From positions 132,439,129 through 132,503,128 of the forward strand of contig CP136064.1 in the NCBI GenBank assembly GCA_032622095.1: 64,000 nt of DNA, read 5' to 3'. The position numbers and the translations under genes were made by a program. Positions 1-64,000 of this stretch are shown piece by piece; the first letter of the stretch is position 1; each line of letters opens with the position of its first letter. The notes beneath the pieces were generated by a model. The model was not told the DNA's origin and made no database searches. It saw nothing but the letters and a program-made list of their open reading frames with translations. The stretch comes from Siphonodentalium dalli (taxonomy: Eukaryota; Mollusca; Scaphopoda; Gadilida; Siphonodentaliidae).

Positions 1-811
1 ATTGGAGTACTTCAAATTGACTTACTAACGGAAGTGCTGCTGCCGAGCAAATAGTATAATCAACCACAGAGGAGTCGCGGCATGTTAATGCCCCAACACC
101 TCTATCACTACCCACTCGGCCATTAAGAATGAGAAAGCCATTCAGCTTACAGAAGTTCAACAGTAGACTACCGTAGCTGTTATGTGATCGGTCTTGGTTA
201 TCTCTAAACAGGGGCGTATTCGTAAGCTGTAGGAAGAATAGCTGTTCTGTATTCAAACTAAAACAAATATCTTGATCAATTGTGAATGAATCGTCATCTA
301 CATCATCAATGATAACATCCAATTTGGATGCCGTTCGTGCATTAAAATCACCTGTTATCAGTATGTGATCAGTTCGGTTTGAGAGGGATAAATATTCGCT
401 CTCAATTTCGGTGAGTGCATCTTTTGAAGTGTATTTACTTCCGTCCGGTGGTACATATGTCGCTCCTACAATAACATGGAAATTATATGATTGGTTCTGT
501 TTTCTAATCTCTATCCAGTTAACAAATTTAGATTTTGTATTTATAATTTTGGAAAAGTGCACCAATTCATTTATTATTCCTATTACAATTCCACCGGATC
601 TGATTTTGCTAAGTTTCGTTCTGTTTTTCATGAAAAAGGTGTACCCAGGTAGTTCCAGCTTATCGCAGTCGTCCGTTTTTGTATCTGAAAAGCATAGTAA
701 ATCATGTGAATTGCACAAATCTTGGAACTCTGGATATTGAAGTCTTTTTCGGAGACCACATACGTTCAGTGTTAGTACTTTCAGTTTATACGAAGAAATA
801 TATATATACAT
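1..811 (-). CDS. Non-LTR retrotransposon endonuclease domain (partial, runs off the left edge)
   Basis: On the minus strand a frame stays open from an ATG at 811 to base 1 (about 270 codons), with no stop. It reads as an exonuclease-endonuclease-phosphatase (APE-type) domain, the part of a LINE ORF2 that nicks target DNA. Visible motifs in order: LKVLTLNVCGL near the start (metal-binding N), CFSDTKTDD (position of the catalytic E, here D), RSGGIVIGI, GATYVPPDGSKY, LITGDFNA (catalytic D and N), and SVVDYTICS near the window edge. The final SDH motif and the reverse transcriptase would lie to the left, outside the window. The flavour (LNVCGL, VPPDGSKY) resembles LINEs common in molluscs and other marine invertebrates; I do not assign a clade. 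The E-to-D change may weaken catalysis. The ATG choice is uncertain because the preceding residues are AT-microsatellite translation. Confidence 0.88.
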   Translation of the reverse strand, partial: MYIYISSYKLKVLTLNVCGLRKRLQYPEFQDLCNSHDLLCFSDTKTDDCDKLELPGYTFFMKNRTKLSKIRSGGIVIGIINELVHFSKIINTKSKFVNWIEIRKQNQSYNFHVIVGATYVPPDGSKYTSKDALTEIESEYLSLSNRTDHILITGDFNARTASKLDVIIDDVDDDSFTIDQDICFSLNTEQLFFLQLTNTPLFRDNQDRSHNSYGSLLLNFCKLNGFLILNGRVGSDRGVGALTCRDSSVVDYTICSAAALPLVSQFEVLQ

Positions 812-1059
812 GGACATATTACATTCCTATACAACATGACAATAACAACAATAATGTCCTGGTTTAGAGGGGGACTTTCGCACGCAACTCGCACACACCT
901 TACATACATTCAAAATTGAAATGACACATGTGTTATTACATAAATTTATGAATGGATGATCGATAAAAAAAAATATGTAATAGATATGCATTTAATTTAT
1001 AATCTCCCATATGTCAAACATTGCCGCTATCCGTGCCAAACATTTATGTATAGCGTTAA

Positions 1060-1640
1060 AGAATAAACTTCGAACTTTATAATAGCCATGTTACACCAAT
1101 GTTACTATATGGAAGTGATTATGAGGTTTTGAAAACAATGAAATTATAGAAAAAGTTCACAAACAAGTCAAAGTGAAATCATCTACCCCTAGATTATATG
1201 GTGTATATATGGTGAAACAGGCCGAATGGCCAACTAATATTTAAAATTATATATACTACATATGTTTGAGCACTGGATACATTTAGTAAACATTAACAAT
1301 GATGGAATCCAAAATTTACCGATTAGTTCACTAAAACATTTTTCAATGAAATAGTTAATTCCTTTGGATGGGTAAAACATGTAAGAAACATACTTGAAGA
1401 CTGTAACAAATTACACTTGCTAAATGTTGATAAAATACCCAATACAATGAGGTCTCCCAGTTGAAACATGCAGACGGAATGACACAGACCGACGAGGAAA
1501 GTTCCCATTATGTAACATCAAAATGATTGGTGATGATTTCCATAATATATTACAATGTGAAAAGTTTAGTGATATGAAGAAATAGTTGTAGAGGTTAGAA
1601 AACTGGGGAAAGGCCAAAGAACAATCTTGAGTGAGATTTT
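1060..1640 (+). pseudogene. Decayed LINE C-terminus (end of reverse transcriptase ORF with CCHC-type knuckle)
   Basis: In broken frames the plus strand shows the usual tail of a LINE ORF2. Near 1088-1150 a segment reads MLLYGSDYEVLKTM, like the 'P-LLYG-E-W' block after the reverse transcriptase thumb. At about 1505-1587 it reads PLCNIKMIGDDFHNILQC, a C-H-C knuckle of the type found at the end of many invertebrate LINE proteins, followed by EKFSDMKK and a stop. Several frameshifts and stops lie between the two blocks, so it is a pseudogene. It faces the opposite way to the endonuclease at 1-811, so the two are not one simple element. Confidence 0.62.
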
Positions 1641-2493
1641 TTAACTATATATATGTAGATGCCATTCACCTCCTCAAACTATATGTCGTTTTATAGCGAC
1701 GGTCAAGTAATTATTGAGAATGTCACATTGAACCAAAACCGAAAACATATTTCACATTCATCATTTATTACCTGTAAACGTGACATGTGACTGTATTCAA
1801 GTTTCAACACCAACACACCCCCCCCCCCCATGTCCACCATGTAGAGGGTTAACTAGAACGACAATCCAACCGGGTGCTTTTCAATTATAGCGTTGATGAT
1901 GTTATTCCGAATCCTATATTCTAAACTATTCAGGTAAGTATATCTCATATATACCAGTGAAGACCTTTTGAATATGGGACCAACTGTCCACCATGATTTG
2001 TTCCATTAAATCTGTATCTAGCCCTCTATTATCTAATTTATGTTAGAGTTTATATAAATGTCATTTCAAGAACGCTATCAACGTAATCGGTTTGTATTTC
2101 CCTGGGCGTCTGGGGCGTGGGGCGTTTTTGTATTTGTTTGTTTTGTATTACAAGAGGGTCCCGTTTGTTTCCTGTGCAAATTTAACAACTTCAAAACAAT
2201 ATTTGGTAAACTGTTCACCAATTTACAACATTACAAGATCGCACTTCGAAACTAACATCAATATTAAAAATGTGATCAGAGAACGCTCCTTAAATAGTAG
2301 GAATGATCTGTCTTTATGAACGGAAATGGTTAGAGACTCAGAAATCGCCATGATATGGTCTGTCGGCTGAGCGGCAGTAAACACTTAACCATCTAAAGCA
2401 GACATCAATACGTGTAGACACCTATGGGATTATGGATGCGAAATTATTGATTCTATAATATAGTTAGCTGTGATTAATATTATCCATCATGAC
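1641..2493. other. No gene recognised
   Basis: AT-rich sequence with only short, low-quality open frames. It contains a run of about 12 C at 1818-1829. I see no splice-site/ORF combination or repeat that supports a gene. Confidence 0.5.
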
Positions 2494-2610
2494 CTGGGAT
2501 GTGGGATGAAAAAATCTCACCCTAGGGGCCAGATATTTGGTCCGGACTTTCCGAGTGACCGACCAAATATCTGGCCACGAGAGTTAGATTTTTCCATGCC
2601 CACATCCCAG
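2494..2610. repeat. Foldback (hairpin) element, about 117 bp
   Basis: The left arm CTGGGATGTGGGATGAAAAA continues through a GGCCAGATATTTGGT segment and is matched in inverted order by ACCAAATATCTGGCC and a right arm ending CCCACATCCCAG. The whole segment can fold on itself. A diverged relative lies at 4075-4150, and both are preceded by the same leader, ATTATCCAKCATGACCTGGG. It is most likely a tiny non-autonomous inverted-repeat element. Confidence 0.65.
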
Positions 2611-2859
2611 TTCATTGTGAATCATTTTTCTTCCAACCCAAGAGCCTCATTCTGACTTTTTTATACCAATATTTGGCACATTCCAATTTGTTTTTTTCAA
2701 TTCGTTTAATCTTATCGACCCATAATACATATATTAAGATAACATATAATACATTTATGTACATCACTTACATAATAAATATTCAAATGATATACATTAT
2801 AATATATGTATTATGTTCTCACAATATCATATCATGTAAAACTGATTTATTAGAGATTG

Positions 2860-3850
2860 TAATTCAAATCTCTCATCCGATCATCACCAAACTTCATAAT
2901 TATGAATCTTTGGAGTGACCCCTAGAAGGGAGCCATCGATTTTTTTCCGAAATTCGTTAAAAACATGGCCGCCAGCAGCCATTTTGGATTTCAAATTTGA
3001 ATCAATTGGCACACCCTGCAGCCGCATTTATTGGAGAAATGTTTTTGAAATTTACAGGCATTTTTAGGCATGATGGGAGCTATCAAATTTTAGCGATTTT
3101 CGATTAAAAACATGGCCACCAGCAGCCGTCTTGAAATTTACTCTTTGCATGACTAAAACCGTTGGCACAACATACAGACCACATTCGTCATCTAATTGCC
3201 ACCAAACTTCATATGGATCTTCGGGGTGACCTCTAGATGGGAGCCTTGGATAATTTCCGAAATTCGTTAATCAAACATTGCCGCCAGCAGCCATTTTGGA
3301 TTGTATCTTGACATGACTAAATCCTTTGGCACACCATACAGGCCACATTCGTCATCCAATCGTAATCAAACTGCATACAGATCTTCGGGGAGACATCTAG
3401 ATGGGAGCCATCGATTATTTCTGAAAGTCGCTAAAAACATGGCCGCCAAATTTTTATCCATCGGCATACCATGCAGCCCGTTTTGGAAATTATAGGCATG
3501 ATTAGGATCATCACTAGATAAGAGTTATCGAATTCGAACAATTTTCGATTAAAAACATGGCCGCCGGCAGCCATTTTTGTTTACTCTTTGCATGACTAAA
3601 CCCGTTGGCACACCCTACAGACCACATCCTTCATCCGACAATCACCAAACCAAACTGCATATTGGTCTTCGGGGTGACCTCTAGATGGGAGCCTCCTATT
3701 TTGACCGATATTCGTCGTTGAAAAACATGGCCGCCAGCGTCCATCTTGGTATTTACTCTTTGTATGACTAAATCCTTTGGCACACATCGCGGACAACATT
3801 TCTCATCCGATCATCACGAAACTTGTGGATTTTCGGGGCGACCTCTAGTT
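2860..3850. repeat. Degenerate tandem repeat, unit about 125-170 bp
   Basis: The phrase AAAAACATGGCCGCCAGCAG recurs at about 2960, 3109, 3276 (variant), 3431, 3556 and 3724. Between these lie repeated blocks GTGACCTCTAGATGGGAGCC, GACTAAATCCTTTGGCACAC and CCACATTCGTCATCCGATCA. Spacing is irregular (about 125-168 bp) and copies are diverged, so this is an old satellite-like tract. Short open frames in it are repeat translation, not genes. A single similar phrase (AAATCCAATATGGCCGCTGC) appears near 31038. Confidence 0.75.
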
Positions 3851-3929
3851 AATTTCCTTCTTCGTTATCATTCTATGCATTGCTCAGCAAAATATTAAGT
3901 CCTTCCCAAGTTGAACTACACTGATTTGT

Positions 3930-4040
3930 CCATATTTATTGACTTGATACGTGAAGTGTAAATGGTTGGTCGCCATTGTTTAGTTAACACAAGACATGTT
4001 GGTGGTTCATTAACATAGTTCGGTGGGGTGAGAAACAGTC
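3930..4040. repeat. Dispersed repeat, relative at 5878-6015
   Basis: The block with TTGGTCGCCATTGTTTAGTT and ACACAAGACATG is repeated, diverged, at 5878-6015, where an insertion of about 9 bases splits the GGTTGGTC phrase. Both copies are followed by GTCACGTG and GGTGAGA text. Class unknown. Confidence 0.5.
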
Positions 4041-4074
4041 ACGTGTGGTGTCATATTAATATTATCCAGCATGA

Positions 4075-4150
4075 CCTGGGGTGTGGGATGGAAAAATCTC
4101 AAATATTTGGGCCGGACACGAGGGTGAGATTTTTCAATACCCAAATCCCT
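4075..4150. repeat. Shorter relative of the hairpin element at 2494-2610
   Basis: It begins CCTGGGGTGTGGGATGGAAA and ends in the inverted phrase TTTTTCAATACCCAAATCCC, with a shortened middle (CAAATATTTGGGCC). It is diverged from the first copy but shares the leader and arm design. Confidence 0.55.
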
Positions 4151-4164
4151 TTTTGTTTTATACC

Positions 4165-4322
4165 AATCGTTGGCACATTCCAGTAGCTTCGTAAAGGTAC
4201 ACCTGGTGAGAAAACTGATGCAATATTCGTAATTATCTGGGATGATTTCGGTATATACTAAAAGTATATACTAAAAGTATATACTGTAAACACAAAGCGC
4301 CTTGCCCGTGCGCGCAGGGTTA
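4165..4322 (+). repeat. Dispersed repeat also found inside the Helitron array
   Basis: The segment runs from TTGGCACATTCCAGTAGCTT through GATTATCTGGGATGATTTCGG-like text and reiterated GTATATACTAAAA to CCCGTGCGCGCAGGG. Close relatives are at 47938-48076, 49900-50025 and 58042-58180, all of them between or inside Helitron units. It may be an older cargo segment or an independent small element captured by Helitrons. Confidence 0.65.
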
Positions 4323-4446
4323 ACACGTTAGAGTGAAATTGACATGGCCATGTGAAAGCGACACGAATACGTCACATCATTGCACCTGCATTGATTCCGA
4401 GAAACACGCGTATTGATATGAAGTATATATAGAGGATATGAAATGA

Positions 4447-4514
4447 GTGTTTCTCTCATATGATATTTATGAAAATTCGTGACGAGTTTCATAAATATCA
4501 TATGAGAGAAACAC
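4447..4514. repeat. Perfect inverted repeat, 28-bp arms and 12-base loop
   Basis: The left arm (4447-4474, starting GTGTTTCTCTCATATG) and the right arm (4487-4514, ending CATATGAGAGAAACAC) are exact reverse complements. The loop is ATTCGTGACGAG. The arms are AT-rich and could extrude a cruciform. The flank AATTACATATACTATTTATC recurs nearly unchanged at about 4754. Confidence 0.9.
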
Positions 4515-5040
4515 GAATTACATATACTATTTATCATATGACACCTATAAATTGATTATGATGTCCAAAACGCACACAAATCACTAAATAGCTATATGAC
4601 TCGGCAGCAAAAGGTTAATGTGACGTCACTTCATTGCATCGGAAGCCCAATTACACCTGGTGAACTAGCAGAAATAATATGCACGCGAAGATATAGTGCG
4701 CTATTATGTTCTCAGTTTGTGACATTATATCGTATGTTTATTAGATAAATACGAATTACATATTCTATTTATCGTATAACAATGTCCAAAACTATATATT
4801 TCAAGATTATAATTGCGAGAATTTCGACATCGCGTTGATTGACGCGCACCAATTTGACCTGCATTTAGTTAGAGATGCGGCTCGGCCCAGGCTGCCATTC
4901 AGCCAATCAGAACATACTTTTTGTCAACAAACCAATCAAATTATCGGAAGGTGATATGAACTAGTAGTTCATATGAAATTGATTTATGACATACTTTCCA
5001 ACGTAAATAATGATTGAGTCATATGATAAATATATATATA
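4515..5040. other. No gene recognised
   Basis: AT-rich intergenic-looking sequence ending in a short (TA)n run, into which the Helitron at 5041 is inserted. I see no coding signal. Confidence 0.5.
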
Positions 5041-5682
5041 TCTATTATATATTTTGGGAAATCTGTGTGTCTGTCTATCTGTCTGTGAGTTCGCGATGGA
5101 CTCGAAACGGCCAAGCCGATTTCGATGAAACTTGGTATGTGGGGACACTTTCGGCCGGGAAGTGGCATGGGCCTATTAATTTGCCCATGCGACGTGACAT
5201 TGACCTTGAAATCGGGTCATTTCAAGGTCAAACGCCCGAATATCACGGGATTTCGATGAAAATTAGTGTCTGGGGATACTTTCGTATGGGGAATGTCGTA
5301 AGCCTATTCGTTTGCCCGTGCGACGTGACCTTGACCTTCAAATCGGGTCAATTCAAGGTCAAATCGCGATTTTTTATGGGATTTCGACGAAATTTGATAC
5401 GTAGGGTTACTTTTGTCCACTGGGTGTTTTGGACGGGTCAAATCGTGACCCCGACCTGACCTTGACCTTCAAAATGATCAATTCGAGGTCAAATCGGGTA
5501 AAACCGGGTGGATTTCGACGGGTACTTTTGTCGGGTACTTTTGTCCGGGCAGTGTTTTGGACGGGTCAAATCGTGACCCCACCTGACCTTGACCTTCAAA
5601 ATGGACAATTCAAGGTCAAATCGCGCAATTCGCCGAAAAGCAGAGGGGAAACAGCCCGGACGAAGTCGGGTCCACCTGCTAG
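5041..5682 (+). mobile_element. Complete non-autonomous Helitron (642 bp)
   Basis: It starts TCTATTATATATTTTGGGAA and ends with the hairpin CCCGGACGAAGTCGGG, eight bases, then CTAG. The base before is A and the base after is T, the A|T target expected for Helitrons, with no target duplication. The interior is built from repeats of roughly 130 bp around GTGACCTTGACCTT and TTCAAGGTCAAA. About ten TGACCTT/AAGGTCA motifs occur in 642 bp, and some are arranged as TGACCTTGAAAT / ATTTCAAGGTCA stem-loops. No Rep or helicase coding is present. This is the cleanest single copy in the window and defines the ends used to parse the clusters. Open frames of 100-149 codons inside it are repeat shadows. Confidence 0.9.
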
Positions 5683-7452
5683 TATATATATATATATATA
5701 TATAAGTTTCGCTTTGTGGCCTTACGTTTGATGAAATATATTCGCACAATTAGTCGTTTATATTGCAAGTTATGCAACTCTGCGCTTGCAGGTTACAGGT
5801 TATGTTGAAGGTGCTTCGTGTTTAACATGATGGAGGTTAATCTCCATTTGCATTAGCCTCCACAAACTCTTCCGTATGTATTTACTTGAAACGTGAAACG
5901 TAACTGGTTGGTCAACTTGGTCGCCATTGTTTTAGTTGACACAAAACATGATGACTGATTTTTAAAATAGTTCCGGCTCTTAATTAAATAGGTAATGTAG
6001 TCACGTGGGTAGGGTGAGACAGCTGGTCACGTGTTGGGTGAGATGGAAATCTCACCAAGTTATTCCACATGGGCTGCATGTGCTAAAATGTGTAGGGGTT
6101 CACCGTGTGAGAAAGGAAAATCTCACCTAGCTATCTCACACGAGCTGCCTGTGTTAAAATGTGTATGTAGGAGTGCCAGTGGGAGAAAGTGCTCTCACCA
6201 ATGAGTGCAAAGTTTATGTGCGACAATTTGAAACAAAACGAATAATGTTATATATACTGCGTGATTGTACATGTATATATACAAGTAACTGATATAACCT
6301 TGTATGAGCATGTGAATGTATTCTTGAATTCAGAGCACATGCACGTACAAATCTATCTTATTTTTTTATCAACGATTGAATTACCTGTTTGGCGAATGTG
6401 GAGACCAGTGGCGTGTCAGACGACGATCAGATGAGGTGGTGCAGGGTGTACACTTAAGCCGCTATATCATCAACTCAAGAGGACAGATTCATTTTAATCT
6501 CTGGCATGTCAGCCAACATCAAATGTAATATGATTTAATGTTAATGCATTCCGTGCGAGTTGTATATATCAGCGCTGAAATAATCGATGAGATAGGTCCG
6601 ATTCCAATTCCGTGTTCTATGATCGCGACTTGGAGCGCGTTCGCGTGATGATCTGTAGCATGATGCTTGGATTGATTTGTGAACAAAAAACTATGTTGAC
6701 GTCAGGGAATCTGAACCAAGATCCACGTTATCGCGAGTGTCGTTATCACGAAACGCTTTATAATATTAACCGATATATATCCAAGTGGCCATGAATGCAT
6801 TGATTTGTAAACAAAGTTTCATGAATGAATCAATGGCTGGTGACTTTCGAATTATCTTGGAATGTACCCGAAATGCTAACCAATGGAATAATTGATTATG
6901 TTTAATACGCCAACATATATATGCCACCGTCTGGTTTGGACTGCGAATCATGGTTAACTTTAGGTCAACATAATTATGTTTATAGTAATATTAATATATG
7001 TTTGTGTAACTTTGGACGACGTCCTTCGGTGCGAAGAAAATGTAAAAGGACATGGCACGTTTGAACCCCAAAGATATTTATACGTAATTCGGTCAGATGT
7101 ATTTCAAAACATACATATATAACGCGGACGATTTCCGAAAAAACTCGTCGATATATATACATGTATATATACAAAGGTGATATACGTGCAGCGAGTATGT
7201 CCAAATCTACCAATAAATGCTATTCTCGGTAATATTCGAGTTGAAATACGTTTTTAAAAGGCAAACTTCACTCAAATATTTGCGAAAATTCCTACCTTCG
7301 GTCCAATGATTTCGTGCAGGGTATGACCAAAGACTCATAAATCTGTGTCACAGACGGGTGTTGAATATCCCTGTCTGAACGTGATCTAAGATTAAAATAT
7401 GAAAACAATTTATGAAAAATGAGAATTTTAACTAATTTCCGTAAAATTTACA
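5683..7452. other. No gene recognised; local repeats
   Basis: It begins with a (TA)n run. At 5878-6015 there is a relative of the 3930 repeat. At about 6020-6200 three short blocks of GGTGAGA/TCTCACC text, with ATGTGCTAAAATGTGTA and TGTGTTAAAATGTGTA, repeat one another. The rest is unassigned, with no reliable exon. Confidence 0.5.
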
Positions 7453-9243
7453 ACATTAGAGACCTTTCGCAAAACTCACGTTTACGATTACGGATACGGA
7501 TAGGGTACTACGTCACCAACCTTTGTGTACTTTCTAATCGTTCTCGTATTTTACTATCCGTAATAACGGTTACGATTTCATGGTTTCTAATAAGCTCAAA
7601 TAACACCTGAAATTTATTTTCTGCAATATATCACTTTACTCCGTTCGAGACTGTATATGTATATCATGTAAACCATCAAGTTGTATTGAGCTACGACCTC
7701 GATATGCTGTTTAGATTGTCAATCACTGTACTCGTCGTCGTGAATCACGAGCTTCCCGCGAAATAAGATCGCTATTCACAACGGATAGCCATCGCTGGCT
7801 GCGACAGAAAACTTTACAGTAAGAGGAGTGCACTATGAAACCAGTCGCCAAAAATACAGTTTATAGTTTGCGATGCATGAGGAGTTTTGAGTGATTATTA
7901 TGTGCAAGATAGTACACAATATATAGTGAAATTCAACAATTATTTAATTCAACAACCCATGGTCGTGTCCTAACGTGTGCAGTTATAGAATGCCACATGA
8001 GAGCCTAACGAATGGCATAACCCTATTAATGAAAAGTGAAAGATTTTGTGTTCTCTTCCCCTTTCCCGAATTGAATAGTTCATTCAATTTAATAATATTC
8101 GGTTTTCGGTAGAAGTTGGGTTTTATATACCTCTCTCGTAGAGTCTGTAATGCAGGGCATTTAACATTACATGGAATTCATAACCGAGTTTAAAATTACA
8201 TGGAATTCATAACCGAGTTCTAAGTTACATAAAGTACTCTGTCTGAGTAATCTGAACCTACCCTGGATCCCGATTCAAATGGTAAGTAGTAATTTCTGCT
8301 CCTGAACCGTAACTAAAAGAATATTTGGCACACCCACCGACATCACCAGAGCTCAGCAGTCTCTGTCAGGTTTGTTCTTTGCATTTATTTTTAATTTAAA
8401 AACACGCACAAATGCGGCATTTAAAGGTACTCAATCCGATTAGATGTCCCCATATCATCCGATTCCAACAACAATATTTTTTTGAAATGCCGCTTCTGTT
8501 ATCAGAATCGAGTAATTGCTCAACATTAATGCTAACCACAGTCAACTATATTATAAAATTGCCCAAAACCTGTTATTTATCAACATTTTGTTCAACGAAA
8601 TTTTGCCGGTTTGTCAAATATCTGACAAAAAAGCAACTTGATGCACATCGCTTCTACCGTGTCGACTTTGTTTCGATTTGGTAGTAACAAATCAGAAGTG
8701 ATGCACATCAGCGAGCTCACAACCTTATGTCGGATTTCCTAAACCCAAAGAGGTGAAGCCGCAATCGCATTGAAATCAAATCGCGGACACGAAGGGGCTT
8801 GAACGATGGCGTCGTGGTTGATGTGAGGTCCAAATTCAGGAACCCCTCTTCCTCATCAGCATAACGTCTATCTGGTCATCCATGCTAACAACGAACTGTA
8901 TTTCCACCACATATGACCTGGCATTTATACCTGTATTGCCACAATATATCACGTGAATCCCGGGTCGTACGTTGTGACTGGTCGAATTATTGACAATATT
9001 AACAGGTCATGATTATCGCAATGTTGCAAATGAGACGATAAGTGAAGTATTAAGGGACTGTATACCAAACACACGCTTTGAGTTGTAAAAGTGGTACGAA
9101 AAAATGATCGTACGTGTTCGTCAAAACTCTTACGCGTAACCGTTTTGCGAAAGGACTTTTTGGCCATACGGATAGACTTACGACTACGAATAGCTATCCG
9201 TATTCGTAATCGTAAACGTGAGGATGCGAAAGGTCTCTAATGT
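7453..9243. mobile_element. DNA transposon-like element with about 44-bp TIRs (1.8 kb)
   Basis: The left end GAGACCTTTCGCAAAACTCA, continuing to CGGATACGGATAG, is matched in reverse at the right end (…TCGTAAACGTGAGGATGCGA then AAGGTCTC). The arms run about 44 bp with roughly four mismatches. The outer flanks read ACATTA at left and TAATGT at right, so the target could be a TA dinucleotide, or the TIR could be slightly longer; I cannot settle this. The interior has no transposase-like frame, so it is non-autonomous. A direct repeat of about 29 bp (ATTACATGGAATTCATAACC…) lies at 8165-8220. Confidence 0.7.
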
Positions 9244-12200
9244 CATTAAATTTTGATATAACATCACGAGAACACTGGTCTAGATTTCACACACCTCTTG
9301 AACAATAATGCCCGCTGTGTCATTCCCGGAAATGACACATGACCTATTTTTGATTTCGTATGAAGAATTATCCTAGCTCATATTCATCGTGAAACATAAC
9401 ATTCTAGTATTTCGACATGTACGCGTCAGGGAAATAAAAACAATAACTAGCGTGCGACCGAGGCGTGCTGCATTGGCTGCTTGTAACAGCATACATGTAT
9501 CCGCTTCCTCGTGGTAACATACTAGCACGAGATCAGGAACTAACTATAAGCGAACTTCGCCATTGACGGACCGTATCACGTGACATTCGACCCCGTGGCA
9601 AACATAATTCAGTGATTTTGAAACAGCACTCGATCATTCGCGAAAAAATAGAAGCCTGTCAAGGAGTCTTTGTTGTCACCACCTGATAAATATTTGGCAT
9701 TGTCTGGTAATGTGTCATGGACACAGGATATGTGAAGCCTTGCCTGAATACCATGATTGTATTCTCGGGTTGCAGGAAACAGGTATAGCATAATGACTTA
9801 TTATGAAAAGAGGTGCAATGTATCATACTATGCAAAAACTTCAACAATCTACTAATATCGATGATGAACTACTTACATCCTGCTTTATGTGACAAGCCGA
9901 CATGTATTCAAGTCGATGAATTACGATAAATGTTCTCCTGTTGTAAAACGAGAACAATAACACCAAATACAGACTTCTGAAGCAACACATTTTTCGTGCA
10001 AACTATCAGGCAATAACTCACACCCATTCTGGAATGCCACGTCCTTATAACCCTATACAACTTGGGCTCAATATATAGCCACACCTTGTATGGCATATAT
10101 AACCATAGCCCTGTCTCTAGTGCGTGAGTTACATGTTTATGGTTATATGATAACAAAACTAGGCATAGTAACATGAGGTGTCCCTAAAGTATGCCCCTTT
10201 ACCTATATGCCCGTTTGAGTGTAATGTAAATAATGTTATAACATGGACGCAGAGTGGGAATAGTCAGCACCCAGATGCACAAGCATAAGAACGAATCTAT
10301 AACCAATGCTGAAGCAAGATTCGGGCGTAATCATGACCAATCTCATTGTCCCTTTCATGCCCGTCGGCTTCATAGCATAGATAAACACCATGCTACTATT
10401 ATAATCTTCGTATTGTTAACAAATTCAAATGATTTCAGTTGACCCAGAATATATACCCACAAGCTTGACAGAAACATAACAGCTAAATAGAGTAAAAAAC
10501 AATCCTGAAGTACTGAACCTTTTGACACGCAGTGTATCGGATCGCCCCGGTGGCCCGGTCCGTCCCCCAGCGCTAATATATAATCAAGCCATGGGCGTTC
10601 TGCTTGTCAACCTCAAGCTTGAACATAGGCATGGCTAAAATGACCCCGCAACAGAAGTACCGGTACTGAAAGCATAGTTACCATGCATGAGATATATGGG
10701 TGCATGGGATTATATGGGATTGGTTTTCCATGACGGCCATCGGTGGTCGCTTCGTGAGGGCCCGGAAGTCCTACACATCAACAACGCATTGACGGCACTT
10801 CATCCCTATCCAATTGTAGTTATGGAACTACTGCGATTTGCAACTGGCTACAATGATTCATGTGAATTGTTCTTATTTTGGCTGCCGACATGTCAGGATG
10901 TACTGGTGTATGAAATTAAATGCATGGAATAACCGAAGTAGTGCCAATTTTTACTTAACTGGCTACCCTGAGGATGAGCAGAGTTATTGGGCATTTTCGT
11001 CAATCAATTACTCATCACAATAAATGAGTTGAGACAAGATATTAGAGTTCTTTAGTTTGTGGAGGAGCACCAGTGAATGCATTTCTTAATGACTAATTCC
11101 CTTATCCGCATATGACGAACCCAGTTTAATTTATGTCGGTAAGATTGAAAATATTCGATGTTGCTGGCCGTTTTGGACGCCATCTTAAAACAATTATCAA
11201 ACATGAAGTGTCCGATGCTGTATGTATCGTAATTTGTGTCTAGTGTCAGAAAATGCGCCAGAAAATAACAAAATATCTCCCTAAAAACGTGAGTCTCACT
11301 CATCAGCCTTTGGTAGCCATATGTGACCAGTTGAAATATAAAAACAAATAAAAATATATAAAAATTCAAATACAAATTGAAAAAATATGAAATAGTTGAC
11401 AAAAAAGTGATCATGTGAGGTTTTATGAATTTACAAATTCTGGACCAGTATTCTCGGCTGATTTTTCCATACCCATATCAAAATTTAATGACAATGTTGT
11501 AAAATTTTGAGAAATTATTAAAATTACCAATTTTCATCTTATAACACGTTCAGACAAGGTTGTTTATCATTCCCCTTCATCAATCTCTACACTGTTCCAT
11601 TTTATGACACTAAAGCCTTCTTTGCATGCGGCAATCTAAGTGTAAACTATACACTTAATTTTTCTGAGAAAATTATATTTTAGGGGTGGGGTTAAGTTTA
11701 TGCTCACAGCGCATTTTCACAGAACTATAATTCGAATTCCATCATCCAAATTGTTTTGCTATGTCTTTGTGGCAATTTTTGAGATATGTTGCGCGATGTG
11801 TTTCACAAGTTATAGCCAATTAAATGTGACACTATTTTTCAAAATCCAAGTAATTTTTCGCAATTTCGAAATATTTATCGCATTTTTTTTTCGAACTAGC
11901 TTATACATTGGTCCAGTGTTGTATCTCATGTTGTATTATGGTGATCTATAATTAATATAAACAATGTCTTGTTCACTTTATAACCGCAGTCATTTTTGTA
12001 TACACTGACACTTGTACTCAATGAAATTTTTATTTTATTTTAGGGTTAGGAGTTGTCTTTCCTGAAAAAATATATTTTGGGACACATTCTGAAGCGGGAA
12101 ACAAGCAAAATAGGATGTGTTATATAATGATCTTCAATTTGATATATAAAAACCTTTGTTGGAGAGGGTGCAGCCAACTTCTAAACTAGAGGCTTTCTGA

Positions 12201-12288
12201 GAATTGGCCCACGGACTATGATTAGTGCTCTTACTAGTGGAACTACAACGTCTTTCTCTGTATATACGAATGACCTCTTTATTGTATA
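9244..12288. other. No gene recognised (3 kb)
   Basis: Mixed-composition sequence with scattered open frames under 125 codons and no recognisable motif, splice pattern or tandem repeat. The longest, a 120-codon minus-strand frame at 11052-11414, is rich in F/Y/I/L and looks like AT-rich noise. 11900-12060 is particularly AT-rich. Confidence 0.45.
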
Positions 12289-13235
12289 CTAGCATGTTAG
12301 CTCGCCACTGGCGGCGTTGGTCCGAACCATGACATTTTGTTTGGCTTTTCAGTGAGTTAAATGTGCCTTTTTAATCAAGAGAAATTATGGTACCCGTCCC
12401 TAAAAGAGGTATGATTTAAGGTACATCGGGAGGAAAAAAATGACCCGATGAAAATTTCCCCCCATTCCTAGGAACGACAGACATAAGAATCACACAACAC
12501 GCATTTTTTAATGAGTTAATTCTGTCTTTTTAATCAAGAGGAATTATGATACCCGTCCCTAAAAGAGGTATGCCAACGATGTCGTTGTTGTTGGCATTGA
12601 CGGTTTGTGGGCCACCCGAAGATTCTCACATTGCCGTAAAGAGAAAATAGGATTGCGTGTATTTAGTAATTTTAACTAATTATTTTCTCGCCAACAATGT
12701 CGTTGTTGTTGGCATTCAAGGCTTGGGGTGACCCCACCTTTACGAAAGCAGTGGAAGTCACGTCAGATTCGGGGACGTATCACAATGCCTCGTATTAACT
12801 GAACTTTCGCCAGCCAGATAAGTCTGCGTGAGTTAGCACGAATTGAGCGGTGTAAGTTTATAGCTTTAAAATATGAATGTATCGAAAATAGACTAAGATT
12901 TTCAGCCATAATAAAAAGTGTATATATCAGAAATTGTAAATTCTATATTTTGGAAGGTATTAGCAAGTTTTGCTCAACGGGTTTAGCAGTTTGAAGTGAA
13001 TATGGATATACAAATATACATATACAGATATAACAAATGTAGAGTTACGCCTCTTGGATCGCGAGCGAATCGATAGCGAAACCCATTTATCCAAACGAAT
13101 GTCGCACCTTAAGGGTTAAGGAGTGCTCAGAGCTTGTCCAAAATGCGACGTCGACGATCCCCGTGTGTTTTTACACTTATATACGAAATGTGAGCTCGAT
13201 CCGCGTAGCCGTTTTCGATTCTATGAAGTATCCAC

Positions 13236-13318
<83 letters not shown>
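12289..13318 (-). mobile_element. Non-autonomous Helitron, 'GCC-hairpin' family, 5' end lost in a microsatellite
   Basis: Its 3' tip on the plus strand reads CTAGCATGTTAGCTCGCC then ACTGGCGGC, a hairpin plus CTAG in minus orientation, preceded by A. The body matches the array units at 59062-60117 and 60822-61981, including the GTCGTTGTTGTTGGC inverted motifs and the GTAGAGTTACGCCTCTTGGA block. The expected 5' terminus (GGAAGTCTCAAAATATATAG) is missing: the unit fades into (TA)n(CA)n(TA)n at 13235-13318, where the next cluster begins. Confidence 0.8.
13235..13318. repeat. (TA)n-(CA)n-(TA)n microsatellite
   Basis: A compound dinucleotide run at the junction between a minus-strand Helitron and a plus-strand Helitron. 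Similar short (CA)n(TA)n runs sit at the 5' subterminal position of most Helitron units here, so this one is probably an expansion of that internal seed. Confidence 0.9.
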
Positions 13319-13322
<4 letters not shown>

Positions 13323-13868
13323 ATATATATTTTGAAGACCTCTGTCTGTATGTATGTTTGTTTGTTTGTCTGTTTGTCTGTCTGTCATTTATACAAATCT
13401 ACGATTCTCGACCGATCGGGACGAAACTTGGTACGTGTGTGTAGTTTGACCAGGCGGTGAACGTTGTCGTATTGGCGAGCCCGTGCGGCGCCCGCTTCGC
13501 GCATGCGCAGACGAGATCTCGGAAACGGGTGGAGCTATCGACTTGAAATTTGCTATGTGAATGTATCTTGCCCCGGATACGAATTTTATCGGGTCGCCGA
13601 GCCCGTGCGACACCAGCTTCGCGCATGCGCAGACGAGATCTCGGAAACGGGTGGAGCTATCGACTTGAAATTTGCTATGTGAATGTATCTTGCCCCGGAT
13701 ACGAATTTTATCGTGTCGCCGAGTCCGTGCGACGCCAGTTTCGCGCATGCGCAGACCAGATCTCGGAAACGGGTAGAGCTATCGACTTGAAATCGTCGGG
13801 CTGGGTAGAGCTATCGACTTGAAATTTGGTTTTTGAATAGCCCGGACAACGTCGGGCTCATCGGCTAG
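13319..13868 (+). mobile_element. Helitron A of the inverted cluster (550 bp)
   Basis: It starts TCTCATATATATTTTGAAGA after an A and ends GCCCGGACAACGTCGGGC, then TCATCGG and CTAG. The interior carries about three tandem 122-bp units, each with GCGCATGCGC (13499, 13621, 13743), CGAGATCTCGGAAACGGGTG and CGACTTGAAATTTG. The next unit begins at the very next base. It is the mirror image of unit F at 16202-16711. Confidence 0.88.
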
Positions 13869-14619
13869 TCTATTATATATTTTGGAAGATCTGTGTGTGT
13901 GTGTGCGTGTGTGTCTGTGTGTGTGTCTGTCTGTTTCCAATGGACTCGAAAACGGCCGAGCCGATTTCGATGAAACGTGGTACGTGGGGGTATTTTCGGC
14001 CGGTGAGTGACATAGGCCTATTAATTTGCCCGTGCGACGTGACATTGACCTTGAAATCGGGTCATTTCAAGGTCAAACGCACGAATATCACGGGATTTCG
14101 ATGAAACTTGGTATGTGGGGGTATTTTCGGCCGGGCAGTGCCATAGGCCTATTAATTTGCCCGTGCGACGTGACCTTGACCTTGACATCGGGTCATTTCA
14201 AGGTCAAACGCCCGAATATCACGGGATTTTGATGAAACTTGGTATGTGGGGGTACTTTCGTATTGGGAGTCTCATAAGCATATTCATTTGCCTGTGCGAC
14301 GTGACCTTGACCTTCAAATCGGGTCAATTCAAGGTCAAATCGCGAATTTTGATGGGATTTCGACGAAATTTGATACGTAGGGTTACTTTTGTCCACTGAG
14401 TGTATTGGACGGGTCGAGTCCCGACCTGACCTTGACCTTCAAAATGATCAGTTCGAGGTCAAATCGGGTAAAACTGGATGGATTTCGACGGGTACATTTG
14501 TCGGGTACTTTTGTCCGGGCAGTGTTTTGGACGGGTCAAATCGTTACCCCACCTGACCTTGACCTTCAAAATGGTCAATTCAAGGTCAAAGCCCGGACGA
14601 AGTCGGGTCCACCTTCTAG
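13869..14619 (+). mobile_element. Helitron B, joined head-to-tail to A (751 bp)
   Basis: It starts TCTATTATATATTTTGGAAG immediately after the CTAG of A, with no intervening A/T target. It ends with the CCCGGACGAAGTCGGG hairpin, TCCACCTT and CTAG. Same family as the element at 5041, but with an extra internal approximately 130-bp unit. Each unit holds TGACCTTGAAAT and ATTTCAAGGTCA around a short spacer. Confidence 0.88.
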
Positions 14620-15252
14620 TCTATTATATATTTTGGAAGATCTGTCTGTGTGTGTGTGTGTCTGTGTGTGTCTGTCTGTTTCCAATGGACTCGAAAACGG
14701 CCGAGCCGATTTCGATGAAACTTGGTACGTGGGGGTATTTTTCTGCCGGGGAGGGACATAGGCCTATTAATTTGCCCGTGCGACGTGACCTTGACCTTGA
14801 AATCGGGTCATTTCAAGGTCAAATGCCCGAATATCACGGGATTTTGATGAAACTTGGTATGTGGTGGTACTTTCGTATGGGGAGTCTCATAAGCATATTC
14901 ATTTGCCCGTGTGACCTTGTCCTTGAAATCGGGTCAATTCAAGGTCAAATCGCGAATTTTGATGGGATTTCCACGAAAGTTGATACATAGGGTTACTTTT
15001 GTCCACTGAGTGTTTTGGAACCCGACCTGACCTCGACCTTCAAAATGATCAATTGAAGGTCAAATCGGGTAAAACCGGATGTATTTCGACGGGCACGTTT
15101 GTCTGGTACTTTTGTCCGGGCAGTGTTTTGGACTGGTCATATCGTGACCCAACTTGACCTTGACCTTCAAAATGGACAATTCAAGGTCAAATCGCGCAAT
15201 TCGACGAAACGCAGAGGGGAAACAGCCCGGACGATGTCGGGTCCACCTGCTA
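14620..15252 (+). mobile_element. Helitron C, joined head-to-tail to B, last base(s) lost
   Basis: It starts TCTATTATATATTTTGGAAG right after the CTAG of B. Its 3' hairpin is intact (CCCGGACGATGTCGGG) and the end reads ACCTGCTA, where the G of CTAG should follow. Instead the sequence switches to an inverted copy of the interior of the same family. This is the turning point of the inverted cluster. Confidence 0.85.
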
Positions 15253-15770
15253 CAAAAGTACCCGACAAAAGTACCCGTCGAAATCCATCAGGTTTTACCC
15301 GATTTGACCTTGAATTGACCATTTTGAAGGTCAAGGTCAGGTCGGGGTCACGATTTGACCCGTCCAAAACACTCAGTGGACAAAAGTAACCCTACGTATA
15401 ACATTTTGTCGAAATCCCATCAAAATTCGCGATTCGACCTTGAATTGACCCGATTTCAAGGTCAATGTCACGTCGCTCGGGCAAACGAATAGGCTTACGA
15501 CACTCCCCATACGAAAGTATCCCTAGACACTAATTTTCATCGAAATCCCGTGATACTCGGGCGTTTGACCTTGAAATGACCCGATTTCAAGGTCAAGGTC
15601 ACGTCGCACGGGCAATTTAACAGGCCCATGCCACTTCCCGGCCGAAAGTACCCCCACATACCAAGTTTCGTCGAAATCGGCTCTGCCGTTTTCGAGTCCA
15701 TCGCGAACACACACACACACACACACCCTCCCTCAGACACACACACATATTTCCCAAAATATATAATAGA
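15253..15770 (-). mobile_element. Helitron D, inverted and lacking its 3' end
   Basis: On the minus strand it starts TCTATTATATATTTTGGGAA (ending at 15770) and carries the same TTGACCTTGA-rich interior as B, C and 5041. Its 3' part, including hairpin and CTAG, is absent: it is cut at the junction with C, inside the GGGTACTTTTGTCGGG region. Confidence 0.85.
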
Positions 15771-16201
15771 CTAGCTGATGTGCCCGACATTGTCCGGGCT
15801 ATTAAAAATATATATAAGAACAATTTGTACCCGGTAGCTCCACCCGTTTCAATAAGAACAATTTGTACCCGGTAGCTCCACCCATTTCCGAGATCTCGTC
15901 TGCGCATGCGCGAAGCTGGCGTCGCACGGGCTCGGCGACCCGATAAAATTTGTACCCGGCGCAAGATACATTCACATAGCAAATTTCAAGTCGATAGCTC
16001 CACCCGTTTCCGAGATCTCGTCTGCGCATGCGCTGCACGGGCGTCGCACGGGCTCGCCAATACGACAACGACCACCGCCTGGTCAAACTACACACACGTA
16101 CCAAGTTTCGTCCCGATCGGTCGAGAATTGTAGATTTGTATTAAGGACAGACATACAGACAGACAGACATACAGACAGATTGTATCAAAATATATAGTAG
16201 A
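15771..16201 (-). mobile_element. Helitron E (431 bp), CTAG abutting the TC end of D
   Basis: The 3' tip reads CTAGCTGATGTGCCCGACATTG then TCCGGGC on the plus strand (loop variant AAT). The 5' end is TCTACTATATATTTTGATAC on the minus strand. It belongs to the GCGCATGCGC family of A and F but has a partly duplicated ACCCGGTAGCTCCACCC segment. Confidence 0.85.
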
Positions 16202-16711
16202 CTAGCCGATGAGCCCGACGTTGTCCGGGCTATTCAAAAACCAAATTTCAAGTCGATAGCTCTACCCGTTTCCGAGATCTGGTCTGCGCATGCGCGAAGC
16301 TGGCGTCGCATGGGCTCGGCGACCCGATAAAATTCGTATCCGGGGCAAGATACATTCACATACCAAATTTCAAGTCGATAGCTCCACCCGTTTCCGAGAT
16401 CTCGTCTGCGCATGCGCTAAGCTGGCGTCGCACGGGCTCGGCGACCCGATAAAATTCGTATCCGGGGCAAGATACATTCACATAGCAAATTTCAAGTCGA
16501 TAGCTCCACCCGTTTCCGAGATCTCGTCTGCGCATGCGCGAAGCGGGCGCCACGCGGGCTCGCCAATACGACAACGACGACCGCCTGGTCAAACTACACA
16601 CACGTACCAAGTTTCGTCCCGATCGGTCGAGAATCGTAGATTTGTATCAATGACAGACAAACATACAGACAGACAGACAGACAAACAGAGGTCTTCAAAA
16701 TATATATGAGA
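16202..16711 (-). mobile_element. Helitron F (510 bp), outermost inverted unit
   Basis: The 3' tip CTAGCCGATGAGCCCGAC directly follows unit E. The 5' end is TCTCATATATATTTTGAAGA on the minus strand, ending at 16711 and followed by T, so the outer side keeps the A|T rule. It has three GCGCATGCGC units (16286, 16408, 16530) and is close to A in inverted orientation. Confidence 0.88.
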
Positions 16712-17411
16712 TATATAATGATTGATTAATTTATTCATGTTTATTTAATTTGTCGCGTCTTCGCATTTTATGGACAGGACAGAAGGTGGTACATTTAAAT
16801 GCGACTTAGGGTGAACACCCGTAACGTTCAAACAACAAATGCTGAGAGTTCGACATAGCGCCTCCAAATTAAGTTTGTGTGAAGAACAATGAATCTCGTA
16901 AACGCTGAAGTGTCCTCAACTTGCTCAAGAAATGTTAATATATCACGTGGAAGATGTGTGAGATGAAGCAATAAAAGGTCGCTGTTGCGGAGACTCGTGG
17001 CCCATACGAATAACGGTATGCCGTACAGAATGCGGTATAAAATTTCACACAAAAATCATAATTAGAATTCTAGTCATATTTCAAGAAGAAATGCAAACAG
17101 ACAAACAAACACAATTGAGTTATATTAGTAAAGATAATGGTATTACCTGTGCATATTCGAAGACATTTGACCGACGTTTGGTCTGGAAGGTCTAGCTAAA
17201 CGATATAAAACAGATAACTTCGGTCTCGAACATCTACTCTTCTTTTAAACACACGGGTTGGAGAACACTAATTTACATCGATGTGGCATTTCGTACATCG
17301 TTGTCATCATAATCGTTATGGACTGGGGACATCAACTCAGATTGTTATTGTTTATATATCACTCATTATCTGCGGTTGTGAACACTAATAAGATAACATT
17401 TCATTCCTCAG
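16712..17411. other. Non-coding sequence, probably intron upstream of the UNC93A-like exon
   Basis: No recognisable upstream UNC93 exon is visible. The segment ends in a pyrimidine-containing acceptor, TTTCATTCCTCAG. If the exon at 17412 belongs to an active gene, this is intron and the Helitron cluster lies within or beside it. Confidence 0.45.
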
Positions 17412-17679
17412 TCATATGTCAACTGCACGCTGGGAGTTCGTAATATCGGACCGTTGTTGGTTTGCTTTGGAGTTGTCAGCGCTGTGAGTTCCATCACCAT
17501 AGGGTGTATAGCTGAACACATCAAGAGATTTGCCTTCATTACGGCTGGAGCAACTTTCAACGTTGGACTCCTCATCGTTCTATGGCTGTGGCGACCTCTT
17601 CCGGGAGATATTCCCAACTTCTACGTTGTTGCTGCTTGCCTTGGGCTGTGCGATGCCATATGGCAGACGCAAACATATA
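17412..17679 (+). CDS. UNC93A-like: UNC93-like protein, single internal exon
   Basis: An open exon of 89 codons plus one base is bounded by a TTCATTCCTCAG acceptor and a GTAAGTATT donor (phase 1). It encodes SYVNCTLGVRNIGPLLVCFG at the start and LGLCDAIWQTQTY at the end, with WLWRPLPGD in between. This matches the UNC93A region where animal proteins read SYV.C.LG…ICF and LL.WRP…G..DA.WQTQ. UNC93 proteins are 12-helix, MFS-like membrane proteins; UNC93A is thought to associate with membrane trafficking or transport, and its biochemical role is not established. The exon covers about three hydrophobic segments. No preceding or following exon is found here: expected downstream text (an AAFxNYRLWE-like block) is not visible before the next repeats. 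It is either part of a gene with long introns or an isolated fragment. Splice sites and frame are intact, which favours a real gene. Confidence 0.88.
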
Positions 17680-17949
17680 GTAAGTATTTCCAAACTGATA
17701 TAATAATTCGATTAACGTCCCCATGCATGCACCGTGCAAATCCTTACGCACACGTTTTGGAAATATAATTGACTTGTAGCCCAATCAAAATATGACAAAT
17801 GTGGGGGAAAAGTGTGCTCCTTGCTTCGCGACAATCTATGCGGCGAAATGGGAGAGAAAAGCTTTTTTCCAGTGTGACCAGAATTTATGTATTTCCGTTT
17901 TCTTGATGAGATATTTTTATATGGACTCATTCTATAGAGCAGAATTAGA

Positions 17950-18660
17950 TATTTTCAGATAATGACAACATAAAATTAGAACCTACAGCCTCAAATTCAT
18001 CAGTCAATTTTCTAGATGTAACTATTTTTAAGGGCCGCCTTTTCCGTGAACAGGAAAACTGATACTCATGCCTTGTTACATAAAAGCTCATTTCAACATG
18101 ATCTTAATGAAGCTTGTAACATTCTCTTTCAATCTCCCATTATTCATCGAAGCTACTCAATACGCTAACGAAGACAAATTAAACACTAGCTTTCAAACTG
18201 CACCCGAACGGCCACGTCTTCTCGAACGGAAAGATCACTTACTCTAAAACGAAGCGTTGCGCCATGAACACCAGACAATATGTTCAGACAGGAATTTCTT
18301 TCAGAGCGAAACTATTCGCGTTCAATATTGGATCACTCATCAATTGGATTGCTACACTGCAAATGTAATTTATCGTATAATCTGTCAGTTTTGCAGATTC
18401 CAATATGAAGGTTAGACCAAAAATGAACTAATAGTCCGCATGAGGTTACATCTGCCAGACATCAAACTTAAGTTGGACAGGCCAGTTGTCAACCATTTCA
18501 GTTCATCGGGACATAACGTTATCACTGACTTTCGTTTCATGCTCATAGAGATAGTACCTCTCTGTGAAACAGAAGAGGACACCAAATCGATGAGTCTGCA
18601 GCAAAAAGAAGTTTGGACATCCACAGTCAAAACCACAACCCCTTATGGAATGTAATCGCA
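17950..18660 (+). pseudogene. Broken Penelope-like retroelement (RT end plus GIY-YIG endonuclease)
   Basis: Three blocks in different frames match the order of a Penelope-like element. At 18000-18062: SVNFLDVTIFKGRLF, the end of the reverse transcriptase. At 18056-18169: KTDTHALLHKSSF then NEACNILFQ and RSYSIR. At 18364-18415: NVIYRIICQFC…QYEG, which looks like the GIY and YIG strands with a CxxC between them. At 18440-18655: LPDIKLKLDRPVVNHFSSSG and FMLIEIVP, the rest of a GIY-YIG domain (HxxDI.…RPV..HF). Stops and frameshifts separate the blocks, so it is inactive. It lies downstream of the UNC93-like exon on the same strand, probably within that gene's intron if the gene is intact. Confidence 0.72.
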
Positions 18661-20270
18661 TTTAAGAAAAATCAGAATCTTAAAGATAAGCCAGTCAAAG
18701 CTAAACTTAGTTAATTCAGTATCTAGTTTTCATCTTCTTTTTTTTCTATCTTTCTCACGATGGTTTACTTCGTCGTGTTGACAATTCGGTTTTCAGTGTG
18801 AATGCCCTATTAATTACACGTTGGGCGAACAAACTTGTTTCTCTGGCAGTTTTCATTTTAAACCCTTCGGACGTCGCATCGGTTTAAGAGAGATGTCTGA
18901 TAACTAATTATATTTACCCGCGATTATTTCAGTCCTCGTCAGGGGGATCTGGGGAAAAAATGCAGACACGAGGCTAAAACAAAAACAATTTCCTACCTCA
19001 AGGTACCCACCACCTCCCTACTTGTAAAAACAATATTTTTTCCTCGGCAAAACTATCCCATAATTGACACTTTTAAATGCTTTTTTACTAATTTTTTATT
19101 GGGAAAACCATCCCAAATGTATTCCTTGTTCACTTTTGTTTCCAATCCTGTTCCACTATCTATTTTACAAGTCATTAAAATTGACTAAATATATGTGCCA
19201 TCCTACCATATCATTTAGTCTTCCCTATTATTATTGACTATTGATAAAAATAAATGGCGTGAAACAATTCTATCCCAAAAACATAGGTAATGTACTTTAT
19301 TCTCCGAAACAAACTATATGTATAAACCTGCCTAAATACCAAATATAACCCCATGCAACAGCATGCAACATAATTTTGAGCGTGATGTTGTTGTAAAATC
19401 CACTGTTAAAACCATGTGACTTCTAGGTCCATGCGCATTGTAAGCAATGTGGTGACTGATCTTGGGTCCAGAGCCAGTCAATATGCTATAAACTATGGTT
19501 TGGTGTCTGGAAGGATGAGATATCACTACATGTGTTAATGGTTGTGTAGTACGCATGTCGCTCACACAGGGCTAATCGTTCTTTGGGACTAAAGCCATAT
19601 TTTACTAATGACATTCCATGACAATGACAACTGAGTCAGGTATATTCCTTTATTATTAATTTAAAAAAAATTATCGCCACTTAAAAATATATAAGATAAC
19701 GTTAGGAAACCTTATGAAACCTATCTATTATACAGGTGTCACTTCGAATCATGCTGCATGCATCTTTCGCAGCAAAAAAAAACAACAGTCAAAATCAAAT
19801 TTTAGTTCTGACACTTAATTTTATAGATTCTCGAATGATGCGTCTTTCAGAACCAAATCTCAGAAGCAATGGCTCTGAAACTGTGTCCCGTATTTGGAAC
19901 CATTAGATTCTGAACACTAAATTTGTTTCAACATAGAAAAAGAAAATGCAACCAAATAATTCCTTTGCCCATTTGGGTCCACCAAATGTCTTCTAGGAAA
20001 CAATTCCTGCCGTGATAATATTCTATAATTATAAGCACGTTTGGGGGTGTCGTTGTTTCGGAATGTTCTATTAGATCGTAAATACTTTATACTTTATATA
20101 TGTTGGTACGTCATACAATTGACATCACACGTTGTTGGTTCACTGAATAGAACCCGAAGACGTTCTGATGTCTGAAGGAAATGTCGAATTATATCTCTAA
20201 AGTTAATGTTTCATACTGTATTTCTCCTATTTGTGATACGAGCAATAAGTTATCCCCACAGCAATACAAT
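18661..20270. other. No gene recognised
   Basis: AT-rich sequence with no convincing ORF or splice structure. Near 19840-19990 it carries GGTTCT/AGAACC-type text (AACACTAAATTTGTTTC) like the dispersed repeats at 23723 and 25000. Confidence 0.45.
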
Positions 20271-20279
20271 GATTGGAGT
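20271..20279. repeat. Target-site duplication, left copy (GATTGGAGT)
   Basis: Identical to 22530-22538; the pair flanks the element at 20280-22529. Confidence 0.92.
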
Positions 20280-22529
20280 AGGTGTGTCAAGTTAGTTCGA
20301 CGTTGGTCGTTCGATATTCATTCCATATCCGCGTGAAGTTAGTTCGACGTTGGACATTTGATATTCGATATTCAACCAAAAAAAATGAATTTTCGTTTTA
20401 TGCATGAGAGGTGCGACATGAGTCCAATTCGTGCTCTCTCATTGAAACTTCGTCCGAAATTCCGCGCTTTTCATGTTTTCAAGACCACAGCTGGACTTGA
20501 AAAAGTATCTCTTATACGACATATAGCTGTAGATATAGCGCAGGCTATATTAACTGGCCTATTGAGCGATTGAGCTGAAATTTGATAATAATAGTCACTC
20601 CCATATGAGAACTGAACATGCCAGTCTACAAGACTTAGTCCAGACATGGTCAGCGTGCTGCGTTTTAAATATCGAATATCATAGCTGTACTGAAAATTTC
20701 GTGCTTTCCAACTCACAAATTTTCCACCTTTTTTTTTTAGCCGAAGTTTTATTTCACGTTCGATATTCATTGGATATTCGATATTCGCGTGAAGTTAGTT
20801 TGGACGTTCGACGTTGGATATTTGATATTCGGCACTTAGAAAATTTCTAAGCTCGTCAATACAGCCTGCGCCATCTACAGCTATATGTCGTGTAAGTGTA
20901 AATTTTCAGCTATGGTCTGGAAAACAGGAAAAGCTCGGAATTTCGGACGAAGTTTCAGTGGGAGAGCACGAATTGGACTCATGGCGCACCCCTCGTGCAT
21001 AAAACGAAAATTCATTTTTTTGAAATTTTCTCTAAGTGGCGAATATCGAATATCCAACGTCGAACATCCAGCTAAATTCATGCGAACCTCGAATGAATAT
21101 CTGAATATCCATTGAATATCGAACGTGAAATAAAATTTCGGTTAAAAAAAAAGAGGACAAGTTGTGAGTTGGAGAGCAGGAATTAGGTCTAGAGAAGTCT
21201 CCTGTGCAATCAGGAAACTGCGATTTTTTTTTTGTGTGGATATGTTAGCCGAAATTTTCAGTCCAGATATGGTATTCGATATTCAAAACGCATGAGGCTG
21301 ACCATGTCTGGACTTGTAGATTGGCATGTGCAGTTCTCGTATGGGAATGACTATAATTACCAAAGTTCAGCTCAATCGGCTCGTCAATACAGTCTATATG
21401 TCGTTTAAGTGTAAATTTGGTCTGGAAAACAGGTAAGCGCGAATCTCGAATAAATATCTGAATATCCATTGAATATCGAACGTGAAATAAAATTTCAACT
21501 AAAAAAAAAAGAGGACAATTTGTGAGTTGGAGAGCAGGAATAAGGTCAAGAGAAGTCTCCTGGTGCAATCAGGAAACGCGAATCTCGAATGAATATCTGA
21601 ATATCCAATGAATATCGAACGTGAAATAAAACTTCGGCTAAAAAAAGTGGAAAATTTGTGAGTTGGAAAGCACGAATTACGTCTAGAGACGTCTCCTGAT
21701 GCGATAAATTTTTCTGCGATTTTTTTTTCGATATGTGTTAACCGAAATTTCAACATGTTTTAGCGAAAATAAGCACATAATCGACCTGTATTGTCAACTA
21801 TCTACATAATGTGATTATTTTATTCTAAGATAAGGAGATAATCATTATGGCTCATATCCGTTGTTTCGTTTTATGGTGCGGGCCACAGTAAAAACACGTA
21901 TTCAAGAGCGCACACCTGAAAAGTCGTGAGTTGGGTTAATTGTGTCATTGTCCGCATAACCTGCTTAGATTCGCCTCATTATATATGAGTCAATAATGTG
22001 ACTAACAATGCTCTCATTTTCAGCTCATTATCAACTCAAAATGAGGCTATTCTAAGCAGATTATCTACATAAAATAAGTTCTATTATAAGCAGTTAATGT
22101 GCGTGTTTTCGGGAGAACAGGCTGGAAATTTTCAGTCCAGCTATGATATTCGGTATTTAAAACGCATGACGCTGACCATGTCTGCACTTGTAGATTGGCA
22201 TGTGTAGTTCGCATATGGGAGTGACTATAATTATCAATTTTATCAAATTTCAGCTTAATCGGCCAGTTAATATAGCCTGCGCTCTGTACAGCTATATGTC
22301 GTATAAGTGAAAAGTCCAGCTATGGTCTGGAAAACATGAAAAGCGCGGAATTTCGGACGAAGTTTCAGTGGGAGATCACGAATTGGACTCATGGCGCACC
22401 CTCATACATAAAACGAAAATTCATTTTTGAATATCGAATATCGAGTGTCGAACGTTGAACGAACTTCACGCGAATATGGAATGAATATCGAACGTCCAAC
22501 GTCGAAGTTCGAACCAACTTCACACACCT
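20280..22529. mobile_element. Foldback DNA transposon with long TIRs and 9-bp target duplication (2250 bp)
   Basis: The left end AGGTGTGTCAAGTTAGTTCG is mirrored at the right end (…CCAACTTCACACACCT). Homology between the arms extends at least 150 bp, through TTCGATATTCATTCCATAT and AATGAATTTTCGTTTTATG to GGTGCGMCATGAGTCCAATT. A perfect 9-bp duplication, GATTGGAGT, flanks it; that length is typical of Mutator-like (MULE) elements. The interior is a patchwork of direct and inverted copies of the same modules (GAATATCCATTGAATATCGA, GTGAGTTGGAGAGCAGGAAT, AGTCTCCTG-GCAATCAGGAA), including three near-tandem copies at about 21090-21720. No transposase frame is present. It is therefore a non-autonomous, internally rearranged foldback element. 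Confidence 0.9.
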
Positions 22530-22538
22530 GATTGGAGT
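22530..22538. repeat. Target-site duplication, right copy (GATTGGAGT)
   Basis: Exact match to 20271-20279. Confidence 0.92.
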
Positions 22539-22619
22539 CTAAATATGACTGGGAAATTGTCTCGGCGTGTGTGCATTGGTATTTCAAAGGAATGACGCTT
22601 GACCTTGTCTTCCCTAAAT

Positions 22620-25330
22620 CATCTATTCCCAAACGCGGGGACCGATTGTTAAATTTTAGTCTGGGAAATTTGACGTCTTGGGTGCTCTACGCCAGTACTG
22701 ATTATGGATGTAAAATATCACACTTTGTGTATTACGCCCGTACTCGGTATGGACCTATCTCAGCAAACTAGCAATCGACCTTATTCATAACTGGAACTCA
22801 GAGATGGGTGCATCGGAACTGTATCTCGAAGTTTCAAACAGTGTATGACGTTCCACGATTGTGAATGATAATAGCCTTCAACTGAGTCAGTTGAATGGTT
22901 TTCGTGATATTCCCGTTATATTTTTTCACTGGAAAATGTCAAAAACGTCAACGGCCCATCATTCGACGTCATATAACGTCATTATCAGTGAAGGGGTTGA
23001 CCCTTTGGAGAGTATCTGCAACGTCATATATATGATGTCATGAGTAAATTTAACGTCAACGTCATAGCAATAATTATTAACAAGTTCGGGTCAAAAGTGT
23101 CCAATAATTCGTTTTAATTTTTGTGCATTTTTGGTTAATGTGTGTTATCATAATCATTTGCACTTATACATTCGGGACATTATATTAATCAAAATATGTC
23201 ATATACAAATCATTTATAAATCAAATGATTTATTGAAGTTATGTCTACATAAAAGTCATAAAATAACACTTCCTAAACGACATATATCTCGTTCTACTCC
23301 TCGACCGATAGACGACATATATATACGTCGTTCTACACGCCAGAGGGTTAAGCTAGGTCGTGTTCCCACACAAACCTTGGACTATATGAGAGAACGTTTT
23401 TCCAACTAAAATTATGAAGCAGCAGCCATGAATGATATGACAAGCGACATCCAAGTACTAAGTGCATTAATTGCATATATTTCTCTCATTGTTCTCATTT
23501 AATCCAAATTTACACATAACATGATAAATTAACGTATAAATTCCCTGCCTCTAAGAACCACAACTGAGTCAAATTGAGATATGGTCTCTCGCGGAGACGG
23601 CAAATATAAGCATTAAAGGCTTACAGCCGAACCACTTCTCATCCTACACAAGGAACACAATAGTATATGCTATTGTGTTATACATGATGTGGTTTGAATG
23701 GAATAAAATATTATTAAACCAAACCTTTGATTCAGTTTGGTTCCATATGAAGGTAAAACGAAAGAAGGGTGGAACCAAAGTGTTTGGTTCTATGGTCGTA
23801 TATCTGGTTCTCCGATGAACTTTTCTCTTAACAGCTAATAGGTTCTGGACGCTAAATTAGGTATACTGTGCACAATTATTGAGAGAATACCGTAGTGGTG
23901 ACTGACACCTGTTCTGGAAACAGCAACATAACCTGTCAAATAATCAAAAATCAGTCTCAAGTAATACATGGTCAACTCACTAACAGCTATCTGTGATTCG
24001 CGAGTTCACCGTTAACTCAGTCGGGCGACAAGATGCTCCCTGCTAAAATAGACAAACTGTATACTGTGCCATAAGTTAAGTCAGGTTAAAACAATCGAAC
24101 GAACCTGTGTGGTTTTCGAACTCGGTCGAGATATTGTTGTGAATGAAATCTATATACCACATATAAATGAAATCGGTCGGCGTCTGCTCAAGTTATCGCG
24201 CTAACGAACATGAACATGATGTATGTACATAGAAGCACGGCCGTTACTCTGGTGAGTGCTTCAGGGTGGTTCCCACTTTATAAACTCACATACCAAAAAA
24301 TCCATAAATAAATGACTAAGTTGTCAGGTATAGAGAATTAGGGGCGGACGCCCGGACACATGTGCATGACCACCAAAACGCCCGCCCACCAACCGTTCCT
24401 CGTCAAGTTATACGTAAAGAAAAATACTCGACTAAAAACAATTGACCACAGCACTGCGATGGCAATGGCATAAAGTACACGCGCCCCGTAGCCATGTCCA
24501 CCAAACATGCATTATAAATAACCACAAATAATTATGTCGGACAACATTAAATGTTGTAAGACCTATGGATAACTGGACGAAGCATATCAGTGACCTATAC
24601 CTACTCCGTTCGTTTTCGTATTCTGAGATCTAGGCAAGGGAACACATATTTATATAACTTCCCAGTCACACATGCAGAGAGATGCAAACACTCGGCGTTA
24701 TTGATCAAACGCGAGCAGTTCCGTCGGCTCCAGACGTAAACTACATTACATCGCCCTCATATGCTGATTCCCATAAGAGATCACAGAATAACACCACACA
24801 CTCAGCATTTAAAACCACGTCGTAACAAGATATGTCACGTGCAGACAAATCAGTGGATATTCAAGAACTGCTTGCAATACAGATTGGACCAAAAAGACTG
24901 CAAAACAAATCCGATTATCGTAGAAGCAGTTGGTTTCAATTTATGTCAACTACATTACCTTACCAAATGATTCAACTGTGGTGAATCATCTTAACCCCAA
25001 ACGGGGGAACCGATTGTTAAATCTTAGTCTGGGACATTTAAGGTAGGTCGTGTTCCCACACAAACCTTTGATTCAGTTTGATTCTATATGAAGGTAGAAC
25101 CAAAGAAGAGTGGAACAAAAGTGCTTGGTTCTATGGTGGTTCTTGTTCTCCTATCAACTTTTATCTTAAGAGTGAATAGGTTTTTAACACTAACTTATGG
25201 TTCTATAGGTTCATGCGGAACCAACTCTCAGAACCAATGGTTCTTGACACTAAATTTGGTTCTTGGCGGAGAACCAAGAGATGTCAAATGATTCTTCATT
25301 TTGGAACTAAATAATAGAACCAATTCAGAA
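22620..25330. repeat. Cluster of related dispersed-repeat fragments, no gene recognised
   Basis: The phrase GGGGACCGATTGTTAAATTT with TAGTCTGGGA occurs at about 22637 and again at about 25005. AGGTCGTGTTCCCACACAAA occurs at about 23355 and 25047. TTTGATTCAGTTTGRTTCYA, with following GAAGGTARAACS text, occurs at about 23727 and 25066. The segment 25000-25330 looks like the longest copy and is rich in GGTTCT/AGAACC. The fragments probably derive from one interspersed element. The stretch 22870-23060 also repeats AACGTCA/ACGTCAT short motifs. No exon is supported. Confidence 0.6.
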
Positions 25331-26714
25331 TAAGTAGCTCCTCCTCTCATTTTGTTTTTGTTCTTCGTCGAAACTTACAGGAAACCAAACGTTATTATTT
25401 ATTATTTATCGGCCACTGCTCCGCCCCTTCTTTGTCCGACAAAGAGATGCCCATGGTGGGCATTGCGAATTTTCAGTACAAATTGCTAAAACAAATTGTA
25501 ATAACTGAACAAATAATTGGCAAACCCAACAGGATATGAAAATTGCCGGCATTGACACTAATATACGCGCCTTTCGCGTGCGGTTTAGAGCGACGCCTCC
25601 AGTCAGGAACTGTAACTCTATTCTTGAGCCAGTTATATGTGCTTTATGAAGCTTGGAGCACCTATAGAGACGTCTATATGGGATCACATTTCTGGGTTGG
25701 TTCTCTAAATTTGACTCCCCACTGGTTCTGAAGGATAAAATATTTGTGAAGATTCATTTGATTCTGAATATTTCGGAAAGTGTAAAAGGCTGAAAAATGT
25801 TATGTGGAAAACATTGATTTGCTGAAGTGTGAATTGCTATAAGAGTGCAACGTGGCTGTGCATTGGGGTGCTCGATATCATAGTATGCACGCAAACATAG
25901 TGAAGAAGTGGACTTTGCATTGTCAAATCTAACTCTACCATACCATTAAATATAACTATAATAGCCGAATTTAGAATGTGCCAAACCTGCTAACACTTCG
26001 ATGTACTCCCTGTCGGGTGAGTATCGACATTTGGGCGGATAAATGAATACGTGTTGGTTTACTGATATTGCAAGCTGATATCTTTCAAAGGGATATTACA
26101 TGAATCGGAATGATGTTTTACCAGAGTTAAACATTTGTACGAATTCTGAAAATAGTCCCAGAAGTACACGAAATACGTATATTCATAGATCATATTTCGT
26201 ATTGTACATATTGAATTATATGGAATAAATACTGTTACATGCACCAATGTAATTATATCTACTTTGTTTGTTGTAAACTGTTGCTCTCGAGTGAACGTTG
26301 AACATATATAGTAAATTCGTAACTGTAGCACGTAGCATCACAGTTAATTTCCAAGAAATCAACATTTTCAACTCCAAATGTAGTTTCCTGCCAATCTGTT
26401 TTCTGAGATGTGTAATTGTCAGAAGTATCTTCTTGTGTTGGGTATACACTGTGTGATTATACAGTATTAACACATCACAATCTTACATATATCGCTTGTG
26501 GTATATATGTTTGAGATTCGGCATCGCTGTGGCTGAAAAGTGCAATCACAACCTGAGATTGGTTTGTTCCATTAATAAATAACAGCCTTAAATACTGTAG
26601 CATAACGAGTGTGACTACTCACACAGTAATCATAGTCCTTTTTTACGAGGCAACGAAAATTTCCCCAGTTTTAGACATGCCTTTTATACTTACACTATGC
26701 CCATATAAAAATCC
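25331..26714. other. No gene recognised
   Basis: AT-rich sequence; open frames stay below 95 codons and show no motif. The segment 25640-25760 has weak similarity to the GGTTCT-rich repeat. Confidence 0.45.
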
Positions 26715-27125
26715 CCCTTGGTGAAAACATGGTTTCACCAAGGTACCACCTTGGTTCACCATTGTGACATCTTGGTTCACCATGGTGGTAGCACAGTAAA
26801 GTGGTATCACGGTGAAAACACCACGGTGGTATCACGGTGGTAGCACAGTAAAGTTTTTGTACCAAGGTGAAACCATGGTGGCACCAATGTGGTACCACGG
26901 TGGTAGCACAGTAAAGTTTGTGTACCAAGGTGAAACCATGTTGGCACCAAACCTGACCAAGGTATCACCATGGTGGTAGCATAGTACAGTTTTTCTACCA
27001 AGGTGACACCAAGGTATCACCACGGTGGTAGCACAGTAAAGTTTTTCTATCAAGGTGAAACCATGGTGGCACCAAGTATAACCATGGTGGTAGCACAGCA
27101 CTAGTGAAGTTTTTCAATCAAGGTA
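26715..27125. repeat. Minisatellite of ACCATGGTGG / GGTAGCACAGTAAAG type
   Basis: Units of about 56-80 bp contain GGTGGTAGCACAGTAAAGTT, TACCAAGGTGAAACCATGGT and GGCACCAA. The AAAGTTT phrase recurs at about 26848, 26914, 27050 and 27108. The text is rich in CCATGG palindromes, so each unit can pair with others. The left margin (CCCATATAAAAATCCCCCTTGG) resembles the inverted right margin of the minisatellite at 33205-33750, so both may belong to one element family. Repetitive protein-like frames on the minus strand are artefacts. Confidence 0.8.
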
Positions 27126-27827
27126 CCAATTTCGGGGGCTGATTATTTTTTTTAAATTCCGATCTAACAAGCGATGGATTATGCACTTTGAAATTAAAAA
27201 CCGCCGCTGCCATGATTCAGTGGATCTGTTGAAGTTGATGGAACATTGAGGAATATAATCAATTAATTATATGGAATATGATTATTATGACAGTGTACAC
27301 ATCATGAAACTAATAAATTGGAATACCGTAATCATTCTTGATCATTATTATGTGAAGGAAATAGTACTGTTTACAATTACATCCAAATTTCAACTCAAAC
27401 TTCGAAGTTAATTGGTGTGTTGACACGGAAACCGGCGAGCTCGCCAATTTTGAATGGGATGAACAGTGGAGACTGGATAGGAAAATTCAATGACCATGAA
27501 ATTCGGATTCAGTTGATCAACCATGAAATTCCAGTGATGTTCCATATACATTCAAGTATATTAGGATAAAGGCCAGCCCAAGCCGACACTGCCATGGGTT
27601 TTTTTCGTACTGAAGTTCTGATGGCGATGCCACTGTGCACAATGCAGGTAACAGTATACTGACACTGTCTGCTGTGCAGGTGGCTTCCCTTGAATAAGTT
27701 GAACTTGAATTTATTTTCCCCAGGGATCACGCATAGAAGCCATGGAACTTGATGAAGATTAAGGTCATAAACTTCAAGGAACATTCTTTTTAAATTGTTC
27801 ATTTTACAAATCCTGTGTCAAGTTCAA
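27126..27827. other. No gene recognised
   Basis: AT-rich sequence. A 97-codon minus-strand frame at 27509-27802 shows no recognisable motif. Confidence 0.4.
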
Positions 27828-27836
27828 GTTAGTACC

Positions 27837-28354
27837 GCTGATGGGGTCATTGTCACAAGGCATTGATCACAAATTCACAATCGTGGCCAGATTTTTAAAT
27901 CGATCACAAATGTACCCAGCTTTTCTATGGTGATCACATTTGTAGCCAGCTTTTCATATTCATGCGAGCATCGGTGAACACGATTAGGTTATAAATAATC
28001 TACGGTAATTTTTCTGAGTTGGTGGATGAAAAACAACTTGACATTTAAATTGATATTTAATAGTTCTGTCTAACAACCTGAGAGGTTTCCGATCAATGTC
28101 GTTAGAATGCTCGAGTTATATGCCATTAATGTAATTTAAGTTGATAAACAAAGTCAGATTTGGAGCATGATGTCGACATTTTAGTCACAAACGCGATGAC
28201 GTCATATTCCGCGCCATATAAAGCATGCGATTAGAAAAGCTGGCTACGAATGTGATCGCCGGTGAAAAGCTGGCTAGATTTGAGATCGATTTAAAAAGCT
28301 GGCTATATACCGTTACGAATGTGACCGGAGCCTTGTGACAATGACCCCATCGGC
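27837..28354. mobile_element. Small TIR element (518 bp) with an approximately 9-bp target duplication
   Basis: The ends GCTGATGGGGTCATTGTCAC and (reverse strand) GCCGATGGGGTCATTGTCAC are inverted. Similarity continues about 150 bp inward through repeated AGCCAGCTTTT/GATCACA phrases. Flanks are GTTAGTACC at 27828-27836 and ATTAGTACC at 28355-28363 (8 of 9 match). It is a MITE-like, MULE- or hAT-like element; the superfamily is not settled. Its right half is included in the duplicated block that starts at 28096. Confidence 0.72.
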
Positions 28355-28891
28355 ATTAGTACCGGTACTTACTATTAGTCATACAATGAAACGACTTTGC
28401 ATATGTACGTACTAGCTACTACTGCTAGTACATGGACAAACGATGGTACAATGTGTCAAATTCAATTACCTTACTCGTATTTAAATTCGCGCAGTACTAT
28501 TTTTCGCGCAACCATCGGTGTGCGAATTTAAACTGAGCGAAATATAGTACGACTCCAAAGTTTAATCTGAACCACAGACCATAGGTAATACAAGAGGGCT
28601 ATGTTGCTGAGTTTACATATATTATGAACGGTTGAACAGACAATTATGCCTATACATGCAGGGGGGGGTCGGAAAAAAATTCCAGGCACGTATGATCATT
28701 TTAATTTTTTCCGGCCACGGGGGACCCACCCACACAATTTCTTCCGTTTCCGGCAGGGGGGGTCATCCACTTTTTTCCATACATTAAGCCGGGGTGGGTG
28801 GGTGGTTCAGCTGCGAAAAAGTAACTTTTTCCTGAGTGGTCAGGGGGGGGGGGGGTCGGAAAAAAAATTCAGGCACGTATGGCATTTTTTC
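28096..28891 (+). repeat. Direct duplication, copy 1 (796 bp)
   Basis: Matches 29066-29837 nearly base for base, starting ATGTCGTTAGAATGCTCGA and ending AGGCACGTATGGCATTTTTTC. Copy 1 has about 24 extra bases near 28406-28430 (CTAGCTACTACTGCTAG region). The block starts inside the TIR element above and ends inside a CAGGGGG-type element, so it does not respect element borders and is best read as a segmental duplication. Confidence 0.9.
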
Positions 28892-29010
28892 CCTTACGAT
28901 CATTTTTTGTACCCACCCACCCCCACCGCCAAATTTTTTTCCGTTTTCGGCAGTTTTTTCCGACCATTTTTTTACACCCACCCCCCCTTTGACCAAGTAC
29001 GAAACGACCA
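28660..29010. mobile_element. CAGGGGG-family elements, nested or tandem pieces
   Basis: Two starts of the CAGGGGGG…TCGGAAAAAAATTC…AGGCACGTATG terminus lie at about 28660 and 28841, and reverse-oriented text (GTACCCACCCACCCCCACCG, TTTTTCCGACCATTTTTTTA) lies at 28910-28980. The same family is present at 30804-31355 and 54096-54960, where its ends are clear. Here the copies are truncated and overlapping. The 152-codon frame at 28646 is low-complexity P/G/F-rich read-through, not a gene. Confidence 0.6.
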
Positions 29011-29065
29011 TGGTACGAAACGTCCTGTACCCGATACCCTGTACCCGATATTAGGGCATTACTGT

Positions 29066-29837
29066 ATGTCGTTAGAATGCTCGAATTATATGCCATTAAT
29101 GTAATTTAAGTTGATAAACAAAGTCAGATTTGGAGCATGATGTCGACATTTTAGTCACAAACGCGATGACGTCATATTCCGCGCCATATAAAGCATGCGA
29201 TTAGAAAAGCTGGCTACGAATGTGATCGCCGGTGAAAAGCTGGCTAGATTTGAGATCGATTTAAAAAGCTGGCTATATACCGTTACGAATGTGACCGGAG
29301 CCTTGTGACAATGACCCCATCGGCATTAGTACCGGTACTACTATTAGTCATACAATGAAACGACTTTGCATATGTACATATGGACAAACGATGGTACAAT
29401 ATGTCAAATTCAATTACCTTACTCGTATTTAAATTCGCGCAGTACTATTTTTCGCGCAACCATCGGTGTGCGAGTTTAAACTGAGCGAAATATAGTACGA
29501 CTCCAAAGTTTAATCTGAACCACAGACCATAGGTAATACAAGAGGGCTATGTTGCTGAGTTTACATATATTATGAACGGTTTGAACAGACAATTATGCCT
29601 ATACATGCAGGGGGGGTCGGAAAAAAATTCCAGGCACGTATGATCATTTTAATTTTTTCCGGCCACGGGGGACCCACCCACACAATTTCTTCCGTTTCCG
29701 GCAGGGGGGGTCATCCACTTTTTTCCATACATTAGGCCGGGGTGGGTGGGTGGTTCAGCTGCGAAAAAGTAACTTTTTCCTGAGTGGTCAGGGGGGGGGG
29801 GTCGGAAAAAAAATTCAGGCACGTATGGCATTTTTTC
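29066..29837 (+). repeat. Direct duplication, copy 2 (772 bp)
   Basis: Second copy of 28096-28891, offset 970 bp at its start. The few differences are the 24-bp deletion, homopolymer length changes and scattered substitutions, for example TCGAGTTATA versus TCGAATTATA. Confidence 0.9.
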
Positions 29838-30115
29838 AAGCGACAAATCGCTAGAAAATTCGCAAGATTGTCAAGATGTAGCAAAATTCAAAGTGTTACG
29901 GGTGCGGGTGTACTCCGTTGATGCCCCGTTTGCGCGGAGTTAGAAAAGACGGGAAAAGTCGCGTGCGGCGATCTGAATAAACCGATTTTTTTCGTGGTAC
30001 AATTGGAAAAAGTAGAATTGTACCACAAAACTGGAACGAGATAGCCATGGTAACTCGGGCCACTGGCCAATCAGGACATGGCTTTTAAGCATAGTTAGGC
30101 AGGGTCGTATTACAA

Positions 30116-31436
30116 TTGTTTATACATACAAATGAATTGGGGGACAAGTACTGACTCACTTAAGGGTACAGCCTCTCCCATATGTTATTACACTGAAAAA
30201 ATAAATAATTAGTAATGGCAAAGCAACATGACTACCAAAACAAGTTGAACATATATACATATATATACCCGAGTTAGTCATAAGTTTGTATATGTATTTA
30301 TTTAAAATCGGGTTTGTTTGTTGCGTTTGTTGGCTTGTACGTATCATTATTTGAAACAGTTAGTCAAAAATAATCCTGATTTTCCTCACGTATGAATGAC
30401 TGCACAGCTTAGCAAATTGTACCAAAGTTCGGGGTGGGAGTCGAGACACCCAATCAACCCCTGTCGCCACGTCCCTGTTCAACTGACAAGTTTTGTGTGT
30501 TCTTCACAACATCTTCGGAATTTGATTCAGGAGGCCTAGAGCTGTCACGTTTAGATATGCTTGCCATCATCAATAAACACACTTTAACTTGAAAAAAAAA
30601 AGATGCGATTAAGTCGGATTGGCAGCAAATTATGTGCCGTGTATATACACATAGAAGAAAAGCATGACTTTCACAACAAACATGAACTTTATAAATATAA
30701 GATACAAATGATACTTGTGTCAAATACATGAGCCATGTTTGACGCTGGGAGAAAATTAACATAGTTTCGGAGACCACGTGGATTTCAAAATCTGACCTAG
30801 AATCAGGGGGGGGGGTGAACAAAAAAAATTCCGGCACGTATGCCGGGGTGGGTGGGTGGTCAAAGCCAACAACAAGCATTTTTTTCCGCAACTAAATAAA
30901 AAAATTCCTGCTTGTTTTTTTAGTGTTTGGCAATGAGTTGGGCTTCAAAACCACTTTGAATGAGAGAAATAAAGTAATTCTAACTGGTAAACTGACTGCA
31001 GGCAGTTATCGTGTTGTATTTTGTTGCAAATTTTGAAATCCAATATGGCCGCTGCCAGCCATGTTTTTTTGGACGAATGACCTCAAAATGACTCATTCCT
31101 ATTTACATGTCCATGTTAACATCCATGATAAATAGTATGCACAGAAATTCATATACAGCTGTTTACAGTGAATTTCCCCCCGCAAATCTCTGTTTTAGTG
31201 TTAAAAGGGGGGTGGGTGTAAAAAAATGGTCGGAAAAAACTGCCGAAAACGGAAACAAATTTGGCAGTGGGGGTGGGTGGGTACAAAAAATGATCGAAAG
31301 GGAAAAAAATGCCATACGTGCCTGAATTTTTTTTCCGACCCCCCCCCCCCCCCTGGTAGAATCGGGAATTAGCCCCGCCCCCGTAATCGGCTTCGGATTC
31401 TCAATCCGGATTTTAGCGAAATTACGACTCTGGGGT
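30116..31436. repeat. Large paralogous repeat, copy 1 (contains an insertion); copy 2 at 63197-63939
   Basis: Without its 552-bp insertion this block aligns end to end with 63197-63939: shared text includes GAATTGGGGGACAAGT, TCGGAATTTGATTCAGGAGG and AATTAGCCCCGCCCCCGTAA. A short frame on the minus strand in both copies (ISKRDSSRPPESNSEDVVKN in this one) is conserved but not recognised. The block is probably an interspersed element of unknown class. Confidence 0.82.
30804..31355. mobile_element. CAGGGGG-type DNA transposon (552 bp) with known empty site
   Basis: The ends are CAGGGGGGGG… and …CCCCCCCCTG, each followed inward by a (C/G)AAAAAAAATTC and GGCACGTATG-type terminal repeat. The flanks CTAGAAT (30797-30803) and GTAGAAT (31356-31362) are a 7-bp target duplication with one mismatch. 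The paralogous block at 63860-63866 has the site uninterrupted, which proves an insertion. No transposase frame. hAT-like or P-like by TIR and duplication length. Confidence 0.85.
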
Positions 31437-33204
31437 CGTATTCACCGAGTGGGTTTATTTTATAAACCAGGTAGTTTATTTGGTAGCGGCTGAACGCACA
31501 ATGTGTCTTCGGTAAGCGTTAACGACACACGCTATCGATGATGTGATTGACCCAATCTATCATATTTGTCATTTGTATTTGTCAATGTATTATGACTAAA
31601 TCTCGAGCACAACCGGCCACAATCCGCATGCATAGCGGTATACATTATGCGTATAATTTTAAAGAGGATCAGACTGGCCGGTGTGTAAAAATATATATGC
31701 AGAATGAGTTTTGGTGACATAATTGAGATTTTCGAATTGGCACACCGTGAGAAAGGGGAAAATCCACAACAACAATTCAGTTAATTATAAGGGATAGGTC
31801 CAACCCACTAGCAAAATCAGTGACGTGGCTAGAGGGTCTCCGGTGTGGGGGATGCATCCACACCTTGATAATCTCAACTGCATGCACCACCCCTTCAACC
31901 AGACCAAACACGTTTGCGTAATTCATTTGCACCATGTGGTCACTAGCCGGGGGTATCAAGATAATCTATACTGGGCAAACCACGACTCTGTCCAATATGA
32001 GAATGTTTTTTAAACGGCAATAGGGAGGGATGATCAAGATACACCGGACAGTCCACGGTTCGGTGTGAGAACATTTTGAAATCGGCACATGAATATCGCA
32101 AAATCCTAGCATCTAGACTGGGCTCAAGCTTAATTTCCAAGCGTTGTAAATTTCCAACCTGACATTCCCTATACGGTTGAAAATTTCGAACAATTAGCAG
32201 TTTTTGACTGGCCAAGGACATGCACACGCTTGCCAAGTTTTGGAAATTTCCTACCTGACACCCAAATAGGGTCGGTATATTTCCAACTGATGGCTTTCTC
32301 AGTCAATCATTTTGACCAAAATTATGCAAATATTGGTAAAAATAACAACGAATTCCCTAGTGAAAAAAAAGACCCCGTCGCCACATGATGAGTGGAGGTT
32401 TGTTGGGCGCTATAGAATTTAAGCACAATCCAAATACTAGACATGATCTATATTTTTAACATTTCCGAAGAAATTTCTTTCCGGCACTGGTGGATGGTTT
32501 CGGTCTCTTTGTTTTCAAGGATTTTTATGTTTCAATGCACTATATATATGCTCAAAAAGTATTGCGTTCATCGGTTATGTAACCCATCTTTTCCATCGGT
32601 TACTCATAATTGAACTGAACCAAACATGTACTGTTACTCTGCTATATGCGCAGCATGTATTTTGTACGCAACCGGTGGTCAATCCATGATTGTTCCCCCA
32701 ATCACCTTGATTGAATACTCCTATACCGCGTCGATGCCTTCCCATCGATGTCCACCGAAATGTTCGCATTGAGCGTCGCCTCGTATAAACTACCTGGACT
32801 ATATATAAACCCACTCGGTGAATACGACCCCTGATGTTCATGATGTGAAGAATTTGTTGAAAAATAATTTTAATTTCTCAGATATTCAGAATGGACTCTT
32901 TGGTATCTGTCAAAGCATATTGTGTTTATTACCGTTTTATATACAAAGAAAATCATGCATTAAGAGACGAAAAATCATAAAATGTCAAAATTATATAAAA
33001 AAATTATATTTCAAGCTTGCCTATACCATACTGGTCCCAATTTTTCTGACATGTAACTTGACCCAAACCTTTATTTTTCTTTGGTCTTAGATTCTTGTTT
33101 TATACATTTGTTTGAAATTCACCTTATTTGGCCCAAGAGTTGGTTGCAGTAAGTATGCAGGAAGTAATTTGTTGCACGCTTTCCGCAAACAATAATCTGC
33201 TGCG
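31437..33204. other. No gene recognised; minor repeats
   Basis: At 32130-32290 a phrase of the type TTTCCAACCTGACA with GGTTGAAAA repeats and resembles 62970-63090. The minus-strand frame at 32575-32841 is Arg/Trp-rich but matches no family I recognise. The AT-rich frame at 32818-33090 is probably noise. Confidence 0.45.
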
Positions 33205-33750
33205 GTAAACCACAGTATACCATCATGGTAACACCACGGTAAACCATGGTAACACCACGGTAAACCACAGTATACCACCATGGTAACACTACGGTAAACC
33301 ACAGTATACCACCATGGTAACACCACGGTAAACCACAGTATACCACCATGGTATCACCACGGTAAACCACAGTATACCATCATCATGGTAACACCACGGT
33401 AAACCACAGTATACCACCATGGTAACACCACGGTAAACCATGGTAACACCACGGTAAACCACATTATACCATCATGGTAACACCACGGTAAACAATGGTA
33501 AAAACACCGAGATATATTGGCCACCTATCGTGGTGTCACCATGGTGGTGTCACCATGGTGGTTTACCATGGTTTAACACCGTGGTAACACATCGGTAAAC
33601 CACAACGGTGTTACCACCACGGTAATCCACCATGGCGACACCACCATGGTGACACCACGATAGGTGGCCAATATATCTCTTCTTTTTTTTACCATGGTTT
33701 ACCGTGGTGTTTTACCATGGTGGTACCAAGGTTTTTTTGGTATATGGGTG
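33205..33750. repeat. Palindromic minisatellite (GGTAAACCACAGTATACCA type)
   Basis: About ten copies of a roughly 30-40-bp unit combining CCATGGTAACACCACGGTAA and ACCACAGTATACCA run from 33205 to about 33500. Then comes a palindrome with 52-bp arms, and the tract ends TTTACCATGGTTTACCGTGG. Minus-strand peptide repeats (VYCGLPWCYHG) are translations of the satellite. Confidence 0.88.
33510..33678. repeat. Long inverted repeat, 52-bp arms (51 of 52 match), 65-base loop
   Basis: The left arm 33510-33561 starts AGATATATTGGCCACCTATC; the right arm 33627-33678 ends ATAGGTGGCCAATATATCT. The single mismatch is T/C in the inner CCACCATGGYGACACC part. The loop itself is made of further CCATGG/GGTAACAC inverted phrases. 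Confidence 0.9.
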
Positions 33751-33759
33751 AACATGCAA

Positions 33760-33768
33760 GTATATCTA
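33760..33768. repeat. Target-site duplication, left copy (GTATATCTA)
   Basis: Identical to 36024-36032. Confidence 0.9.
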
Positions 33769-33948
33769 TAGTCCAAGTCTTCTCGTACTAAAGCCGGCTA
33801 AGATATTGGGATGGAGGTGCCGGTCTTTAGTCCGAGATCGCGCGCATAGCCTTCTTATGACACGAGTTACGCCCAGGATCTGTGGCGGGAATCTGTGGTG
33901 TATTTTACTCGATTTACCTAACAAAGCAATACATGATGCTATATACGT

Positions 33949-34839
33949 CGGAAAGAGTGACATCTTGTGGTCAGAATGGTGTATAATAATCTAACTTTAA
34001 TGTTAAATTACACATAGAATATTCCGGTTGATTGCCACAAACATCGTTGTTTTTTCTGTTTGTTTACTTAACTGAAAGCCGAACTCAGGTTCCGAAGAAC
34101 TTCGGCATTGTCCGGTGTTTGTTCTGAGTATTCTAGTTTCCGTTTCTATATATAGCGCGGGGTTTTCCGAACAAAATGGTGAAAACCGATCGCCGCAAAG
34201 TCCAGTTTCCAATGTGCTTTGAGAACAATTCCCGCACTAAAAACTTAATGACATAATGGAGGATCAGAAAGGTAGTTTTGTTGACAATTTTCGCAAGCAA
34301 CTTGTCAAAATTGGAGCAAATTAGAACTCTTGTGTCTGACATGCCATGCGTGTGATTTTCATCCATGTGCATTTTGACTTTTGTGTTGATAAAATAATCG
34401 GAGAACCGAATCACACAGTTTCGAAATATAGTTCTTCCGTTTTAGTGGGACTTTTCAAACTTAAGGTTAAAAATTTATACAAATTTTGTTTGATTTTTTG
34501 TGTGCTTAACAAGAGCAGTATATTGCTCTGTTCGCTTAGTATATATCTTAATTTCGCTGAAGTCCACCAAATGTGGGAAATGTAGCACCATATAATTTAT
34601 TCTAATGCTCGTTGTGTTTACACTGTTTTAAACTTTGAGAGGGTTGTAATTCCCCGTAATTTATTTAATGTATTACATTTATATCTTCAATGTTTAATTA
34701 ATCTATTTATTTTTTATTTATTGACACACATAATTACGATTACAATGGAGAATTCATCGTAATTTGCGTTGTCAGTCGAAAATCTACGGAATATTTTCAA
34801 CGGAAAATGCCGAACACAGTTCGTGAGGTCAACTGAGTT
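33949..34839 (+). repeat. 891-bp tandem duplication, copy 1
   Basis: Begins CGGAAAGAGTGACATCTTG and ends …GGTCAACTGAGTT. Translations of three different frames are identical between the two copies, so the block is essentially unchanged. The copies join at a TCG shared by the left edge, the junction and the right edge (microhomology). Confidence 0.95.
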
Positions 34840-35730
34840 CGGAAAGAGTGACATCTTGTGGTCAGAATGGTGTATAATAATCTAACTTTAATGTTAAATT
34901 ACACATAGAATATTCCGGTTGATTGCCACAAACATCGTTGTTTTTTCTGTTTGTTTACTTAACTGAAAGCCGAACTCAGGTTCCGAAGAACTTCGGCATT
35001 GTCCGGTGTTTGTTCTGAGTATTCTAGTTTCCGTTTCTATATATAGCGCGGGGTTTTCCGAACAAAATGGTGAAAACCGATCGCCGCAAAGTCCAGTTTC
35101 CAATGTGCTTTGAGAACAATTCCCGCACTAAAAACTTAATGACATAATGGAGGATCAGAAAGGTAGTTTTGTTGACAATTTTCGCAAGCAACTTGTCAAA
35201 ATTGGAGCAAATTAGAACTCTTGTGTCTGACATGCCATGCGTGTGATTTTCATCCATGTGCATTTTGACTTTTGTGTTGATAAAATAATCGGAGAACCGA
35301 ATCACACAGTTTCGAAATATAGTTCTTCCGTTTTAGTGGGACTTTTCAAACTTAAGGTTAAAAATTTATACAAATTTTGTTTGATTTTTTGTGTGCTTAA
35401 CAAGAGCAGTATATTGCTCTGTTCGCTTAGTATATATCTTAATTTCGCTGAAGTCCACCAAATGTGGGAAATGTAGCACCATATAATTTATTCTAATGCT
35501 CGTTGTGTTTACACTGTTTTAAACTTTGAGAGGGTTGTAATTCCCCGTAATTTATTTAATGTATTACATTTATATCTTCAATGTTTAATTAATCTATTTA
35601 TTTTTTATTTATTGACACACATAATTACGATTACAATGGAGAATTCATCGTAATTTGCGTTGTCAGTCGAAAATCTACGGAATATTTTCAACGGAAAATG
35701 CCGAACACAGTTCGTGAGGTCAACTGAGTT
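34840..35730 (+). repeat. 891-bp tandem duplication, copy 2
   Basis: Same block repeated directly; no difference noticed over the stretches compared. Either very recent or a haplotype/assembly duplication. Confidence 0.95.
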
Positions 35731-36032
35731 CGCATACTTTTAAATATTTGTAAACATTGCGGTAAATGTCTCTTTTCGCATTAAATTACCGCTTTCAATT
35801 CACAACTGATGTGGGTTTCAGATCAAATAGCATGTCTTCTGCGGAAAATATCCGTTTATTGTCGCAATTGTGATATTTTATTTCATATAATTGTGGTTTT
35901 ATTTGAGCGGGTCACTAACGCTTAAGTCGTGTCATAGGAATGCATGGGCCTGGAACTCGGACTAAATACCGGCACCTCCATCCCAATATCTTAGCCGGCT
36001 TTAGTACGAGAAGACTTGGACTAGTATATCTA

Positions 36033-36480
36033 CAGGTAATGTCAGTCAGTCAGTGTCATATATAGCCATTGTGACTAACTGGATCCGTGTATAGAAAAGC
36101 GATATTTGGGCGTAGATAATTCTGAACTTTAGCTTGGTACTAGGTTGTAATATACAACGGAGCATGAATATATGATCAAGAATGTCTGTCGAATTAAACT
36201 ATATATCGGACATTCCTGTATAGTTGGCAGCGGTCCACACAACAATCGGAATTCCGGTTTTAATATGTGGACGTGACTTAACGACGGAGTTCCGGAACCT
36301 AAAGTACCATAGCACGCGCGAAGAAGTAATTAGGGGGGGGGCTAACCCCGGGATTCCCGGAAGGACCGAATGGTCCTCCTCTTAACCCTAATTTTACGCA
36401 TTTAATGAAAATCTAAACAAAACAAAAACAAAACAAACAAAAAAGGACATATATAACACATTTAAAATAATTCATGTCTC
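36033..36480. other. No gene recognised
   Basis: Contains a short G run (about 36332) and a GGGATTCCCGGAAGGACC / GGTCCTCC region. No ORF of interest. Confidence 0.4.
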
Positions 36481-38060
36481 CTTCTTTTCCTTCATTTGGT
36501 GGGTAGTTGATCTTTTGGTGGTATAATGTTGTCGCTGCTGTTGGCAGCTCCACCAGCTCTACTTTCACGACTTGCCGCGTGGCTTTTAATTCTGCAGATA
36601 TTATGTCATATTGCCGTCCTGGAGGTATCCATGTCAGCAATGTGAAATAACAGAGCGTTAGTTTGCTCGCGATATCATATAAGGATAGATAAAGACATCC
36701 TTGCTGTAATGCTTGAATCAGATCGTCTTGTTACTTTGATGTCGTTGTTGTTGTTACCGCCTGGCCAATACTATTCTCGGGAGACACCTGTTCGATGTAA
36801 TTCGGCGTGGGTGATGGTGATGTTGACTCGATCTGTACTTCACGACGCACAGGAGATGGTGGTGGAATATCAGTCTCCTGCACGAGACTACGGTTGGAAG
36901 CGACAGTCTGCGTGGCGGGATGCGAAGGGACCGATGGAGTGACGTCAACGCAGGAACCAAGTGGGAGGAGGGATCTGGGCGTCTCTAATATCTCCTCGCT
37001 ATTAACCAAGCCTTCCGCGCTGCATTCTTCTTCCTCTGCTGCATGGTGTCGAGTTAGCATTCAGCCTAACTTAGCAACTCGATGGTCAGTGTACACCTGC
37101 ACGTGTGACAGCAGTTTTTATTAGGGATTTCGGGATTTGACCCGGGAAGATTTGGAAGGGAGGCACCCATCCCCTTACATCCCACTTAGGAAATTTTAGA
37201 GGGGTCACGCAATGGTATTATATTGAACACGAAATGATGATGATGTTGTTGTTGTTGTTGATGATGATTGTGGTGGTGGCAAGCTGGTAGCTGCAAGCTG
37301 AGTGTTGGTTTCTGTATATTTCCCAGCTATAACATCCTTAGCTGTGATGCTATTCCGGCACATGTCTTAGGTGGTAACGTGTCCATCTCCTCCTCGAAGT
37401 CTGTGACAGGGACGTCCGGGGTGACATCGGCGTCCCTGTCTCGGCTGGCATCGATGACGACGCCAGGGAAACCCGGGATGACTTCGGCGTCCCTGCTGGC
37501 TGTGGTAATGTCGACGACGTCTTTTGCAATGGCCAAGTGGGGGGGGGGGTTGGCGTCTCTCCGCTCGTCCCTGTTTCCACTTTGACCTCCTGTCTGCGTC
37601 CCCATTCTTGCGAGAGGGGGTCTTTTTCTTTCTGCTTCTCTTCCTTTGATCGGTCTTCCCGTTCCTCTGGTCCATTGGTCGCTGGTGGTTTCCAGCTACC
37701 GGGCTACGGCCAACAGAGGGTCCTGAGAGGGACCGTGATTCCGTGACCCGGAATTCCAGAAAAGGTTCACAGCGGTTAGCTGACCTGTGTAAAGTCTTTT
37801 CAAGCAGGGCCCCGCATGGATAGAGCTGAATAAGTGCCCGACTTCACCAGGTAGAATAGAGCATTCCATTATCCAGCTAAAGTCGGTAATCCGGCCGCTG
37901 AGTGAGCGAAGTGCTGGTGCGCTCAATCCAGCACGTCTTGTCACGTCGGAGCACGAATGAGTGATGAGAGGAGAGTGGTTGGGCGCGAAGCGACCGGGAT
38001 GGTCGAAAAGATCGAGTGATCTTCTCCTTCACCCCACGATTTCTCTCTCCCGCCCATCCT
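36480..38060 (-). pseudogene. Retroelement-derived ORF relics, minus orientation
   Basis: Two minus-strand frames, 36731-37060 (109 codons, Pro/Ser/Thr-rich) and 37327-37605 (92 codons, RDADVTPDVPVTDFEEEMDT), carry hydrophilic, low-complexity protein. The second is clearly homologous to plus-strand frames at 40187-40690, which read NNRDADITPDIPVADVE and, in another frame, RDADVTPVVHGADF and LLEMDTQPP. So one ORF family is present in opposite orientations about 2.6 kb apart. Another frame of the same DNA is Arg/Lys-rich. I do not recognise a conserved domain; the context suggests an ORF of a retroelement, possibly DIRS/Ngaro-like. No intact coding capacity. Confidence 0.5.
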
Positions 38061-38279
38061 TCCCCGCGCAGATGAAAGCATGTCTTGACAAATTGTATAT
38101 ACAGTATTTGGTAGACTTTAATAGCTGACAATATATGTGAATGGTATTTAACAAGAGAGATATGCACATAATATGCATTCAATAGATTTTTTTTTGTATG
38201 TCTTTTTTTGGGGGTATTTTCAGGCCAGCCGAAGACTATGATCAACACTCATATTAATGATCATACGAGGGGGCGATGT

Positions 38280-38690
38280 CTCACTGAACCCCGGTCCAAG
38301 GAAAAGACAAGCCAGAATTTGTCCATGCGGCTTTAAAGAACAAGGGGAGGTTTGTGGACGACAGTGTGGGAAATGCGGAAATTCTGTTCCAGCAGTTTAA
38401 ATCAGTGTTCACCACAGAAAATCATGACGAAATTATACAACCAATTAACACGGACACCGAAAGTATAGAACATCTGGACATAGCAGTAGACGGTGTAACC
38501 GATCTGCTGAAGGACGTAAAGCGAGGGAAAGCTCCGGACCTGATGGTATTCTAAACAGACAGGAGAGGTGCACCAAGCTGAAAATTATAGACCAGTCTCA
38601 CCTACATATGTGTGTTGCAAAATATTAGAGCACATATTATGCCGCCACATCATAAGCCATCTAGAAGACCACGACATCCTATCCAAACTA
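38280..38690 (+). pseudogene. Decayed LINE reverse transcriptase fragment
   Basis: The frame 38354-38554 reads NAEILFQQFKSVFTTEN and VDGVTDLLKDVKRGKAP, the usual N-terminal lead into LINE reverse transcriptase ending at a KAPGPDG motif; a one-base deletion breaks that motif. After a jump (text normally between is missing) the next frame reads QTGEVHQAENYRPVS and ILEHILCRHIISHLEDHDIL up to about 38690, the NYRPVSL block. So the element has a frameshift and an internal deletion, and the palm/catalytic motifs are absent. It is a dead fragment of a jockey/RTE-like LINE; the clade is uncertain. Confidence 0.75.
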
Positions 38691-38779
38691 TATATACGAT
38701 TAGTTTGGCAATACATGCTTTCGCATGCGAGAAGAATATAAAAAATATAAAAACAATACTTGACTAAATTGCTTAACTT

Positions 38780-39190
38780 AACATTTCTTTACAGAAAACA
38801 ACCGCAACATCAGCGGCAAATCAACTGAAACCATCTTTGGCGGCTGTGAAACCATCGATAGTGTCGGACACAGCAGTCATGGACGAAGCTAGGGCAGGCG
38901 CAGAAAGATACGAGACAAATGAAAATAACAAGAGAACTCCTAGCTGCCGTCAGTTCCAAACCGACATTTCAACAACCACCACCAACAGCAACAACAGAGA
39001 GAACAGGAAAAAGAGCAAAGAAAAAAAAATATGTCTACAGCACTTTCATCAACTTCCATCTGTCATGTTAAATGTATCACCCTTTCGTGACCCCTACCAA
39101 ATAGCCAACGTGGGTTGTAAGATCCTGCCCTTTCAAATCCTTCCGGGGTCCTCCCAAATCCCTAACAATGGTGTTTCTATTGCTTAGTTA
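38780..39190 (+). repeat. Direct repeat with 40690-40990, Gln/Thr-rich ORF relic
   Basis: The text ACTCCTAGCTGCCGYCAG, the CAACAACCACCACCAACAGC / CAACAACAACAATCG-type tract and the AACGTGGGTTRTAAG / AACGTGGGTTAAAGG end are shared with 40690-40990 in the same orientation. It is probably the end of the hydrophilic ORF seen at 40187-40690. The frame 38837-39187 is open but of low complexity. Confidence 0.55.
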
Positions 39191-39299
39191 TGTCGTCCGG
39201 TATGCGCTTGCATGGCACTTTTTGGGAGCAACCATCTAATGCATCAACAGGAGTGGTTAGCCAATGAGTCCCGGTCTGAGGTTCCGATGGGGTGGACTA

Positions 39300-39730
39300 T
39301 TTTTCTTAGAGGGGTATGATTTGAAGAACTGAAGAACAAGTTTGATGCGGTGATCGCTTGGGCGCCTGATGTAGTTTTTGTGCAGTTGGGTGGAAACGAC
39401 ATTTCGGTTGACACTTTCGATTGCCGTCTTTATTGGGGGCTAAACAAATTTGTTGCTTGTGGTGTACTTTGGGGAGATTTTGCTGTGCTGAGGACGTATT
39501 TTAGAGACAGGAGTTTGACACTGGATCACTAAAATATAAGGCGCGGGACTTTTGCAATGAGTTTCTGGAGCGGCTGTTACCTGATCAGCGGTTTATAATG
39601 TTCTACCGATTGAAGCCTGCTCACTTTGTTGATGATGTTAATGTGTCGAAGGAGCCAATCGAGGGAATGACGATAGCGCCTAGGACGATTTACTATGACA
39701 CCGTGAAGTTCCGTTTGGTGAAAAATTAGG
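39300..39730 (+). pseudogene. SGNH/GDSL-hydrolase-like retroelement ORF, decayed
   Basis: The frame at 39350 reads WAPDVVFVQLGGNDISVDTF, which contains the GGND block of SGNH hydrolases. After a frameshift, 39520-39729 reads LKYKARDFCNEFLERLLPDQ and later HFVDDVNVSKEPIEG and a stop. At the place where an active enzyme has a D-x-V-H pair, this copy has DDVNV, so the catalytic His looks replaced by Asn. Hydrolase-like ORFs of this kind accompany some retroelements (CR1-like LINEs and Ngaro/DIRS types). It lies between the LINE RT fragment and the Arg/Pro-rich ORF copy. Confidence 0.6.
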
Positions 39731-40690
39731 CGTGGATGCGACCATGAGATAAGATATCTGGCCTGTATTAGCTGCCCTTTTCAGGGCCCGTTTAATGTTT
39801 CGTTTAGAGAGCGCTGCCCCTTTATGGGCTCCGTCGAGGGGTCCTTCCGTGGATGCGAGTGACATGGCACATTTTAACAAGATCTTATATACAACGCATG
39901 CACATGTGTGAATTAACGACGCGCGATTCGATTAACATATTTGCATTATAAAATATCCGATCAACAGAGTGGCGTTAACAGTCATATTTTCAAGTGTTGA
40001 TCCGACCGCTGGTGGGATAAGTTTTGTGCGCTCCTGGACATCGCCCATCTGTCAGTCGGATTACTGACTTCAGAGGATTGTGGATACTTATATTGTCCCC
40101 GCTGAAATCAGGCTCGTGCTGAGCTCACTCAACGTGGATCACTGCCTGACCTGGACTCTTATCCGTTTCATGCACATGATGGGCGGGTGGGTGTGGCTCT
40201 GGAGTATCGGGTCGCACTCGCTACCAGATACAGCCCGGTGAAGAATCCAAGACCTGGACAGAAGACAGATGGAAATCAAGAACCAAGACCCAAGAAGAAA
40301 AGAAAGAAGAGTCCGGTAAACCGACACAGGGACGCAGAACGAATGGTAAGGTGGATTGCGGGGAAGGTTGGAAGACGCCATCTATCCCACCTGGCCTCCT
40401 CTGGACAGGAACAACTTCCCGACGATATCACCAACAACAACAGGGACGCCGACATCACCCCGGATATCCCTGTCGCCGACGTCGAGGCAAGCGGTTCCAA
40501 ACAGGGACGCCGATGTCACCCCGGTCGTCCATGGCGCAGACTTCCTGTTGGAGATGGACACGCAACCACCAAGGACACCGGAATACTACCACAGCCCAAT
40601 ATCCCCCATCTACATCACCACCAACATCACAACAGTCACAACACCAGCGGCGGATCCAACTATTCAGCTAACAAGTCCGCGTTGAAGTAA
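39731..40690 (+). pseudogene. Retroelement ORF relic, plus orientation (RDADITPDIP family)
   Basis: The frame 40187-40690 is 167 codons long and begins VALEYRVALATRYSPV, then KKKRKKSP, NNRDADITPDIPVADVE and a His/Asn-rich end. Just before it, in broken frames, 40000-40190 reads WWDKFCALLDIAHLSVG and LPDLDSYPFHAHDGRVG. The basic, low-complexity middle suggests a nucleic-acid-binding or gag-like ORF. It is homologous, in inverse orientation, to 37327-37680. Function unknown; the frame may be open only by chance after decay. Confidence 0.5.
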
Positions 40691-41004
40691 TCGAAATGTC
40701 GCAGAGGATACTGGCGGACACAAGAGCCATATATACAGCTAGAGAATTAAATCTAAAGGCAGAAGAACAACAACGAATGATACGAATAAACTCCTAGCTG
40801 CCGCCAGATCCCAGCCGACATCTGAACCAACAACAACAATCGAAAGAACTACACGTAAGAAAAAAAGGCAAAAATAAAAAGAAAGAAATTATGTCTAGAT
40901 CATGTTCACAATCACCTCTCATCGTCATGTGTAATGTTATACCATTTTCACGACACCTTTCAAAAATAATCAACGTGGGTTAAAGGAAATGGAATTCAAA
41001 ACAT

Positions 41005-41102
41005 CTCGGGCCCCTCCCCAAAACCTCTCGGGCCCCTCCCCAAAACCTCTCGCCCCAAACCTCTCGGGTCCCTCCCCAAAACCTCTCGGCCCCTCCCCAA
41101 AA
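41005..41102. repeat. Short minisatellite CTCGGGCCCCTCCCCAAAAC
   Basis: About five copies of a 15-20-bp unit, CTCGGGCCCCTCCCCAAAAC, one shortened to CTCGCCCCAAAC. Adjacent sequence is unremarkable. Confidence 0.92.
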
Positions 41103-42659
41103 CGACAAATGTGGCATTAACAGTTTGACAAATAAGTAATTATTAAAAGCGTAGCATTGGGTACGACGAATAGTAAATAACGAACATACGCTTGGATAAG
41201 AATTGACAAGTTGCATACTAAAGCCAGCTAATTAATACAAAGAAATGTTGGAATTCTTCTGACATGTTCGAACATGTCAAACAATATCGCGATTAACAAT
41301 CGCGATTAGACAAAAAGCATAGAACTTGTTTCCGAAAATCCACCAGACAGAGAGAAATACCGTTATCCGCTTTTATGGCCACCCTTCCAAGCTGGTTGTG
41401 AAATTAATAAGCATGAATGCCTAATTTTGTCTTGAATGTGTAGAGAAATTATGTACCTATTTTTCTTCAAAATAAATGTACAATTAAATTAAATGAAATT
41501 ACGAATTGTCGAAATACTAATTGTGACATGTGGATGTCATGCAGTCATATTATACCTATCACCAAGCTCATGTGGTTTAAAGTTTTGACCATCGCTTAAG
41601 TTCACACTATACCTGTGTAATTTCCCCTTGACACAAAGTAATGGAATCCGTATATAATATATATAGTGTGTAGACTGTCGCATGTCACAAAATACATATA
41701 CTCTATTTACTGAGTCCAAAATTTTAAGAAGAATGTATAAAACCAAATCTGATCTAAGTCTCAAAATCCTATATAGGCCCCTATGCATGTATATATACAT
41801 CTATACACACCCCTAACGTTCTAAGATCCATTTTTATGGTTATGCCGCTGATCAAGATTTAGTCGTGCAACGTAAAAGCCTCATAAATGGCGCACTCGTG
41901 TTTTGAGAACAAAGTGCGTCCGGATAACTGCATCTGTTAGGATAGGATAGGATATTTTATTTCAATATACACATATTAATGCATAATACATTTGACAAAT
42001 ATTATATTGTATATTTGAGGGGGTGGCATAGTCAGACTAGACTGTCTTACTGCCACCCCCTGATTAAACAACCGTCCATTCCCTGGTGTTACAACACCTC
42101 AGTTCTATCTCGCAGCCTATACATAAATGGAGGCGTAATTTATAGACGTCTGGGGAAAACTATTCACGACCAGCCGGGCGATCCTCGTAAGAGCACTCAG
42201 AACACGAACTCACACAATTACAAGCAGATCAACTATATCGATTGACATCGCTTCCCTCGTTAAACCATTAACTAAGCAAAAGGCGCTAATGCCTCAAACG
42301 TCAACCGGTGTAGTTGTAATAATGCTCGCATCATACATGGTCGGGTGTTATTTGGCAATTTTCAAGCCTGCCATTATAAAGAGTAATCTGGTCTTCTCTT
42401 CGTACGAGTTCGTGCGAGAGAATGGCTTATATGAATTACCAGGATGTATTGTTGTAACCACTGCCCAGGATCACCAATAATGCAGATGAGTTATAGCATG
42501 TATAGTACATGCAGCTGTTTTATATATTATATATTCCTTTATTTCCTCCAGTACCGGAGAGCAAGTAACACATGCAAATACATTACAAATCACAATACAT
42601 ATATGGTTGCATAGGTATAATATAAAAGTTATACGATACGATAGATATAAATATAAGAA
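41103..42659. other. No gene recognised; one stable hairpin
   Basis: AT-rich sequence. At 42019-42060 GGGGGTGGCA pairs with TGCCACCCCC over a 22-base loop, resembling the hairpin of a retroelement 3' region; the GATAGGATAGGATATTTTAT text just before it (about 41940) is also of that type. Open frames at 41979-42245 and 42289-42480 have no recognisable motif. Confidence 0.45.
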
Positions 42660-42663
42660 TTAA

Positions 42664-44222
42664 CCCTTTGAACCCGTAACACCGATATGTAGGTGCAAAC
42701 GAACCGTGACTATATCCCGTAACACCGATATTTCGGTGCAGCGACGACATGATTCGGTAGCAAATTTATATATAGTATAACGAGCATCTGACCCACTGAT
42801 TTATATTTAAATTGCCCCCACATATGTCAGCGGCGCCCATGGTGCGTATGGAATGGTTGACCGCTAGTATCGGGTAGAAATATATGCGCATGCGCATAGC
42901 ATATAATCTACAAAAACATACGATATTTTAAGCGAACTATGCCGCTATATACGGCATATAATTTCGTGTTCCCCGTGTGTGTACAGAACAGACGTAATTT
43001 AGACACACAATTTCAGTTTAAATTACCCTCGTGTATATTAACCAGTGTTCTGCTACATATGGGGAAGGGTCTATCACATATGAAGTTGATTTATTGGCGC
43101 ATGCGCAGACTAGCGCAATGACAAATAAATGGTTTATAACGTACTTATACACGACATACCCACTAATATATATATTTAAATTGGCCTATTGAAGTCAGCG
43201 CTGGCAAAGGTGTCTATATGGATTGGCTGCCCGCTAGAAATGGCTAGGAAAATATGCGCATGGGCGCAGACTATAATTCATTTTTAAAAATGCGTTTAAG
43301 TTAAATGTGGCGCTAAATATGACATTTTGTTGCATGTTTCACATGTTAGTATAGTAGACACAATCTAGACAGCTTACTTGAACAATGGGGCCACGATATG
43401 TTACGGGAAATTACGTTGTTTCTGGTCTCTGTAATATCAGTCTCTGTTGTGCCACATGCAGCAAAAAGTCTATCGCATATCAAGTTGACTTACTCGCGCA
43501 TGGTCAGGTATATCTTAATTTCACATTAGGATGTTGGTTGCATCGAAACGCAATTCGCTGATGTATAATTACAACGTTATAAGCTAGAATTCGTTTATCC
43601 TGCAAATTTCGGGTAGTTGCCTAGTAACCGTTTCTAAGGCGAGATCGGGTGGCAAAGTCTCCCGATCTTACAATGATCAGTGGTCCGTGCATGCATATAT
43701 CATGCCTGCACAGTTTCAGGTAGGTGTCCCCTTTCAACATAACCAACACCATGCGACTAGACACTGTCTAAATTAAGGAAAAACATACCACTGAATGGTT
43801 AGTGCAATTATGTCATTCGATCAGTTGTGGTATTTGCTTAGCAACCGTTGCTACCCTTAAATGGGATATTTGGTTCACTATTCTGGTCGGGTATATCTCA
43901 AATTTCACGTTAGGGTAGTACCTGCATCAAAAAACGCAATCACTGAGGTTGAATTACGACGCTATAAGCTATATTTACATTTTCCAGTCAATTCCGGGTA
44001 GTTGCCTAGCAACCGTTACCAAGGAGTTGCCGCGAGGCAAAGGCTCGCGATCTTATAATGATCGCTGATCCATGGGGGACAAACCTGTAAAGTTTCAGAC
44101 CGGTGTCGCAATTTGAACATAATCAACACCATGCTACTAGAAACTATCTAATTTAAGCGGACATACCACTGGGAGCCCCGGGTCAGGGTGTCGATCACTG
44201 TGGGGCGCCAGGGTTCAAAGGG
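42664..44222. mobile_element. piggyBac-like non-autonomous element (1559 bp)
   Basis: TTAA at 42660-42663 and at 44223-44226 flank ends that read CCCTTTGAACCC on the left and GGGTTCAAAGGG on the right. A TTAA duplication with CCC-starting TIRs is the piggyBac signature. The interior has two related blocks about 400 bp apart (GTTGCCTAGTAACCGTTTC / GTTGCCTAGCAACCGTTAC, with YCYCGATCTTAYAATGATC and AACATAAYCAACACCATGC) and two CCGTAACACCGATATKT copies near the left end. It also contains GCGCATGCGC at about 42894 and 43098. No transposase frame. Confidence 0.85.
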
Positions 44223-44226
44223 TTAA

Positions 44227-44556
44227 GGACGACACACAGTATTTTGGGATCCAATTAAGACCCAGACTATAAGGTGCTTCAAAGTATGCATATATGTGTA
44301 TAATAAAAGAAGAAAAAATATATATATATATAAAAGCTATCAGGGAGATTCATGTATACTGCGCACATGGTCATTTGCGTGCGCGTGAACTATATGGTAT
44401 GTGCGATGGGTGTGTCATTCCCAACACAGGTGTGTCCCCATAACAGTAAGCCGTTTTATGGACGTGATCGCATGGGTAGTCACGTCGTCTGGCGACGTTA
44501 TTGCTATATAAAACGTTTGGTGTAGTATTATTAGTTATTTCACATTGTATAACTAA
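44227..44556. other. No gene recognised
   Basis: Short stretch between the piggyBac-like element and the Helitron array, with a (TA)n run at about 44318-44331. Confidence 0.5.
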
Positions 44557-45430
44557 CTAGCAGGTTAGCCCGCCACTGGCGGCATTCGTCCCATGACTTT
44601 GTTCGAAAAAGCAATTGCAACAGGTTCCGATACACTTGTGCGTCGAAATCAGCAAGTTTTATCCGATTTGACCTTGAATTGACAATTTTGTAGGTCAAGG
44701 TCAGGTCGTGGTCATGATTTGACCCGTCCAAAACACTCCGCGGACAAAAGTACAGAAATCCGCCAGTTTTACCTTGAATTGACCAGTTCCGCCAAACAAA
44801 TTAAAAATCCGCCAGTTTTACCCGAGTTGACCTTGAATTGATCATTTTGAAGGTCAAGGTCAGGTCGGGGTCACAATTTTAACCCGCCCATGACACTTCC
44901 CGTAGGTAGCAAGTTTGAGCTCAATCGGTTCGAGTCTATAAAGGACACACACATATATATATATATATCATGTGGGGGTACCCGTTTCAAGGTGAATATC
45001 ACCTAGGACGGAAAAACTGACCCGATCCCAGTTCATAGGAAGCCCTAAGTACGTAATAATCACACAACACGCTCATGTCTGGATACCATAAGTACGTAAG
45101 AATCACACAACACGCTCACCGACGCTGACGCAAGTGTACAGACGTAAGAATCACATTACGCACATACGCTCTTTATCAACAACACTGCGGATAGGAACGC
45201 TCTTTAACTATCAACGCGATTAACACACGCAGTGCCGTTTGCGGTGATTTTGATGATTGGGAGTGGAAAATGAGTGCTCAGAGCTTGTCCAAAACGCGAC
45301 GACGGCCATTCCCGTCGTTTTCTACCTTTAGATAGGAAGTTTGAGCTCGATCTGACCAGCCGTTTTTGATTCTATAAAGTACACACACACATATATTTAT
45401 ATACGGAAGTCTCAAAATATATACTAAAGA
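44557..45430 (-). mobile_element. Array unit 1 (GCC-hairpin tip)
   Basis: Intact CCGCCACTGGCGG tip, preceded by A. Contains three short blocks of AAGGTCAAGGTCAGGTCG text and the GAGCTCAATCGGTTCGAGTC module. The 5' terminus is slightly altered (…ATATACTAAAGA). Confidence 0.82.
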
Positions 45431-46510
45431 CTAGCAGGTTAGCCCGCCACTGGCGTGCTTGGTCAGAAACATGACAATGTTTTATGTTGTTAGCAGGTTA
45501 GTCCGCCACTGGCGGCATTGGTCCCATGGCTTTGGTCGATCCATTAATTGTACAGGACCGGGCTACTCAAAAACCAAATTTCGATAGCTCCACCCGTTTC
45601 CGAGATCTGGTCTGCGCATGCGCGAAGCTGGCATCGCACGGGCTCGGCGACCCGATAAAATTCGTATCCGGGGCAAGATACATTCACATACCAAATTTCA
45701 AGTCGATAGCTCCACCCGTTTCCGATATCTCGTCTGCGCATGCGCTGCACGGGCGTTGCACGGGCGCGCCAATACTACAGCGACGACCACCTGGTCAAAC
45801 TACACTCACGTACCAAGTTTCGTCCCGATCGGTCGAGGTGTTGGTATCTGATGCAAAAGACGAAATTGTGAGTGTTGGTCAATAGTCCCCGTCGTGAACC
45901 CCATCCTCGCAAAGAGCGGACAGTCAATTAATCCGTCGTGAACCTCCATCACCAACGCGACGTAAACATGTGTTGCGTTTTAAAAATAGGAAAGCACTTT
46001 CTCTCTGCATAATACATTTCGAGCGATAACGTTTGCGTAAATACGAAATTGTGAGTGTTGGTTTGTAACCGGGATTTCTGAGAAGCATTATGCCTATAAC
46101 TACCCTCCCACATAAGCCCCGACCTAAGTGTCATACATACTATAACAATGATGTTGTAAGAGTACTATGGCATCCAATAAATCTCCCCGCATAGGAAAGC
46201 ACGCAATGTTCCCGTATAACTCTGCAGATGCTAATAACGTTGAATGGAAACAGACGCTCTTTATAGCGATGCGTCAAAAACAAACGCTCATTAAATAATC
46301 ACTTGATTAACCCACGCCGTGCCTTTGCGGTGATTTGGGAGTGGATAAAGGGTGCTCAGAGCTTCTCCAAAACGCGACAACTACGGTGTTCGTGGATTTT
46401 TACACTTATATACGAAAAATGAGCTCGGTGGGTGCAGTCGTTTTCGATTCTATAAAGTACACACACACATATATATATATATACGGAAGTCTCAAAATAT
46501 ATAGTATAGA
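45431..46510 (-). mobile_element. Array unit 2, with a second tip nested at 45490
   Basis: The tip at 45431 is variant (CGCCACTGGCGTGC) and only about 59 bp long before another tip, TAGCAGGTTAGTCCGCC, begins at about 45490, so one unit was truncated by the next. The body includes the GCGCATGCGC module at 45613 and 45738 and the TCTGCAGATGCTAATAACGT module at 46221. Confidence 0.78.
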
Positions 46511-47190
46511 CTAGCAGGTTAGCCCGCCAATGGCAGCGTTCGTCAGAAACATGACAATTTATAATTTTTTGAATGAATTTTTGAATTTAATTTTTTGAAT
46601 TTAATTTTTGGTTTTTCAATATTTTACCGGATTTGACCTTGAAATGATCATTTTCAAGGTCAAGGTCAGGTCGGGGTCACAATTTAACCGGTCCACGACA
46701 CTTCCCATAGGTAGCAAGTTTGAGCTCAATCAGTTCGAGTCTATAAATGACACACACATATATATCATTTATGGGTACCCGTTTCAAGGTGAAGATCACC
46801 TAGGGCGGAAAATCTGACCCGATCCGCGTTCCTAGGAAGCCCTAAGTACGTAAGAATCACACAACACGCTCATGTCTGTATACTAACGCACACGCCCAGA
46901 CCCAGACGTAAGAATCACATTACGCACATACGCTCTTTATCAACTACACTGCGGATAGGAACGCTCTTTAACTATCAACGCAATTAACACCCGCAGTGCC
47001 GTTTGCGGTGATTTTGATGATTGTGAGTGGAGAATGAGTGCCCAGAGCTTGTCCAAAACGCGACGACGGCAATTCCCGTGGGTTTTTACCCTTAGATAGG
47101 AAGTTTGAGCTCGATCTGACCAGCCGTTTTCGATTCTATAAAGTACACACACATATATTTGTATACGGAAGTCTCAAAATATATAGTAGA
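46511..47190 (-). mobile_element. Array unit 3, degenerate hairpin
   Basis: The tip reads CGCCAATGGCAGC, which breaks part of the stem. Carries TTTCAAGGTCAAGGTCAGGT and ends with the standard GGAAGTCTCAAAATATATAG TAGA terminus. Confidence 0.8.
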
Positions 47191-48397
47191 CTAGCATGTT
47201 AGCCCGCCACTGGCGGCATTCGTCCCATGGCTTTGGTCGATCCATTAATTTTAGTTTTTCAATGTAACCCCGTACAGGATCGGGCTACTCAAAAACCAAA
47301 TTTCAAGTCGATAGCTCCACCCGTTTCCGAGATCTGGTCTGCGCATGCGCGAATCTGGCGTCGCACAGGCTCGGCGACCCGATAAAATTCGTATCCGGGG
47401 CAAGATACATTCACATACCAAATTTCAAGTCGATAGCTCCACCCGTTTCCGATATCTCGTCTGCGCATGCGCTGCACGGGCGTCACACGGGCTCGCCAAT
47501 ACGACAGCGACGACCACCTGGTCAAACTACACTCACGTACCAAGTTTCGTCCCGATCGGTCGAGGTGTTGGTATCTGATGCAAAAGACGAAATTGTGAGT
47601 GTTGGTCAATAGTCCCCGCCGTGAACCTCATCGTCGCAAAGAGCGGACAGTCAATTAACCCCGTTGTGAACCTCAATCACCAACGCGACGTAAACATGTG
47701 TTGCGTTCTAAAAATAGGAAAGCACTTTCTCTCTGCATAATTCTGCAGATGCTAATAACGTTGCTCCCCGTAGGTAGCAATATCGTTGTTGTTGATATTT
47801 ACGGCTTGGGGGCTATTTTCTTATTTAGCAAGTTTGAGCTCAATCGGTTAGAGTCTATAAAGGACACACTCATATATATGACACTTCCCGTAGGTAGCAA
47901 GTTTGAGCTCAATCGGCATTCCCTGGAATTTCCCGTAGATTGGCAGATTCCAGTAGCTTTATAACGGTATATCTGGGGAGAAATCTGATGCTATATTCGT
48001 GATTATCTGGGATGATTTCGGTATATACCAATGGTATATACTGTAAAAACAGAGCGCGCCATCCGTGCTCGCAGGGAATAAATTTCGAGCGATAAAGTTT
48101 GCGTTCCCGTATAACTCTGCAGATGCGAATAACGTTGAATGGGAAACAGACGCTCTTTATAGAGATGCGTCAAAAACAAACGCTCATTAAATAATCACTT
48201 GATTAACCCCCGCCGTGCCTTTGCGGTGATTTGAGATTGGAGAACGGGTGCTCTGAGCTTCTCTAAACCGCGACCACGGTCGTGTCGGTGGGATTTGACA
48301 CTTACATAGGAAGTTTGAGCTCAATCTTTACACGCGTTTTGGATTCTATGAAGTACATATATACACACATATATACGAAGTCTCAAAATATATAGTA
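47191..48397 (-). mobile_element. Array unit 4 (1207 bp)
   Basis: Tip CTAGCATGTTAGCCCGCC, then a GATCTGGTCTGCGCATGCGC module (about 47340 and 47463). Includes at 47938-48076 a copy of the 4165 dispersed repeat. The join to the next unit lacks the expected TC (ATATAGTA|CTAG). Confidence 0.78.
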
Positions 48398-49293
48398 CTA
48401 GAAGGTGACCCGACTTCGTCCGGGCTATTCAAAAACCAAATTTCAAGTCGATTGCTCCACCCGTTTCCTAGATCTGGTCTGCGCATGCGCGAAGCTGGTG
48501 TCGCACGTGCTCGGCGACCCGATAAAATTCGTATCCGGGGCAAGATACATTCACATACCAAATTTCAAGTCGACAGCTACACCCGTTTCCGAGATATATA
48601 GCCCAATGTCATTTGCGGATACCTCGGCCGGTGATGAGTTAACGCGACACAGTCAAATGCATCGGCAGGGTAAAATTCGTATCCGGGGCAAGATACATTC
48701 ACATACCAAATTTCAAGTCGATAGCTACAACCGTTTCCGAGATATATAGCCCAATGTCATTTGCGGATACCTCGGCCGGTGATGAGTTAACGCGACACAG
48801 TCAAATGCATCGGCAGGGTGAGAGTTAACGTAATCTAACTTTATGACCTCTGACGACGTCATAGAAGTTACGCATTGATTTTATCCTGATAAAAGATCGT
48901 ACCACTTGTACCTAATAATTGAGGCAGATAACTAAAACGGATACATACATATTATATATCGTTGGAAAGATGAAGCCACACAGATTCCAACCGTGTAAAT
49001 TATATGACTGGCAATTTATTATTCGCGCTATATCGAATCGATTTGTGAGCACCGAACTGAAATATATTAGCGCAAAACGGCGTAAAAATAGATTTGACCT
49101 CCGCACGTGAAAAGTTGACCTCGCACGGACAAATAAATATGCCTATGTTCGTCTCCGGCCGAAAATACCCTAAAATACCAAATTTCATCGAAATTGGCTT
49201 AGTCGTTTTCGAGTCCATCGATTTCAAACACACACACACACAAACAAACACACACACAGATCTTTCAAAATATATAATAGATAGATAGATAGA
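48398..49293 (-). mobile_element. Array unit 5 (GACTTCGTC tip)
   Basis: Tip CTAGAAGGTGACCCGACTTC. Contains two copies of the TATAGCCCAATGTCATTTGC / GCATCGGCAGGG block and the ACGTGAAAAGTTGACCTCGC module. The 5' end is TCTTTCAAAATATATAATAG extended by (ATAG)n. Near-relatives are the units at 56488 and 57203. Confidence 0.82.
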
Positions 49294-51405
49294 CTAGCAG
49301 GTTAGCCCGCCACTGGCGGCATTCGTCCCATGGCTTTGTTCGAAAAAGCAATTGCAACAGGTTCCGAGACACTTGTGCTGCATTTGCAGCAAATTTCGGC
49401 AATAGTCAGAAACATGACAATTTTAATTGAATTTTTTGTTTTTCAATGAGTTAATTATTTTGTTTTTCAATGAGTTAATTGTGCTTTTTTAATTTTTTAA
49501 TTGAATTTTTTGTTTTTAAATTTTACCCGATTTTTTTTGGTTTTTCAAGGAGTTAATTGTGCCTTTTTAATTTTGTTTTTCAATTTGACCCGATTTTTTT
49601 TTGTTTTTCAATGAACCCGTCCATGACACTTCCCGTATTTAGCAAGTTTGAGCTCAATCGGTTCGAGTCTATAAAGGACACACACATATATATGACACTT
49701 CCCGTAGGTAGCAAGTTTGAGCTCAATCGGCATTGCCTGGAATTTCCCAGTCAATATTTAGCAAGTTTGAGCTCAATCGGTTCGAGTCTATAAAGGACAC
49801 ACTCATATATATTTGCCGACATTGCCGTGGGGATGCCCGTTCCTACACGCGTTTTCGATTCTATGAAGTACCCACATATATACACACATATTAATAGTAG
49901 ATTGGCAGATTCCAGTAGCTTTATAATGGTATATCTGGGGAGAAATCTGATGCTATATTCGTGATTATCTGGGATGATTTCGGTATATACTGTAAAAACA
50001 GAGCGCGCCATCCGTGCTCGCAGGGAATAAATTTCGAGCGATAACGTTTGCGTTCCCGTATAACTCTGCAGATGCGAATAACGTTGAATGGGAAACAGAC
50101 GCTCTTTATAGAGACTGGCGGCATTCGTCCCATGGCTTTGTTTCAGAAACATGACATTTTTGTAATTATTTATTTTTTATTTATTTTTGTTTTTTATTTT
50201 TGAATATGAATTTAATGTTTTTTAAATTTAATATATTTTGTTTCTGAATTGTTAATTTTTTTTTATTTTAAATTGTTTTAATTAAATTGTAAATTGTTTG
50301 AATTAATTTTTTTGTTTCTGGCGGAAAAATTTACCCGTAGAAATCCCCCCCTTCCTAGGAACGACAGACAACGCATTCTTTGTTTCGTGATCGAAGAAGT
50401 GTCAAACTTGACAGTAGTTAGGTACGCTATTCAGGTGCGCAAAGAGATACCACAAGCTATCTTATTGGATCAGAGCTCTCGCTAGCAACCAATGAAAACA
50501 CGCGATACAACCGGTAACCGGATGTAAACTAATACACGTGAATCGGTCCAATTTGGAAAAGGTCGTTTGTATTTTGGTAAGATTAAATATTTTAAGATTA
50601 AAGAATCATAAAAGTACCCAATATAATTTTTTTCTGAATTTTTTCCGAAACATAACAGAAACATGACATTTGTTTTATTTTTATTTATATATTTTTTTAA
50701 TTTTAACATGACATTTTAATATTATTTTAATGTTTTTTAAATGTAATATATTTTTTCTTCTTATTTTTTTCCGAAACATAACAGAAACATGACATTTTTT
50801 TAATTATTTTGTTTTTATTTATATATTTTTTAAATTTTAATATTAATTTAATGTTTTTAAAATTTAATTTATGTATTTTTTCAATTTTTTAATATTTAAT
50901 TCTTTTTTATAATTTTAATTTTTTTTTTATTGTTAATTTTTTTTTTTTTCTGGAGGAAAAAACCGATGAATCCCCCTTCCTAGGAACGACTTTCAGTGAG
51001 TTAATTCATGGTACCCGTCCTAAACATTTCGAGCGATAACGTTTTGTTGAACCCCGTAACGTTTTGTTGATGTGTAAACATGCCCCCCCCCCGTTCATAG
51101 GAACGACAGGCAATCTCTCTGCATAATATTTCGAGCTATTTCGAGCGATAACGTTTTGTTGGATAACGTTTTGTTGAATTGTAAACATGTCCCCCGTTCT
51201 CAGACTCCCGTCATACAGATAAGTAGAGTTATGCCTCTTGGATCTGCATAGATAGCGAAAAGACGCTCTTTATATAAACACTGCGGGAAACGAACGCTCT
51301 TTATATATCAACGCTATTAACCCCGAAGTGCCGATTACACTTAAATACGAAGTTTGAGCTCAATCTGAACACGCGTTTTGGATTCCATGAAGTACACATA
51401 CACAA

Positions 51406-51448
<43 letters not shown>

Positions 51449-51473
51449 CGAAAGTCTCAAAATATATAGTAGA
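49294..51473 (-). mobile_element. Array unit 6, longest (2180 bp), AT-rich and probably composite
   Basis: The first 440 bp match the unit at 55248 almost exactly (GCAATTGCAACAGGTTCCGA onward). It then contains, at 49900-50025, the ATTCCAGTAGCTTTATAA segment and long T-rich low-complexity DNA (50150-50990). It ends with the standard CAAAATATATAGTAGA terminus. Likely two or more units whose internal boundaries decayed. Confidence 0.7.
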
Positions 51474-52348
51474 CTAGCAGGTTAGCCCGCCACTGGCGTG
51501 GTTGGTCAGAAACATGACATTTTTTTAAATTATTTTGTTTTTATTTATTTATTTTTTTTAATTTGTTTTAATATTAATATTTTTTCTGAATTTTTTAATA
51601 TTTATTTAATTTGTTCTTTTTTTTATTTTAAATTGTTTTAATTAAATTTTGTGTTTCTGGCGGAACAATTTACCCGATGAAATCCCCCCCCCCCCCTTCC
51701 TATGAACGACAGACAACGCATTCTTTGTTTTGTTTTTTTTTAACCTGCCCGTACCCGTCCTAATGTCGTGAAATCTCTCTGCATAATATTTCGAGCGATA
51801 ACATTGCATTGAATTGAAAACAAACACTTCCCGTCGTGAAATCTCTCTACGATAACATTGCATTGAATTGAAAACAAACGCTTCCCGTCGGGAAATCTCT
51901 CTGCATAATATTTCGAGTCTGCCGTACCCGTCCTAATGTCGTGAAATCTCTCTGCATAATATTTCGAGCGATAACATTGCATTGAATTGAAAACAAACGA
52001 TTCCCGTTGTGAAATCTCTCTGCATAATATTTCGAGCGACAGACTACAATCAGACTTCCCCATACAGATAAGTAGATAGCGAAAACGACGCTCTTTATAT
52101 AGACACTGCGGAAAACGAACGCTCTTTATATATCAACGCTATTAACCCCGAAGTGCCGATTGCGGTGATTTTGATTATTGGGAAGGGAGAAACGGTGCTC
52201 TGAGCTTCTCCAAAACGCGACCACGGCGGTGTCCGTGGGATTTTACACTTATATACGAAATTTGAGCTCCATCAGTCAACGTGTTTTCGATTCTATGAAG
52301 TACACACACACACACACATATATATACGGAAGTCTAAAAATATATAGT
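51474..52348 (-). mobile_element. Array unit 7
   Basis: Tip CGCCACTGGCGTGG (variant). Contains four or five near-tandem copies of TCTCTCTGCATAATATTTCG with GATAACATTGCATTGAATTG between 51770 and 52040. The join to the next unit is TATAG instead of CTAG. Confidence 0.75.
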
Positions 52349-52845
52349 ATAGCCGATGAGCCCGACGTTGTCCGGGCTATTCAAAAACCAAATTTCGATA
52401 GCTCCACCCGTTTCCGAGATCTGGTCTGCGCATGCGCGAAGCTGGCGTCGCATGGGCTCGGCGACCCGATAAAATTCGTCTCCGGGGCAAGATACATTCA
52501 CATAGCAAATTTCAAGTCGATAGCTCAACCCGTTTCCGAGATCTCGTCTGCGCATGTGCGAAGCTGGCGTAGCACGGGCTCGGCGACCCGATAAAATTCG
52601 TATCCGGGTCAAGGTACATTCACATAGCAAATTTCAAGTCGATAGCTCCACCCGTTTCCGAGATCTCGTCTGCGCATGCGCAAAGCTGGCGCCACACGGG
52701 CTCGCCAATACGACAACGTCGACTGCCTGGTCAAACTACAGACACGTACCATGTTTCGTCCCGATCGGTCGAGAATCGTAGATTTGTATAAATGACAGAC
52801 AGACAAACAAACAGACAGACAGAGGTCTTCAAAATATATATGAGA
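52349..52845 (-). mobile_element. Array unit 8 (GACGTTGTC tip, GCGCATGCGC family)
   Basis: Same family as cluster units A, E and F: tip AGCCGATGAGCCCGACGTTG, three 122-bp modules (52430, 52551 variant CATGTGCG, 52672), and 5' end TCTCATATATATTTTGAAGA on the minus strand. Confidence 0.86.
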
Positions 52846-53641
52846 CTAGAAGGTGACCCGACTTCGTCCGGACTTTGACGGTTTGACCTTGAATTGACCA
52901 TTTTGAAGGTCAAGGTCAGGTGGGGTCAAACACCAACACCCCAAAAATGGTGGAAATCGGCCCAGCGGATACCGGGAAATCGGCCCAGCGGATACCGAGA
53001 TACCCTAAAAATCCGTAAAAATCCGCTAGTTTAACCCGATTTGATTTCCACTCAAGTATATAAACGCGCCTCATATACACACGCTCATTAATTATCAAGT
53101 TTCAACTTAAAGATAAATTACCATCGGTGCCCGAGATATCGCCAAGACGTCTGAAACAGTCAAATGCATCGGCCGGTTAAGCGTTAACGTGATCTAACGT
53201 TATGACCTCTAACGACGTCATAGAAGTTACGCATTGTTTTTATCCTGATGGAAGATAGTACCACTTCTTCTTGATAATTGAGGCAGATAACTAAAACGGA
53301 TACATACGCATTATATATCGTTGGAAAGAGGAAACACGAAATATTCTCACAGTGTTTATATTATGACTGGCATTTTATTATTCGCGCTGTTTCGAATCGA
53401 TTTGTAAGCACCGAACTCAAATGAAAGTCCCGTAACACAGCGTAAAAACAGATTTGACCTCGGCACGTGAAAAGTTGACCTCGGATCTGAAAATTAATAT
53501 GCCTATGCCACTTCCCGACCGATAGTAGCCTCACATTCGAAGTTTCATCGAAATCGGGTCGGCCGTTTTCGAGTTCATCGCGAACACACAGACAGACACA
53601 CCACACACGCACAGATCTTCCTAAAATATATAATAGATAGA
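52846..53641 (-). mobile_element. Array unit 9 (GACTTCGTC tip)
   Basis: Tip CTAGAAGGTGACCCGACTTC followed by TTTGACCTTGAATTGACC. A tandem doublet AATCGGCCCAGCGGATACCG lies at 52950-53000. The 5' half resembles unit 5 (ACGTGAAAAGTTGACCTCGG). Ends ATATATAATAGATAGA. Confidence 0.82.
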
Positions 53642-54095
53642 CTAGCAGGTTAGCCCGCCACTGGCGGCGTTGGTCAGAAACATGACCTTTTTTTGGCTTT
53701 TCAACGAGTTAATTGTGCCTTAATTGTGCCTTAATTGTGTCGATAGCTCCACCCGTTTCCGAGATCTCGTCTGCGCATGCGCTGCACGGGCGTCGCACGG
53801 GCTCGCCAATACGACAACGACGACCACCTGGTCAAACTACACTCACGTACCAAGTTTCGTCCCGATCGATCGAGGTGTTGGTATCTGATGCAAAAGACGA
53901 AATTGTGAGTGTTGGTTTGTAACCGGGATTTCTGAGAAGCATTATGCTTATATCCACACTAACTACCCCCCTAAGCCATGGCCTAGGTGTCATACATACT
54001 ATAACAATGATGTTGTAAGAGTACTATGGCATCCAATAAATCTCCCCGCATAGGAAACCACTCAAAAGTATTGTTCCCGTATATCTCTCTGCAGA

Positions 54096-54960
54096 CAGGG
54101 GGGCAGGGCCGGAAAAAATAACTGCAGACACAGGGTGGAAAAAACTGTTTTCTTCGGTTTGGGTACCCCCCCCCCCCAAACTGCAAAAACTGCAGTTTGT
54201 TTTCACTGACCATTTGCCCCCCCCCCCCCCAGAAAAAAAAAATCTACCCCAGCCGGACAACAACTCGGTTTGACCGGAAACCGAAAAAAACACCAGAGCA
54301 TACAATTCACGAGAAGGTGCTTGGTAACTTAGTTTAGATTATTATGAATAAAATGGTCATTGTCTACCAGTAGAACGCAGATTTGTACCTCGTGATGTCA
54401 TGACATGTACAAACATGTATATTGGTGATCGCAACGCTTTGTATGCACTTAAAAAAATGACAACTAGTCATTACCTCGACTTTGAAAAAGATGCAAATGA
54501 GATGAGTGAGATACCAGCATATAACTGTTTTCTGATACCATTGGAGGAGAAATTGTTTAATACATGGGATAGTTCTGCAGTAAAAATTTGCCAGATAAGC
54601 GATCGCAGGGTAGAATTCTGCATTCGACTGGTAGACACTGACATAGTCGGCATTATTAAGAGGGTTAATGGGGTCAATATCACATGTAAACCAAGACAGT
54701 GGTTATCCAAAATTGTTTTAGGTGGATTGTACTACTCATGTATGACCATGTATATATGATTTGGATATTAAGGTTAATCCATATTCTATAAAATGAGAGA
54801 AAATTGAATTTGTGAGTCTGAAAATACATATTTGGAAAAAAATTACATGCAAATTTTTTCTGACAACCCCCCCTAAATGAATAAGGAAAAAATTTACGCC
54901 TATGTACCCCCCACCCCCGGTACGTTGTGTCCCGCAGTTTTTTTCCGCCCCCCCCCCCTG
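54096..54960. mobile_element. CAGGGGG-type DNA transposon (865 bp) with perfect 7-bp target duplication
   Basis: The ends are CAGGGGGGCAGGGCCGGAAA and …TTTTTTTCCGCCCCCCCCCC-CTG. CTGCAGA at 54089-54095 and 54961-54967 is an exact target duplication, and a Helitron paralogue (46221) gives the empty site. Internal C and A runs repeat the terminal motif around 54160-54240 and 54860-54920. It carries the 119-codon ORF at 54400. Confidence 0.88.
54400..54759 (+). CDS. Hypothetical 119-codon ORF inside a transposon
   Basis: The frame starts MTCTNMYIGDRNALYALKKM and includes EKLFNTWDSSAVKICQISDR and ending SCMTMYI. Unlike the surrounding low-complexity DNA, its composition looks like ordinary soluble protein with mixed charged and hydrophobic residues. 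I do not recognise a domain, and no transposase signature is visible. It could be a leftover exon of the parent transposon's protein, or host coding sequence carried as cargo. There is no splice evidence. Confidence that it is a translated gene is low. Confidence 0.3.
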   Translation: MTCTNMYIGDRNALYALKKMTTSHYLDFEKDANEMSEIPAYNCFLIPLEEKLFNTWDSSAVKICQISDRRVEFCIRLVDTDIVGIIKRVNGVNITCKPRQWLSKIVLGGLYYSCMTMYI

Positions 54961-55247
54961 CTGCAGATGCTAATAACGTTGAATGGTAAACACACGCTCT
55001 TTATAGCGATGCGTCAAAAACAAACGCTCATTAAATTATCACTTGATTAACCACCGCAGTGCCGTTTTTGTGACTGAGATTGGAGAACGGGTGCTCTGCG
55101 CTTCTCCAAAATGCGACGCCGACGGTGTCCGTGGATTTTTACACTTATATACGAAATTTGAGCTCAATCTGTCCACGCGTTTTCGATTCTATGAAGTACA
55201 CATATACACACATATATATATATTCATAGTTCTCAAAATATATAGTA

Positions 55248-55898
55248 CTAGCAGGTTAGCCCGCCACTGGCGGCATTCGTCCCATGGCTTTGTTCGAAAA
55301 AGCAATTGCAACAGGTTCCGAGACACTTGTGCTGCATTTGCAGCAAATTTCGGCAATAGTCAGAAACATGACAATTTTAATTGAATTTTTTGTTTTTCAA
55401 TGAGTTAATTATTTTGTTTTTCAATGAGTTAATTGTGCTTTTTTAATTTTTTAATTGAATTTTTTGTTTTTAAATTTTACCCGATTTGTTTTTGTTTTTC
55501 AAGGAGTTAATTGTGCCTTTTTAATTTTGTTTTTCAATTTTACCCGATTTGTTTTTGTTTTTCAATGAACCCGTCCATGACACTTCCCGTATTTAGCAAG
55601 TTTGAGCTCAATCGGTTCGAGTCTATAAAGGACACACACATATATATGACACTTCCCGTAGGTAGCAAGTTTGAGCTCAATCGGCATTCCCTGGAATTTC
55701 CCAGTCACCAACGCGGCGTAATTTTGGTACATATATAGAGACCAATTGTCCATCGGCTGTCATGTGTAGTAAAGATGTCTTATAAGCCGACATTGCCGTG
55801 GGGATGCCCGTTCATACACGCGTTTTCGATACTATGAAGTACCCACATATATACACACATACATATATATATACGGAAGTCTCAAATTATATAGTAGA
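55248..55898 (-). mobile_element. Array unit 11, near-duplicate of the start of unit 6
   Basis: Follows unit 6 text through GAGACACTTGTGCTGCATTT, the T-rich stretch and the two TTTGAGCTCAATCGG modules, then ends with a standard terminus (CTCAAATTATATAGTAGA). Confidence 0.82.
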
Positions 55899-56487
55899 CT
55901 AGCAGGTTAGCCCGCCACCGGCGGCTTGTCCGAAACATGACATTTTTTTATATTTTTTTTTAATTTTTAGCTCCACGCGTTTCAATAAGAAAAATTTGTA
56001 CCCGGTAGCTCCACCCGTTTCCGAGATCTGGTCTGCGCATGTGCGAAGCTGGCGTCGCACGGGCTCGGCGACCCGATAAAATTTGTACCCGGCGCAAGAT
56101 ACATTCACATAGCAAATTTCAAGTCGATAGCTCCACCGTTTCCGAGATCTCGTCTGCGCATGCGCTGCACGGGCGTCGCACGGGCTCGCCAATACGACAA
56201 CGACCACCGCCTGGTCAAACTACACACACGTACCAAGTTTCGTCCCGATCGGTCCAGAATCGTAGATTTGTATGAAGTACCCACACACACACACAAACAT
56301 AAATATATAAGAGAGATATGTAAATTAGATAGATTGTAACACAATATATAGGGAGAGATATGTAAATGATCTACACACCATTACTGGTGTTTGTGGGGTA
56401 TATCAATACTCATTCACGATCATATCATTGAGGTCCGGAGGGTGTGGGCTATCTCTCGAATACACAGAGTTCTCAAAATATATAGTA
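55899..56487 (-). mobile_element. Array unit 12
   Basis: Tip CGCCACCGGCGGC (loop variant ACC). The body combines ACCCGGTAGCTCCACCCG and GCGCATGCGC modules like cluster unit E, then a (CA)n run and TTCTCAAAATATATAGTA. Confidence 0.8.
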
Positions 56488-57202
56488 CTAGAAGGTGACC
56501 CGACTTCGTCCGGGCTATTAAAAAACCAAATTTCAAGTCGATTGCTCCACCCGTTTCCTTGATCTGGTCTGCGCATGCGCGAAGCTGGTGTCGCACGTGC
56601 TCGGCGACCCGATAAAATTCGTATCCGGGGCAAGATACATCCACACACCAAATTTCAAGTCGATAGCTACACCCGTTTCCGAGATATATAGCCCAATGTC
56701 ATTTGCGGATACCTCGGCCGGTGATGAGTTAACGCGACACAGTCAAATGCATCGGCAGGTGAGAGTTAACGTAATCTAACTTTATGACCTCTGACGACGT
56801 CATGGAATTTACGCATTGATTTTATCCTGATAAAAGATCGCACCACTTGTACCTAATAATTGAGGCAGATAACTAAAACGGATACATACATATTATATAT
56901 CGTTGGAAAGATGAAGCCACACAGATTCTAACCGTGCAAATTATATGACTGGCAATTTATTATTCGCGCTATATCGTATCGATTTGTGAGCACCGAACTG
57001 AAATATATTAGCGCAAAACGGCGTAAAAACAGATTTGACCTCCGCACGTGAAAAGTTGACCTCGCACGGACAAATAAATATGCCTATGTTCGTCTCCGGC
57101 CGAAAATACCCTAAAATACAAAATTTCATCGAAATTGGCTTAGTCGTTTTCGAGTCCATCGATTTCAAACACACACACAGATCTTTCAAAATATATAATA
57201 GA
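56488..57202 (-). mobile_element. Array unit 13 (GACTTCGTC tip)
   Basis: Close copy of unit 5 with one instead of two TATAGCCCAATGTCATTTGC blocks. Ends TCTTTCAAAATATATAATAGA. Confidence 0.84.
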
Positions 57203-58041
57203 CTAGAAGGTGACCCGACTTCGTCCGGGCTATTAAAAAACCAAATTTCAAGTCGATTGCTCCACCCGTTTCCTAGATCTGGTCTGCGCATGCGCGAAGC
57301 TGGTGTCGCACGTGCTCGGCGACCCGAGAAAATTCGTATCCGGGGCAAGATACATTCACATACCAAATTTAAAGTCAATATCTCAACCCGTTTCCGAGAT
57401 CTCGTCTGCGCATGCGCGAAGCTGGCGTCGCACGTGCTCGGCGACCCGATAAAATTCGTATCCGGGGCAAGATACATTCACATACCAAATTTCAAGTCGA
57501 TAGCTACACCCGTTTCCGAGATATATAGCCCAATGTCATTTGCGGATACCTCGGCCGGTGATGAGTTAACGCGACACAGTCAAATGCATCGGCAGGGCGA
57601 GAGTTAACGTAATCTAACTTTATGACCTCTGACGACGTCATAGAAATTACGCATTGATTTTATCCTGATAAAAGCATCGTACCACTTGTACCTAATAATT
57701 GAGGCAGATAACTAAAACGGATACATACATATTATATATCGTTGGAAAGATGAAGCCACACAGATTCGCGCTATATCGAATCGATTTGTGAGCACCGAAC
57801 TGAAATATATTAGCGCAAAAACGGCGTAAAAATAGATTTGACCTCCGCACGTGAAAAGTTGACCTCGCACGGACAAATAAATATGCCTATGTTCGTCTCC
57901 GGCCGAAAACACATCCAAATACCAAATTTCATCGGAATTGGCTTAGTCGTTTTGGAGTCCATCGATTTCAAACACACAAACAAACACACAAACTTATAAA
58001 CTTACACACACACAGATCTTTCAAAATATATAATAGATAGA
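57203..58041 (-). mobile_element. Array unit 14 (GACTTCGTC tip)
   Basis: Second close copy of unit 5, with an extra GCGCATGCGC module at 57410 and a small deletion near 57767. Its 5' end (ATAATAGATAGA) abuts a copy of the TTGGCAGATTCCAGTAGC segment rather than a tip. Confidence 0.84.
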
Positions 58042-59061
58042 TTGGCAGATTCCAGTAGCTTTATAACGGTATATCTGGGGAGAAATCTGATGCTATATTC
58101 GTGATTATCTGGGATGATTTCGGTATATACCAAAGGTATATACTGTAAAAACATGGCGCGCCATCCGTGCTCGCAGGGTTGGTCAGAAACAAATGTTTTT
58201 TTTTATTTAATTTATGATTTTTATTCTAATTGACACGGGCTCGCTATAACTCCGGTATCACTAACGTACGCGGCATTGGAAGGGTCATGTTAACTTCCGC
58301 CTGGACCCACGTGGCGTGACGTAATTCACAACCACGTGTATTTACCTCGCGACCGCGACACACACAATGGCCCGATAATGGGCACACGTTCCCTGGCATT
58401 TCCCAGAAGATATTCATGGGGAGGTCAAGTGACCAATTTTGAAATTTGCTGGTCGCATTCGTCTGTATGTCTGAGGAATTCTCGGCTAGATATTGTTACC
58501 AACATGACATATTTAAATTAATCCCGCCGTGTACCCCAACACCAACGGCAACGCGACATGTGCTGCGTTCTAAAAATAGGTCGATTGCAGTGGATTCGTA
58601 CAGATGACGAAATATGAGTGCGATAGATAATATTGTTGATCGAAAGCATTTGAATTAATACGTCGCAAAACTCGCCTTGATGTTGGCTAATAGATATTTG
58701 TCCATGCTAGGTGTTGGGAATGTCGTCACACAACACGCTCATGTCTGCATACAGTCTTACACGCACACGCCGAGACCCAGACGTAAGAATGACATTAGGC
58801 ATATACGCTCTTTATCAACTACAATGCGATAGGAACGCTCTTTAACTATCAACGCGATTATCCCCCGCCGTGCCTTTGCTGTGATTTGGGAGTGGATAAA
58901 GGGTGCTCAGAGCTTCTCCAAAACACGACTACGGCGGTGTCGGTGGGATTTTACACTTACATACGAAAATTGAGCTCAATCTGTACACGCGTTTTGGATT
59001 CCATGAAGTACACACACACACATATATATACGGAGTTGTCAAAATATATAGTATAGATAGA
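58042..59061 (-). mobile_element. Array unit 15, tip missing
   Basis: Starts with the dispersed segment known from 4165, 47938 and 49900. Then comes unique text (58200-58520) and then standard 5'-half modules (ACGCTCTTTAACTATCAACG, ATTTTACACTTACATACG) and a CAAAATATATAGTATAGA terminus. The hairpin end is not recognisable. Confidence 0.65.
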
Positions 59062-60117
59062 CTAACAGGTTAGCCCGCCACTGGCGGCGTTGGTCCGAAA
59101 CATGACATTTTTTTGGCGTTTCAATGAGTTAATTGTGCCTTTTTAATCAAGAGAAATTATGGTACCCGTCCCTAAAAGATTTAAGGTACATCGGGCGGAA
59201 AGAACTGACCCGATGAAAAATTGTTTAATCAAGAGGAATTATGATACCCGTCCCTAAAAGAGGTATGCCAACGATGTCGTTGTTGTTGGCATTCACGGCT
59301 TGGGGCCACCCGAAAATTCTCACATTGCCGTAAAGAGAAAATAGCATTGTGTGTTTTCTCGCCAACAAAGTCGTTGTTGTTGGCATTCACGGCTTGGCGA
59401 GTCCAACAATGTCGTTGTTGTTGGCATTCACGGCTTGAGGCAGTGGAAGTCCCGTCAGATTATGGGACGTATCACAGTGCCTCGTATTTACTAAATTTTA
59501 GCAGCCATATAAGCTGCGTTCTCACCAACGTCGTTGTTGTTGGCATTCACGGCTTGGCGAGTCCAACAATGTCGTTGTTGTTGATATTCACGACTTGAGG
59601 CAGTGGAAGTCCCGTCAGATTCTGGGACGTTTCACAGTGCCTCGTATTTACTAAATTTTAGCAGCCATATAAGGTGCGTGAGTTAGCACGAATTGAGGGG
59701 TGTAAGTTTAGAGCTTGTTTATATGAATGTATCGAAAATAGACTAAGATTTTCAGCCGTAACAAGAAATGTATATATCAGAAAATGTAAATTCTATATTT
59801 TGGAAGGTATTATTAGCAAGTTTTGGCTCAACGGGTTTAGCAGTTTGAAGTGAATATGGATATAAAAATATACATATACAGATATAAAAAATGTAGAGTT
59901 ACGCCTCTTGGATCGCGAGTGAATCGATAGCGACAAACATCGTATCGAAACGAAATGTCGCACTTTATGGGTCAAGGAGTGCTCGTGTGTTTTTACACTT
60001 ATATACGAAATTTGAGCTCGATCCCACCAGCCGTTTTCGATTCTATGAAGTACCCACATACACACATATATATACACATATATACATATATACGGAAGTC
60101 TCAAAATATATAGTAGA
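59062..60117 (-). mobile_element. Array unit 16, GTTGTTGTTGGC family, CTAG mutated to CTAA
   Basis: The tip reads CTAACAGGTTAGCCCGCC. Carries five GTCGTTGTTGTTG copies in GGCATTCACGGCTTGG context, two with an almost identical 110-bp surround (59400 and 59560). Same family as 12289-13318. Confidence 0.84.
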
Positions 60118-60821
60118 CTAGCAGGTTAGCCCGCCACTGGCGGCATTCGTCCCATGGCTTTGTTCGAAAAAGCTTTATTTTTCAATTCGTCGAAATCCGC
60201 CAGTTTTACCCGATTTGACCTTGAATTGATCATTTTGAATGTCAAGGTCAGGTCGGGGTCACAATTTAACCCGCCCATGACACTTCCCGTAGGTAGCAAG
60301 TTTGAGCTCAATCGGTTCGAGTCTATAAAGGACACACACATATATATATCATTTGTGGGTACCCGTTTCAAGGTGAAGATCACCTAGGACGGAAAAACTG
60401 ACCCGATCCCAGTTCCTAGGAAGCCCTAAGTATGTAAGAATCACACAACACGCTCATGTCTGGATACCAAGTACGTACGAATCACACAACATGCTCACCG
60501 ACGCTGACGCCCATGTACAGACGTAAGAATCACATTACGCATATACGCTCTTTATCGACTACACTGCGGATAGGAACGCTCTTTAACTATCAACGCGATT
60601 AACCACCGCCGTGCCGTTTGCGGTGATATTGATGATTGGGAGTGGAGAATGAGTGTTCAGAGCTTGTCCAAAATGCGACTTGGAAGATCCCCGTGGGTTT
60701 TTACCCTTATATACGAAATTTGACCTCGATCCGCGCAGCCGTTTTAGATTCTATGAAGTACCCACATACACACATATATATATATACACACATATACGGA
60801 AGTCTCAAAATATATAGGAGA
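60118..60821 (-). mobile_element. Array unit 17
   Basis: Resembles unit 1: tip, CCGATTTGACCTTGAATTGA, GAGCTCAATCGGTTCGAGTC and AATCACACAACAYGCTCA doublet. Ends CAAAATATATAGGAGA. Confidence 0.84.
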
Positions 60822-61885
60822 CTAGCAGGTTAGCCCGCCACTGGCGGCGTTGGTCCGAAACATGACATTTTTTTGGCTTTTCAATGAGTTAATTGTGCCT
60901 TTTTAATCAAGAGAAATTATGGTACCCGTCCCTAAAAGAGGTATGATTTAAGGTACAAACTGACCCGATGAAAAATTCCCCCATTCCTAGGAACGACAGA
61001 CATAAGAATCACACAACACGCATTTTTTAATGAGTTAATTCTGTCTTTTTAATCAAGCGGAATTATGATACCTGTCCCTAAAAGAGGTACGCCAACGATG
61101 TCGTTGTTGTTGGCATTCACGACTTGGGGCAACACGCATTTTTTAATGAGTTAATTCTGTCTTTTTAATCAAGAGGAATTACGATACCTGTCCCTAAAAG
61201 AGGTATGCCAACGATGTCGTTGTTGGCATTCACGGCTTGGTGGCCACCCGAAAATTCTCGCCCGAAGATTCTCACATTGCCGTAAAGAGAAAATTAGCAT
61301 TGTGTGGATTTAGTAATTTGAACTAATTATTTTCTCGCCAACAATGTCGTTGTTGTTGGCATTCACGGCTTGGGAGTGACCCCCACCTTTACGAGATGGT
61401 CAAAGGAGAAGGCAGTGGAAGTCCCGTCATATTCTGGGACGTATCGCACTGCCTGGCATTTACCGAATTTCAGCAGCCATATAAGCTGCGTGAGTTAGCA
61501 CGATTTGAGGGGTGTATGTTTATAGTTTGTTTATATGAATGTATCGAAAATAGACTAAGATTTTCAGCCGTAACAAGAAATGTATATATCAGAAAATGTA
61601 ACTTCTATATTTTGGAAGGTATTAGCAAGTTTTGGCTCAACGGGTTTACCAGTTTGAAGTGAATATGGACATAAAAATATACATATACAGATATAACAAA
61701 TGTAGAGTTACGCCTCTTGGATCGCGAGCGAATAGATAGCGAAACCCATCGTATCGAAACGAAGGTCGCACTTTAAGGGTCAAGGAGTGCTCAGAGCTCG
61801 TCCAAAATGTTTTTACACTTATATACGAAATTTGAGCTCGATCCGCGCAGCTGTTTTCGATTCTATGAAGTACCCACATACACAC

Positions 61886-61916
<31 letters not shown>

Positions 61917-61981
61917 TATATATATATATATATATACGTAGTTCTAAAATATATATACGTAGTTCTCAAATATATAGGAAA
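60822..61981 (-). mobile_element. Array unit 18, GTTGTTGTTGGC family
   Basis: Very similar to 12289-13318, with an internal duplication of the TTTTTAATGAGTTAATTCTG / GAGGTAYGCCAACGATGTCG block (about 61020-61220) and a doubled 5' terminus (TACGTAGTTCTAAAATATAT, then again). Confidence 0.86.
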
Positions 61982-62066
61982 CTAGCTAGTGGGCCCGACT
62001 TCGTCCGGGCTGTTTCCCCTCTGCTATCATCGAAAGGCGCGATTTGACCTTGAATTGACAATTATG
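61982..62066 (-). mobile_element. Array unit 19, only the 3' tip remains
   Basis: CTAGCTAGTGGGCCCGACTT with TCCGGGC hairpin and CAGAGGGGAAACAGCC-type text on the minus strand, as in cluster units B/C and the element at 5041. The remainder is lost at the array's right edge. Confidence 0.8.
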
Positions 62067-63196
62067 ATTGTGTTGATCAATGAAAAATTGGGCTGAGATA
62101 AGTTGTAGGTCATGGGTTCATAACCAAGTTAAAGCTGACCACCATATCTCTGAACACAGAGGCGTTATTTCGCTAAAAGCCGGATTCAGATTACAGATTG
62201 GTCCCCGTACGACTTGGTTCGGCAAAAGAACAGACCAGAAATTGGCAGTATCAGTAAACGAACAGACCGTAACTAGGCTCAATTTCGTGGTAATCCGAAT
62301 CTGGATTCGGATTCCGATTACGGACTCAAATGTTCGTAATGTAAACAAACCGAGATTTCGCCACCTCGGAGTTTAAAAACACAATAAAACATAAGAATCC
62401 GTCTCTTGTGTACAAATTATTGCAGAATATAAACGATCTATATCAAAGAATTTTAAATGCGGAGACAAATTTGTTTTATTGAATGTAAACTGGGAGAATA
62501 TTACTGAAATTAGCCAAATAATAACGCTATTGATAGTAACGCTGGGGGAGCACTTCGGTTGATGGCGAAGCAAATCATTGTTGGTTGTCACTTTCATATG
62601 TCCATTTAATAATTCCATCCATAAAATACCGCCCAAACGCATGTCGATTTCGAATTCGGCGGATACGTCACCATTGACCGAATTCATATGAACCTGCATG
62701 GATATGTCTTCTGTTGTGTTCGTTATTATAATGTTTCTTCTTATTCAAGAAATAGTAGGATTTTCATGTTTAAAATGTTTTGTTTCGTTAAATGCAGTCG
62801 TTTTGCACAATAGTCTCTGTATAGACAACAGACACATGTTCTAGGGATGTGGCTAGAAGTTTCCTCAAAATTTCCGGCCAACTCCCCCCCCCCCCCCCCC
62901 CCCCCCCCCCATTGAACCAAACATCAATCTCACAGGTTCGCAGAATTCCATTTGCTCCCCTTGCAAATATCCAACCTGACAAACACTAAGATTGGAAAAT
63001 TACCAACTTTTACTGGTTGAAAAAAATCAAACAATGAGAACAATGCCAACCTGTATATGGTGTCAAATTAATATCCAACTAATGTTGTGTCATGCATGAA
63101 ATTTCCGACTGCTGGAATGTACCAAAGTTTAGTTTAGATATATTTATTTAAAATGTATGTCAAATTTAGATAACACATGATATATAACACATACAT
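62067..63196. other. No gene recognised; 27-C run
   Basis: Mixed sequence with frames up to about 108 codons lacking motifs. 62884-62910 is 27 consecutive C, G-quadruplex-forming on the other strand. 62970-63090 has CCAACCTGACA text like 32130-32290. Confidence 0.45.
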
Positions 63197-63939
63197 TTGT
63201 TTATACATACAAAGGAATTGGGGGACAAGTGCTGACTCACTTAAGGGTACCCCCTCTCCCATATGTTATTACACTGACAAAATAATAATTAGTAATGGCA
63301 AAGCAACATGACTACCAAAAACAAGTTGAACATATACAGATCACTGGACACCCCTCTCCCGAGTTAGTCATAAGTTTGTATATGTATTTATTTAAAATCG
63401 GGTTTGTTTGTTGCGTTTGCGTTAGTCAAAATAATCCTGATTTTCCTCACGTATGAATGACTGCACAGCTAAGCAAATTGTACCAAAGTTCGGTGTGGGG
63501 GTCGAGACACACAACCAACCCATGTCGTCACGTCCCTGTTCAACTGACAAGTTTCGTGTGTTCTTCACAACATCTTCGGAATTTGATTCAGGAGGCCTAG
63601 ATCTGTCACGTTTAGATATGCTTGCCCTCATCAATAAACACACTTTAACTTGAAAAAAAATGCGATTAAGTCGGATTGGCAGCAATTTATGTGCCGTGTA
63701 TATACACATAGAAGAAAAGCATGTCTTTCACAACAAACATGAACTTTATAAATATAAGATACAAAATTAATGATACTTGTGTCAAATACATGAGCCATGT
63801 TTGACGCTGGGAGAACATTAAACATAGTTTCGGAGACCACGTGGATTTCAAAATCTGACCTAGAATCGGGAATTAGCCCCGCCCCCGTAATCGGCTTCGG
63901 ATTCTGAATCCGGATTTTAGCGAAATAACGACTCTGTGG
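63197..63939. repeat. Large paralogous repeat, copy 2 (uninterrupted)
   Basis: Partner of 30116-31436. It lacks the CAGGGGG transposon at CTAGAAT (63860-63866), so it shows the empty site. A small difference near 63340-63360 (CACTGGACACCCCTCTCC) may be a local conversion or duplication. Confidence 0.85.
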
Positions 63940-64000
63940 CCTAATTCAAGTTGATTACTCTCTGCTTGAGTGGACCACACTGCTTATCAACATTTGTTTT

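Follow-up and report, generated by a model that had tools for sequence, protein, structure and literature searches.

A 17.5-kb one-way stack of Helitron units, all on the minus strand, lies at positions 44557-62066 of the window, the 64,000-nucleotide stretch of the Siphonodentalium dalli genome analysed here. It probably formed for the most part as non-autonomous Helitrons of several families inserted one after another, independently and in a set orientation, at the 5' ends of resident copies. The original prediction had placed at these coordinates a head-to-tail array of Helitron units of mixed families, in one orientation and with exact joins. Inspection of boundaries and tips confirmed these points, as well as the presence of at least three tip families: there are three end classes in the array, with matched 5' and 3' tips. 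One of the origins it had offered, the insertion of new units exactly at an existing end, is favoured by the genome-wide excess of joins, the matched ends and the independent partners in gamma|beta joins.

Of the 21 segments into which the array was divided, 19 have their own 5' tip; the other two are a 3' stub of 59 bp (45431-45489) and a unit of 85 bp truncated at its 5' end (61982-62066). Among the 20 boundaries, all read on the minus strand, CTAG is joined exactly to TC at 11 (45430/31, 46510/11, 47190/91, 49293/94, 51473/74, 52845/46, 53641/42, 55898/99, 57202/03, 60117/18 and 60821/22). The others are TTAG|TC (59061/62), CTAG|TT (61981/82), CTAG|TACT without TC (48397/98, 55247/48 and 56487/88), CTA|TACT (52349/50), CCAA|TC (49901/02 and 58041/42) and, at the stub, CTAA|CAAC (45489/90). 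The claim that most boundaries are exact thus holds by a slim majority in the strict sense, and for 13/20 when one base change is allowed. TC is present at 14 of the 19 5' tips and CTAG at 16 of the 21 3' ends. Joins of the form CTAG..TATATATTTT were found 12 times on the minus strand and never on the plus strand (mean 0.003 and maximum 1 in 300 dinucleotide shuffles), and CTAGTC occurred 11 times on the minus strand and once on the plus strand (one-strand mean 1.76 and maximum 8 in 300 such shuffles).

Several units are of the alpha class with a 3A tip. The 3'-most, U1 (44557-45430), has a host T after its CTAG and is followed by the stub U2a, also with a 3A tip, and by the alpha unit U2b (45490-46510; 5' TCTATACTATATA), whose 3' end is CTAA. 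The other alpha units with 3A tips are U3 (46511-47190); U4 (47191-48397), in which the D segment runs uninterrupted; U7 (51474-52349); U10 (53642-55247), with a foreign insert near 54095-54960 as judged by eye; U16 (59062-60117), which ends in TTAG after its 3' boundary was shifted by one base; U17 (60118-60821; 5' TCTCCTATATA); and U18 (60822-61981; 5' TTTCCTATATA). The 5' tips of U4 (starting TACTATATA), U7 and U10 lack TC, as does that of U12 (55899-56487), which combines a 3A tip with a gamma-like body. U6a (49294-49901; CCAA before its 5' TCTACTATTAATATG) and U11 (55248-55898) are alpha-like with 3A tips. An alpha 5' end is combined with a D end in U6b (49902-51473; 3' end CTGCCAA, without CTAG) and in U15 (58042-59061; 5' boundary shifted by one base so that the unit starts with TC). 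The beta units with 3B tips are U5 (48398-49293; three extra TCTA in its 5' tip), U9 (52846-53641), U13 (56488-57202) and U14 (57203-58041; CCAA before the 5' tip). The gamma unit U8 (52350-52845; 5' TCTCATATATATTTTG) has a 3C tip with terminal CTA, and U19 (61982-62066) is a 3' fragment of a 3B-like unit in which no 5' end was found. Tips with extra TCTA (U5, U9 and U14) lie one or two units 5'-ward of tips without TC. This is the pattern that insertion at TCTA|TACT would leave, which is suggestive only, as it was noticed post hoc and its chance was estimated by hand at ~0.08.

The array units carry the TC 5' and CTRR 3' termini of canonical Helitrons. A short hairpin some 10 nt from the 3' end is a further Helitron trait: all four CTAG tips that were folded form one at a distance of 10-13 nt with -3.3 to -6.4 kcal/mol (DNA parameters), though not clearly more stable than in shuffles (z of -0.17 to -1.84), and the D end folds with -0.2 kcal/mol. 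The flanks, A before the 5' end and T after the 3' end, are those expected of insertion at an AT dinucleotide with no duplicated target. Helentrons and HINEs are characterised by subterminal inverted repeats and by a T-rich target with T at either edge, and such flanks were not seen here. Canonical Helitrons are mobilised by a Rep/helicase transposase; Pfam detected no Helitron domain in the 10 open reading frames scanned of the 95 listed for the window. The tips and the join had no matches in viral contigs, and the sole prokaryote match (L001) showed no similarity to the window. An internal stretch of the units resembles what we take to be RTE-type tails, and the units were considered as retroelement 3' ends, a reading rejected in view of the recurring A|TC...CTAG|T boundaries.

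These ends can be reconciled with independent insertions. A resident copy starts with T, and since the base before it is a host A, its 5' edge would itself form a canonical AT target. A newcomer at this edge would give A|TC...CTAG|TC..., leaving no A|T remnant at the join because it lands just before the resident's first T and behind the host A. The absence of these bases had been taken to exclude independent insertion, a conclusion that is unsupported once the host A and the resident's first T are counted as the target. The A|TC target would be re-created in front of the newcomer, and the stack could then grow 5'-ward. We infer this growth on the 5' side and the corresponding order of arrival; likewise conditional is a role for the transposase, which may nick the resident where it cleaves its 5' end, the incoming strand joining there. 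The orientation is probably set by the AT-rich tip shared by the units, TCTAYTATATATTTTG. Against stacking at 5' ends count the four of 20 boundaries without TC on the resident side, the two with CCAA in place of CTAG and the one with CTAA|CAAC. Insertion between existing units would require a G|T target and would also count against it.

The original prediction had proposed a comparison of such joins genome-wide with random expectation, and a clear excess was found. In the 2.23-Gb genome of the window there are 21,595 exact 5' tips TCTAYTATATATTTTG (the TCTAY class), of which 10,968 (50.8%) directly follow CTAG, 9,072 (42.0%) follow A and 1,555 (7.2%) follow neither; A thus precedes 9,072 of the 10,627 tips that do not follow CTAG. 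If AT sites were used at random, such tips would receive about 0.005% of all insertions; the observed excess is about ten-thousand-fold, a rough figure that is inflated by tandem amplification. With about half of the exact front ends of this type joined, it seems that older copies tend to receive newer ones at their front ends. Among the first 100 joins listed, neighbouring joins have the same orientation in 39/39 cases within 5 kb and 42/43 within 10 kb, about 20 of these close pairs coming from one array, and in 27/47 beyond 100 kb. Exact head-to-head pairs of tips number zero genome-wide, under a pattern that demands two perfect tips without a gap.

Individual joins were followed in 30 loci, the first by C1 position and picked for holding a join, so that the joined share among them is no rate. 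As overlaps or duplicates, L027, L028, L032 and L052 do not enter the unit, branch-length and gamma|beta analyses. In 26 loci and four pieces of the window, 18 of 23 unjoined 5' tips are preceded by A (the other five include two genuine exceptions) and 18 of 19 unjoined 3' tips are followed by T; 5' tips were skipped if no TC lay in the 14 bases before the core (L045 and U7 among them) or if they were too near the edge of a locus. Seventy units were delimited, by definition those with both tips and with beta as the default 5' class: 22 gamma-3C, 31 beta-3B, 14 alpha-3A, two mixed or misfiled and one spurious. Both ends are of one class in 67 of them. Repeats are hard to assemble, but an assembly artefact is extremely unlikely in view of the 10,968 exact joins across the genome and, in the 26 loci, of matched unit ends and outer flanks of A and T.

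Circular or concatemeric intermediates had appeared the natural reading of the joins. Rolling-circle read-through or multimeric circles would produce a concatemer, with templates mixed by strand transfer, that integrates at once. Single orientation and exact joins are direct consequences of such a process, Helraiser circles carry an exact CTAG|TC junction in the account consulted (PMC4778049), and tandem arrays of plants and bats are interpreted in this manner in the relevant passages (PMC5876387). However, a concatemer is expected to join like copies of the same template, whereas the nearest relative within the array is adjacent in 3 of 19 cases (2.0 expected, P = 0.34), and the 5' tips vary from unit to unit. 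No collinear repeat of at least two whole units was seen in self-alignments and unit identities of the array. Some self-alignments cross a join by about 50 bp (e.g. 44805-45483 with 60193-60874, 89%) because the 3A tips are alike. Since neighbours are closest relatives no more often than by chance and multi-unit orders do not recur, it is unlikely that the array originated as a single concatemer.

Joins between gamma and beta units bear on the same question. The join pattern detects only downstream tips of the TCTAY class, and the order of families was therefore assessed by counting each order on its own over the whole genome. There are 3,038 gamma|beta joins versus 485 beta|gamma joins, the latter a lower figure as its pattern covers two beta 3' variants (CACCTT and CACCTG) and misses rarer ones. 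A concatemer with symmetric mixing predicts equal numbers. In the array, U9|U8 has beta upstream of gamma, opposite to the commoner order. Among 12 gamma|beta joins examined, the median identity is 93.4% among the gammas and 65.2% among the betas, and gamma identity exceeds beta identity in 64 of 66 pairs, showing that the partners are independent and discordantly diverged. The Mantel correlation (rho = 0.27, P = 0.056) would allow the partners some history in common. The younger age of gamma is only suggested by these values because the beta class is broad. Rolling-circle concatemers are an unlikely source of the joins.

Some joins do come from tandem amplification. A tandem duplication with a period of 2,405 bp at C1:1626601-1630401 carries two joins (L025-L028), and at C1:188.85-188.87 Mb, 17 beta|gamma joins follow one another in steps of 1.06-1.20 kb (C1:188850288-188868805) in a satellite-like manner. 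Accordingly, unequal exchange or replication slippage might have copied a small number of initial joins many times, or two Helitrons might have moved together as one composite unit. Repeated unit orders had been claimed for the array (6 then 11; 5, 13, 14, in a numbering that may differ from ours). The kinship behind this claim is real, with 98.7% identity between U6a and U11 and 95.4-98.1% among U5, U13 and U14, but no repeated order of whole units was seen. Block duplication of U1-U2 and U3-U4 was rejected, since U1 and U3 (91.3-92.0%) are hardly closer than U3 and U17 (91.3-91.4%), and U2b and U4 (89.3-89.5%) are not closer than U4 and U10 (91.5%). Copying of a single composite does not account for the 12 gamma|beta joins, because their betas are mostly unlike each other. 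Local duplication is quite unlikely as the general explanation.

Serial insertion could also proceed behind a resident, at its 3' G|T edge, with arrays growing 3'-ward. The resulting end structure is identical to that of 5'-side stacking, and maize lines with only one of two joined elements would fit, barring excision, as far as the description consulted goes (PMC2267711). Growth direction was not confirmed by age order within families: the upstream unit has the shorter terminal branch in 6/15 same-family joins, 8/12 gamma|beta joins (P = 0.39) and 16/34 joins overall, so that branch lengths do not show it to be younger and are compatible with 3'-side insertion. Within the window's array, terminal branch length is not significantly correlated with position (rho = -0.22 and -0.16). 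However, non-AT targets make up 46 of 1,751 Helraiser insertions in the data consulted, with TT, AC and AA the most prominent (PMC4778049), and the more uniform gamma family is the upstream partner. Insertion on the 3' side is thus very unlikely.

Insertion at resident 5' ends has precedents in the portions of the literature consulted. In maize, two unlike Helitrons joined by CTAG|TC, with the same G/T junction as here, were read as consecutive insertions, and insertion between a host A and the resident's T was proposed (PMC2267711); that report concerns one pair, whereas about 19 units are stacked here and the genome has 10,968 exact joins. Helraiser prefers AT in AT-rich DNA, mostly on the 3' side (PMC4778049). 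Tandem Helitrons of bats and Helraiser circles share the exact CTAG|TC junctions but were read as rolling-circle products (PMC4778049, PMC5876387), whereas several families alternate here. Plant centromeric arrays (Xiong et al. 2016, via PMC12628747) are also head-to-tail, but consist of truncated units, often many 5' ends with a single 3' end; here most units are two-ended, as the 67/70 delimited units and the CTAG ends of 16/21 segments show. For three tandem copies in Metarhizium acridum, a single case from a group with non-canonical ends, repeated 5'-end insertion or rolling-circle replication was offered (PMC5148889). Clustering of maize Helitrons (Yang and Bennetzen 2009, cited in PMC12477314) and transposon dimers in Drosophila that arise from insertion-site preference (McGurk and Barbash, cited in PMC12628747) share the preference for other copies, but apparently not the exact, oriented use of a 5' terminus. 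The literature covered, with subscription papers mostly outside its scope, yielded single cases of two or three joined copies, arrays in plants and clustering in general, and no genome-wide account of such joins.

Helitron intermediates in the form of circles or concatemers have been deduced from exact CTAG|TC joins. Since such joins are common here, also between unlike families, the join alone is no proof of a circle. We give even chances to the broader proposition that the resident 5' terminus is a main, oriented and self-renewing integration site for related Helitrons, which would be a lineage homing to Helitrons, and that mixed one-way stacks record the order of waves of transposition. If true, targeting of 5' ends would mean that a Helitron strongly prefers to integrate at its own kind, arrays would be ordered archives in which position gives relative age, and dispersed Helitrons would have a simple route to tandem repeats and satellites.

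Few units were present in the 200 kb around the window. A second nest within the window, at 12289-16711, has four exact CTAG|TC joins and A before both outer 5' ends; it consists of a minus-strand unit followed by converging sub-arrays on the plus (13319-15253) and minus (15254-16711) strands, the 3'-most unit of the latter being without a recognised 3' end. A solo beta unit on the plus strand (5041-5682) is flanked as A|TC...CTAG|T.

The array lies on the minus strand at 44557-62066 of the window (C4:132439129-132503128 in a 2.23-Gb genome of 9 contigs) and comprises 19 units with their own 5′ tip, together with a 59-bp stub and a truncated unit. Three end classes recur in it, for which we coined the names alpha (5′ end, e.g., TCTACTATATATTTTGAGA; 3′ end 3A, GCCAGTGGCGGGCTAACCTGCTAG), beta (5′ end, e.g., TCTATTATATATTTTGAAAG; 3′ end 3B, e.g., GCCCGGACGAAGTCGGGTCACCTTCTAG) and gamma (5′ end, TCTCATATATATTTTGAAG; 3′ end 3C, GCCCGGACAACGTCGGGCTCATCGGCTAG). 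Exact CTAG|TC joins were found at 11 of the 20 boundaries. The original prediction of a one-way array of joined Helitron units of mixed families is confirmed. Joins of the form CTAG..TATATATTTT occurred 12 times in the array, against a mean of 0.003 in dinucleotide-preserving shuffles. TC is absent from four 5′ tips, and two units (U6b and U15) end in CTGCCAA instead of CTAG, directly before the TC of the next unit (49902, 58042). Unit U4 carries this sequence uninterrupted, continuing as CTGCCAATCTACGGG through an internal A|TCTAC, which indicates a break at or within an internal tip-like A|TCTA, although the exact point is ambiguous because the TCTA letters are shared. The CTGCCAA ends may represent an alternative 3′ end or a tip-like internal target; the remainder of the two units was not found adjoining them. 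In a post hoc comparison along U4/U5, U7-U9 and U10-U14, tips without TC(TA) and tips with an extra TCTA seem balanced, a pattern expected from insertion at TCTA|T. By eye, U10 contains an insert (54095-54960) with CAGGGG...CCCCTG ends and CTGCAGA on both sides, resembling a cut-and-paste transposon.

The units are classed as putative non-autonomous canonical Helitrons. In solo copies and at the outer ends of stacks, TC is preceded by A and CTAG is followed by T. Across 26 loci and four pieces of the window, A precedes 18 of 23 unjoined 5′ tips, and T follows 18 of 19 unjoined 3′ tips, the exception being unit U2b. Among the five 5′ tips without A, two are genuine exceptions (locus L042, and L049 at 1755), one is spurious, and in two (L036, and L049 at 1509) the script failed to recognise the CTAG end in front of the tip. 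Of the 10,627 exact tips genome-wide that lack a preceding CTAG, 9,072 have A in front. Folding of the four CTAG tips gave a hairpin 10-13 nt upstream of the end, which was not significant against shuffles.

The genome that contains the window holds 10,968 matches to a 20-base join pattern, against one for the reversed control. The prokaryote collection (257 billion bases) gave a single match, and the stretch surrounding it is unlike the window. Half of the exact 5′ tips of this class genome-wide are joined (10,968/21,595). AT makes up 10.3% of dinucleotides (269 kb examined), and the probability that a random insertion lands on such a tip is ~0.00005. The excess of joined tips over random insertion is ~ten-thousand-fold, an upper figure that presumes one event per join, because tandem amplification, a second process beside serial insertion, breaks this correspondence at some loci (C1:1626601-1630401, C1:188.85 Mb and perhaps C2:103.71-103.80 Mb). 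Even were 99 in 100 joins copies of others, a ~hundred-fold excess would remain.

Exact joins of this kind have been taken as signs of a circular or concatemeric intermediate. They would also arise without a circle. A resident Helitron has the form A|TC..., in which the AT at the front edge consists of the host A and the resident's own T; insertion at this AT would give A|TC...CTAG|TC..., with no remnant. The proposed refutation by A|T remnants at the joins is therefore not discriminating, since insertion at A|TC leaves none and such a test cannot separate the models. The insertion principle is already known from single cases, and its proposal for two unlike maize Helitrons is reportedly due to Du and colleagues. 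PMC2267711 offers this AT-edge insertion for the two elements and sets it against an earlier view, which it cites, that an A should stay behind. As far as the open literature searched shows, the scale, the family mixing and the strict orientation are new.

Copies from a concatemer should be alike, but the nearest relative within the array is adjacent for 3 of 19 units (2.0 expected), and the closest relatives of some array units sit some 36-40 kb away in a second nest at 12289-16711 (U8 versus nest unit N7, 93.3%; U12 versus N6, 95.7%). Symmetric mixing of families predicts near-equal orders, whereas gamma|beta joins, with gamma upstream, number 3,038 genome-wide, against 485 beta|gamma joins counted with two beta tip variants (320 with one). 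Seventeen of the 485 belong to one satellite-like run at C1:188.85 Mb. Within the array itself, U9|U8 runs in the reverse, beta|gamma order. The circle or concatemer reading is not favoured. The best reading, and a fairly probable one, is that elements inserted serially and in one orientation at the 5′ ends of residents. If one composite copied many times underlay the gamma|beta joins, gamma and beta identities would be similar; in 12 such joins, gamma identity was 93.4% (median of 66 pairs) and beta identity 65.2%, and gamma exceeded beta in 64 of the 66 pairs. This discordance indicates that these gammas were joined to dissimilar betas in independent events. Gamma, the more uniform family, lies upstream, as expected were later arrivals landing on 5′ ends, a comparison that is not a dating and is limited as an age indicator by the breadth of the beta class.

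Among the joins listed, consecutive ones share the same orientation in 39/39 cases within 5 kb and 42/43 within 10 kb. No exact head-to-head tip pair (two perfect tips without a gap) was found genome-wide; a near head-to-head 5′ tip pair with a short gap is present among the matches listed (C1:27898108-27898145). Since AT is palindromic, its blind use would be expected to yield insertions in either orientation, so that some feature of the tip should set the direction. According to PMC4778049, Helraiser has a preference for AT-rich DNA that is strongest on its 3′ side. In the array, the A+T content is 70-90% in resident tips (20 nt) versus 35-55% in the preceding unit ends. Terminal branches were shorter for the upstream unit in 16 of 34 joins overall (same-family joins, 6 of 15; gamma|beta joins, 8 of 12) and showed no trend with array position within the window. 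Because branch lengths give no support, we infer the growth direction from the target site and from the order of gamma relative to beta.

The second nest consists of two sub-arrays that converge, plus one diverging unit, and has four exact joins, indicating that one-way order is a property of each stack and not of the region. Its outer 5′ ends are preceded by A and lie in AT-rich DNA. A dense one-way run on the minus strand at C1:13761094-13786346, with 21 exact joins in 25 kb among those listed, is longer than the array at 44557-62066. At C1:188850288-188868830, 17 beta|gamma joins recur in steps of 1.06-1.20 kb, apparently a two-Helitron unit turned satellite, and loci L025-L028 (C1:1625101-1631901) contain a tandem duplication of 2,405 bp with two Helitron joins. 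The window also carries a direct repeat of 300 bp, with identical copies at 33948-34247 and 34839-35138 (891 bp apart), and neighbouring reading frames are likewise duplicated.
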